Of a stretch of DNA of 64,000 bases, positions 1 to 64,000 are shown one piece after another. Position numbers and translations under genes: made by a program. This DNA is from Paramecium tetraurelia (lineage: Eukaryota > Ciliophora > Oligohymenophorea > Peniculida > Parameciidae), in assembly GCF_000165425.1 (NCBI RefSeq), contig NW_001799015.1, forward strand, positions 1 through 64,000. Direction: 5' to 3'. The number at the start of each line of letters is the position of its first letter. Position 1 is the first letter of the stretch. Under the pieces are notes generated by a model. It was given only the letters and a program-made list of their open reading frames with translations, ran no database searches and was not told where the DNA came from.

Positions 1-41
1 CCCCAATCCCAACCCCAACCCCAAACCCCAAACCCAACCCC
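1..41. repeat. Telomeric repeat, C-rich strand
   Basis: Irregular tandem CCCCAA / CCCAAA-like units fill the first 41 bases, then unique AT-rich sequence begins. A mixture of C4A2 and C3A3 is the known Paramecium telomere pattern, produced by an error-prone telomerase. The C-rich strand reads 5' to 3' into the chromosome, so base 1 is a real left chromosome end. One unit has a T in place of C (position 7), which may be a telomerase or read error. Confidence 0.95.
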
Positions 42-3000
42 TGCGAGTCATCTTTATTAATGTGATATTAATTCAAATTTTCTTTTTGTAGATCAGTTTT
101 TGAACATATCAAATTATGTTTTAAATAATTTAATCTTTCTTTGAATTTACTAAGTTTCACCCTTTATGATTTTACTTGTTTGATTAATGATTGGATGTTC
201 TTTTTTTTGAAAGTGCTTTTAGTTTAATTTTTTTAAATTTGATTAGTAATAAGGATTTATATATAATTTCTATTAAGAATATATGATGTAAATACTTTGT
301 GATAAAGTGATATTTATTTATAAATAATAATTTATATCACAGATTTGATAAATTATATTAATAAATGGGTTCATTTTCATCCAAAAAGATATGAGGAGAA
401 AATGCCTAATATAAATAAGTATTTGTTGTGTTTAACCAGCTTTTTAGAAGGCCACATATCTAAAGAGGAAATAAAATAACTAAGGGAAAAGTTGATGGAA
501 ATCTATAAATTAATTTTTACATAAACGTAATTCTGATGCTGATGGTTAGAGATCTTAATTAGAATTTTTAGTCATATATAACAAAGCATAGAAATGACGA
601 TCAAATAAATTTTCGATATTGTGTTACTTTTTGATGCTTTGGCTAAGAGGCTTTGAATTTACTCCTTTAGATTTTACTTCCTAAATTAGCAAATTTTTGA
701 ATCTATGAGAAATTATATATTTCATATTCTGAAATGAAAGATCTTTATTACTAAAATTCATAGATATACAATCTTTTCGTAAGGTAAATTTTTTATTTTC
801 GATTAGGATACAATATTAGATTTATTTATAATTCATTGGCTGATATGATGATAATTAACTTTTCATGAATTGAGAGACAAATTGTATTTACTCAAAGAAC
901 AAAATTACATTTGATAATGTAGATCCTGATCTTAAATAAATTGCAAAATTTTAGTAAGATTTATTAAACGCAATATCTATTCTCAATCATCTCCTTTTAT
1001 TTAATCAACTCAACTACAAATGTAAATATATATTTTTAAATAAATTTATCAAGATGAAATTAATGGAACATGTAATTAGAAATTGGTAATTAAATAAGCA
1101 TAACCTCAACTATAAAATGAAATATCTTACCAATTGAGAATATGAAGTTAATTTCCTAAGAAAGTTATATAAATTTGTAATTGAGTTGAAAAAATGATTC
1201 ATACTGATTTTAGATTACCTTAATTTTGATAAGCGAATAAATAATAAAAAAATTGGATTAGACAGTAACCTTCTTATTTAAGGATTATTCAAATTTATAG
1301 AGTTAATTATAAAATTTAATCAATAATTGATTCGTCCAAAGCCTTATTTGAAAAGGTTATGATTTATTTAGCATCTAAAAAGTAGATCAATTTTAATATT
1401 ATAAGTGAAGATTTTCGAAGTACATAAGTAAGTTTAGCGAATTGAATCAATTCATAATAGTTTTTCCAAACTTATTGTATGATCAATTATCTAAATCATA
1501 ATTTTATTTTTTTGAAAAGTAATCTTTAGAAAAAAAGAAATTGAATTAATATCAGGTAATAAAAAGGAATTATTTCATTCAATGTTCCTCCACTATACAA
1601 CTGTTATAAATAAGAGGTTGGATTAAAAAAACATTCGAATAGGTTTCAAAAAATCATAATAAACAACTTTCGAAATCAGCTTTTTAAATAGTCATCGAGA
1701 GACTCATGTAAATTAGCCAAAAACAAATATTTTCTTCTATTCCTTTATTCTTGCCTTCTTCATATTATTGAAGCCTGGCTATCTTATTGAATTTATAATT
1801 AGGTATACAAAAATTCTATTTTTTATTTATCCCTTAATTTTAAGATGAGAGATGAATATGACAATAACATTAAATTAGAACTTGTTGAAGTATATTTGGA
1901 CTTAACTTTTACATAATATTTTCTTCTGTTTTGACTTATTTAAGTCAAAACATGAATAAATTGTAAGTTGTAAGTATTTGGTTATTTTCCTCTCTTTTAT
2001 TACCATTATTATATATTAGATTGCTGAAACTGTTCAATTTTATTCAAATTTAGTGTAAAGATATAACATTTCATTTGTAAAATATTTTTGAGCAAATAAA
2101 TTAAAGGAATTTAATGTGATTAAATCATTTTAATAGCCATTTTGGTCTTGGAATACCGATTTGATTTAAAATGTTGGAGTTAAGGAAGGCTAATTATAAA
2201 TAAAGTAGGTGTGTATTCTACATCATAATATAGATAGTTTACTTAATTTAAAGTACATAAAATCTACTTTTAGGATTTTATCAATTTTATGAGAAAATTA
2301 AGAAGTCTCTCTAATGATAAATCGATTTAGAACTTCAATTCAAGATAAGAAAAATGTGCCATCGAATAGACTGAAATTATAATCTCCATGTTAAACTAAA
2401 TAGGAATACAAAAAATATATATTATTAATCTAATACAATAAAGAAAACATAGAAATCATCATTTTAAAGTTGAAGAATTCTTATAGTTTTTTTCAATTCC
2501 TTAATTAGAAATAAGGAAGCACTTAAATTTTAATCAAAAAACTTTGAATGGGTTTAATAATTTATTTGTAAATTTTGAAGTTAAATCTGTTATTATTTTT
2601 AAATCATTCATTTAAGTTAAGGTCTATTACCAATCTAACAGAATTAATATCAAGTAAAATGAGGCTCAAACTTGAACAAACTATAGATAAAATATTCAGT
2701 AGGTTTTCTTTGAAAGAAAGACTTTAATGCTCATTTTAGGTTGACTCATTTTATCTTAATCCTTTGAAATTATGATTTATTGCAAATCTATCAATTTGCG
2801 GAAAAACCAAAAGTGCTATTTTGAAAAATTCAAGGCGATTTGATATTTAAATCTTACGTTATAATTCAACATTATATAGATAATATTATTAAGAAATAGA
2901 AATTTTCACTCTTTTATAATTATACATATTGATTTTCTATTTTTTTTTATTACATCATATTGTAATAAATTTCATATTTCTCTATTAAATAAGTACTTCC

Positions 3001-3550
3001 AAATTCTTTTGGAATGTTCTGCTAATCATTCAGAAAAATTTCACAAATCTTTTCTAATTTAGTTAATTTTAGTTAAGGAGTAATATTTATTCAATTTTAT
3101 TAGATTAACTAGAACGATTGTTGAGATTCTAGCATGTGTAGTTGAGACTGATTACCTGTGTTTTATTAGAATACTTATTCATAATAAATCTGAGTGTTAA
3201 ATTAATGGTTTCTGTGTAACAGAGAAATCTTGAGGTAAAGATTGCCTTCTTTTATTATTTTGTGTTTTTGATAACTAAAGAGTTTGACATCTTATGTTTC
3301 GAATCTCCATTGTCTTCGGCCTGTGTCTAGAAACTGCATCTCTAAATTTACTCTTAAATTTCTTAAGATAGTTAGTTGAATTTAGATAAATTTTCCTTGT
3401 AAAAGTCATAATCCAAACATTATTATAAAGTGAATCTATGGAGAGGATTTTTTCTCACCTTAGAAATAATAAAAGACTTGAGTGATTAAGGAATACAAAC
3501 TTTGCCATAATAATTAATTTAATCATTCACATTTTATCTAAAAGTGTCAT
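42..3550. other. Subtelomeric AT-rich region without an intact gene
   Basis: About 3.5 kb next to the telomere in which I find no long reading frame in the ciliate code on either strand. Frames break at TGA every few tens of codons. Only one fragment hints at a former gene (365-640). I see no tandem satellite and no repeat shared with other parts of the window. It looks like eroding subtelomeric DNA. Confidence 0.6.
365..640 (+). pseudogene. EF-hand-like gene fragment (degenerate)
   Basis: The frame opens with ATG GGT and the residues MGSFSSKK, a typical N-myristoylation start, and hits TGA at once. In another frame from 402 the residues GHISKEEIKQLREKLMEIYK follow, then, after another TGA, DADGQRSQLEFL, which has the spacing of an EF-hand loop. 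Three frames must be joined, and no GT-AG intron of 20-35 nt does this cleanly, so I read it as the remains of a small acylated Ca2+-binding protein. The family is not certain. Confidence 0.3.
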
Positions 3551-3559
3551 CTTTTGTCT

Positions 3560-4440
3560 TACTTTTGAACGAATGAGAATTATAAAAGCTATTTAATTTT
3601 GTTATTCTTACACTTCATATATAATTATACCAATACTAATCACATCGCAGGACAATCCATGCATCTTTGACTTTTCTTGATATTCTATAATTTCTGGTGC
3701 ATATGCTGCTATTGTTGTTTGATTTAAGTAGAGAATCCAAAATCTCCTATTCCAAATTGCCAATCTAAAGGATCTTTGTTTTTATACAGGATATTGAATG
3801 GCTTTAAATCTTGATGCATAATTCCCTAATTTAGCTTTAAATACTTTGGTGCGCCTATAATTAACTGTTTCAATTAATAATTTGACCACCTCTCTTTTGA
3901 ATAGGAAATTAAAATTTTTGATTTTATTGATAAATTGTTCTCCTTGAAGAGACAGATGATTAATCGAATGTGTTCTATTTATTAATAGAAATTCTACTTT
4001 CTGATTCATATATTTGATGCAATTTCATGATATTTGGGTGATCCAAACTCCACATCATAAATATTTCTTCTAACGATGTTTTCGATCTCAACACACGATG
4101 TCTCCCTGTGACTTGTTCCTTCTCAATCTATTTTACTGCATATAATTTATGGTCTATACTATTTTCTGCTAAAAAGACCTAATCTATTTTGAAAAGTCTA
4201 ACTTGAGCTGTTGAACCAGTACCTATATTTTGAAGCGATTGGTGTTGCTAATCAAATCCGTCGATAATACATTTCGATAGTTCTTTCAAAAATAAATCGA
4301 TCTCAACTGAATGGTTAATAATAAAGTTCAATTCTGCTGTGAAATTATTAGAGTAATGCAATATTAGGGGTAAATTTTTTTGGTTAGTTTAAAATAGACG
4401 CTCTTCAAAACAAAGAATCTTCCCAACTCCTCATTCTTTC
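3560..4440 (-). pseudogene. Ser/Thr protein kinase pseudogene
   Basis: Read on the minus strand from about 4440 down, pieces in different frames give a kinase in the right order: an N-terminal FVLKSVYFKL segment typical of Paramecium kinases with a PH-like lead, the glycine loop IGTGSTAQVRLFK, the VAIK-type lysine in LYAVKQIEKE, a helix C segment with SLEEIFMMWSLDHPNIMKL, the catalytic loop IMHQDLKPFNILYKN (HRD changed to HQD), then IGDFGFST and APEIIEY. At least three frame changes are needed and the C-lobe breaks off near 3560. The pieces are too intact to be chance, and the joins are not intron-like, so a decayed gene is the best reading. Assembly error is the alternative. Confidence 0.75.
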
Positions 4441-6087
4441 TATTAAATTAAAATTTTGCACCTCTCTAAAATAAAACAAATCTTATTAAATGTTTTATAT
4501 TGTCTAGCGATTAATTTTTTTAATATTGTCCCTGTTTTATATAATGTTATCATCTTGGAGCAATCCTTACATAAGTTCATTCATTAATTGATAATCTATT
4601 CTTTCCAAAATTATTCAGATCCAGAATTATATAGAAAATATAAGTTTGAGCTTTGCATTTATAAAAATAATAAACTACTATATATTTTCTCAATGTATTA
4701 ATAGTATAACTAGAGCGCGTTGATTAAATAAATCTAAACTCTCAACATCACACCCAGATATTTGGCTAACAACCATAATATCATTATTCCAATATTTAAA
4801 ATAGTAAATCTATAACTTATTGACAAATATCATCCTAAATTTAAATACCTTTCAATCAATACCAAATATGTTGTAAATATCATCAAACAACTCTAAAATT
4901 ACCCATATCTGCCATCTAATTATTATATATTTTATAATCAATTCATTCAATTTTGAGTTATAATGACAGCGAATAAAGCATATAAATATAAGAATTGCAA
5001 GCAATTGACTAAATGAATACATTTTCTAATTAATTTTGTAGAATAATCTTTTCATAAAGCAAATATTATTATTCTAGTAATCATGTCTGATAGTCCTTTG
5101 GGCTCTTTTAGATACATCTTAGCATGGGACATACCTTTTAGATCCTTTTTTTAAACTTCAAGTTTGAAAAGTAATGTAATTTGTTTCTATAGTGTAGAAA
5201 ATTAATTTCAAGATATTCAGTTGAATGAGGCTCTTTGAAATGCTAAAAATGAATTCCCTTCTACTAATTTGCTTAATTATTAATTATTACTAATAAATAA
5301 GCTTATATGTTCCTTCTAAACATACTCTTTTATTTTCTTTAATTATTAATATATAAAACTTGGATATAAATGTTCATCCATGTCTACTTATCTGAATGAG
5401 CATCTATTATGATAACTAGTTATGAGTATTTTAGTCGGTCTAAATTACATGTAAAACTATTTTATCAATGAATTAAAACATATAAAAATGCAAACTTATT
5501 CAAGTAAATTAACATTCTCAATTTACAAAGATGAAAAGAATCAAAGAATAATAAAATTAGAACGAATAATTATTTTCAATTAATTTTTAATTTGTTACTT
5601 TCTTTTACTCAAACGATATTGGTCTAGTATGATTCCTGTATCCGAAAGCATTGATGTTCGCAATTTTGGTTTGATAACAATCAACTCTATTGATTTAATA
5701 ACACCTATTAATAATTTAAGTGGCGAAATTTTTAAATATCCAATTTTTAAGATACCTTCAAATCGAGTACTATTCATAATTTTAACTACCTGATGTATTT
5801 TGTACCCTAAACTTATTATCACAAAAACTAAATATTTGAACAAAAAAATAATTAATTTGTCACTCTATTGTAAATCTAAATTTTAATCTATTTGATAGAA
5901 ATGAAATTTTTTCAGAATAATTAAAGTGGTTCACCAAAATACCTTAATAGTTGAGATCTTAAGTAAAATGTAATTTAAGATTGATTTATATATTAAACTG
6001 TACATTTAACTAGTAACTTAAAATATATAATATATAAAAAAATTGAATAAATATCTTGTGATTATCATAGAACAATTAAAACTAAAA
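4441..6087. other. AT-rich interval, no supported gene
   Basis: About 1.6 kb between the kinase pseudogene and the first intact gene. An 82-codon minus frame at 5595-5843 stays open for about 22 further codons in the ciliate code, but I cannot match it securely to a family. Nothing else is supported. Confidence 0.5.
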
Positions 6088-7870
6088 TCATATTTAATAG
6101 GATTTAATTAGGTTTTTAATTTTGGTTTACATTTGATATGATTTTAGTAATTCTTTATTCCCTTTTGCGCTATTCTGAGCAGTTTGAGGAGGTTTAATTG
6201 ATTCTAAATTAAATGATGTACCTCTCTTTCTTTTAGGTGGTAATTAGACATGATTTAAATTATTGATAATTAAGAAATTGATGTTAAATCTTGGTTTTTC
6301 AAAGCAGTATTATTTTTAGCTCGCTTTAGTTTAAGGTCTTTTGAAGTGAGTTTATCTAAAATTGGTGATATTGATATTTTAATGGTTGCTTACATTCTTT
6401 TCCTTGAGATAGATTTCTGCAACTTAATTAAGTCCCCATTTGGGAGAGTTAGGTTTATTTTTATTTGTTGTAGAAATTGATCTAAGTTTCCTGTTTTAAG
6501 GTTTTGAACCTTCATAAGTGTTTGTATCTATATTTAAATTCTAAACCTTTGTTATTTAGAATTATTATTCTTTAAGGGAAATTGCTCTCTCTTTAATTAA
6601 ATAGGAACATTTTGCTAAAGTATAATTGAAATTGATACATTTACGAATGATTGGAATGACAAATCCACATTTTTAAGGTTCTAATAGAGGTTTCAGAAGA
6701 ACGATCTCATAATTTTATTCATGCTTTTGATGAACATCTTCTTAGATGATTTATTTGGAAATATCATGAAATCTATTGTGAACATTCAACAACTAGTTGA
6801 CCAAGGGCATATCCTTGGGAAAATATAAGTAAACTAACTCCAATGCTCTGGATAAATAATTCTCAGCTTCTGTAAATTGCAATGGATCTAAGATTTGCTC
6901 AATAAATCTTGATTCGGTTGAAGTGCAATATAGGGAGATAACAAACAGGGACAATATATGGAGGAATTATTGATTGCTGGGATTCACCTGAAGGAGGAGG
7001 GAATCAAAGTTCAAAGGAGTCATCTAAATGTAACTAAGGATGTTGGCTTTTTCTATATATTAAGTGGGGCAATTATTGAAGATATACAGAAGATTCTCTT
7101 GGGTTAATTGTTAAGTTTTTGAGGAGGGGAAGGTGATAATGATTCCCTATTATTTAGGCTTCAATTGGGGCAGGGCTATGGACTTCCTTAATATCTCCTC
7201 TAGGAGTTTCTTCTGCAAGGATTCTTCTGAATGGGAATGGAGATCGAACATTAACTTTAATGCTTTTTTGATTGCGATTTTAGAGATGGCCAATGCTTCA
7301 TGATGCTAACCAATTTCTGATAAAATTATGCAACATTGGAGAAAACATTGTAGTCTTATAGTGTCTAAGAGGATTCTCTCTTGTGTTGTTTGATTTATAT
7401 ACTTCTTCAATATCAAAATAGTATCTTCGAAACAAGTGAAGGCATTTTCCAACCATCCTATGGCGTAGAATGAGACACCCTTAATATAAAGCATGAGTAC
7501 CGATGTTGATTTTGTTGATTAGTTGATAATGAATAGGAGGACTTGCTATTGCAGTTAGGATTTATTCTGCTTATTTAAATTAGAATAAAGCTTATTGGTA
7601 TTGATGTTGTTCGTATTCCAAGACTCCGTATTTGATGGTCTCCTTAAATTTGGATTCAGATTCATCCTCATAGATGTATAGGACAGATTAGCTCTTTTTT
7701 TTGGAATCCTAATATAGGGGATTCTAAGTACACTCATTCTAATAATCTCAACTGGTTGAATCTTTTGGAACAATTGCACAAAGTAAGCTTGTATCATTCT
7801 GGTCTTGTACATTCTGCTGTTTTTTCTACCCTAAACCATTCAATAGTTTTGGAGACTTTAATTCGTTCAT
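6088..7870 (-). CDS. TPR-like hypothetical protein, one apparent frameshift
   Basis: Starts at ATG 7870 (MNELKSPKLL) and ends at TGA 6088-6090, about 580 residues. A 33-nt GT-AG intron (7739-7771) removes an in-frame TGA. The next frame contains a good TPR-type helix, EYEQHQYQQALFQFKQAEQI. At the GGG of 7478-7480 the protein sense moves by +1 base: dropping one G gives ALYQGVSFYAIGWLENAF, a second TPR-like helix pair, and the frame then stays open to the stop. ENYLSRALELVYLYFPK is a third such segment. The C-terminal 120 residues are basic and low in complexity. No catalytic motif is seen; a scaffold role is only an inference. If the frameshift were real, an alternative ATG at 7839 would start the downstream frame. 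Confidence 0.7.
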
Positions 7871-7895
7871 ATTAAAAGTATTTTATATAATATAT
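7871..7895. promoter_or_regulatory. 25-bp divergent intergenic region
   Basis: Only 25 AT-rich bases lie between the start codons of the divergent TPR-like and AGC kinase genes. Both promoters and both 5' leaders must fit here or overlap the opposite coding region. No defined box is recognisable. Confidence 0.5.
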
Positions 7896-9080
<1,185 letters not shown>

Positions 9081-9683
9081 AGATTAATCAATATATAATT
9101 AGAATAAATCATTATCATGTACATATTTATGTTTTTCAAATACAAATAATAAAGCTTTTAGTAAATAGTTTATTTATTTTTATCAATTATCAAAAGATTT
9201 TGGATACAATATTATAAATTAAATAAAAAATCAGAATAGTAGTCAACTGATAATTAATCATAGTGTGAATTATGAATTTTCTATATCATTTTGTATGTAA
9301 AAGGTAAATGATGTTTAATTATTATTACTAAATTGATAAAGGTTAGAATTACCATTTAATAATAACTTTTTTAATTCATCTTAATTACAATATTATTTTT
9401 TAACTAGTAAGATTTAGCTTAAATAGAAAATAATTACAAAATAATCAACTCTAGTTTTATCTATATTAATAATTTTACAAAAGCTCTTCAACACTCAAAA
9501 TAAAGTATCCATCAAAACACTATCAGCTAAGAAAATACATAAAAACACCTATGATCTCAAAATGAATTTTGATATTAATAGACTTTACAATATCTATTGA
9601 CCCACTCATTTATCATTCATAAAATAAATCTAATATATAGGTAAACAAAAAAATAAATTCAATTATTATACTAAATTCAAATT
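9081..9683. other. Intergenic, nothing recognised
   Basis: About 600 AT-rich bases between the AGC kinase stop and the APC11 start. No open frame longer than about 40 codons, no tRNA-like fold noticed. Confidence 0.5.
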
Positions 9684-9929
9684 ATGAAAGTCAAAATAAA
9701 AGAATGGAATGCTGTGACTTCTTGGATATGGAGTCTCGATACAGACAGATGCACAATATGTTAGTTAGCATTTGAATAGCCTTGTCCAAGATGTAAATTG
9801 CCAGGAGATGAATGTCCCCCGGTGACAGGAGCATGCAATCATCATTTTCATTTACACTGCATAGTTAGATGGACTGAAGAATAAGATTATTGCCCGCTTG
9901 ATAGATAAAAATGGAAAGTGAAAAATTGA
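9684..9929 (+). CDS. APC11: Anaphase-promoting complex RING-H2 subunit APC11
   Basis: An 81-residue intronless protein that begins [16 protein letters not shown], almost identical in layout to animal and yeast APC11. APC11 is the RING subunit of the APC/C ubiquitin ligase; with the cullin-like APC2 it recruits the E2 and drives mitotic exit. The zinc-binding residues follow the RING-H2 plan: CTIC, CPRC, PGDECPP, and CNHHFHLHC near residues 53-61. The last pair reads CPLDRQKW, so the final Cys of the usual CPMC is Asp, as in the sister protein RBX1. The MKVKIK start, the AF..PC spacing and the K.PGD.CP stretch identify it as APC11 rather than RBX1. The length (84 in human) fits. The first ATG is used. 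Confidence 0.95.
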
Positions 9930-9965
9930 TAATGAAAAATATATTGGCTTCGATGTTCATAATTT

Positions 9966-12900
9966 TCATTACTATTATGGTTATTTTTTTGGTTTTTTCT
10001 TATTCAAAAATCTCTCTATTGCTTGTAAATCTTAGTCATTTTCTAAATCCATCATCTCCTCTATATTTAATGGCTCCAAACTAACTACAGCCTATTGCTT
10101 TTTCCTAGATTAATAATAACAAACAAGTCATACTGTTATTGATTGCCAATACCTAAATTAGTTTTCATATCCAGAATGGCATCAGTAATCAATTGTTGTC
10201 TCTTTTTAAGCAGAGCCATATCATGGTCAATTCTGGCAGTAGGATCCCCAGCAGAAAATTTAAACTCTGTGTTCTTAAACATCAAATATAAGGAATCTGC
10301 CATCTTAGACACTGCTTTTAATAAGAATTGGTGATCATTCACTTTAGGTCTATATAATATATTAACTTTTACTCTATAAATTCATTCCAAAATTGAGCCA
10401 CTGCCCTTATTGTGTCTGGGCAATCAAAACAATTTAACCAAGCTTTGATTCTTATATCGCTTGCCAAATTCAATTCAATTTCCCCCTTCATTTATGTCCT
10501 ATAAGCAAAATATTCCCTAAAAGCTGATTGCATCCCCAAAGCCCACTTATTTAAGAGACACTTGTTTGGTAAAGCTGATAATTTAAAAATAGTCTAAGGA
10601 GTCAATTTTACTACCTCAACTACCAATTATGATTTAATGTTGGAAGATAGTGCTTTAACAACAGACCTCCACCCACTTCTATTGGTTCTGATATCCTTTT
10701 TGTCGATGGTTATATCTTTGAGAGGAGCACCTCCCTTTAATTCCAATAGTTATTTACCTGGTTTAAGTTAATAAACAGGAATAGATCCATAAGCACAAGA
10801 TATTTGAATTAATCTACCCTTATTGGTTGAATAAGTAATAAACTCGAAAATCAACTCTATCATATTATCCATTTTCTCATCGAAATTGCCCCATCTCAAA
10901 AACATCGCTTATTCCATTGCAGCAGAATCGAAGATCCATCTGTCTTCGTATTCTGAGTTCCATTGAGCAGGAATATAAATAGCATTGCCATCAAATTTAT
11001 TTAATGCTTTATCCATGAGTATAATTCCTACTTCTCTTCTCAAAAAGGAACTTCTGGGGACATCTTTTTCATCTGGAATTGGTATTCCAGTTGCCTCAAT
11101 CATTCGAATTTCAGCTATATAATTGTTTTTGATATTAACTTTATCAAGAATACTCTATTTTATATTGAAATTGGCAGCATCTACGTAATTTAATCCTTAA
11201 TAGAAAAATCCACAATTGTCTAAGACAGGTTTCAATTATTATGAAGGTAAATTTTGTAATTTTTTATTTTGACTGCGTACAAAACTCATGATAAAGTTTT
11301 AAGGCAATGTCAAAAATATTTCCTTTAAATCATGCAATGATATTCTTCGACTACCCTTAATGTTCATAACAGCAGCGGATGCCTTTGCTGACATTCCTGA
11401 TTAATTCTTCTAAATAAAGTAAATAAACTCATCAATATCAATTGAACCTGACTTATCCTCATCTATTTCAATAAACAAGTCCTCAAGTTCTTCGTTTTTT
11501 ATTTGAACTCCCATATTTTAAAATACTTAGCTAACTTATTCTTTTGATAGCATTCTTGTTGTTGGATTACAAACTTATCTAAACTCTCTTCTTAGATCTT
11601 CTAATAAATCATCTGCTTATAATAATTCTTTTTTTAGTATATCTTTAACAATGTGCGAAAACTCTTGGTAAGATATGGTCCCACTTTTGTCTCTATCAAA
11701 TTATGCAAAGTATTAAGTTAATTCTTCAGTGCCTGGGTTGAGTCCTACTGATTATAATGCTTTAAGTAATTCCCTTTAATCTAGAGATTAATTTTTATTT
11801 TCATCAATCTAATTGAATAGTTCTTGGATTTCTTACTCAATATCTTAACTCATGATAATTTATTCAGCCTTGTTTTTGTTATTATCTCCTTATTTCGATT
11901 AGAACACTAGTCTAAATTCATTTATTGAAATATTTCCACTTGAATTTGCATCTAAATAATCGTATAAGTCTTCGCATTAAATGGCTGTTAATCCAAATTA
12001 AGCTTCAAGTGCTTTTTTGACAAATATATTTTTATCGATGGTACTGGCTGAATTAGGAGGGAAAAAGTAAAGTGCAAAGTCATCATATGATTTATTTCTC
12101 TTTTTCAAGAATTCATTTATGATTGGTAACATTTTTGTAAACTTTTCTTTGTTTTGTGTATTGAGTATACTCTTTCTTTAATCTTTATTGGCCAATCCAA
12201 ATTATTATTTCTCATCATCCTAATTAAATTATCCTGTTTTGCTTCTATCAACCTTTAAGGATTGAGCCAAATCACTTAAATTGATAAATCCATTTAATTG
12301 TAATGTTTGCTTGATTGCCTTTATCTCTTCTCCTGAAATAGTTCCCAATAGCCTTTTACTGATTTGTAAGAAATCATTGTAAGGTATTTAATTATATCCC
12401 TTCTTATCAAATTATTCAAACAAATTAAAGCAATTCTTCGAAAGCACCACTTCAGATAAGTGTAATAAAAATGCATCTAAAGTTTATTTCAATCCTATTT
12501 CCATCTATTATGATTGCTATTGCAAAGGATTATTATTCTTTGTAGGCACAATGATTTGATTCAAATTTAATATATCGTCATACATCCTATAAGTAATCAC
12601 TCCTGATTATTGAGTATCCCAATATTGAAATGCTTCTCTTAGTTCTCTTTCATTCAACCCAATCTTAAGATTTTTGTTAATTTTTATTAGCTAAGGCATT
12701 TGCCAAGTTTGTTATTATTCTCCTATCAAATTCCATAGTTATTGTTTTGTATACTATTAATGTTTGACCATTGTAAAGTTGAGTGCTTTGGCTAATAGTT
12801 TTCCAGGGTTGTTCATTTTTAGATAAGGCAACACAATACTCATTTAATTTTATCCCTGCGAATAATAATAGTAGAATTATTGGATATGTGGAGTCGGTGC

Positions 12901-15900
12901 CATAACTTCTAAAAACAAAAATGCCTATTCCAATTACTCTGGCCTGGATATCTTCAATTCTGGTAAAGCAGTTTCATCATACTAACACAATACATCGAAA
13001 AGGTCGACATTTTTCTAGATACATTTCCTATGCAATTCTTAATCATAAAAACTTAGATCATATTCTTGGGGAATTATTGATTACTGATTCTCTGGCTATC
13101 TGTCATTGCTATCTTTCCATTGGTCTGGACCTTATTTGGGTGGAAACATTTATTGATCGGATGCCTAACTCCATCGTTAATCGATTTTATTGTTATTCTA
13201 CACCCATTGTTATTTTATTTCATTATCACCTTAATTATTTTACTAGTTATAATTAGTATTTTGAGGAGGGTAGACAATAGATTATGATATATTTGATGGA
13301 TTAAAAGAACCCAACATTGGATTTGGAGGATCATTTTAATTCTTAAATTAATTTTATTACTATTGCATATATTATGGTTATTATTGATATCCTTAATTAC
13401 CATAAGACTATTAGAATTACTATGGATTAGGCGATTATTAGAATTGATTTGGTTATTAAAATTATTAAGACTAATATTATTATTATTATAATTATTATTA
13501 TTGCGATTATTAATATGATTATTGCTATTAATATTATTATTAATATTACTAGTTTGGCTATTATTATTATTATTAGTATTGCTAATTTAGTTATTATTAT
13601 TATTAGTATTATTAATTTGGTTATTATTATTATTAATATTATTAATTTGGTTATTATTATTAGTATTACTAATTTGGTTATTGTTAATATCCATTAGGTC
13701 CAGGTGGATAAGGTTATTATTATGGAATTTACTCATACTATAGAGTAATTCGAGTTTATTATTACTTAAATGATAAAATAAATCTAAATTAATCTAATCG
13801 TTCTGCATATTCTTTATCAAAATACCTGAAGAATTAATCTAATTCCAAGATCTTATACTTCTTGAAATAATTCATATACATTGTAAATTATTTGAATTCT
13901 ATGGATTAACTGCCTTAAGATATGATATTAAATAATTCTGAAATTTGTTATTCAAATTATGGATTGCGACCATTCAGCATCACTAACTTCATATCTTCTA
14001 TTTACTATTTTGTTAATTCATTTCTTTTATAAACTTGATACTCAAATTCTGTAAAATTTATTTTTCCATCCTTATCCATATCAAAGATTTCAAACAATTA
14101 CCTTTGCACATCCTATGAACTTGAATATCCGATTGTTCTCAAAAGAAGGTCAGTGAATTCCTCATTAGATATATAATTGTCCCTATCTCTATCGGTTTGT
14201 CTATACAAATAAAGCAAAGTGCATGTTTCCTTTTCCATATATTAAGAAAAAGAAACAACGATCTTGTCAATCTCTTAATTGGTATTGATCACGATAACCT
14301 TTCTACTTTCCTTATACTATGCCAATCCTTTATTAATCAAGTCATTAAGTGCAATATAATCGATATAATCCTATGCATCTTATTCCAAGATTGTCAATAA
14401 CAAATCCCAATCATTATCTGTAATTTGGATTGATTTGTCAGCAATTCCTAATTTTAAACCCTTAAGCTTCACTTTGCCTTTCTTATTAAGATCAAACTCT
14501 TAGGCTATGTCAATAACACTGACATATTTTTATTACAATTGCTCTCTTAACTTAGTTAAGATTGCATCTATTTTATTCTAAGGCGTATCTATATGATGCT
14601 GCTTAGCTTTTTAATAAAGCATCTTATAATTGATTTAATTGCCTTACAATGCACCCAATTAATCGGCAATTCCTTTCATTTCAAGTGTTTGAGGAGTAGG
14701 TCCGTTATTCTTTTTTAATACCGAAAGAATGCTTTCCACATCTAATTTATTGGTGCAATCTTCATCCATTCCCTCAAAATCTCCCAATATGGTTGCTGAT
14801 GACTTAATAAACTTAATAACCTCATTGAACATTCCTCCTGATTATTGTTTGTTATCTTGAGATAGTACTTTTGGCTTTTCCTTAGCAAAAACCTTTGCTT
14901 TGAATTCACTGATACTTATTGAACCATCACCATTGGAATCAAGCAATAGGAATAGGTTATCAATTTATTTATTCTTTATGGAAGGATCAATGTCATGGAT
15001 CAATTTATTAAACTCTTGTCTATCTAAAACATCATTTCCATTTTGATCATAATTATAAAACAGTTAAGCTGTAGCATTTTTACCTGCTGAGATAGTTTGA
15101 TTGAGACCCAATAATAGTTATTCGGCTTCTACACAATCATCTAAAAGTAATTATAACTTTTCATATTACAAAAACTTTTTATCATCAGGTGATTATAAAT
15201 ATGATGCTAAACTTCTAAATTCAGCATAGTCGAATCCAAAATGATTAATAATATCTTGGAATGCGTTAATTAATATCTCCCCTCTACCTCTTTTATCAAA
15301 AATTTGTAAGGTTTAATTATTTTCATTCAAAGCATCTTTGAGTCTGAATACTGATTTCATAATTTAAGGCGTCAATACCTTGGAATCGACAGCACTAGTT
15401 CTTCTAAATTATTATTATGGTTCTTAATATTATTCTTATTAATATTATTATTTTGGTCTATTTTATTGTTAATTCTATTTTGGATTTTCATCATTCTAAT
15501 TAATAATTTTCTATTTAAATTCGTTTAGATTAATTGTATTATCATTATTTGCATCAAATTTATGGAACAGTGTCTCCAATATCTTCTAATCTACATTGCC
15601 TACCAATTATTATAAAAATTCTTAAAACTCCCTCATTTCCAACTTTGTATTTCTATTGGCATCATACTTTCTAAACAATTATTCTGGCTTACTTTATTCG
15701 TATGCCAATTCAGTGTTGAGATCTTGTAGTAATTTATTAGCTGCCTCGTCTAATTTCAAGCCTTGTCTCAATTTATTTAAGGATATGTTTTATTGATCTT
15801 GTTAAATGCAAATTAAAAAATCTTTAAATTTTTCATCTTCTGAATCTATCAACAATTGTTTAACTAAATAATCTTGCAGATGCTTTTTCTTTAAGGTACC

Positions 15901-18348
15901 ATCCCCCAAAGAATCTAAATCTTCAATGTCAGTATAAGTCATTTTCTTTTTTTTCATCATTTTATTAAGTTGCTCAAAAAAGATCACTGCATTATGTTGA
16001 CTAAACCTAATCTAGTCATTTCTTTTATCCTTATAATAAAGAATGGCCTCTATTAGTAAATCAATATCGACAAATGTTCTATCATTGGGTACCAAAAGAT
16101 TATTAATCAATTCCTCCTGTTCAACCTCAAAATCTGCTTTATGCACTTGTAATTAACGCAATTTATCCTTAAATTATTGAATCGACATTCGTTGAAATGT
16201 ACATTTGAAATATTATCTAGGAGTTTCATCCTTCTCTTATAATTCTTTAGAGATGAATTGCAACAGTTTTTTTTAACTATCAAATGATTTAGGATTGAAG
16301 TTAATGGATTTCTGTAATGATAACTCTGGGTCATCGAAATTGCTCTTTCTTTCTTGAACGCTATCTCCTCCGTCAGCCTCTTAAAGTTGTTTCCAATTTT
16401 ACACATGCAATTCTCTTGCCTTTTAAGCAATTGCCTATACAAAACGAGGATATTCAATTTCCTCCTTTACCCCAAAAGTATTTAGCAGGAATTAGAAATC
16501 TGTTTAACGAAGATGATCATTGGATTGTTTGAGAGCATTGAAAAATTAGCTTTAGGATATAATACTACTACTTTTTGTGCTAGATCTAATTAATTAAGGC
16601 AAAGTCATCTATATCCTAAGGAGACCATTGACAAGTTGAGTCAAAATATCTTTCAAATCTTCATTCACATTGGCATCAAAGTACGTTCTCACATTGTCGA
16701 AACTAATCATTTTTTTATTGTCTGGGTCTAGATTAAACAATACTTATTTTAGAATCTCAGGATTGGGTTAATATTTGATCTCGTTGAAAAACTTGTAAAT
16801 ATCATCATATCCCAAATATCCTTTTGATTTGCTATCGTAATGTCGGAAAAATGAAATAAACACATTATACACATCCCTTATGGCTTTATACATCTTTTTT
16901 TTTAAATCATCCACTCCTAATTATTGTTAATTCGTCGATTTGATATCATCGCAAAAGCTTTCATAATAAATGGTATTCTTCTTATTGGGATCATACTTCA
17001 TTTTCAGGAGGGGAATGTCTTCAGGATTTAGGTTTATTCCCTCCTATCTGATTATATTATCGAATTTATCAAAAGGTAGAATTCCCAACTATTCTTAGTC
17101 ACTTGCTTTCAAAATTTCGATCAAATTTATGTTGCTATCTTCTAAATAAGTATTAATGTCTTTTAACATTTCAAATAACTCGTGATCCTATGCCTAACTC
17201 AATTCTCCCAGTTTTACTACTTCTTTCTGTCGTTGAATCCAAGATGAAAGATCAATTTCATCGGTCTTTTGCACATCGTATGTTTGTAATAAAATTGCTT
17301 TTTCTTTAAAACTAATAGATATCTTGAGATCTTCTAAGGCATCCCAGAAATTTGTAGCTTTTATTTTTCTACTGACTGGTTGCAATTGATATTTGGACAA
17401 ATATTAAACAACTGTCTGTTACTTCTATTAGGTGACTTTTTATTTTAATTCATCCAATAACAATTCAGGGTTGGGTTAAAGCAGATTCTCATCATGCTGG
17501 ATGACATTATCACTGAAGAAATCTTAGATTGTGTCTTCCAATTCATGGATTGGAGACCTTGTAGAGGGATTCCTTTCCAACATTCTTTCTATCACATTGT
17601 ATAAATGTTATCCATACAACTTTTTGACTGTCTCTTTGATTTCAATTGCTTTGGCAGAATCTTAAGTATTAGAGTCTCTAAAGATTATCAATTCTTCAAT
17701 GTCTTTTAATGAAGCCATCTAAAGAAAAGTTAAACCCAATTACCAAATATCAACTTTGACTGGATCTCCTCCCAACAAATCTACGGCTGAACTGCCAGAA
17801 GCAAATCTCTAACTTTAATTCTTTTTTATTGCAGCCAAGGATTCAGGTGGCAAATATAATTCGTTATTCTCATTAGAGAATTAAGTGAAGTCTGTTACTA
17901 CACATTCGCTCTCTTCATCCTCGAATAGATTTGATGGTTTGATTCTCCCATGGAAGTATCTCTGATTGTCACCCTTCTTGGATTTATGGATTTTATCAAC
18001 CCAATTCGTGAATTCATTTACGTAAGTTTGCATTTTATTCATTGGGATATACACCCCTTGTCTCTTATGCTATTTGATTAAGTCTGCCATTGAACATTTA
18101 AATTTCTTATAAACCAGACACAGTGCCTGCTTCTCTTCCCAATATCCTTCAGGAATGTAAATGCCTGCTTTAGATAATCGAATTTTCATCTAATCCATTT
18201 CATCCACTAATTCCTTTTAGGTTTTCTTCTAAGGATTGACTAATTTGCATATGAAGAGCTCAGCTCCTTTCTTTTGCATCGAAGTCTTATTGTTAAGTGG
18301 ATAAACGAGTTGAAAGTCTGCTTATTGGAATTTTTTCAATTGTGACAT
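9966..18348 (-). CDS. Giant pseudokinase / multi-EF-hand / Q-rich protein
   Basis: One continuous frame of 2,776 residues with only two introns near its 3' end, 10350-10372 (23 nt) and 10105-10133 (29 nt). Residues about 1-300 form a kinase-like fold with FHGRIKPSNLF in place of the HRD loop, VVTDFTQFS in place of DFG, and DIWQLGLTFLQM; the catalytic Asp and the DFG Gly are gone, so it is a pseudokinase. Many EF-hand loops follow, including DANNDNTINLNEF (about 930), LDSNGDGSISISEF (1138), FDMDKDGKINFTEF (1421), LDANSSGNISINEF (2133), FDRDKSGTISYQEF (2218) and IDEDKSGSIDIDEF (2300). Residues about 1530-1680 are a Q/N/Y-rich tract. The last 430 residues are a conserved-looking domain I do not recognise, with IRMIEATGIPIPDE and IQISCAYGSIPVYQL, perhaps C2-like. 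It is probably a Ca2+-responsive scaffold. The start lies 9 bp from the divergent gene. Confidence 0.9.
13440..13700 (-). repeat. Intragenic Q/N/Y minisatellite (PNQQYQQQQQ units)
   Basis: Inside the giant EF-hand gene, imperfect units of about 27-33 bases encode PNQQYQQQQ-type peptides on the minus strand. Glutamine is written with TAA, TAG and CAA mixed, so the repeat is TAA-rich and looks like a poly-isoleucine frame on the plus strand. Flanking Q-rich sequence without clear units extends to about 13340-13760. Such tracts change length easily and can be prion-like. Confidence 0.85.
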
Positions 18349-18357
18349 AATTAATAT
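18349..18357. promoter_or_regulatory. 9-bp gap between divergent start codons
   Basis: Only TAATTAATA separates the two predicted ATGs. Two genes cannot both have a leader here, so one or both real starts probably lie downstream. In-frame ATGs exist in both: 18412 for the plus gene, and a Met about 25 codons in for the minus gene. Confidence 0.4.
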
Positions 18358-19620
18358 ATGAAAAAATTTTGTAATTTCATATGTTGTGCTTTGGATTCAG
18401 ATGAGGAGAAGATGGGTGAGGAAAAATAGATTTCAATCAAAAAGGAAGAAAAAACATCCTTGGAGCTTTATGGCAATTTCGAAACCCAAAACTACATGCT
18501 GGTTAGAATGACCTAAAAGAATTTCTTTGTTGATTTTTCTATGAGAAAATCCAAATTAGTAGAGAAGAACCCCTTATCTGTCTTCATATCGTACATAGAC
18601 AACGATGCCAAGTACGAACAGGACGAATCAAGTTATCTGATACCAGAAAAAGTGCTACAATACATTGGCAGAAGAATGAGGGAAGTCAAACCATCATTCA
18701 TAGTTGATGGCCTGTCCAGGAGTGGTATCAATGCAATTTAGTTCTCCTCTGAAACCAACACTTTTGTTTTGGGAAATAACTTTTCGATGTAATAAATTAA
18801 AAATGCTAATCACAATGCAACTATTTGTAATTTAAACATAAGATGCGATTTTCTTCAGACAAATCTACCCAAATTGCCAATCATAGAAAATGATGTCTTT
18901 TTCATCTAACCTGATTATTAAATTATTGATGGAAAATTGACATTAAACAACATTTTCCCTTCAATTTCAGATATTCTAGATTACTATTTAGTGTGGAGTA
19001 AGAATTTAATTCTAGTTTTACCCATCTAAGTTGATCTCCAAGCATTTTGTGAGGTTTTTTGTTAAAATTTGAAGGAGAAAAATTAGGATCAACTGATTTT
19101 TGAAATTCAAAAAATCCAAATCGATGGTGAGCTATATTATTACTTTATTTATTTTGGAGAGATAGCTGCTATCCAAACACAGGATGAATACATGTTAATG
19201 ACTGAAATGACTTTGGAAGATTCCAATCAACAAAATTTATTTGACTCCACTTATATGCTATTAAAGAATATTGGATACACCACGAATCCAAGGGAAATCA
19301 TGAATATCTTACTTTACTCTAGATAGATGTCGTAATTCGAAACTACCTTACAAGTTCTCATCAATCAAGTAATTAAACTTAAGTTTTATATTTCTTAGTT
19401 GCTTATTAAAGGCTTGTCAAATGAATCGACAATCAAATAATTGTTTGGTGATGCCGATGTTTTGTTGTCTTCAACGCCGAAATACAATCAAATCCAAGTT
19501 TAAGAAAATACGTTCGGATAAGATTGCCAGATTAAATAGTGCTACGAGTAGCAACAAACTTAAAAAAATAAAAAAGCCAAGAAATCTCAATTTATTTCAT
19601 TTAATATCCCAAGTGAATGA
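18358..19620 (+). CDS. TGS1-like methyltransferase fold protein with lost active-site motif
   Basis: 420 residues, intronless, ending at TGA 19618. Its middle part lines up with trimethylguanosine synthase TGS1, the enzyme that hypermethylates snRNA and snoRNA caps: DESSYLIPEKVLQYIGRRM matches the W-S-V-T-PE-x-IA start of the fold; FIVDGLSRSGINAIQFS matches the SAM-binding VVDAF-GVGGNTIQFA strand and loop; a D-x-D-type strand is represented by TFVLGNNFS; and CDFLQTNLPKL precedes DVFFIQPDYQ, where active enzymes have a (S/N)PPWGG motif. The glycine-rich SAM loop and the PPW motif are both lost, so it is unlikely to methylate. The C-terminus is polar and Lys/Gln-rich. The ATG used is 9 bp from the neighbour's start; ATG 18412 (MGEEKQ) is a good alternative. 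The fold assignment is inferred from motif order. Confidence 0.65.
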
Positions 19621-19686
19621 TGTATATAAATATATTTATTTTATTCATTGCTTAAATCGTTGTAATTAATATATATATAAATTAAG

Positions 19687-19955
19687 ATGAACTATCATCG
19701 ATATCCTTCTCAAAATCAACATTATAAAACCCTCAAAAAATCTAATTTTTATTTCCAATCGTAATAATATTTCCTAATTCCATTAGACTCAAAACTGATA
19801 CACAAATTTAAAACACACAAAATGAGATTTTTACAAATCTTAAAACCATAATTAAATAGAATGAAAGATTATTATCAGAAAATAGTGAAAGTTATCCTAT
19901 TGTGAAAAAAAAAGCAAAATCCTCGAAAAACAACTGTGAATGCTGCATCTATTGA
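19687..19955 (+). CDS. Small hypothetical protein, 80 aa, Cys-rich tail
   Basis: ATG 19687 with one 26-nt GT-AG intron (19761-19786) gives 80 residues ending at TGA 19953. Without the intron the frame runs into a different, less sensible tail. The product has a helical, Gln/Asn-rich middle (IFTNLKTIIKQNERLLSEN) and ends KNNCECCIY, a cysteine cluster that could be lipidated or bind metal. No family is recognised. It lies 66 bp after the TGS1-like gene on the same strand. Support is the intron of typical size restoring an open frame with Paramecium-like composition. Confidence 0.55.
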
Positions 19956-20890
19956 ACGAATAAACATAATTAATAAACTAAACTATAAGATTATTTATTT
20001 ACTAATCAAGCTAAGATCTCGAAAATCGAAACTTAGAATTTCTCGAACATTTTAAGATTCCTTTATATTTTTTTCAATTATATTTAAATTTCTTAACCAA
20101 AACTGAGAACGAACACAATTAACCAGATTCAAAATTGTTGAAAAATTGTTCTGAGACCTATCAAGATTACACGGACATTAGTGATAAACATACAAAGTGT
20201 TGAGATTATATGAATATTTTTATACGTTTATAACAACTTGATTAATATACAAATCAATGAATCAATTATAAATAAGAATTAATCAAAAATTTATATGATT
20301 TATAAGATGATATGGCTAACTGAAAGCTGTTTAAATTAACACTATTGTAAGCATTAATAAAAGTGAAATGAATTAGTATGAATAGCTTACCAATTTAAAT
20401 ACTTCTCCTTGTGTTTTGCCCTTTTTTTAATTAAATAGTTCATTTTTGATAAGATGCATTCGCAATTATCCGCTTGTATACCTTATCTGGTATCAAGAAT
20501 CAGCAAATTTGATGATGCTTGAAGAATTTTAGAGGAGCATTCCATTTTATGTTGATTATTCTTAAATTCCTTTTAGAAGTTGAGTATAGCTACATCGTAT
20601 CAAGAATGCTAATCAGATTGTGGAATGCTTTTTCTTATACAAGGTGAATCATTCATCACTGACATCATATGTATCAAAAGTATTAGTTTGGAATTGGTGA
20701 ATTGAAGTACGGCAGGTTGTTTATGCACAAATGTAAATGATACCTGTTGACTTTTGTTGATTTCTATTGGTAGGTAATAGAGGGGATTATAATTTTATAA
20801 TAAGTAAAGTAATTGAGAAATTAAGATATTTTAGTTATTGATGTATGTATTTATTTCTTTATTTAGAATATAATTAATATAGTAAATTTT
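19956..20890. other. Interval with broken open segments, no gene called
   Basis: About 930 bases. From ATG 20453 the plus strand has several 20-40 codon open pieces (for example SANLMMLEEFQRSIPFYVDY) in different frames that I could not join with normal introns. They might be a decayed small gene. The rest is plain AT-rich spacer. Confidence 0.4.
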
Positions 20891-21999
20891 ATGAACGAGT
20901 CTTAAAGTAAAATATCTCGAAATACTTCATCTTCATATTTTAGTCTTCCTAAAATATAGAAAGTAACAAACACTCCAAAATATCTTGAAGTTAAAGGCTA
21001 CAAAAATTATAAGTATAAGAGTTATATGATGGATTTGATGAAATCAGATAAGAAGTTATAAAAATTGCTGCCTTTTCATCTTTAGAATTTGACAAAAACA
21101 CCGAGAAAGAGGTATGAATTAAATGATTCCACGAAATAAGAATTGTTGCATTTTAGCAAATTGGATAATATCTTTACAGAGGGAGATTTGGAAATAATTA
21201 AATAAGCTACAGTTACTTAAGGAGCAATCAATATTCAAGCCATGTACAGGAAAACTTTAAAATCATACGAGTAGGATTCGTAAAACACCAGGAGAGCTGA
21301 CGAAAGTCAATTATGCGATGAAATAACCATGAATAATAGCATAATCAGCAATATTATTGAGCATCAAAAATAATTGACTACTAATCCAAGAGTGATCAGG
21401 TAATCAAAGAAAGAAATATACAAAGAGATGAACACCATCAAAGAATTCAAGGTTCTAGTTAAAAACACATAGCAATATAAAGATATTTATGATATAAAAG
21501 AATCAGGAAAAAGTATATTAAAATATTAATGCCATAGATCCTTTCATATACCAATTTATCTTAAGGGAATCTTATTTGAGTTTCGCTGAGTTGTCAAGAA
21601 TAATTTAGGATAGAATTTTATTGGCTTTTGACATAAATCCTCACAATGAATAAGAGAAGGTGTATTACAATTAATTTAGATTATTTAAATAGATCGTAAT
21701 TAGCCAGCATTTCAAAGAGCAAACCTTAATAAACTTTTTTATTAAAGTATAATGTCCCTATATAATAGTTCTTCAATCCTCACAATCTACCTGAAATTTC
21801 ATTATAGGATTTTAGGTCAATACTAATTGTGATTCTGTAAAATTCTGAAAATATGGATTAATTGGTAAAATACTTAATAAAAAATATAAAATTATCATAA
21901 TATGTTGAAGATAATCAGATTAAAGACTTATTTGGTATATTTAAGTCTAAAATACTAGATCCAATTAATTTGATCTATTTATTATTAAACAATAATTGA
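20891..21999 (+). CDS. Hypothetical protein, weak EF-hand-like segment
   Basis: 353 residues with two introns, 21513-21537 (25 nt) and 21747-21768 (22 nt); both are needed to remove TGA stops and their removal gives smooth protein sequence (ESGKNPFIYQFILRESYLSF and NFFIKFFNPHNLPEISLQDF). The N-terminal 90 residues are basic and Ser-rich, the middle is helical, and the C-terminal half contains LLAFDINPHNEQEKVYYNQF and LPEISLQDFRSILIVILQN, which resemble EF-hand helices without the acidic loop. No catalytic motif. It ends 13 bp before the convergent next gene. Family unknown to me. Confidence 0.8.
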
Positions 22000-22012
22000 T
22001 AATAGAATTAAA

Positions 22013-23534
22013 TCATAAATCAAATATTTCTGTGCCATTCCACAATGGAAGTAAGTTTGAGTTTAATAATATTCTTAAATTATCTTAATAAACGATTCCT
22101 AAATTAAAGTTTTCTTAGCAAGTAATCAGTTACAACAATTGACCTTTGCTCCTCTTGGATTTAATCCTTGGATAGTAGGCTGAACAATCTCCTACAACTG
22201 TGACATAATAGCCAAAACTATCCTGTTACAATAGTACTTCAAATCCCTTGGGTAGTGTTTAGTATTATGATAATTTCAATGGAATTTCATTTGTATAATA
22301 AATCACATCTTCAAATCCATTATTGATAGAGATCCATTTTGTGTTAAAAGTTTAAATAATTGGTTTAATCTAAACCTATTTATCCCCCAGAGATTAAGGA
22401 GTGAAATGTTAATTATACACTAGTTACTTCTGTTTGTTATCATGTTAGTATGCTTTGATTAACAGTTGGAAATTCTTTGTCACTTAAATTACCATATCAG
22501 TTTGCAGGTAGATTCTTTATTCAAATATGGGTGGCTCATCTAGAGTTAATCTAATTGATTTTAAATTTTGATTACTTTGCTGTAACTTAATAACTGATTT
22601 AGTCATCTTAACTCCAAAGTGTAATTCTTTTATTGTTGTAATCAAAGGTGAATTATAATAACTCGGATTCTAGATTGCCATTGTTGATCAATTCATCGAA
22701 TTTTTTAACTTTGTTTATTAATCCTTTGAGTTTCATCACTACTTTATAGAGTCTTAAATTCTGGATTTCTGGAGACACATATGTAATGCATCCAACGCAA
22801 TCCTCTTTCTCAGAGTTCTCTTTAAATTTTGATTCATCAAGTTGTAAGTTAATTTAAAAAGTAATAAGTGAGTGAGCATACAATTCTGTAAATTCCTAAC
22901 CAATCATTGAACTTATGGTCAAACAATTTTGTTGTGTGTGTTATTGAATCATTTCTGGGATTTGCCTAATCAATTCCATGAATTGATCTTGTGATGAATA
23001 TATTTTAAAGGATACCAATTTCCATACTTGCTTAAGATTTCCTGGAGTTTGAGCAAATTAAAGTAATTTTTGGAGTTTTTGTAAAAATACTTCTTTAATT
23101 TAAATATCATCTTCCTCTTAATCTAGTTCTATCAATTTGCTTTTAAGTTATGCTTAAACCCCAGTCAAAGAAGTAATAATTCTTTCATTCTAACTTTTTT
23201 ATATAAAATTGAAGAGATTATCAACAATTTGAATTGCTAGCTATCGAAAACTCATGTGATTCTTGATACTTATATTAATTATAATAGAAATTGTATCCAG
23301 AATTATAGACTCAGATTTCTAGGAAATTATAATGCCATTAATAATTTGAGGAAATGATGCGTCACAAGGTTCCTCTCAAAGAATCCTAGCCTCATATTAT
23401 TAATTTAGTTTAATAGTGATTAATATGGTATTGTTTAATTTGGACCATAAGATATAGTATTGAAAGCATTCTATTACAAATCAAGTTGACGAGGATTTAT
23501 ATAAGGGAAACACCCTACTAAGCTGGAGAGTCAT
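22013..23534 (-). CDS. Hypothetical helical protein, two apparent frameshifts near 5' end
   Basis: The securely open part runs from in-frame ATG 23255 to TGA 22013 with a 25-nt intron (22551-22575), 405 residues. The same frame is open back to a TGA at about 23375. Upstream, a second frame continues the protein sense (GCFPYINPRQLDLQQNAF, IPYQSLLNQINNMRLGFFE), and skipping two bases at GAGAG (23371-23378) joins it to EEPCDASFPQII. One further base change near 23524 would link it to ATG 23534 (MTLQL). No GT lies close enough for an intron to do this. The N-terminal half looks like helical repeats (HEAT/ARM-like), the C-terminal half like beta-strands. Function not recognised. Confidence 0.6.
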
Positions 23535-23616
23535 TTGTGAGTGGTTAATATATATTTGTGAGTATTTAATTGTGTGTGATAGGAGGGAATTTAATATTAA
23601 AATGTATTAATAATAA
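23535..23616. promoter_or_regulatory. Short divergent intergenic region
   Basis: About 80 bases between the proposed starts of the minus-strand helical protein and the plus-strand PP4R3 gene. It contains GTGTGTGAT- and GTGAGT-like stretches but no motif I can name. Confidence 0.4.
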
Positions 23617-25704
23617 ATGAATAACTAGCAGAGAGCTAAAATCTATGTGCTCCAAGGTTAATGGGAGGAGTTTTGTATAGGGTATGTGTACATTGTGCAT
23701 ACAGATGGTGTTAATCCCCCTTTCATTAGGAGTATTTTGGAAACATAACAAAAGTAATGTTGCAATCTAGTGTAATTTGCTCACTTGAATACAAATAAGG
23801 AAGAATGGTGCCTCAATTTGAAGGTGAATCCCGATGCTGTCTATGAGTTCTGTGGGGACAACATTATTCAATGGTAGGAAAGTGAAATCAATTTAGACAT
23901 AGCAATAAGCTTTATTGATTCAAGGTATGCATCCGAATTTTGGAATTAATTATAAAACAGCAGGAGGCATTTTCGTTACGATGATGTTGAATCGACATAT
24001 CCAATTTTACCATCCCATTAAAATTTGGAAGCAATTTTATCATAGATAAGTGACAGCCCAGAATTAATTATTTAGAAAATAACTAATGATCCTAAAAATT
24101 AATTTATGGAAGCCATCAAGAGGATTTTCGAGGATGCAGAAGCACAATCCAATTTTCATGTTCTTGAGCAATTGCACTATGTGATTAGAAGTCTAAGTAT
24201 TTTTGATAGAGTAATGTAGTTTACATAAAAAACGAGAATGTAATGAAATGCTTATTGAGTGACAAGTATTACGTGACATTGTTTGGCATCATGGAGTGTA
24301 ATTGTTGGCCCTTATTTTATGTAGATCATTCGGAAAACAAGGGACCTCAGAGAGTTTCATACAGAAAGTTTTTAAAGGATGAATTGAGATTCCATAGAAT
24401 AACTGAGTTCGAAGATGCAACAATAGAGAAGATTCATTTTAATTATCGTTTGTCCTACTTGAAAGAAAGTGTTATGGCTTATTATCTGTACATCGAAGAC
24501 CCACTCTATAATGAGTTCAATTTTTACATCCATGAAAATAATCAAAGGATATTGGAGAGTTTGCTGATTCATCATAAAGATCAATTCGAAAAGTTTCTGG
24601 AAGGAATCATGGATGACTTTATAGTGAAATGTAAATTTATAAATGAATTCTTTTTATAATTCAAGCCCTTTTTAGCAATCAAATAATTGAATGATGCTTT
24701 TGTGGATTGTATTACTGAAGCCAATCTACTCAAAGTTTTGTATTAGCATTCCTTACTCAAAGTCTAACAAAAATCAATGTCATAGATTTGTTTTACAACA
24801 TTACAAATCACAATTATGATAGCAAACTAAAATCAATAATATTTGTAGGATTTCTTAAAAAATAATCATGATATATTCTGGTAATGCATGTAAGGTCTAT
24901 TATTCTGCCAAGTTAATAGTTTGAATAGCATAATAATTGATATCATTGAAATAATTTGTTCGAATCCTTCAGTTGAGAAACAATGTATAGAATGGTTAAA
25001 GAGATGCTTGTCACAGCCTTTGAATTTCTCTGCTGCTCTTGTATTGTAAGAACTAGTGTAGTGGATCTGCTAACAATAAAAGTCGATTTCATAGGATCTT
25101 GTTGTGCTTTCCAATTACATTCTGAACATTTTAAACCAATAGTCGAAGTAGTAAATCAAGGACAAGTTTTTGTTAATGTCAGGGTTGAAGCATTTCAAGT
25201 ACATTTGCACCACGCCCATTTCTGAAATTTTGTAGCCTTATTGCAATTCTTTAGTGTAGTTGGCTGTGAGCAAACGAATGGATGGAATTATAGAAGGATA
25301 GATAAGAGACATCCTGAAGTTCATTAAACTTAAGAATTGCCTTTGTTAACATTTAGTAAGAAATCATATTTATATTGTAGGTCATGATTGTGAAGACTTT
25401 GAATTATTCAAGCCATCATCTTTTTGTGCGTTTAGTGGATCAATTTCAAAATGATTACATAGCAGATGGAAAGTTGAATATAGATGATCAAAGAGAATAC
25501 GAATAGGAAGATTCAGAGGAGCATCAGGAATAATAACCAATTTTGGAGAAGGATGACATCAAATTGGATTTCAGCAGGATAGTCAGGAGGAGGAATGAAG
25601 AGGAGGAGGAGGAAGACGATGAGACACATGTGAGAGATTAAAAGCCAAATGGGATCATTTTTGGGGAGAACTGCTTTAAAAGAATAAAACCTGATGATGA
25701 TTGA
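23617..25704 (+). CDS. PPP4R3: PP4 regulatory subunit 3 (SMEK / Psy2 / Falafel family)
   Basis: 669 residues after three introns: 24211-24236 (26), 24298-24324 (27, no stop inside, found by homology) and 25356-25380 (25). The N-terminus AKIYVLQGQWEEFCIGYVYI is the EVH1-like domain that binds targets, and NPDAVYEFCGDNIIQW then LDIAISFID match its second half. The SMK-1 domain follows: NVMKCLLSDKYYVTLFGIME, RKFLKDELRF, then YRLSYLKESVM. Armadillo-type helices fill the middle and the C-terminus is acidic (EEEEEEDDE), as in the family. PP4R3 guides the PP4 phosphatase in DNA repair and other processes, mostly in the nucleus. ATG 23617 is chosen because the EVH1 strand begins right after it. The next gene starts 17 bp after the stop. 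Confidence 0.93.
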
Positions 25705-25721
25705 TTTTATTTATTTACTAA

Positions 25722-27326
25722 ATGTTATCCCAAACATAATCAAACCTTATTCCGAAAAAGAAGATCGAACATTACACTTATTTAATGCATGAGCAGATCG
25801 GGAGAGGATACAGTTCTAAGGTGTATAAGGGGAAGGATGAGAACACTGGAGAAGTGGTTGCAGTAAAAGTGATTGATGTGAAGGCAATCAGCAATGAGAT
25901 CGAGAGATCGTTGATCAATTAAGAGATCAATGCACTCAAGTTAATACAGTCAGTCAACGTTATCAAATTGCATGATTATTATCACACAAACAACAACACT
26001 TACATCATCACTGAATATTGCAATTAGGGGGATTTGGGCAAGCTCATTTAATAGTAGGGGGTAATACCTGAAGTGGAGGCCTTTAAAATATTGAGACATA
26101 TCATCAATGGATTCAAGGAGTAAATTAGGAAGGGAGTCATTCATAGAGACATAAAACCAACCAATATCCTCATTAAGAATTCAGTTCCCAAGTTGGCTGA
26201 TTATGGATTCTCTAAAATGATTAAGGCTCCCAAAGAGAAGGTATTCTATAAGGTTGGTACTCCTATTTATATGAGTCCTGAAAGTTATTTGGAGAATAAA
26301 TACTCAGAGAAGACTGATATTTGGAGCATTGGAGTGGTCTATTATTAAATGCTATATGGTTAATGTCCATGGGTAATCAATTCAGAAAGTGAATTTCAAG
26401 AATCTGTATCGCAACTGCATTTTAATCGTAACGTTCCCATCTCAGAAGAGTCAAAAGATTTCTTAAGGAGAGCCTTGTAAGTTGATGAAAATCAGAGGCT
26501 GTCTCTGGCTGAAATTGATCAACATCCCCTCTTCTTGCGTCGTAATACTACTGCTCTCAATAAGATGAGAGGGGCTTTAGTCAGCAATTCATTCAACAAA
26601 TCAATCACAAATATGAATGTCGTCAGAGTTAATCAAACCCAACAATGTACAAGGAGTGGGTCCACTTCGCATAAGCATTAAAAATCCAATCAAATTAAGG
26701 ACAGGATTGGGACTGTTGTGTAACATACATACCAAAGCTTTCATTATGGTAGTTTTTTCATTTATTTTGAATCTAGAATCTCAAGCTGAAGAGGTTATTT
26801 GTAATCTCCTAAATCAATGCAAATTCATTTATCGGACTTGTCAATTGATTGATCACATCAAATATTTGCAATCTCCAAGGTTGAGAGAGAAGATTATGGG
26901 GTATTTTGGAAGGGAAGTGATGGACATCATGAATAAAGTATGTGTAATACTTATTACAAGCTAAAAGAAGCATATGAGAAAGGAGTCAACAATATTAAAG
27001 TGATCAATTTCAACCATTAATTTGTGGTTGTCATACTAAATAAGCACTCATTCAGAGAAGTCTATTTGAGATATAAAGAGTATTATGGCATGTCTTTGTT
27101 GGGGGATATATCTGCTCTGAAGGATGTGATTAGAGAATTGAATCATCAACTCAGAATAAATGAACAAAATGAAACTGGTATTTTGTTACTAGATTACCTA
27201 ACCTATTATTACCAAGTAATTATAAGTAATAATCCTTAATAATTCTTGGATGGTAAGCCCATGAATGAAATTACCCCTAGTCATTATTAAGAAATTAGAG
27301 TGAAAATATATAATTTAGAAATATGA
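25722..27326 (+). CDS. ULK/ATG1-like Ser/Thr protein kinase
   Basis: 517 residues with introns 26749-26776 (28) and 26938-26960 (23). The N-terminal kinase domain (about 15-275) has IGRGYSSKVYKGKD, VAVKVIDVK, VIHRDIKPTNILIKN, a DYG in place of DFG (LADYGFSKM), and VGTPIYMSPESYLENKYSEKTDIWSIG in consecutive order. All catalytic residues (VAVK Lys, HRD Asp, DYG Asp) are present. The C-terminal 200 residues are helical and rich in hydrophobic heptads, comparable to the C-terminal region of ULK-type kinases seen widely in ciliates. ULK/ATG1 kinases control autophagy or, in ULK3/4-like branches, ciliary signalling; the subgroup cannot be fixed here. It begins only 17 bp after PP4R3. Confidence 0.88.
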
Positions 27327-27487
27327 TGTCATTGATATCTATGTCTAATGTAAATATCAATGATAAAATTCATTCATTATTGTATACTTTTAACTATTAT
27401 GATTTTCAATTATGGACTTCAAAGACCAATCGAAATCATAAGCGTATCCTATATTATATAATATGGTTTTATTTAATAAAATAACGA

Positions 27488-30487
27488 ATGAAATTAGACA
27501 ACGATTTTTTGAAAATCCAAACTTATGCTAGTCAGCTTTTTGAATCTCTCCCAGTTATAAAAGAGTTTAAGAATGACAAAGATCTTATCACCTAGCTACA
27601 ATACTCTTGTGTATGTTATGGTAGAAAATTAGTTTCTCTATTTGATAAATACACAATACTCTAAAAGAAATAGCAAGAAGGTTCTAACTAATTGCTCATA
27701 AATTTGGCATCTCTATTGAATGTTACACCTAATGAGCAAACAATCATGGGCACAATTAAATAGCAAATCAAAGCCAATGAGCAATTGCAATCCAAAGTTG
27801 AGTATCTGAAACAATCCTAATAAGATGTTGTCTATTAGAAAATGTTGCAGCACGAACAAAAGCTAACGCAAGAGTTATAAGAAGTAGCAGATCGTCTAAT
27901 AAAAGAATTAAAGTAATCAAAAGATGACAAATAAATCTTGTTGGATGAGTTGCAAATCAAAGAGGATTAATTGAAGCAATATCAATAGCAGTTGCAGTAA
28001 TCATCCCTCTTAAGGTCTCCCACGAAATAATAATACAATAGTGCTCAAAAATATTCAAGTGCCACTAAGTATTCCAGTTCAAGCAAACAGCCTCGCTTTC
28101 AATAGCAACTGATCAATACACTCTAAGCATTGTCCCAGTAAACGAAAACCTTCCTCTCGCAATATGTAAATTAATAGGAATCAGCATATGATTATGATCA
28201 ATTGGTGACTGATGATGCCTAAATGTTATCCATGAATGTCTCAAACATAGTCCGTGATTTGACTCACATCATTTAACATAAAGAAGAGATCGTTGAAAAC
28301 CTAATCAAAGGACTTGAAATACAGCTTGAATAAGTCAGATTGGAATAGCAATAGAGCGAGTTTCAATAAACAGATAATAAACAATTGCAATACCAATTAC
28401 AACAATTATAGGCTATTGTGAAAAAGGCGAAGGACACTCGAGTCAAAGAGTTGGACAGAGCATTTAATTCTGAAATACCTGTATTTATCGTTCCTGATGA
28501 TTTGATGGATTCCGAGTTGCAATTAACAATTGAGAGACACAATTCAAAAGTGTAACAAAGATTGAACGATTTGGCAGTCTAATTGAAAAAGAAATCAACA
28601 CAATTTGAATAAATATCATCATAGACTACTAAGATTAAAATTATTCTGGAAGAGGGTTTAAATAGATTGGCAATCATATTGAATGAGCTTTAGAATATGG
28701 CTGATTCAAATGAGGCCTTAAAATTGCTTAAATTCTGCAAAAATGAGATCGATTCAATACATGTAAATCTGAATGGTATTGATATTGAGCAATAAATATC
28801 TATTGAGATAAAGCAATAAAGACAAAATTGGTTGTAATAGTTGGATTAATTGAAGAAGTTTTATTCAGACCAAACTGAAAAGTTAATCTAAGAGAATGAG
28901 CAACTCAACGAGCAATTGGCTAAGTTATAGCAATTAACGCAAGGATTGCATAATGACAATGAGTAATTGATGCGTAAATTAAAATTAGCCTAATAAGAAG
29001 AAATGCAATCGAAGGAGGACAAAGATAATTTAATTTAGGAATTAGAATTGACGATTTCTTAATAAGAATAGAATATCAAATTATATGAGTAATAAGAAAA
29101 GAAACAAAGATAAACCATGGAATAGATTGAGAAGGAATTGGAGAACAAGAAAAGAGAATATTTGAATTTATAGTAATCTAAGCAATTGGAACAATAGGAC
29201 ATAATAGAGAAATTAACTGATAAGAATTAAGTGTTGGAATTTGAGAATAAAACGTATAAATAATAATTGGATGTAATTGAAAAGGATTTTTAGAAACTCA
29301 AATCTTAACGTCAGACCTAGGATTAATTGGCTGAATAAGATAAGTAGACATTGAAAAAGTAATTGGATGAAAAGAAAAAACAATTGTTGCAATTGTAAAC
29401 TGAGAACAAGAAATAACACGAGGAGGCTGTTGCTTAAATAGAGGAGTTATAAGACGAATTGGCACACATATCAAGTCAACTATAGTTAAGAGAGACTGAG
29501 ATTAAGCAATTGCATAAGAAGTTGAGTGAATTGGAGGATTTTTCGAGAAAGTAGATTGATGTAATCAGAACTTATGAGGACAAGTTAACTGAGGCTCATC
29601 AGGTAAAAAAGCAATTGGAGAATAACAATGAGGGAAGCGATCAAATGTTGTCTCAGTTATAGCATAGGTATCAACAATTATAACAACAATCTAATTAGTT
29701 GAAGCATGAAAATGATAAGTAAGCTATTGTTTTGAGATTTTAAGGTTGTTGAATGATTTGAGTTTATTGTAGAAGTAATACACGAAGCAAAAAGAAACTA
29801 TGGAGTAGGACTTTAAGGATAAAATGAATAAATAATCAGAGATAAACAAAATATTAAAGGAGGAGGCTAGAAATTTGAAAGCTTAGTTGGAATTAAAGAT
29901 TAATTAACTAAGACAAGTAGAATAGGATTTGCAGGATAAAAATAATGATTTGGAGTATTTTATTATAATAAGATTAGCAAGGCATAGAAAATATGCAAGC
30001 AATTGAATCTGCAAGTAAATGACTTCAGACAGAAAATTGAATATTTTGAGGATTTCAAATAAGAAGTACATGTATTTTACAATACTAGAATTTAGAGACT
30101 TCAGAATAGTATGCAAAGTAAATACAATAGATGTAGAATGAAAACTTTTAGTATAGGAGGGAGTTGGAGAAATAATAATAGCAGAATTCTTAGCGTTAGA
30201 AGACGAATAATATATAGGATCAATAATTGAAGGAGGAGATCAATAATCTGAAATAGGAAGTCAGAAAGATGGAACAATTGTTAAATCAGGAAAGAATGAA
30301 TTACGAATAGGAAATTAGAAATTACTAGAATTAGATAGGCGAATACACAAAATTGGATTTATCGATGAGATAAAAGTCTGGGTAATCTGGGGGAAGTGCC
30401 TTCTATGAGAACCTGATAGAGGCAAAAGATTTAGAGATCGCCAGACTGACAAACATCGTAAAATCTTTGACAGACTTAAGAAAATGA
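27488..30487 (+). CDS. Long coiled-coil protein
   Basis: 975 residues with three introns clustered near the 3' end: 29719-29744 (26), 29955-29977 (23) and 30066-30088 (23). From residue about 100 to the end it is almost continuous coiled coil, dominated by Q, E, K and L in heptads, with a short Ser-rich break (residues about 180-210, KYSSATKYSSSSKQ-like) and another break near 320. No motor, kinase or GTPase motif is present, and the last 60 residues (SGGSAFYENLIEAKDLEIAR) return to helix. Cytoskeletal, basal-body or Golgi coiled-coil proteins look like this, but composition alone cannot choose between them. Many Gln codons are TAA or TAG. Confidence 0.88.
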
Positions 30488-30546
30488 TTATAATTTGAAT
30501 AGTTTGAAAATGTTAAGCAATAATTCTATTTTCATTTAAATATCAA

Positions 30547-31877
30547 ATGATAATATTTCTAGTTATTGCTCCTGCACTCTCATACCTTATTGATCAACAT
30601 TACTAACCATTAAATTGGTTCCAATATGGAGATACTGTGTGTTATGGAGTAATGTTCGATGCTGGAAGTTCAGGTACAAGAGTTTATGTATATTCTTGGA
30701 GTTGCCGAGAAAACAAAACAATGGCCTATATCAACATAACGGAGAAGTCTTTGGAATATAAGGTTGAGCCAGGAATCGATTCCTTTGGGAAAGATCTGGA
30801 CTCTTTGAAATCGTACATCAATGAGCTCATTTAATTTGCCTACGAGAATGTGCCATACACTATGCACAAGTACACTCCCATTATGTTGGCGGCGACGGCT
30901 GGAATGAGAATGATCCCGACTTATTACTAGATATAGATAATATCGACGATTAGAGATTTATTTAGATCAAGCAAATTCCTATTTCATAGAGATGATTGGT
31001 GTAGAATAATTACAGGTTAAGAAGAAGTAATTACATATCATTATAAGATCAAAAGGGAGCCTATATGTGGCTATCCATTAACTATATGATAGGTAAATTG
31101 GGAATAACGGATAATGAACATGCATTAACTGTTGATTTGGGAGGAGGATCCACCCAATTGGCTTTTAAGCCTCAATCCACGATAGATAAGAGCGAGGTAA
31201 ATTTGAGGATTCCCAATCACAATCAATATAAGATCTATTCCCAATCCTATTTATATTATGGAATTGATTAAGCCAAAAAAGCCATTTTTGAGAAGGAAAT
31301 AAATAAACTGGATAAAAATAACCTAGTTTATCAATCTCCCTGCTTTCCCAACGGCTATCGAAACAATTACAGATATAACAAATCTTATATAATTATAGGA
31401 ACAGGCAATATTAATAATTGCTTAGAATTAATTAATCAATATCTCAATAATGACAAGTCAAAATGTATTTATGAGAATTGTGGTATCAATGGAGTCTATC
31501 AGCCAGAAATCGATTCAGAGTTAATCTATGCTTTGGGAGGTGTTTCATTTATGGCAGAATTCTTGAATTTGGAGTAGTACACCTTGGAGTAATACTTTAT
31601 CAACGCAGTCAAGTTCTGCTCTTTGAGTTATGAAGAAATCCAGAAACATGAGGCTTATGGTAGGAATAAGTACTCGAATGGGAATTATTTCTCCGTTTTG
31701 TACGTGTATTCCTTGTTGAGTCATGGGTATGGGATTAAGGAGAATCAATTAATCCGATCTCCCAAGTTGATTGGCAACATCACTCCCACTTGGACCTTGG
31801 CTGCCATGTTTTATCAGATTGCCCAGATAGATTGCGAATAAGACAGTCCCATCTGTTCGACTATTATGAATAATTGA
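30547..31877 (+). CDS. Apyrase / NTPDase (GDA1-CD39 family)
   Basis: 433 residues with one 29-nt intron (31027-31055). The start MIIFLVIAPALSYL is a signal peptide or N-terminal anchor, so the enzyme is secretory, Golgi or cell-surface. The apyrase conserved regions appear in order: FDAGSSGTRVYVYSW (ACR1, about residue 37), LAATAGMRM (ACR2), the catalytic Glu region ITGQEE joined by the intron to GAYMWLSINY (ACR3), and VDLGGGSTQLAF (ACR4, about 187). ACR5 is represented by YALGGVSFMAEF. Family members hydrolyse NTP and NDP to NMP, either outside the cell or in the secretory pathway to drive glycosylation. A C-terminal membrane anchor is not obvious. It starts 59 bp after the coiled-coil gene. 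Confidence 0.93.
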
Positions 31878-31947
31878 TGAATTTAATATTAATAGCTAAT
31901 ACAAACTATTGTTTTTCTTCAGAAATTATTTCCAATTAAGTGCTTAA

Positions 31948-32816
31948 TCAGAATTTTCTTTTTTTCTTGTTCTCCAAACTTTGGGGTTTGCTACTAAACT
32001 ATAGATCTTTAGCAATCTAAACGGATTGTTGTATCCACTCATTCAACCATGGAAATCTTTTATAGTTTAGGACATCCTTAGGGAGATAAATGAAAATATT
32101 ACTTCGATTTAGTCATTTGATATTGATTCCACTATGAAATTCACATATTTTTGAATTTTTTGTTTATTTTCATCAAGTGCTAATTGTAGGTATTAACCTA
32201 GATGAAATGGAAAATGATATTCTTACTTAGAAAACTTGAGTAATGTGATTGATATTGAGGTGATAGAAATAATTGCTAAACGAATGCATTATTCATTTTC
32301 TTCATTTCGTGTTTCTGTATGGGACTAGTGGGCTTCTAAAACTTCACACTTTTGCGAAGAATGAATTTAATCATTTCTTCTTTAGTTTTTTCAGCCTATC
32401 ATGTTGGAGATGCAATTTACTTATAAATATCTGGTAAAGATAAGAAAATAGATTCTTTTGAGTGCACTCCTTTGTGTGCACGATCGAATTGTTTTTCGGT
32501 AGGCAAAGATTTATTCTTTCGGAAGGTAATTGAGATTTTTCATCAGATAGTCAATCATTTTAAACACTTCATCCTTTAGTTACTCTGCATCCAAAGAGAG
32601 AACGTCTGAGACTTGATTGTGTTGGAGTTGCTTTCTCAAAAAGAGATTCTCTTCGGTTAAATGATGTATTGCTATCTTGTAATTCTCTATTTCGCTTGGA
32701 ATTGGAGCGTAGTTTATGGGCATGATATAATGTGGGATAAAAAATTGATTTTCTTCCTAGGATTATATTGTTTTAAATTTGGTTACTTATTTGATATTGT
32801 TGTCTTCTTCCTTCAT
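31948..32816 (-). CDS. Hypothetical protein, three introns
   Basis: 262 residues from ATG 32816 to TGA 31948. Three introns, 32396-32420 (25), 32198-32226 (29) and 32077-32102 (26), are each required to escape TGA stops, and together they restore one clean frame. The N-terminus has a short coiled coil (ENYKIAIHHLTEENLFLRKQ), the middle is helical and basic, and the C-terminus is Lys-rich (LENKKKRKF). No known domain is recognised. It converges on the apyrase gene with a 70-bp gap. Because of its introns and short exons it is invisible to a plain ORF scan. Confidence 0.8.
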
Positions 32817-32958
32817 TATTTATATAAAGTTTGAGTACTCTAAAAGCAAGTTAGAGATAAAATTAATTAAAGATATTATTGTTTAGCTATTAATACTTAT
32901 ATGTTACAATCATATATTATACATTATCCTTTATGTATATTTATTTAATAAAATAATC

Positions 32959-35697
32959 ATGCCCTAATGGCAAATCATTTGGAAGACCTTTTATAAACAT
33001 CTCAAAATCTTAAGGTGGGACCAATATCAACAGTGGAGATGGCATAATCACTTTTAATGGGCTGACACTACATTCAAACCGATATTAATACTCCAATTCA
33101 TCTTCATTATCATCAGATTGTCCATTTTGGCAGATAACTTGTACATCTAAATTACCTTGGCAACCCAAATCTGTATCCACATCCTCCTATTCCTGTCATT
33201 TTCTAAAGCTATTTCAGAAGAATCACATTTCTTCATACAATTTTTGCCTCTCATTCAATAATATTGTATGTATTGGATCTGCTACATAATCAAAGAGAAG
33301 GACTATTTTATGCTGTATGTCACTCTAATTACCATCTATCAGAGCATGTACTCTACCTTACACATGAAGTTTATGACAATTATATTGTTCTTAATTCAGA
33401 ACATCTTCCTTGCTGACTTACCCTCATTTGAAGGATTGTTTATTTCAACAGCCCTTCTAATCCTATAGATTTTGAGAAAGGAGTTCCTTTATTTACAACA
33501 TTTTCAAAATCTACAAGCCTTATTCATGATAATAGATTCTACTCCTCAAGCTATGTGCATAGTCCATAAGGACAAGAATTTCATGCTTTATTCAAATAAG
33601 ATTTTTGATAATTTAGCCAACAAATTGGAGAGTACCAATTAAGGTGAGACTGATTAATCGCCTGAAAAAAGTTCTACTGTTCATTCAGCGAGAAATTAGT
33701 TAAGTTTTTTATAGAATCTATAATTGGATGAATTGAATAACAATTAGACTCTATTTGATTTCGATGATGAGGATCTAGAAATGGAGGATCAATATAAAAT
33801 TAAAAATGTAACTTATTGTAAAGAAAAAACTCAATTGTTGTCATAAAATAGATTTTCTGTTGAAATCTAATAATTACCCCCCAAAAGTCATTAATAATAA
33901 TAGAAGTTTTTCTAATCCTTCAAGAATCAAGAAGATGAGAGCATAATAAAAAAGAAGTTCACGTCAGATGTGACTATGAAGATAGAATTCAACAATTCTC
34001 CCCAGATCAATATTAATTCGGCTGGCAAGAAGAGTTCTCGTAAAAGATCTCAAAATCAAATCAGATTAAATAGGTCCTCTGTGTATGCAACACCAAGTCG
34101 CAAAATCTCGGTTGATCAATTATTGTCAAAGGAAAGCAAAGAGCATCGAAATTCCAATCAAAAATAATCATTATTTGATCAAGATTTAAATATTACACCT
34201 AGAAGTAATCCAACCATCAATCATAAAATGAAATTCCTAGTCAATGTTTTAGAAAATTGCAGAATATTCGATAATGATGATGGTTTACAAATCTATTTCA
34301 TTAATGAAATCAATCAAATCCTATTAAGAGCCAAACTCAAGAAATTGGAATCCATTAAGAAGAATATTCTTAGATCAATTTCCCATGAATTGCTCACCAA
34401 TCTTAATGCCATTTTTGGATTCATCAAACAATGTCAAGACAAACAATCTTCTAAAGAGTCTTGTGCCTTGCAATTAGAATAAGCACTCTGTTATACTAAA
34501 CTCTAGTTGTATAAGATATACGATTTCTTCGATTACAGAGACATTCTAGAGGAGAGACTAATCATGAAATCAGATAAGTTTGAACTAAATTCAGTTATTT
34601 GGGAATGCGTAGACCTACTCAAAGATTAAATTGAAAGGAAACTCATCTCAATTAAAGTTAAATTGCCAGAGGTTTCATATATCATACTAGGTGATCGATA
34701 GAGATTGTGTTAAGTGCTCCTTAATTTGATTGCCAATGCTATTCGATTTACTTTGAAGGGTGGAATTACTATATAAGTTGAGAAAAAACAATACATAGAG
34801 TCGATGCAAGGAATAGATGATGTACAATCATTTCATCAATCAGACTCAAATTTGATACAAGTTTCTATAAGTGATACTGGAATAGGGATGAGTGAATAAG
34901 AATTATACAACCTGAGAAAGAAGGTATTTGTTATAAGATAATTTTAGTTACACCTCGCTGACGACGATGAAAAAGTGTCCAAATAGTCAGTTGGAATAAG
35001 TTTAGGATTGTCGGTGTGCAAGTACATTGTAAAACATTTGGCACCCATGCATTAGAATTATCTCTCGGTTGAATCATAGTTGGGTGTGGGCTCATAATTC
35101 TATTTCGTATTGTAATATGATGAAGAGTAAGTTCAATTCGAGCAAAGTAATTTATAAAATTCATTTATTCATACAATCCCCTTCTTAGAATAACAAAGCA
35201 CTCAACAGGTTCGAGTTTTAAATTATAATAAATTCGGCAAGTCTTAAATTGGAGACTAATTGAAAAGTCTAGACACTAATATTTGTAAATGCAAAAAGAC
35301 ACTAATTGTAGATGACGAGCAATTCAACATTCACATCCTTTCCCACATCGTGAAGCAATTAGGATACGATGTGGATTACGCATTCAACGGCTAACAAGCC
35401 ATAGAGAAAATAGAAGTTTAGTTAGCTAATCGATGCAATACATCAACATGCATCGGCTACAAATGTATATTGATGGACATTAATATGCCTATTATGAGTG
35501 GTTGGGAGGCTGTCTAAAGAATTAGATAAATGGAATACAAAATCAAATTAACTCGAACCATACCTATCATTGCAGTTACTGCTTTCTGTAGTATCCAAGA
35601 TTAATAGAAAAGCATTCACGAAGGTTTCAATAGTGTTTTAATCAAACCTATAACGAAAGAAAAACTTTGTGAATCTTTTCATCAGTTCAATATTTGA
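32959..35697 (+). CDS. Membrane hybrid histidine kinase 1
   Basis: 912 residues, intronless. The N-terminal 200 residues contain about five hydrophobic helices (PILILQFIFIIIRLSILA, TIILFLIQNIFLADL and others). A 200-residue polar linker precedes the dimerisation domain with phospho-acceptor His at about residue 476 (SISHELLTNLNAIFGFI). The ATPase domain shows the N box LLNLIANAIRFT, G1 SDTGIGM and G2 GISLGLSVCKYIV. A C-terminal receiver has the acidic pair LIVDDEQFNIHIL, the acceptor Asp at about 840 (ILMDINMPIMSGWEA), IIAVTAF and the Lys in LIKPITK. It should autophosphorylate and pass phosphate to its own receiver; the signal is unknown because no extracellular sensor domain is visible. It is the first of three neighbouring kinases of the same plan. 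Confidence 0.95.
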
Positions 35698-36587
35698 TCA
35701 TATTTTGTTTTTCTAATTACTATTTTTAAATTGTCATCAAAAAATATTATGAATTATTTTTCAAAAATTAATATAATTCATAGTCACAATGACAGAGTAA
35801 TCGATAAAGTCTTAAATACAACAATATAGAACTATTAGAATGACTTTACGAAGTTGAAGAAGTTTTTCAGATTCACATAATAACAATTTTAATCAAGAAT
35901 AATAATAAAACTTGTTCGGTTATCAATTTTCAACTAAAAACTCTTGAATTATATTCTTTGATATAATGTTGTAATCTATACAACGTTCTTTAAATGTCAC
36001 CTTAACATAACATTTAACCCATATTCTTCTTAAGTAGTTATGAAGGATTAATAGATCAAATTGTAAAGACACATTTACAATATTGAATTAATTACACACT
36101 TAAGATCGAGATTGATCATTTGAAATTTTGGTACATCTCTTAAATGAGTTAATTGAATAATAATTAATTTTGGCTATTTTATTATGTAATTGTGAATAAA
36201 TTTTTGATTATTTGTAAAAAGTGATTTTGATTTGATCCTGTGAATCTGAGCAACTAATTTCACAGTGTTGAGAACTTTGAATTGAAAAATTGAAAAAAGA
36301 AGAATTATATAAACTTTAATTTAATATATTTTCAATCATTTAAAACTTTTCTAAACTTGGTGTTGTAACATTCAATTAAAATGGCTTACAATTTATTCCT
36401 TTCTTCTAAAACCAAAATATATAGCAGATTTTGAAAATGAAATAAAATACTCAGAAATTTGAGTAAACTCATCTTGATTTTGCAAAGTTTCTTGAGGATA
36501 TTGTAAACGATTAAAATGAGTTGAGTTTAATTTTCATTCAGAAAATATTTAATATAAAAGATAATAAAGTTTTTTCTTGATAAATTT
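35698..36587. other. Intergenic between histidine kinases 1 and 2
   Basis: About 890 AT-rich bases. The only candidate is the short frame at 35789-35947. The rest shows no gene-like frame. Confidence 0.5.
35789..35947 (+). CDS. Possible tiny gene interrupted by a TGA
   Basis: ATG ACA GAG opens 22 codons (MTEQSIKSQIQQYRTIRMTL), then a TGA at 35855, then the same frame continues RSFSDSHNNNFNQEQQQNLF to TGA 35945. An 18-nt GT-AG segment (35853-35870) would remove the stop in frame, but 18 nt is at or below the lower limit for Paramecium introns. It could be a very small gene, a decayed one or chance. Confidence 0.25.
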
Positions 36588-39421
36588 ATGAGCCAAACAA
36601 AATTAAAAATAGAGTGCCAACCAAAAGAATTTGATGTAATAAGTTCCAAGAATTTGTGTTTTGCTAATAACTATGCTGTAGAAATCTATTTACTACTACT
36701 TTCATTCAGTAATTTAGCCTATTATATATATAATGAATCATCCTCATAATTTATGCTCATCAAATTTATATTAACATCATGTCTCACCTTAATAGCAATT
36801 GTCCTATAAAAGAGGCTTGATCCAAATATCACAAGATTTATTAAATTTATTTGTGAAATAGTTTCAATCAGTTAATTAATATCGAAAGACGAATGGAATT
36901 GTTTAGCCATTCTCTCACTAATATTTGATAAGGGAATTTTATTGAAAAACCAGGAAATTTATACTTATTTATATGATTATCTCATTCTCAAGGTATTGGG
37001 GTTAACTTATGCATCACTCTATTGGAACAACTAAGTTTTGATTATAATTATATGCAATTCTATTGTTCTTGAGATTTATTAAATTCTGTTGTTATATGTA
37101 ACAAATAAGCAAACTCAACAATAAAAATTGGAGAATTTTCGAAAAGGATTTTCTGTTAGAAGTGAGAAAATAAATAGTGAAAACATAAATTTAGTTGATA
37201 ACTAGATGAAAAACGAAGAAATTACCAAAAATGACATTTTCATGAAATTCCAAGACCAAAACAATAATGAAAATTTAATCAATACTGAAGAACATTGGAT
37301 AAAGAGAATGCATGCAATACCAATCTCCATTATTATTCTTAGCAAAAAGTCACTCACTATTAAATTTAAGAATTAGACAGCCAGGAAGAACTTTAATACC
37401 TTATGTTACAATGACAATGAAATAAATGATTTAATTATGAATAAATTGGAGTTCACACTATTGGAGGACAGTTTAGAAATGCTCAAGAACTCAAGCAGCT
37501 TTATTATTAGAAAATAATTTTTGAATAAACCTGTTAATCAATCTTATTCAAGTCAATTTGATATAGAGAATTTAAAAAAGTTAACTCTCTCCAAGATTTC
37601 ACAGAACTTCTTGAATGGTGACTATCATAATCTCATGAAACCAAATACTAATTCTATTGATTTATACTGCCACTAGATTTTGGATTCATAACAGTTTTAA
37701 ATCAATGGCACCATTTTTTATAGCAATGGAGACGATGAATTAACAATTATACTATCAGACATCTCTAAATAAATGCAATTGTAGCAGTTCATAGTCAAGG
37801 ATGAATTTTAAAAGAAAGTACACTTAAAAATATTTTTTAGGTCATAGAATCACTCTCTCATGAACTCAAAACCCCATTAAACAGTTCAATTAACTTTATT
37901 AAATCTGCCATAGCTGATGATTAATTACCATTGTGCATTAAGAAATAATGTTTAGAGCCAGCGTCAATTGCCTTGTAGTTGCAATCGTATATTATCAACG
38001 ATGTCATAGACTTTTCATAATTCTATAATAATAGTTTAGATGTTTGTGTCAAAGAATTTGAGATAAAGGATGTAATTAGCGAAATAACAAGCATTTTTAA
38101 TTTGTAGTTCTAAAACAAAGGTTTGAACTTTGTGATAGATCTCACTAAGAATACTTCTACAAATATGTCAACTGATTATAATAGGCTAATGTAAATCTTA
38201 GTAAACGTGCTCTAAAATTCCTTAAAATATACCTATAAAGGTGGAGCAATTCTCAAAATTAAGAATTTAGAAGATGATGTAATATCATTTTCTGTTTCTG
38301 ATACAGGAATAGGTATTAAGTCTGAAATGACTAAAAAATTGAATACTTATGTGAATCAAGTTGAGAATTTAAGACATTTTTCAAAATTGAAATCTTGGAA
38401 TGGGATTGGATTGCTTATTTCAAGTATTTTGCTACATTAATTGAACCCTTAATTAACAGAAACATTTAAGATAAAATCTAAATTATCTGAAGGCACTAAG
38501 TTTAAATTTAAAATTAAGTAAATATTAATAGATGATCACAATAACAACACTGATGATATATCTAGAAGAAAGTCTGTTAAATTTAGAAGGAATTCAAAAA
38601 AAAATTGTCAAACTAATCTAGTTGGAACACTTATCTTTGTAAATGAAAGTGCATTCAATACTTAAAATCTAGGATTAAATAGTAAGCCAAGACCTAATTA
38701 AAATAAAAAATTGAAAGGAAGTACTGATTATGATCAAGAATCTGTCGAATCAAACAATAACTACTAGAATTTATCGGACTAATATTTATAACTATAGAAT
38801 TAAGAACATAATTTTATCCTCAACATAATCGATAAAAAAAAGCTTAGCGGATCTTTTGAACAACAATCTATTAAGTCATCATCATTGAAGTAAAACATAT
38901 ATTTGATAATTTAGATCAAAAATCCTTAGTTATAGTCAGTTGAAAATAATGGAGAGATAAAGCAATGATTCTGCATTAGAATACTTTAAGAAAAATTTAA
39001 GTTGTTAATGCAGAAGGATTATGTCTGTCGATGACGAAATCTTCAATTAGAATTCAATTAAATTGTTGATTGAGAGATACGGTTTTGAAGTGATCATTGT
39101 AATATTGATTTATAGTTTAAGTCTTATAATGGTTTAGAGGCGATTTCAGTAATATAGTCACTACAAAAGTGTTCTAAGGAATGCGGATTGTTGAATCTAA
39201 TCTTGATGGATTATTCGATGCCTGTTATGGATGGTATTTAATGTACTATCCAATTAAAGAAAATGATGAAAGAGAAAATAATACCGAATATCAATATAAT
39301 AGGATTAACAGCATTTACTAGTAAATTGGAAGTTGAAAGTTGTCTGAATGCTGGAATGCTGGAAGTACTTTTCAAACCATTAAAACTCAATGATTTCTGT
39401 GAGCTACTAACATTATTATGA
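36588..39421 (+). CDS. Membrane hybrid histidine kinase 2
   Basis: 919 residues with introns 37818-37840 (23), 38890-38914 (25) and 39090-39115 (26). Hydrophobic helices fill residues about 30-190 (IYLLLLSFSNLAYYIY, FILTSCLTLIAIVL, VLIIIICNSIVLEIY). The acceptor His lies at about 417 in VIESLSHELKTPLNSSI, directly after the first intron. The ATPase domain has LMQILVNVLQNSLKYT, SDTGIGI and WNGIGLLIS. After a long Ser/Asn-rich linker the receiver reads RIMSVDDEIFNQNSIKLL, acceptor Asp about 850 (LILMDYSMPVMDG), IIGLTAF and VLFKPLK. The second and third introns are placed because they remove TGA and keep the receiver in frame. It shares the plan of its neighbours and ends 28 bp from the convergent kinase 3. 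Confidence 0.94.
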
Positions 39422-39449
39422 TTATTATATATATAAACAGTATTTATAA

Positions 39450-42227
39450 TCATAGAGATGCTAATACATCTTTTAATTCCTATATTTTTAATGGTTTTGA
39501 TAACACATCGCTCATGCCTGCAATCAAACAATTTCTAATATCTTACTAGCCCGTAAAGGCAGTCAAACCAATTATTGGAATCTCAGGTATCACTCCATCT
39601 GACATGAGTTTTCTCAATTCTTTAGTCGTTGCTATCCCGTCCTTTCGTGGCATCTAATAATCCATAAGAATGATAGTCAAAATATTGCATCCTGAACTGC
39701 AAGGTTTCAGATTCAAAATTAGATTTATTGCTTCGTCACCACCGAATGCCAATTTAACATCGAATCCAATCTGCTAAAGGAGTCTTTCAACTGATTTTTA
39801 ATTGAATATTTCATCATCAACTGACAGGATGACATTGCAATTACAACTATTCTTTTTGGTTGCCAATGATTTGAAGATATCTTCTCTATATTATGTTTCC
39901 ATCTTTCTAAATTGTTTTAGATTGACCAATTGGGATTTTTGAGATTTGCATGACTAAAATAAAGGGTTGTTATTTTTTATTTATATCTTTTAACTTGATT
40001 TTATATCTGTAATCAAAACGGGTTAAATTTATACCAATTAAGATATATTAGCATCTGGCGAACAAAATTAAATTTTTGGACTTCTTGACAATTCTGAAAA
40101 GTCATCCAAAGTGTTTGAACCAGAATTCAGAAATCTTTCACTTTTCCTCATATGTTAACTTACCTGCGCGAGGTCTTAAGCTAAATAAATTGTTCCATTC
40201 ATTGCCAATATCTAACTAAGAGAATAGATTTTAGAGATTTCTTAACACTTTAGGATTGTCTGAGCGTATTCTTTGCACTTAATGATTGTTTGATAGTATT
40301 TTGTTTCGAACTGTAATTAAAATTTAAAATGTAGAATTTGATCTTCGTACCCTTATTGAATCCAGTTGATTCAATTTGAATTTACTTTTATGATGGAGGA
40401 CACAGGGTTTGATGCAATAAGGCAACTATCAACAAACCAAACCCTTTCCATTCTTTAAAGGTTTAAAAATCCTTGCTCTCTTCAACATTCTTAAGAGTGA
40501 CTCTGACTTATTCTAACACATTGGGAGCAATTCCTAATCCAGAATCCTGAACAACAATTTTCACTATATCATTTGGTTTACTACTAAATTTTAATTGTAT
40601 CACACCACTAGATGTGTATTTGAGTGAATTTTAGAGGAGATTGACTAATATTTAAGTTAGTTTTGTTTGGTCAGTACTAAAATAAAGTAAACTATTCTTT
40701 GATAAATCTAAATTGAAGGCTATCTTCTTCATATCAAATTAAATACTAAAAAGGGAAGTTAAATCACTGAGGAAATCTTGTACCGAAAATTCAGTTACAT
40801 AGAGTTCCAATTGATTTGCATTATAACGTTAATAATCAAGGATGTCATTGATTAAGTATGATTATAATTTTAATGAATAGACTGCTGGCTCAAGGGTTTG
40901 AAGTTTCAATTTATCATCGATGGTGCTATCAGCTATTGAGGCTTACAAAAAGTTAATGGCACTATTTAATGGAGTTCGTAATTCATGAGAAAATGATTCT
41001 ATAATCTCAAATATTTAAATAATTTACTTTGCTTTTAAATTCTTCCTTTACTATGAATTACTGGATTTCATTTTATTTTGATGTGTCATTTATCGTCACA
41101 AAGAATTCTTCATCCTTATCAGACAATATTATTTTGGCCTCTAATTAATACTTTGCTCCAGATATTTCTGTTTACTGACAAAATAACTCGATAACGTCCT
41201 TTTACAAATTATAGGTTTCGCTTTTGATCGAAGTCAAGATTTCTATTAGCGATCTCTTCTGCATCAAATCATAAGAACTCAATTAGGTCATACAAGATTT
41301 CTAATTAAAAAGGTTCGATGAATTCGACTTTTTTTATTTTAATTTTATAATATTTGTAGATGACAATTATACGAATTCTTGGTGATCCGATAGGAGTGAA
41401 AAATGCAGTTTATTTAATATAAGGTCTTCCAATTCTTCCTCGTTGATGAAACTATCGCAAAACTATTTGAATAGAGTCTTGTTTTTATATGTAATTTTTA
41501 AAGTCTCTTTGGATATCAACAAAATTGATAATGGGATCGCATAAAATCGTTTCTTCCATACATCTTCCCTTTAGTTATTTTCTACTCTCTAAGTGACACT
41601 GTGAGAGACTTACTCATAATCCAGAGGTTTCTTATGATTTATTAAGGATTGACTCTCCTCTCTTTTCTTGAAAACCAGACGATTTCTATACATTTCCAAT
41701 ATCACCAAACATAAATTTATAGTTATTGCTATCGGTTATTTTGAAAAAATAGAGATTAAACTTACACCTATGACTTTCATCAATATTTTTTCAAGCACTT
41801 TCAATTTAATTGCAACTTTATTGTTTTTAACTATTTAATCGTATACAAGTGGTAGGATAGCAATCAAATAAACCTCATCGTTTAAACAAATGGTTGAAGT
41901 CTAAAATATTTTAATCAAACATATCAAGCACAATAATTAATTTTACTGTATTTTCTTTATGTAAATGAGTGAACCCATAAAAATAAGAATAAATACAATC
42001 AGTCGAGTCGTGTTGAGAATTTTGGTCTAGTTGTTGAAAATCAACACGATAATCTCAACCAACAAAGACATTATCATATACATGTAATATTCCCAAACTA
42101 TTGATAATTCAGGTTAAACATCCCTCTTTTTCATGGTTTTCGTCGTTTTCATTTCATCAACTTTATCACTATGATTAAATTTAACTTTTATAGATGGAGT
42201 ATCTATCGAATTATTTATTGATCTCAT
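39450..42227 (-). CDS. Membrane hybrid histidine kinase 3
   Basis: 906 residues with introns 41006-41027 (22) and 40212-40246 (35). At the second, the frame before reads a Ser/Lys-rich linker into a TGA and the frame after reads ILAMNGTIYLAQDLAQ; 35 nt is at the top of the usual size range. Hydrophobic helices occupy residues about 45-200. Acceptor His is about 407 (IIESFSHELRTPLNS), followed by LVNLLQNSLKYT, QDSGLGI and KGFGLLIVALLHQ. The receiver is ILSVDDEIFNQKSVERLL, acceptor Asp about 837 (IILMDYQMPRKDG), IIGLTAF and VLSKPLK. DEIFNQ and IIGLTAF are shared word for word with kinase 2, showing close kinship. The frame is open a further 57 codons upstream to an ATG at 42398, but MRSINNS at 42227 is the likelier start. 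Confidence 0.92.
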
Positions 42228-43247
42228 TTTTTTTAAATATAAAATAAAATGAATATATATATAGGCAAATTTGAGTATTCCAAAAATATTTGGATAATAA
42301 TTGTTAATATTAAAAAGAAAATTATATTTGCTAAGTACCAGTAGTTTTTCTAATTTTAGTAATACACATTTCAAACAATAATTATTATGTAATTGCAATT
42401 ATATCTCAAATTAAGCAACACTAAATTCAATTTAAAAGGCCTCCAATTAATTAATTAGGCAAAATATCTGTTAAACTAATTTTTCCATCGTTTAATGTAA
42501 AATGCTTTTACGATGATGAATTATATTCTTTAAAGGAAAAAAGTAAGTTATCATCAATTTGACATGTTGGATTCAACATTAAAATGAGACAACTATTATA
42601 ATATATTATTACTATTTACAATTAAACTTAATTTAGAATCAAATTTACCAATAAATAAAATTTTGATTTTTTATATGTCATCATCAGATCCAGCCTAAGA
42701 AAATTGATATTTTTATACAATATTTGAATAACTTAACATTAATTTTAATCAAATGGAAAATAACAAATGAAGAGTGAGATTATCAATTTTATAGAATAAG
42801 AATATTGAAAAAAATTAGAAAAATTCAATACTCGAATCAATAATTTTAGAGTATTTTTCAATCAGTAAAATAATATAATACCAACTATGTAAATCTTACC
42901 CCTATAATTTTTTCAATTAAAATATATTCTTCTCTTAAAAAAATTGATATATAAAAGTTAATTTATATTATTTAATGTTATCAATGATGACTCTGTATAA
43001 ATGTATAAATAGTAATAATAATTATTATTCTATCATTACTTGAAGCCCAGTAGAATGCATATTAAATCCAAGAATTTTTTTATATAGTCTTTACTAATTT
43101 ATGAATAGTTTTAGAAAAAACTTAATTATTATCTCTATCTGAGCTGGATTTTAAATTACCTAAACAATTTAGTTTTCAGTATCTACATTATTTATAATAT
43201 TAAATGAACAATTTGGTATATTAAAATTAATTTATATATTATAAGCA
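42228..43247. other. AT-rich intergenic, nothing recognised
   Basis: About 1 kb between the divergent starts of histidine kinase 3 and the heat shock factor. Very AT-rich with no supported gene. Heat shock elements (alternating nGAAn) are not evident. Confidence 0.5.
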
Positions 43248-44146
43248 ATGGCTACTCGTTCATTAGTTCCAACTTTTATAACTAAAACATTTGAGATGCT
43301 TGAGGTTAATTTTTTATATATACTTAGGATCAATCTATATCTCATATCGTTTCTTGGACTGAAGAAGGATTAAGCTTTGTTGTAAAAAGCTAGAAATTAT
43401 TATAATAATAAGTGTTACCTTAATATTTTAAACACCGAAATTATTCAAGTTTTCTTAGGTAAATATGTAGAATGAATAGTCAGACAATTGAATTTATATA
43501 ATTTTAAAAAGAGTAAACATTAGGATGGCTAAGAGTTTAAACACAAGTGCTTTAGAAAAGGAGTAAAGTATTCAATTTAAGCATACATTTAATAGATAGA
43601 TGTTGCAATTTATAAAGCGAAGGAATAATGATGATGGAAATTAAGAATCTGTAAATCCTAATCAACCATGTATTTTATTCCTTAATTTGCTTAGCTGCTA
43701 AACTGAAGGAAGAGTAAAACATTTTGAGGGTCTGCGCGTCTGATATTAAGGATACTAATACAAGGTTAGATGAGGACATGCAAATATTAAAATAAAAGAG
43801 TGGGGTGCTTTTGGAAGAAATGTGGAATCTCAAAAAGGTTGAAACTCATTCTATTGTAGTTGTTGCATAGTCAATTCGATTAAGTTAATCATAAATTGGA
43901 GAGGATAGACATCATCATAGGAGCAATGTCTTAACATAAAAAGTTTAAAAGTAATTCCATTGAATAACACAAGACATCTCCCAATACTTCACCACTAAAT
44001 TTTTACAGAATGAACTCCATACTCTAGAAACTAACCTAAATTAACCGTTGTTTGAATCGCCAAAATAAGAAATAGATGATCAGGAATAAATTAAGGCCTT
44101 ATTTGAAGAATTGTAAAATCTTAGTAAACCAATCCATTTTGATTGA
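43248..44146 (+). CDS. HSF: Heat shock transcription factor
   Basis: 250 residues spread over seven exons; introns are 43305-43327, 43459-43483, 43568-43595, 43670-43694, 43838-43859 and 43951-43973 (22-28 nt). Spliced, residues about 6-110 form an HSF DNA-binding domain: LVPTFITKTFEMLED, IVSWTEEGLSFVV, LPQYFKHRNYSSFLRQLNLY, NFKKSKHQDGQEFKHKCFRK, then MLQFIKRR. The next region, ending LLEEMWNLKKLLHSQ, is the trimerisation coiled coil. The C-terminus is short and acidic (ALFEELQNLSKPIHFD). HSFs bind nGAAn repeats and activate chaperone genes. Each intron was placed because it both removes a stop and restores family residues; the fifth and sixth together resolve what otherwise looks like an in-frame TGA. 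It is shorter than animal HSF1. Confidence 0.93.
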
Positions 44147-45485
44147 ATCATGTGTTCAAACATAGAAATTTCATTTTTTCTTTAGAATAACAATTTAAAT
44201 GCTTTTTCTAACATATATAAAAAATAACATTGTAAAATTTTGATACTAAAAAAAATTAATTTTATAATTTTATTTTAAGAGCTCTAATCAAATATAACTC
44301 ATGTTGTAGTCAGATATAGTATGCTATATGCATCAAGAAGTATCAAAAAAGGATTTCTGATTGTAAAAAATAAGTCAATTTTGGAATTTAAAATATTGAT
44401 TTTTGAAGACAAATCAGGCATTTTTAATTTTAGAAGAATAGCGAGTATAACATTAAGAATTTTTGATGTTTGTCAAACTTATATTCATAAACAATCAATT
44501 AATAAAATCTAAGGAAAATTATGATTGATTGCCAAGTGGTTATTTTTAAAAGTACTTTTTTGGACTTTGTTTTCTCAAGCAGATGATATTATTTTGTTAG
44601 ATCATTTGAAACATTATTTAATGAGAATCTATTTCTCTGATTTCGTAATTCCAAATTTTATTTGGATTATTGTTATTAAATTTAAATTCCTGACACCTAT
44701 TTTATGATACTGAACAAATCGAGATGGGTTAACATTAAAAAGATATATTAAAATTTTCACTATTAATTATTATTTAAAAATTAATAAATATTAATACTAA
44801 CCTCATTTCAAATGACAATTAGAGAATATAGGAAATAGTTCTTGTTTTGGCTTGTAATATTTGGATGCCAATTTTATCTCTAGTTTAATTAAGAGACAAT
44901 AATTATTAATTAGATTTTTAATGATTTACAGTTACATTTAAGTATTTATGCTCATGTTGTATATGCATAAATTGATAAAGTGATTAATAATAAAGATCTC
45001 CAACTACAACCTTTGAAATATTTAATATAATCTTTTTTCAAAAATTTGATTGATTTGTTCTAGTTTTGAATTCAATAGTAAAATGAATTTTATAGATAAT
45101 TTCTCAAACAATAACAATCAATTTCATGTATTATGAGAGGATGAGAACTTTATTGGTTACTTCACATGTCGGTTTAGTTTCAATTTGTATCTTTTTATTA
45201 ATGAAATTATGACATAAGAATTGTGTTCATATTAATTTCATATTTTCCAATATTGGTTTTGGTTAACTTTAGTATTGTTTTAAATGTCTTAATTTATATC
45301 TTTAATATTTGAATTCGTTTCCCTACTAGGAGTGTTGTGGAGTGATATTTGATTAACATGGTGCGGAGACTATGATCAAGATCAATTAGGAATTATATAT
45401 TAATAATTTAAAAAGAATGTGACAGAGTCCCTGGTGTAAATGATTTAGTGATATAAGAAAAATATTTTATTAAATTAAATAACTG
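44147..45485. other. Intergenic with eroded reading frames
   Basis: About 1.3 kb between HSF and HYDIN. Two short plus-strand frames (44321-44524 and 44525-44707) show no known motif. The frame at 44812-45069 is more protein-like and is listed separately. No repeat or RNA gene seen. Confidence 0.45.
44812..45069 (+). pseudogene. Possible decayed membrane-protein gene
   Basis: An 85-codon frame starts MTIREYRKQFLFWLVIFGCQ, a charged start followed by a hydrophobic helix, and continues with normal Gln usage. After its TGA at 45067 other frames keep a protein-like sense for about 300 bases (LWEDENFIGYFTCRFSF, YWFWLTLVLFQMSQ) but cannot be joined by introns. I read it as the decayed 5' part of a membrane protein. 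Confidence 0.3.
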
Positions 45486-48400
45486 ATGATGCAGAAGAAG
45501 CTTACCTAGACGAATAGACAAGCTAAAATTTAAGAATTCGTATTCCTCTCTTATAAACTAGACTCCATCCTAATTGATTTAGAAGCAATTATCTGGATAG
45601 ATTTTTGAAGATGCACATCCAAAAATCAAAATCATAGAATTTTAGAATCTGGCTGACTTCTCCTCTCAACCAGTGAGTAGTGTCCCGATCGATGAACCGC
45701 TGTTTGACCCAATTCCGCCAATAATACAATTTACAGACTATGAGGTACACCTTACTCTTTAAAAGCAAACAAGCCATTACAAATAAAGGAGAAGATTTTC
45801 AAGTTGCGTAACAAAGATCGGGTAGCTCGAAGGGTTAAAATATATAAGCCTGACTCGCGCTTATTTTAGGTTGTGCCTTAAGGTACTAATGGAAAAGATG
45901 CAGGAACAGGAACTAAGGCATTTATTTTATGATTATCATCCACTAGGTAGCTCCAGGTATGGAAACCAACTTCATTATTCGTTTTTCTCCGGAATCGAAG
46001 TCAGATTACAACTATGATGTTATTGTTGAGACAGAAAGGGAGAAATTTGTTGTGCCAATCGTTGCAGTGGGAAAAAGAGCGATGATAGGTACATAATTGT
46101 TTGGATTCCTTAGATTTCCCTGATTCTCTTGATTTTGGAAATTGCCCTGTTAAATACACTACCGAAAAGCCAGTTATCATTAGAAATCTAGGAGAGAAGA
46201 CCACCAAATGGTTCTTGAAACTACCCTTGGGTTTTGATGCCGACAAGAGGGAGGGAGTCTTAGAATATGGCAAGAATGAGCAAATTGTCATCAAGTAATT
46301 ATCCATATTAAATATACTAACAGATTCTTTCCAACCGAAGCTAGATCCTATAAGAATAAGGCAATTTTATAGTATGATAACATGGAGGCTTATGTGCCCA
46401 TTATCGGAGTGGCACACAATGGGAATGTGTATCTATCTAAAAGTCAAATTAATATGACTGAAGCCTTTATTGGTCTGCAATTGCAGTAGACATTATAGAT
46501 TATCAATAAATCAAATGTGAAAGTGGATTTTGAATGGAGGGCTTTTGCAACAGAGAAGGAGGAATAAGAAAAGAAGAATAGATTGAGGAATCAATTGGAA
46601 GAGGAAGAAGCTGAGGAAAGAATGCTTATTAAAGAATTGGTCTCAAATGAGGGAGTACATGAAGAATTGGAGTTAGAGGAAGATGAAGACAGTGAGGAGG
46701 AAGAGAGAGATGAAAAAGCTATCATTTTAAAGAGACAAAAGAAGGCTGAATTATAATTGGCAAGGAAATATAGAAACATTCGTAAGGCCATTGAGGATGA
46801 TCTACTTCTATTCATTGATGATATATTCACGATTGAACCTACACAAGGATAGATTTGGCCAAATTCAGAGATGACAGTTACAGTAACCTTTGTGCCAAGA
46901 AGTGCCTTTCTCTATTAGACTGTGGCCTATTGCAATATCTCTTGTTCAGAGGAGAGATTGCCTCTGAATTTGTATGGTCAAGGTATGGGTCCAAGAGCAT
47001 TTTTGAGTGTTTATGAGGTGAATTTAGGAGATGTGTTTGTTAATGAAATTCATAAGACAGAGGTTGTGATAGAAAATAGAGGAGAAATAGAATGCAAATT
47101 TGAATTGATGCCAAATGAAAGAGCATTTGGAAAGATGTTTAAATTTGATGTTGAAAGAGGAGTATTAGCAGTTGGTCAGAGAATGCCATTCACAATTACC
47201 TTCAAATCCAGCATCCCAGGTGAATTCAAAGAGACTTTTAGATGGAAATTAGAAGGATCTACAGATTAATTAACTATACTATTTATTGGACATGTGATTG
47301 CTCCTACATTCAATTTCTAAGATGAGAAAATTCAATTTGGTACTGTCAGTTATTCATTCGAACAAACCAAGAGCATAAGAATGACTAACACATCTACAGT
47401 TGCATTTACATATGAACTTAAAATTCCTGGAGATGGTAAATTAGCTGAAAGGGAATTTGAAATCGAACCTAGAAGAAATACTATCTAGCCTAAAAATTTC
47501 GATGTAATTAAAGTGACCTTCATTCCAAAATAAATTAAGACATATGAATAAGTTATGGTTGTAGACATTGAAGGTGTCGGTTAAGATATGTTATCGATAC
47601 CAATTACGGCTGACTGTCAAGCTCCAAGAGTGGAATTGAGACCAAGTGATAGATTGAATTTCAACAAAGGAGATGATTAAAAAGTATTCTTAAGAAATCC
47701 ATGTAAATCAAGAGTGGATTTAATTAATACATCTGAATTACCAGCCAAATTCGTTGTTTTACCTCAGAATGATGAGTATAAAGTATTAGCAGATTATACA
47801 GTGGAACCATCCAGTGGCAAGATCAATGGTAATTCAACTATGTCTTTGGAAGTGACATTGACTACTAAGAAATTATATGATATCACACTGCCATTGTAAA
47901 TAAATATAGTTGGTACCAATAATGGATAGCCTCATGTGATAACAATTGTAGCATTTTCAGAAGGACCAAAAGTGAAAACATCAAAAACAGAATTGGATTT
48001 TGGAAATGTTGAAGTCCTAAAGGATTATTCCCTAAAATTAACATTAACCAATGATAGTGATATTGAGGCTGATTTCCATGCCTTCACAAAGAATAAAGTC
48101 TCTATATTTAAACCCATTCAAAAACATGGAATTATAAAACCAAAGGAGAGTTGTGAAATTGAAGTGCTTTGTAGTGCTGACGATGCTGTGAAGGTTTCTG
48201 ATGTCCTTCATTTTGTTATCAAGGAAGGTGATGACGTAGAAGTCTAATTGAAAGCCAAAGGAATTGGGTCAACAATATTTTGTAAGGATGATTTATCATC
48301 TGTGAATATGGGAGTCAATTATACACACAGAAAAGTGACAAAGGAGATCTTTGTTGAGAATAAAGGCAGGAAATAATAAAAATTACAATGGACTCAAAAG

Positions 48401-51400
48401 AAACCACAATAGAAGAAAGAAGAATAAGATTCGAAGAATAACAAGGCTCCTCCTCCCCCAGAAGAAGAATCAGTATTCTCAATTGCTCCTGATACAATCG
48501 TTTTACCTCCTAAGCATGGAATCATGTTCTAATTCAGAGGATACTCACAGAAGAAGGGAAAGATTTCAGAGATTTTTATGTTAAATTCCACAATAGGCAC
48601 TGAAAGAAAAGCAAATCTACTATTTGCAACAACAATTGAAGGTGATTTCATCTAACCCACTTTGTAATTCTCAGAGAGGAAACTTTTCTTTAAGTATTCG
48701 TGGGAGAAGAACGTTCCATTTATGCCTATTTCAAAGAATCTCGAAATCACTTGTGCTTGTCCTCTACCTGTAAACTTTGACTTAAAGTGTCAATAACCCT
48801 TCACTGTGAATTAGGATAAGTTGTAATTGAATCCAGGTAAGAGTGCAGTAGTTAGAATTGATTTTGATCCTGCATTTAAATCTGATCGTAAATCTGGCGA
48901 TTTAGAAGGCAAACTCTAATTGTCACATTATGAACATCCTCATAAGGATCTGATTGATTTGATTGGGTAGGTCAACTTTCCCAATTTAATCATGGAAACA
49001 AATCTTATTAATTTTGGATCTATTTTATATGATACAACAAAGAAGATGGTTATGACAATGAAGAATCAAAGTGAAATGGCATTGAATTATGAATGGACTT
49101 TCGTAAGTGAAGAATTGTCTACTCAAGGACAATAGCCAAATATCCCAATTAATGAAATCTTTGACATCTTACCATTAAGTGGTTACATGGAACCTGGGTC
49201 AGAAGAACAAGTAGAATTTGTGTACAATGCAATTGGAGGACAAAGATTTAAAACTACTGCTGTGTGTCATGTTGATGGTGGTCCTGAGTACGAGGTGACT
49301 TTGGTAGGAGATAGTAGTTTATTATCATCTAAAATGAGCACTACTTTGATTGAATTAGGAGATGTGAGATTTTGTGAATGGGTTTCTAGAGAATTTACTA
49401 TTGAAAACACAGGAAAGGTTACTTTTGAATTTAAGATTGATTTGAGACACATAAAGAAGAAGGGATTCGTGGATGTACAACCATAAAATGGAAAGATTGC
49501 GGGAGGTGAAAAACTCAGAATTACAGTAAGAGTCTCACCAGTAATACCTGCAGAGTTCAAGGAAATTATTTTGGTGTAGATAGGATATTATGAGCCAGAA
49601 CCAATTACCATTATTGGAAGAGGTGTCTATCCTTCAATGGTGGTGTAATTGCCAAGATCTGAAAATCCCTTATTTTAGTAAAAGTTTGATGTTGAAATTG
49701 CTAAGAAGAAGGCTGATTTGGAAACTCAGACTAAGAGGGCTTAACTTATAGCTAAGACATAGAATTAGAAGGTTTAAGTTAAGACTTTGGAGTAAGTATA
49801 GTTGGAAGTCGAGAGGGACATTGACAGATTTGTGTTTTGTGAATAGATAAAGAGGACTGTTTTGGATAAGTAGGATGAGAGGACTCACTCAAGAGATCAA
49901 AAAAGAGAAATTCTATGATAATGTGATTTTGGCTACTTATATTTGTGATTTTGGAAATGTGGTGCTTAATTCAATTAGACAGAAAACAATAACCATCAAC
50001 AATCCAGGCACTTTGCCAGTTGAGTTTGTTTTAGATGGTAAGTACTTTAAACCTTAGGGATACAATATTGTACCGGAAAGGGTTTTGAATTTGCCAAGTG
50101 GTGCTAATATCACTTTGAACATTCAATATTAGACTAAAAAGAACATGGGTTTTGGACCAACTAAGACTGTAGTGCCAATTGAATTGAAGAAGGGTCCAAA
50201 GTTTCATCTTGAATTAGTGGCCAATATCACAATACCTTAAATTGTAATTGAGAATTCAGCTGATGGATAAATTGATTTTGGTAAAGTTCTGATTGGATAA
50301 AAGAAGATTATCTTCATTAAGATTTGTCAATGATAAAGAGATAGACTGTGAATGGTCTCAATCCACTAGATAAGAATTGACAGCTGATAAGAAAGAGGAG
50401 CCTAGATTTGTCTTAGTGCCTAATAGTGGCGTAATTAAACCAGGTGATAAATAATTAGTGGAGGCTCATTTCACTCCTTTGGTTGAAAGCTAGAAACTAT
50501 TCCTAAAAGTTCACTCTCAATATCAAGGAGAATGCAACACCTTATATATTAAATCTTAAAGGAACTGGAACAAGCATCAATTTATAATTACAATCCTCAA
50601 TTGATAAACATTGGGCACCATCTTACCCTATGATAAGTTTGCACATTCTGTATTGGAAATCAAGAATCCTACTGAATTTGACACTGAATTATTCTCATTA
50701 GATTTTGATACCCTATATTTGTAGGATGATGAAATTGTAAATAGTTATCCATAATTGGAACACACAGATTTTATATTGATGCCTGTGAGGTAGCCAGGAC
50801 AACCAATATGGTTAAGCATCGTTAGAAAGCATTCACTAGAAGTAAGAGAAAAGATCAAATCTTGAATAAATTACAAGATCCAAATGTTGAAAATAAAGAA
50901 CAATTGTAAAAAGAATTAGATGATATTGTAATACAGGAAACTATGATTAAAGTTGAATATCCAAAGAAGGTCAGCGAAGATGTCTTGAAAAATATTGTTA
51001 TCATGGGCCCTCCTAAATGTGGTAAGACTCATTTAGCCAATTATTTGGAGTAGACTCACAGAAGAAAAGTGATTAATATGAATGAGTTGGTTCAATGGAA
51101 TCAAGAGAATTAGACTTAAGCATATCAACAATTCGAGTAATATTTATAACAGAGATAAAATGAAATCCAATTTGTATAATAAGAGAGAGAGAAATTATTA
51201 AAGAAAGCAGGAAAGAAATCAAAGGATCTTGAAGACAAGTGGGGACCTATTCCATTGCATTTATACGAATACTTGAGTGAAGAGGTCATTGTAAAATTGT
51301 TGAAAGCAAGGTTGGCTCATGAAGATTGTGGTGCAGGTGCTATTTTTGATAATTTATAATCCAAATATTGGCCTAATGAATTATATTTGATGAAATGTAT

Positions 51401-54400
51401 CATGGAGATTGATTCTCATTTGTAAGTAGTAGTCTTGAAGGAATAATTTGATCAATATGGTTTTGAAATCTAGAAGTTGATTGAATGGCCAGGAATGGAG
51501 AAGTTGGCTGAGGAGGACAAACCTAAGAAAGAAGAAATAGTGGATCCTATTCCTACATCGAAAGACAAGAATAATAAAACTCAGACTAAGAGAGGAAAGG
51601 AGTAATCTTAGAGTGTAACTAAGAAGCAAGAAAAACCTCTAGTTTCACAATTACAATTATAACAACAACAATAATCAAGATAGAAATCAAGGCCAAAGTC
51701 ATAACCAAAATCAGCAGGAAATCTTGTGGAATAAAGTTACTATGATGTGTTTTACCCAGCTAGTTTTGAAGATGAAATACAGAAATAGAATTTCAATGAC
51801 TTGATAACAAAAGTGAAAGCTTTGGTTGAGAATAAATATCATGAGAAAATAGAAATAGCTACTAAAATTCATGACCCTGTGTTTGATGAAGGAAAGAAGG
51901 AAGAGAAACCATAGAAGCCAGCAAAGAAAGGCGATAAGCCACCTGAACCAGAAGAACCAAAAGTAGAAATAATAGATTACACACATCTGCAAAAAGGAGA
52001 AAGATAATTTAATGAAGTTCCTTTCCATTATAATTTACCATAATTATGCTAAACAGGATTGCAAGTAATACCAGCTCCAATTTATCCAAATCCAAATTCG
52101 TTGCCAATTCCTGATCCAATTTATCATTAGATTGTGATGAAGAAGAAGGACAACCTGAACTAATCAATACAAACAGGTAGAAAGAAGACAGACACAAAGG
52201 AGTCATCAATACATCAATCAAATGCAACTCTTACTTAGACTCTGAAATACTTTAACATCCTCACACCAAAAGATATGTATGTGAAGGATTACAAAATGCA
52301 ATCTTAATAAAAGACAGAACATGTTGATGAAGACAAACACAATCTCTAGGAGGAATAAAATAGACATTTAGAGGATATCAATTCACCAAGTAGGGAACAA
52401 CTCTAACATCCAGATTAATTGAATAAACCAGTCACTCCCTCAGTCAAAGCAAGAGCCAATGTTACTTCAAGATCGATTGCAAATGTAAGTAAGAGATCGC
52501 AACAGCAAAAGAATGCAGATTCATCATAAGGAAATGATCAGAAGTATAATTATAAACTTGAAGATTTAACTTAAAAACAATACAGATGGAATATCCCAGC
52601 TGGTAGAACATTGATTTTAGTGATCTAATTCTTTACTAAACATACTGGTTCATTTGAAGGCAGACTCAACTTTGACAATTTCTTCTCCATCAAGAAATCA
52701 GCTGCTGAAGTCAAAGGAGTTGCTGATTACCCATCTTTAAGTGGATTGCCAAAATAACTGTTTTGGACTGTGAAGAAAGCAAGACCTGCTCTTGCACCTG
52801 ATTCATACTTAAGCAAAGTTTATGTTTTAGAATGAACAAAGCTTTGATTTTGGACCATTGCTCATTGGAAAGTCTGATAAGATAGCCAATCGAGCAATCA
52901 ATAGCACAACATTTAGATTGTCTAATTCTGGTAAATTTGATACTGAATTGCAATTCTCCCTATTATCAAGCATCCAAGAGAATAAAGAGATTCAAAAAGG
53001 AGTGTTCACTTTGGATCTAGATAATTCTAAAATCCAAATGAACAGTGTTCCATTGGAGCTAAGAGTGTGGGCATTCCCAGATAAACCTTAGAAATTCAGA
53101 GATGATTTGATTGTCTAGATCAAAGATAATCCTCTGCCTCTCATCATTCCTTTGGTATGCATAGGATGTAGACCTACTATTGATTTAATTAATCCTGACA
53201 TAAAATTTGAAAGATTGTTAATTTCTTAATCTGATTCCAGGACAGTTACTATAAAGAACACAGGTATGATAAATGCAAAATGGAAATTAACAGGAATAGA
53301 GCAATTGGAAGAGGAGTTCTAAGTGATCAACACTTCAGGTGAATTGGCTCCTACAATGGAAGCTAAGATTGAAATAAGATTCAGAGCAATTAAGGAGAGA
53401 AAATTAAATTTGAAAATAACTCTTGAAGTTGAAGATGTGGAGAACATGAACATTAAGTAGGATCCCAAGATTATTAATGTGGATGCTGAAGCATTTTAAA
53501 TTTAAGTTGATATCAAGTATCCAACACCAGAGAATATTTTAGATTTTGGTAGTGTCAAAGTGGGTGATTTCAAAGATCAAGTGTTGTAAGTCAAGAACAT
53601 CGGGTAGTATTTGGTGAAAATTAAGTGTCTAATTAAAAAGAAGCTCTTCCCTCAATTGTTTTAATTGGAACCGATGGAAACTGATCTGAATCCTGGTTAA
53701 TAGAAGGATATTTTGATAAGATTTTGTGGAGTCAAGGAGATTAAGATGAAGACTACAAATGATACTACTGATCTATATTTGGAGATCTTGGAAGGGAAAA
53801 CACAAGAAATCTACAAGCCTGTTCCTATCAATGTGCAATTCAATAGTGTTTATTCGAAGTATTCAATTAATCCATTAAAAAATATCAATTTTGGACCCAT
53901 TCAATTCAATGAATCGAAAGTAAGACACTTGGAGATAAAGAATGAAGGGTAATTCGAATTCAATTTCACAATATTTGATTATGCAAATGAGGAATTCAGA
54001 AAGCAATTGTTGGACCAATAGACTAAGGAAGCCTAGGAAAAGAAGGAATTGATGAAGGCTATGCCATCTTCATTGGCACCTGTGGATCCTAAGAAAGGAC
54101 CAAAGAAAGATGATAAAAAGCAAGAGAAGAAATAGGCTAAGCCAGGGAAGAATGATCCACCTCCTGGATAATTGAAAATCGGGCAATGGACAATTATGCC
54201 TAGTATTGGCACAATAGCCCCAGACTCTTCTTGTACAGTGGAAATCACTTTTGCAGGATAGGGATAGAAGAACTATGAACAAAAATTGGCAATCGACATC
54301 ATTAATCGTAATCCAGAAGATTAACCAAATGGAATTGAATATGAAGTACTGAGTGAAAGTTGTATTCCAGGTATTAGTACAACTAGTTATGAATCTATTT

Positions 54401-57400
54401 TTGAAGAGCAAGTCGTATTGCAATCTCAAGTGAATAATCTATCAAACTTGATTAATTCCAATGTCTTCTTCATAGAGGAAAAGGTATTCAGCTTTGGTAC
54501 TTTGGTGCCATCTAAAGTTCCTGACGGAGTAGTGGAAAGATTCAAACTCACAAATCCCAACAAGATTCCATGCAGTGTTAAATTAGATGCTAGAAGAAGG
54601 TAGAATTATCCCAATGATAACTTCGCATTTGAAGTTTTCCCAAAGCAAGTCAAGATAGCACCTCATGAAAGTGTCTACATCAAGGTTGCTCTTCAAACCT
54701 GCTATAATGGCTCAATATTATGGTATTTTTGAGGCTATCGTTGAGAATGGTGAACAAAGTGCCAAGACTCATAAATTATTGTTTGATTTACGAGGAGAAG
54801 GAGCCTTACCAACATTGAAATTGGAGAAACCTAAGGATTGGTTGGATGAGAGGACACCTGTTGTTAAATTTGGCAGAGTTCGATTGGGCAAGACTTTAAC
54901 TATGCCAATCGTCTTGAAGAATGATGGATAGATTCCAGCCACTGTTAAATGGGATTTGACAGCAGTGAATGAACATTTTAGATTCTTAGATCAAAACACA
55001 TTTACACTTACTCCTAAAACTACTGCCACTTTCAACATTGAATTTACTCCAAAGGAAGTTGGAGTTAAGTAACATTACTTTGTAATGTAAACTCTACTGA
55101 ATCCCTATGAAGTTACTAAAGTGGCAGTAACAGGAGAAGCATTCTAAGAGGACATTGTATTTGAAAACTTGGATGATGAAGTTCAATTTGGTGATTGCAT
55201 TATTAATACTGAAAAGAAAATATAGTTTTTCCTTAAAAACAATGGAGCCAACACAATTAGATTCTAATGGAATACATAGGGATGTGAAGATTTTTCATTT
55301 ATTCCAAGACAAGGTCATTTGAATACCAAAGAGTCTAAACCCATTACTCTAATATTTAAATCCAATAGAAGCATAATTCACAAATCTTTTGCATTACAGT
55401 GTGACACTAAGCAAATTAATAAGAAAACATAATCTGAATGGGATGATAGCATGGCAACCACAAAGTATGTCACATTAACTGAGTATAATTGGTTTATGAA
55501 GAGAAGAGAGGAAGAGGAAGCTAGAAGATTGGCTGAAGAGGCTGCCAACAAAAAGGGAGCCAAGAAAGTAGATAAGAAAACTGCAAAGCAAGAAATTGTC
55601 CAACCTCCCTAACCTGAACCTGGAGAGGATTCCAACATACCCATTTCAGACCCATTACCTGAACCAGAATATCAAGTTATAGATAAGAGTGATAAGAGTA
55701 TGCCATTGAAGGTGAATGCAGTTGCTGATTTTGCAAAATATGAGATAGATCAGAGAAATGTTTACTTTAAGGAAACCTTGATGTATACAACCAGAGTTCA
55801 TTAATTGAAATTAAAGAATACTTCGTTGATAGCCATAAATTATAATTGTAAGATAGTGTCAGCAGAGACTGGAACCATAGATCCTGGATACTTTTACGTG
55901 TTTCCAAAGCAAGGCAAGATTGCTAGCAACAGTGACGAGATGTTCACTATTAAATTCAGTCCTACAGAAGTTGATGAGTCGAATGAGAGGTTGTTGGTCA
56001 TCTCAATAGATAATTTGGATCCCAATTAGGAGAAGTTGATAGTTGAATTGGATGGATAAGCAGAAAGACCGATATGTCATTTCGAATTGCCACCTAGCAA
56101 TTACAGAGATAAGAAGCCAGATTTGGAAGCCAAATACAATGTGATTGAATTTGAGAGTTTGGGATGCAAGGTGAAGAATACGAAGAGATTTTATGTTGTG
56201 AATCCCACTTCAGTGGGTTATGAATATGAATGGAAGAGAATTGACGATGAAAAGAACCAGAATGCAAACTACTTTAAATGTATCACACTCAAGGGTGTAG
56301 TGTTGTCAGGTAAGAAATCAGAAATCATCTTTGAATATTCACCAGATACATAAGGACAACATGAAAGCTATTGGGTTTTCGAGATTCCACAAGAACACAT
56401 TACTTAATATTTCCTAATTACTGGAGGTGTGGTTGAACCAAATGTAATATTCAATGTTGGTAAGGTCAATTTCGGTCCCTTGTTGGTTCAAGGAAAGAAT
56501 AAAGAAACTGTTATCCTTAAAAATTTGGAAGATGTTCCTTTGACATTTTAATTTGATAGGGAATCTTTCCATAATCCAGAGTTCGGTGATTCTCTCACAA
56601 TAACCCCAGTTCAAGGTACCATCAAGGCACTTGGAGATTAACCAATTGAGATATAATTTGCACCAAAAGTTGAAAGAGAATACAATTACAATCTTTTATG
56701 CAATGTGAAGAGGAGACAGAGACCTGTAACATTAAATGTCAAGGGTATTGGTTACATCCTACACAATAATGTGTTATTGAATGGCGTTGCTGTTACACAA
56801 TAAAATACAGTAGTTGAATTGGGAGATTTGTACATAAACGAGAAATCAAGCAAATAGATCACGGTTGAGAATTAAGGGGATTTTAATTTCGATTTCAGTG
56901 TGAGAAAATCAGCTCAATTGTCCAACATTGTGATTATCAACCCAGAGAATGGTACAGTGAAGAAGAATGAGAAGTTTAATATTGAAATCAGATATCAACC
57001 AACAGCTCCTTAGAAATTGAATTAACAATTTTCATTATGCATTTCAAGCGGACCTACTTACAATTTCCAATTGATTGGATCTGCTAAGAAACCAGCAGTA
57101 GAATTTTCATTTTTACAATATGACTTTGGACCATGCTTTGTATTGAGATAGCCATTACCGATCACCAAAAATTTGGAGTTGAGAAATAGAGATGTGTAGG
57201 CTATGGCGATTGAAGCTTTGTATGAGAAGAAGCCCTATTTTGGAGTTTAATTACCTTCAGGATAGGTGCTATTGCCAATTCAGATAGAAACTCATAAGGA
57301 TAAGAAGGGAATCATACAAACGAAGGAGTTGAATGTTTTATAGATCCCAATAACTTTCACTCCAAGAGAGTTGGTCAAATATGATGAGAGTGTGATCTTT

Positions 57401-59751
57401 GACATTAATGGATTGTAAAAGGTAGAGGTGAGATTTACAGGAGAAGGTGTTCCTTTGAAGTTAGACTTATTGAAGACAGAATACTAGTTTGTAGATTTTG
57501 GAATATATGGTATTGGACAGATTGGAACTGAGGTAGTTTCTTTAGTGAATAATTCATAAAAGATGGTCACTTTGATCTTCGAGTAGGATTTGCTGAAGGA
57601 ATTGAAATAAAAATATTACATTAAGGTAAGGCCAAAGAAGGAGTTTGTAATTAATCCAAGAGAGAGGAAAGAAATTACTTTGACTTTTAAACCTAAATAG
57701 AGATTGCATTCTTTCAAGACTGATCTGTTCTTTAAGATAGTTGAAAACAACGAAGTGAGAAAACTATTGACATTGTAAGGAGCATGCCATGGCATCGAAT
57801 TGAAGTTGATGGAGGATACCATAGGATTTGGAGGAGTGGTTATCAATTCAAGACTGACAAAGAATGTGCAATTGAGTAATTTGGGAGATGTTGCTGCTAA
57901 ATTCCAATGGGATACCTCATTTTGTAAGAACTACTTCACCATCACTCCATTGTCAGGAACATTGCCAGCTCATGAAGACCTATAATTTTAGATTACGTTC
58001 CATCCAAATGCTATTGATAACGACATTAGATTCGATAAGGTGAAATGCTTGATCTAAAATTCAGATCCATTGTACTTGAACCTCTTAGGCAAATGCATAG
58101 AATAGCCAAAAGAATAAATCTAAGAAGTGAAATTTGAGACTGTTGTACGTGTACCCACCTCTAAAAAGGTTACTGTTAAAAATCCAACACCAAAACCATG
58201 GAAAGTCAAAGCATCTGTGACTGCCTTGTTGCCTTAATTTAAGGATTACTTTGAAGGCAAAGAATACATAGAAGTCCCAGCCAATGGATAGGCAGAATAC
58301 GAAGTCATTTACAAGCCTTTAACTATGACATCCAATCCTTAAATCTAAAACTTACAGGATCAACACGAAGGATCGCTCTTTTTCCCATTACCTGATGGGT
58401 AGGCACTTCTCTATAATCTATTTGGTAAGAGTTTGCCACCATTACCATAAACTGTGGACACAACCATGAAGGCCAAAAAGAACACAACCTAAGTGTTGTA
58501 AGTGAAGAACTGGTTAAAGACAAGTCAAAGATTCGAGGTTACCTGGACTTTAGAACCTGAAGATCCCTCTATTATTCTTAACGGAGCCAACACTTTTGAG
58601 GTCTCTAGTGAGGGAACTAAGGAATACAAACTCACCATATATGGACTTAAACAATCTTAAAATAAAGTTACAGTCTATTTCAGAAATGCCATCACATAAG
58701 AATTTGTGTTCTTTAAAATTGTAATTATTATTAATTCATATCAATTTAGAATCTAACAATTCAACCCCCAGATCAATTACCAAGAATTGAATTGACATCC
58801 ATAGTTAGGGAGGTGGCAACAAAGTTGATTACCATTGAGAATCCAATCAATTAGCCTGTTGAATTTAAGAAAGACCAACTTATCGCTGAAACTGACAGTA
58901 TCTCATTCAATCCTTAATAATTCGTAATCCCACCTAAATCAGAATTCGGTCTTGAAATAGCCTATAGACCTTTGGTGGTGCAGGACATTCAATCCAAAAT
59001 CACAATAAAATCAGTTCAATTGGGAGAGTTTGTCTTTCCTCTTAAACTATAAGGATTACAGTAGAATGTCTCAAGATCACTCTATTTCAAAGCTTCCTTG
59101 GGCACTGAAATGGTCTTGCCATTCAAATTTATGAATTTCACCAAGAAGCCTACCATGTATACATGTTATGCCACTAAATTGGGTCCGAATGGAAAACCAC
59201 TTCCTGTGAACATAGACCCAAAGGCTAAAGGTGCACCAGCCTAGACTACAGACTTTATTTGCGAATAAGTTCAATTCCAAGCACCTTAATCTGAATCTTT
59301 TGATGGGGTTGAATGTCAGATCAGTGTCAAGTATGAGCCCAGCAGTCTCAATGAGAGCAGAGGTATCTTAGTTGTGCAATCGCCTGATGGTGGAGGTAAA
59401 CATATCATTCTATTTTTAAAGAATATCAATGTCTGTTGATTGGATAAGGAATCACTCCCTAACCGAAAGGACCATACAAGTTATCGGGCGCTAAACCACC
59501 TGCTATTGAATTTAAGAATCCCTTCTTTGAAGCTTAAGAGTTCACGTTGAGAATTGACAATCCTGCATTTACTTCTTCAGTCAAGTCCCCTATTAAAGTT
59601 GATGTAAGAAATCTAATTGAGTTTTTAGGGTAAAAAAGTATTGAGCATAAACATCACCTACAAAGCAGTACCAAACACAAGCAACAATGGAAGATTAATA
59701 ATTTCCTGCGGAGATTTGCCACAATGGGTATTCTATCTTTAAGGAGAATGA
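45486..59751 (+). CDS. HYDIN: HYDIN, ciliary central-pair protein
   Basis: About 4,680 codons, near the size of animal HYDIN (about 5,100). HYDIN is a central-pair projection protein needed for ciliary beating. Eight introns are seen: 45540-45561, 45745-45773, 45918-45946 (GC-AG), 46089-46113, 46295-46323, 58721-58749, 59396-59421 and 59604-59628. The N-terminus FTPSQLIQKQLSGQIFED and DEPLFDPIPPIIQF matches HYDIN, as do DFPDSLDFGNCPVKY and the C-terminal PQPKGPYKLSGAKPPAI and PQWVFYLQGE. Between lie dozens of ASH/MSP-type beta-sandwich repeats (DFGNVEVLKDYSLKL and similar) and the family's nucleoside-kinase-like insert with Walker A GPPKCGKTH at about residue 1800. From 49,900 to 54,690 the frame must change eight times by one base (listed separately); outside that stretch it is continuous. 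Confidence 0.95.
45918..45946 (+). other. GC-AG intron in HYDIN
   Basis: 29 bases starting GCATTT and ending CACTAG. Removing them joins ACT AAG to GTA GCT CCA GGT and restores the expected KVAPGMETNFIIRFSPE strand of HYDIN while eliminating an in-frame TGA. No GT donor in range gives an open frame. All other introns I placed in the window start with GT. Confidence 0.75.
49899..54690 (+). other. Cluster of eight one-base frameshifts in HYDIN
   Basis: The protein sense moves frame at: the A run 49899-49904; TCTTCATTAA 50311-50320; A run 50505-50508; 50581-50587; GGG 50613-50615; about 50800-50840; AAA 52815-52817; and 54684-54689. Seven shifts fit one extra base, often in a homopolymer; the one near 50820 fits a missing base. 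HYDIN family sequence continues on both sides of each. No intron of 20-35 nt explains them. Confidence 0.7.
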
Positions 59752-59803
59752 ATAATATTATTAATATTTAATATGTTTTATTATAATTATTAATTGAATG
59801 TCA

Positions 59804-62800
59804 TCAATAGACCATAATCAAGAACATAATAATCAATTCCAGATTCTAAGCAAAGTCATCCACCGTAGTTGTCGGAGTCGACGTATTACTAGTTGAATTG
59901 GTACTATTCGTAGTCTAATTGGTAGTCGTATCTTTTGAGCCACTGCAGGATTGGCATCTATTCTTGCTTGCACTCCAGGTGTAAGTGTATTCAGACACAG
60001 TGAAACATTGTGATTGATCAAGAGTATTAAACTCAATTTCTGTACATTTACCATCTGCAAAAGAACAACCTCTTTTAGAAGATTAGTTCCAATCGTAAAA
60101 TGAGTTGCATTTTCCATTTGCCTTTTGATATGATTCACAAGTATGAGCATAGCATGAACTAGTAGATAGACCAGTTGCATATTTAAAAGCACAACGATCC
60201 TTGGCTGACAAACAAGCCTCTTGATCTTAATCAGCTTGCGTGCATGATTGCATTAGGGAACAGGATTGTCCATTCCATACGCATATACCATCAGTTCCAC
60301 CAATACTACAAGCAATTTTGGTAGTATAGGTTGAACACATGTCTTTGTTGATGCACTTGGATCCATCAGTAATGCATGATGGCAATGATTACTAACATAG
60401 TTATAATGTGCTTCCAATAGTAATACTACTACACATATACATCTAACAAGTTCCTAAGGTAGCATTCCAATTGCATTTACCCTCTAATCCATAGGCAACG
60501 GTGCAAGTTTCCTGCAGTTTATATTCAGTACAACTCGACTTGGTTATGCAGGTTATTCCATCGTAAGTACAATTTGATAACTAAAGAGTACATTGCTCAT
60601 GGGAAGAGCCAGCCAAATCTGGACAAGTTTGATTTCTACATTACCCAGTTTCATTCCAAACACAAACTCCTGTTGATGTGATTTGATCATTTTTGATTTG
60701 CTTTCCAATTGAATCTATTTTACAAGATGCTGAATTGACATATTAATTGCATTCGCCAAGACTGATGCACCCATTCAATCCATCAGTTGTACAACTTTTG
60801 CTGGCATTTTGACATTCTTAATGAGTCAAATAATAAGCATCAATGCAAGAGGTAAATAACTTACAAATCGGAGGTTGGGTTGAATTCAAAGTGGGGACAG
60901 TCTTGATGCAATCACCATCAATTCCAGTGACACAACCACCATTTGTATTTGTTTCATTGCATAATGTAATAGGTACACAACTCAATCCGTCAGTTGTACA
61001 CAGGGATGAAACCTACTTGCATTCTTAATCAGTTTTGAATTGTATTGATTTACATGAGGTGAATAAAAAACATTAGGCTAACTTATCAATCCATTTGCAT
61101 GGACCATCTAATCCTAAGACACATGATGATTATGTGGTGAAATCACTACAACTTTTTATTTTCATGCATTTCTGATTCTCTCCAATTGTGCATGAAGTAT
61201 TGAATTTCTAACAGTCTCCATAAGTAGTACCACTATAATCTTAGCATTCTCCAATGTTTCTACAATTACCTTTATCCCAAATGCATTTAACATTGTTGTA
61301 ACTCAAAGTGCAATCTTTTTCTTTGTTGATCACCTGACATTCTTTCAAGGTACATTTATTACCTACCCAATAACATTATTCTTCTTTGACTGACTTTGTA
61401 CATCCTGCTTCACTTGTGGCTGTTGAACACGATCCTCTTTTGACACATTTAGTACCATCAGTAGTACAAGAGGACATGGCTGTTTTGCATTCGGAATCAG
61501 TTGTAAATTCATATTCTTCACACACATGTCTCTTGCATTTGTTGGTGTCCTCTGCTGTACAAGTAGGTAGCCAACTAGAACATAATTAAGCAGTATTTTA
61601 ATCAGGGGGAGCAGCAGAACAAGTTTTGATTTAACATTTGGAGTCATACCAGAAACAATCATTACCACTTCCATCTCGTATGCATGAAAGTTCAATAGAG
61701 ATTTCAGGGCATTTGCTAGGAATGGGAATGCAACCCAATAAATCTGATGAAACAGTGCAATTATTTAAGTAACTTTGACAAGCTTAATAAGTAGAATAAT
61801 CAGCAGTTTTTGGAGCAGTTTTACAACTCAATTCTGTGCATGCAGATTCAAACCAAGTACATTGTTTATTATCTTTATTGGTATAACATTGCTATTCAAA
61901 TTTATAATCACTGCAACTAGCACTGATATCTTGACAACCTTGGATGACTTATTATTGTTGATCATCTAATTTGACAGAGACTGTGCATGTGGCATCAAAA
62001 TTTTGACATTGCTAATGGGAATTATAGGAAAGAGCAGCAACATTGCATTATCTGTATTGGCATTTAGATGTATTTGTGTTCCAGAAACAATTTTTGTTGT
62101 CATTGTCAACAACGCATTAGGATGAACTTGTATATAAGTCACACGATTTTAAGGTTGGACAATCTGGTTCTGAGATTCCTGTTTTCTCAATTTCTAAACA
62201 ATTGAAATCGATGCAATTCAAAGTAGATGAATTCCACCAACATCTTTGATTAGCATAATTAAACTTGCATTAGATTGATGTCAAATAACTACTACAATTT
62301 TATAATTTAGTAATGCAACCACCCTTATTCGTAATAGTACACTGATTACTGATGTTTTCACATTAGCTATGAGTTGTGAAGCTGTTAGACAAAAGATGAC
62401 AGGCCATCTTCAGACATTTATTGTCCACTGCAATGCATTAGCCTTCTTGAGACCATAGACATGAACTTGCAGTCTATTCGGAACATGTTAACTTCATTTC
62501 GACACAAGCATTAAATGAGGAATTGATGGTGCAAGTTGGCAACCAAACTTAACAATCTTCATGAGTTGTTTTCATTGTATCTACATTTAAGCAGGTCTTG
62601 TCTTTGCATCCAGTGGTTGAGTCATTTGTGCATGTGCTTTTCAACTTTAGACAATCATTAAGAGTATAAGTAAATGTCTCACCTAAAAAGATTTGATTAC
62701 AGGCAATTTTATTTGTCATTTCTATGCATGAAGCACCTGCATTTGTTTATTAATTCTATATACATCTACCTCTGGATGAGTGGTAACAATCACTCAAATT

Positions 62801-64000
62801 AGTATATAGAGTACAATCAGCCTGAATGTTTGTACATGCATTCTTAGCTCTATTGACACTGCAATAATTATTTGAGGATTGTAGACATTTTTCATAGGTT
62901 AAACTTGAAGTAGCATCAGTCTTCAATTGACAATTCTTTTCTGAAGCTATGGCTACAGGTTTACATACTGAACCTGTCCAAATACAATAATGATCATTCT
63001 TAGTGTAATAGCAACTGTCACTTGATGCAGCACTGCATGTATTAAGCATGCTAACACAACCAGTTCCTGTTCTATTCACAGTACAAGAGTAATCATATTC
63101 TTAGCAAGCTTCAAAAGAGATGGTACCACCAGCATAACTTGTGCATAGACCACTACCACAGGTCTTAGTAGTTCCTGATACAACTATGATGCAAAAGTCT
63201 CGTTTGCTAGAACAATCAGTATTTACTGTGGGATTAAGAATGGCACCGCAATCAACGTGAGTATAAAGACAGTCTGTTCCTTTAACTACGCAATCCCCCT
63301 CTTTAGAATATTTGCATTAAGATAGATCTGTAGTGTATTCAGAACAGAAATCCTTCTTTGTAATGCATCTATTTTAACTGAGATTCAAAGTACATCCCGT
63401 GATCCTCTCACAATCCACTTTTGTGGTGTATAGATAGTCAGTGCATATTTTGTTGATGCATCCATTTGAGAAGTTATTCACCTTACACCTTTACAACACA
63501 GCACTACAATTAGCATCATTGTAGGTTGTCAATCGAATGTCACTGCAATTTATCTATTGGAGTTCTTGGCATTGATCTTAGAGCCAAATACACTAGACTT
63601 AATTGACTGTTGAGTGACATTGATATTCATACTTGTATTCTATACAATTGTTCAGTTTCTTGACACATCCTTGTTGATTCACTTTGCTCAACACTGTGCA
63701 TTGAGAATTCAACTATTGACATTTCTCGTAAGTATCATAATTACTATTATCTGTTGAATCACTACATCCAGATTCTCTACAGAGTAACCCTGTCCATATA
63801 CACTACCCTCCAGTCTGATTTAACTTACATTATTCTGCAATAGTGTACTGAGAGCACCTTTGAATGTTGATACATCCATTTGAACTACTATTTACTGTAC
63901 ATTAATTGTACAGATTATTGCAATCCAAATGAGTACTACCAACCAGATTAGAACATATCTTTTCTTTGCATTGTCCTCCTGTCCATATACAATCATTTTG
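59804..64000 (-). CDS. Cysteine-rich GPI-type surface antigen (5' part outside window)
   Basis: An open minus-strand frame of about 1,399 codons ending at TGA 59804; its start lies beyond 64000. It is built of Cys-rich repeats with regular spacing and CxW or CYW boxes, for example CVKRGSCSTATSEAGC, EEQCYWVGNKCTLKEC and NDHYCIWTGSVCK. This is the pattern of Paramecium surface (immobilisation-type) antigens, large GPI-anchored coat proteins with periodic cysteines. The tail after the last Cys is a Thr/Asn/Ser stalk (KDTTTNQTTNSTNST) followed by a hydrophobic end (NLELIIMFLIMVY), as expected of a GPI signal. No introns are needed in the visible part. It converges on HYDIN with a 52-bp gap. Expression of such genes is usually mutually exclusive, which the sequence cannot show. 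Confidence 0.9.

Follow-up and report, generated by a model that had tools for sequence, protein, structure and literature searches.

A conserved giant gene of Paramecium tetraurelia combining a pseudokinase, EF-hands and a probable remote nephrocystin-1 C-terminal domain

The analysed window, i.e. the 64,000 nt stretch at positions 1 to 64,000 of Paramecium tetraurelia contig NW_001799015.1, contains a conserved gene for a single giant protein in which a kinase fold that has lost its catalytic Asp, EF-hands with intact Ca2+-ligand patterns and a C-terminal domain follow one another in a conserved order. The C-terminal domain is most likely a remote C-terminal domain of nephrocystin-1 (NPHP1), and with moderate confidence the sequence comparisons are read here as describing a Ca2+-regulated NPHP1-like scaffold, belonging to a ciliate family of five genes, two of which have the pseudokinase half.

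Results

Gene model and twin gene

In the ciliate code (code 6) a single stop-free frame of 2685 codons extends over 10339-18396 of the minus strand, and splicing of both introns connects the ATG at 18348 with the TGA at 9966 (Table 1). The one giant gene proposed in an earlier sequence-only reading was recovered with the same coordinates, and a twin gene at another genomic location (L013:109-8358, minus strand, 2733 aa, about 71% identical to the window gene) has the identical domain order, with introns predicted at both equivalent positions. The model of the gene finder, in which introns were restricted to 18-35 nt, is not independent because the finder was trained on the window gene and its twin, and the twin is the better evidence for the gene model. 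The pN/pS values by segment, estimated with pS near saturation, were 0.12-0.27 for the folded segments and reached 0.48 for the Q-rich tract, and the conservation of the gene is not due to chance.

Table 1. Coordinates of the giant gene and its parts within the window
Feature	Position	Strand	Basis
Whole gene, 2776 aa, 3 exons	9966..18348	minus	Ciliate code (code 6) reading and twin gene
Pseudokinase domain, residues 1-285	17494..18348	minus	Pfam Pkinase, PDB profile matches
First EF-hand block, residues 286-1500, 5 strict loops (932, 1101, 1137, 1386, 1423)	13849..17493	minus	Pattern and Pfam
Q-rich linker core, residues 1551-1650	13399..13698	minus	Composition
Second EF-hand block, residues 1756-2318, 4 strict loops (2133, 2182, 2218, 2296)	11395..13083	minus	Pattern and Pfam
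Nephrocystin-1-like C-terminal domain (most likely), residues 2319-2776, 458 aa	9969..11394	minus	Paralogue profile vs NPHP1
Core of this domain, residues 2419-2656, aligned with human NPHP1 390-632	10381..11094	minus	hhalign P=1.2e-6
Intron 1, GT..AG, 23 nt	10372-10350	minus	Same position in twin
Intron 2, GT..AG, 29 nt	10133-10105	minus	Same position in twin, 25 nt there

Pseudokinase domain

The kinase fold that had been suspected within residues 1-300 was missed by a Pfam scan of the entire 2685-aa frame at E<=1 and was found by a scan of separate pieces, in which Pkinase matched the window protein with E=1.6e-9 (38.0 bits) and the twin with E=5.9e-13 (49.2 bits), both above the curated cut-off of 31.7. 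By fold profile the domain belongs to the protein kinase superfamily, and it lacks the catalytic Asp of HRD and the Gly of DFG that mark an active kinase or a CDPK. The HRD motif reads HGR in the window protein (residues 133-135) and HCR in the twin, so that neither protein retains the catalytic Asp, its position being taken by Arg. The DFG motif reads DFT (residues 153-155) and DFN, respectively, so that of the two motifs previously described as destroyed HRD indeed is, and DFG has lost its Gly and kept its Asp. The Asn of HRDxxxxN (Asn140 in the window protein) is also still present. As the Pkinase alignment begins only at profile position 20 in the window protein and at position 25 in the twin, the Gly-rich loop is unmatched. 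A PDB profile search with the kinase region yielded weak matches to STK32A and CaMKK2 (E about 6e-4).

EF-hand blocks and Q-rich linker

Canonical 12-residue Ca2+ loops are present, and the Pfam EF-hand match within the 2685-aa frame has E=9.3e-63. Nine strict loops, defined by a PROSITE-type pattern, were counted in the window protein, all of which recur in the twin, and a looser pattern gave 14 loops, some of them doubtful or overlapping; the dozen EF-hands counted in the first reading is thus reached if degenerate loops are included. The first strict loop lies about 650 residues downstream of the kinase domain. Piecewise scanning gave matches above the Pfam cut-off in two stretches with no strict loop, namely residues 286-600 (EF-hand_7, E=3.3e-8) and residues 1761-2040 (EF-hand_6, E=3.2e-7), and besides its strict loops the first block contains an EF pair at Pfam level around residues 500-555. 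The Q-rich tract was seen as described before, with 62 Q in its core, and is the least conserved segment. In the genome search the first EF-hand block had a lengthy match only to the twin, and the end of the second block, beginning near residue 2165, aligns with the paralogues C62b and C184a.

A five-copy family of C-terminal domains

The conserved character ascribed to the C-terminal domain is borne out by a genome search, in which it recurred in five genes of this genome including the window gene. The pseudokinase half is found only in the window gene and its twin, the other three paralogues being without the first half. Clear EF-hands directly precede the domain in three of the five copies and weak ones in two; C184a and C184b have no strict loop, nor any Pfam EF match above cut-off in the stretch preceding the domain, and because their EF-hands are degenerate Ca2+ sensing is not family-wide. 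By BLASTP the window protein against whole C184b gave no match under default composition correction, and the tail alone gave 25% identity (E=3e-28). Three of the ten rows of the family genome search (L008, L009 and L010) were short EF-hand matches only and were dropped; by eye, the small genes predicted there resemble centrin or calmodulin.

On sequence searches, a C2 or other known fold was rejected for this domain. Three copies matched no Pfam family at E<=10, the suggested C2 families included, NCBIfam gave only a metalloproteinase model far below cut-off (E=0.023), and the profile search against PDB gave nothing convincing (best E=0.32). Scans of bacterial/archaeal and viral contigs with a four-sequence profile (A2) confirmed no relative, which says little because those sets hold only bacteria, archaea and viruses.

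Comparison with nephrocystin-1

The sequence used for comparison is taken by us to be that of human NPHP1 (O15259); its letters agree with PDB 6o1q at residues 1-115 and with 1s1n over the SH3 domain. All 11 NPHP1 residues named in PMC10256716 fit it at offset 0, five of them inside the core 390-632, and its C-terminal letters are verified only at these named residues. Against NPHP1 the five-paralogue profile scored 26.6 bits, with E=2.5e-6 when 20,000 sequences are assumed, and 2000 shuffles reached at most 5.3; a rebuilt profile scored 25.2 bits, with a maximum of 8.8 in another 2000 shuffles, and hhalign of the family gave P=1.2e-6 over 224 columns. Among the positions invariant in all five copies, 14 of 24 have the same residue in NPHP1, compared with 33 of 183 other columns, and none of 10,000 shuffles reached 14 matches. 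Profile A2 scored 20.8 bits against NPHP1 (filters off) and nothing above 13.2 bits against 177,635 PDB sequences (default settings). Single copies matched NPHP1 by BLASTP, in one comparison each, with E=6e-6 (window) and E=4e-5 (C184b).

Every sub-family aligns to the same part of NPHP1, at weaker scores: 0.1 bit for the window and twin profile alone (rank 22 of 815 reported) and 4.2 bits for C62b alone (rank 2 of 880), NPHP1 ranking first only with the profile of C184a and C184b (8.9 bits) and the five-way profile. With NPHP1 as query, phmmer recovered none of the proteins, and a genome search with this NPHP1 sequence as single query gave zero candidates and was uninformative. At the level of sequence statistics the comparisons establish homology of the C-terminal domain to NPHP1, and the domain, previously regarded as unknown, is most likely the remote C-terminal domain of this protein on the evidence of profile, hhalign and invariant residues. 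The giant protein thus has the C-terminal nephrocystin homology domain of the NPHP1 family, with weak single-query and sub-family scores, and no SH3 domain was found at Pfam E<=1 over the 2685-aa frame or, with thresholds between E<=1 and E<=10, in segments that jointly span the whole protein.

Discussion

Relation to known proteins

NPHP1 consists of an N-terminal helical domain, an SH3 domain and the C-terminal domain (PMC10256716). The giant protein is colinear with it over NPHP1 390-632 but is nearly four times longer, starts with a kinase fold where NPHP1 has its helical, coiled-coil/BAG-like domain, and carries EF-hands and the pseudokinase in place of helical domain and SH3. According to PMC7093003, Paramecium RPGRIP1L is likewise a transition-zone protein with EF-hands added in this ciliate, which by analogy suggests the same kind of addition here; as described there, however, it has a coiled coil, C2 domains and EF-hands at its C-terminus. 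CDPKs also join a kinase fold and EF-hands in one chain, but the giant protein has lost the catalytic Asp and has far more EF-hands, long spacing and an extra C-terminal domain. Among the matches listed from Pfam, PDB sequences and the literature, none was a named family that unites every one of these parts, so that a match of this kind, which would have refuted the earlier reading, did not turn up there.

Alternative explanations

A serious though less probable alternative is a scaffold that binds Ca2+ in the axoneme or cell cortex and not in the transition zone, in which the EF array would be the working part, as in EFCAB6-type doublet-microtubule proteins, and the NPHP1-type domain a reused membrane- or partner-binding fold. 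EFCAB6 (E=3.3e-6), FAP225 (1.7e-5) and RIB57 (1.3e-4), which we take to be axonemal proteins, are among the best 60 of the 186 matches that the first EF-hand block gave in PDB, and EFCAB6 is also a long EF-hand protein (1410-1497 in PDB rows). However, in the same best 60 of 186, the calcyphosin-like protein (9.7e-8) and calcineurin-type chains outscore EFCAB6 and CDPK3 (1.3e-5) is about equal, so the matches reflect general EF-hand similarity. The EFCAB6 match itself, from the comparison of the first EF-hand block, is a single local one of about 100 residues, no stronger than those of other EF-hand proteins, and PMC8104407 assigns NPHP1 itself to the transition zone.

It is unlikely that the C-terminal domain is ciliate-specific or generically C2-like and resembles NPHP1 by chance or through a very deep common fold. 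Such a reading would accord with the lack of Pfam matches in three copies and of any NCBIfam model near cut-off, with sub-family profiles close to background, and with the literature, as PMC7093003 and PMC8535419, the table of the latter being modified from that of the former, give NPHP1 as missing in Paramecium and PMC4092220 restricts it to opisthokonts, which served to argue for a late origin of the NPHP complex. It is opposed by the joint profile score, the invariant-residue agreement and the shared alignment of all sub-families, and one NPHP1 each was counted in Tetrahymena and Ichthyophthirius (PMC3341644). Less probable still is a degenerate, still active CDPK-like calcium kinase: the order of kinase-like domain and EF-hands, the weak CaMKK2 and STK32A matches and the retained DFG Asp and HRDxxxxN Asn would suit it, but the Arg at the catalytic position in both twins, the lost DFG Gly, the unmatched Gly-rich loop and the distance to the first strict loop argue against it. 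Equally improbable is a merger of two adjacent genes at the Q-rich tract, one for kinase and EF array and one for EF-hands and NPHP1-type domain; the first half is missing from the remaining three paralogues and the tract is the least conserved segment, but in both twins a single stop-free frame passes through it with conserved residues on either side.

A possible Ca2+-sensing scaffold of the transition zone

The earlier idea of a Ca2+-gated ciliary scaffold fits the NPHP1-type domain well, and the ciliary transition zone can be proposed as its more specific site. In the preferred reading as an NPHP1-like scaffold, this domain would anchor the protein there, the NPHP1 partner NPHP4 being the probable link; upon Ca2+ entry into the cilium or cell the EF-hands would load and change shape, which would alter the grip on partners, including binders of the catalytically dead kinase domain, and adjust the gate or local Ca2+ responses such as ciliary shedding. 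We infer this location, NPHP4 binding, Ca2+ binding, switching and role in shedding. According to PMC7093003, Paramecium NPHP4, CEP290 and RPGRIP1L are transition-zone proteins whose depletion blocks Ca2+/ethanol deciliation, the EF-hands of RPGRIP1L are dispensable for it, and the authors attribute the defect of the depleted cells to Ca2+ influx and not to Ca2+ sensing.

More tentatively, and rather doubtful in this full form, ciliates may not have lost NPHP1 but retained its C-terminal domain, out of reach of ordinary searches, and rebuilt it into a family some of whose members sense Ca2+; the pseudokinase form would then be a transition-zone Ca2+ receptor that couples Ca2+ influx to shedding. 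If true, the giant protein would provide a testable Ca2+ sensor for a response that requires NPHP4, CEP290 and RPGRIP1L but not the RPGRIP1L EF-hands (PMC7093003). The origin of NPHP1, in humans a kidney-disease protein of the ciliary gate, would be pushed back before the opisthokonts, and a hidden ciliate NPHP1 would count against the late-origin argument for the NPHP complex.

Gene model and twin copy

Under the standard code the window holds 1 open frame of at least 150 codons and under code 6 it holds 107, and by these counts it behaves as ciliate DNA. The window gene lies in a minus-strand frame of 2685 codons without TGA (10339-18396), extended near the 3′ end of the gene across two introns of 23 and 29 nt to a TGA at 9966; with the start at 18348 this gives exactly the span proposed by the sequence-only reading. 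Taken together, code 6, the shortness of these two introns and the existence of a twin copy suggest Paramecium. The gene finder was restricted to introns of 18-35 nt, so the other introns that it predicted are no evidence on this. Only 10 bases (18348-18358) separate the gene start from the first ATG of the opposite-strand frame, and the two would form a very tight divergent pair unless the plus-strand gene starts further in.

The genome searched was a 69-Mb assembly of 231 contigs, in which the window is the first 64 kb of C62. A second copy, the twin, has the same domain order and both intron places. Across 2724 aligned residues the pair shows 70.6% identity, with 67% in the kinase part, 65% in the first EF-hand block, 55% in the Q-rich part, 81% in the second EF-hand block and 83% in the C-terminal domain. 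Since pN is 0.10-0.32 despite near-saturated pS (0.66-0.81), purifying selection seems to act on all parts of the protein, even on the dead kinase. In the window gene and the twin alike the frame stays open across the Q-rich part, which speaks against two joined gene predictions. Elsewhere in the window, the HYDIN-like gene is divided into three by the gene finder; our guess is a single gene.

Positions of the window gene, its paralogues and other genes of the window
Feature	Position	Strand	Description
Window gene	9966-18348	-	2776 aa
Twin	L013:109-8358	-	Contig C76; 2733 aa
C62b	L014:736-3200	-	Contig C62 near 170 kb; smaller paralogue, EF-hands and putative NPHP1-type domain
C184a, C184b	L015:441-4355, L016:380-4013	-	Contig C184, ~40 kb apart; putative NPHP1-type domain, no strict EF loop; 1281 and about 1190 aa
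Opposite-strand frame	18358-19620	+	Weak RNA cap guanine-N2 methyltransferase match, below cut-off
Protein kinase	25785-26789	+	Ordinary kinase, in contrast to the pseudokinase; Pkinase E=4e-63
Hybrid histidine kinase	33364-35697	+	Eukaryotic; one 777-aa frame; HATPase_c E=8.6e-14, response-regulator receiver E=2.8e-19
HYDIN-like gene	45959-59751	+	Giant; many ASH/Ig-like domains (HYDIN/CFAP65 Pfam families, E to 7e-73), weak AAA match between them below cut-off

Pseudokinase and EF-hands

The kinase fold claimed for the N-terminus was recovered in residues 1-299 by Pfam Pkinase above the cut-off, both in the window gene (E=1.6e-9) and in the twin (5.9e-13); the match starts only at profile position 20 in the former and 25 in the latter and leaves the Gly-rich loop uncovered. 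A profile search of the PDB with this part gave 16 sequences at E<=0.01, with weak and mixed matches (STK32A, CaMKK2 and a STE20/SPS1-related kinase, 6e-4 to 9e-4; Nek7, 2e-3 to 3e-3; a chain named CFAP251, 0.008). In the alignment to CaMKK2, HRDIKPSN corresponds to HGRIKPSN in the window gene and HCRIKPSN in the twin, so the catalytic Asp is replaced by Arg in both, and DFG corresponds to DFT and DFN. Of the two motifs described as destroyed, HRD is indeed lost, while DFG has its Gly replaced and its Asp retained; from these residues the fold is predicted to be catalytically impaired. In the genome search with the kinase domain, 4 candidates yielded 2 matches at E<=1e-3, the window gene and the twin only.

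More than ten EF-hand loops had been proposed, a fair figure when degenerate loops are included. A strict pattern found 9 loops (residues 932, 1101, 1137, 1386, 1423, 2133, 2182, 2218 and 2296), 9/9 of them conserved in the twin, and a looser pattern found 14, part of them overlapping. The piecewise Pfam scan placed further EF-hands above cut-off in residues 286-600 and 1761-2040 and none in 601-900. The predicted Ca2+-ligand patterns are thus conserved in both copies. The first block (residues 297-1486) gave 5 genome matches at E<=1e-5, namely the two twins and three short EF-like stretches, with no long relative besides the twins.

The C-terminal domain family

The genome search with the last EF-hands and C-terminal domain of the window gene raised 18 candidates, of which 10 were matches. 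These comprise the window gene itself, the twin, C62b (three pieces), the pair C184a and C184b, and three short matches to EF-hands. The last three were left out of the family; the genes there resemble centrin or calmodulin by eye. No kinase part was found in C62b, C184a or C184b. Local alignments to window gene residues ~2165-2670 (EF-hands and domain) gave 33% (E=8e-80) for C62b and 25% (E=1.6e-38) for C184a. Whole-length C184b gave no alignment under default composition correction, and its tail alone aligned at 25% (E=3e-28); the C184b domain as genome query recovered C184b, C184a, the window gene and the twin and missed C62b. The C62b frame is interrupted by a TGA unbridged by the gene finder and its gene model is uncertain; decay of the gene, an assembly error or unusual splicing may be the cause.

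Shortly upstream of the domain, 4 strict EF loops are present in the twins, 2 in C62b and none in the C184 pair, where Pfam EF-hand models match below cut-offs only (best E=0.004 and 1e-4). The Ca2+ ligands look lost in the C184 branch; the piecewise scan weakened the EF-hand claim for this pair and strengthened the count for the window gene.

Comparison with nephrocystin-1

A likeness to human nephrocystin-1 (NPHP1) was first noticed by eye, and a 732-residue human sequence, verified in part, was used for comparison. Residues 1-115 equal PDB 6o1q letter for letter, the SH3 matches 1s1n (E=1e-40), and 11/11 residues named in PMC10256716 agree at offset 0; nine fall in the range 545-683 and five inside the aligned core 390-632.

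In single BLASTP comparisons with the NPHP1 C-terminal part, E was 6e-6 for the window gene domain and 4e-5 for C184b. The five-paralogue profile scored NPHP1 at 26.6 bits (E=2.5e-6 for 20,000 sequences; top of 2000 shuffles 5.3), and at 25.2 after rebuilding (best shuffle 8.8). A four-sequence profile gave NPHP1 20.8 bits (filters off) and none of 177,635 PDB sequences more than 13.2. Family columns 101-338 were aligned with NPHP1 390-632 by hhalign (P=1.2e-6). The NPHP1 residue is the same in 14/24 columns invariant among the five paralogues and in 33/183 others; 0/10,000 shuffles reached 14, in a test slightly favourable because its alignment included NPHP1. Judged by the profile, hhalign and the invariant residues, the C-terminal domain, earlier called unknown, has a highly probable homology to the C-terminal domain of NPHP1, of which it would be a distant form.

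Sub-family profiles were weak (window gene and twin 0.1 bit, C62b 4.2, C184 pair 8.9), all aligning in the same part of NPHP1 (405-580, 405-449 and 386-595, respectively), and phmmer with NPHP1 as query found none of the family proteins; the domain may for this reason have escaped surveys based on single sequences. Unlike human NPHP1, the window gene protein has no SH3 detectable in any part by Pfam scans of the whole frame and of pieces, the piecewise scan strengthening this negative result.

Published accounts differ on ciliate NPHP1: Table 1 of PMC7093003 marks it not present in Paramecium, PMC8535419 has 'NO' in a table adapted from that one, and PMC4092220 restricts NPHP1 to opisthokonts, whereas Table 6 of PMC3341644 counts one each in Ichthyophthirius and Tetrahymena. 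PMC8041816 treats Tetrahymena NPHP4 and other transition-zone proteins, with no Tetrahymena value in the NPHP1 row. Titles and abstract openings of the literature found held no ciliate protein of such a pseudokinase/EF-hand/nephrocystin kind. According to PMC7093003, Ca2+/ethanol deciliation in Paramecium is prevented by RNAi of NPHP4, CEP290 and RPGRIP1L, a defect attributed by its authors to deficient Ca2+ influx, and the additional EF-hands of Paramecium RPGRIP1L are dispensable for deciliation.

Proposed role

The window gene encodes a real, conserved giant protein. Of the claim that it is undescribed, the order of parts stands as unseen in the searches made; the protein is not categorically new, because the part that was hardest to place is very probably a remote version of the NPHP1 domain.

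NPHP1 binds NPHP4. This partner is present in Paramecium (PMC7093003), and the C-terminal domain would bring the protein to the ciliary transition zone. There Ca2+ may alter the scaffold, with the pseudokinase as a putative binding module and ciliary shedding or gating as the possible output. A role in shedding is unlikely, and the mechanism as a whole has at best an even chance of describing how this protein works.
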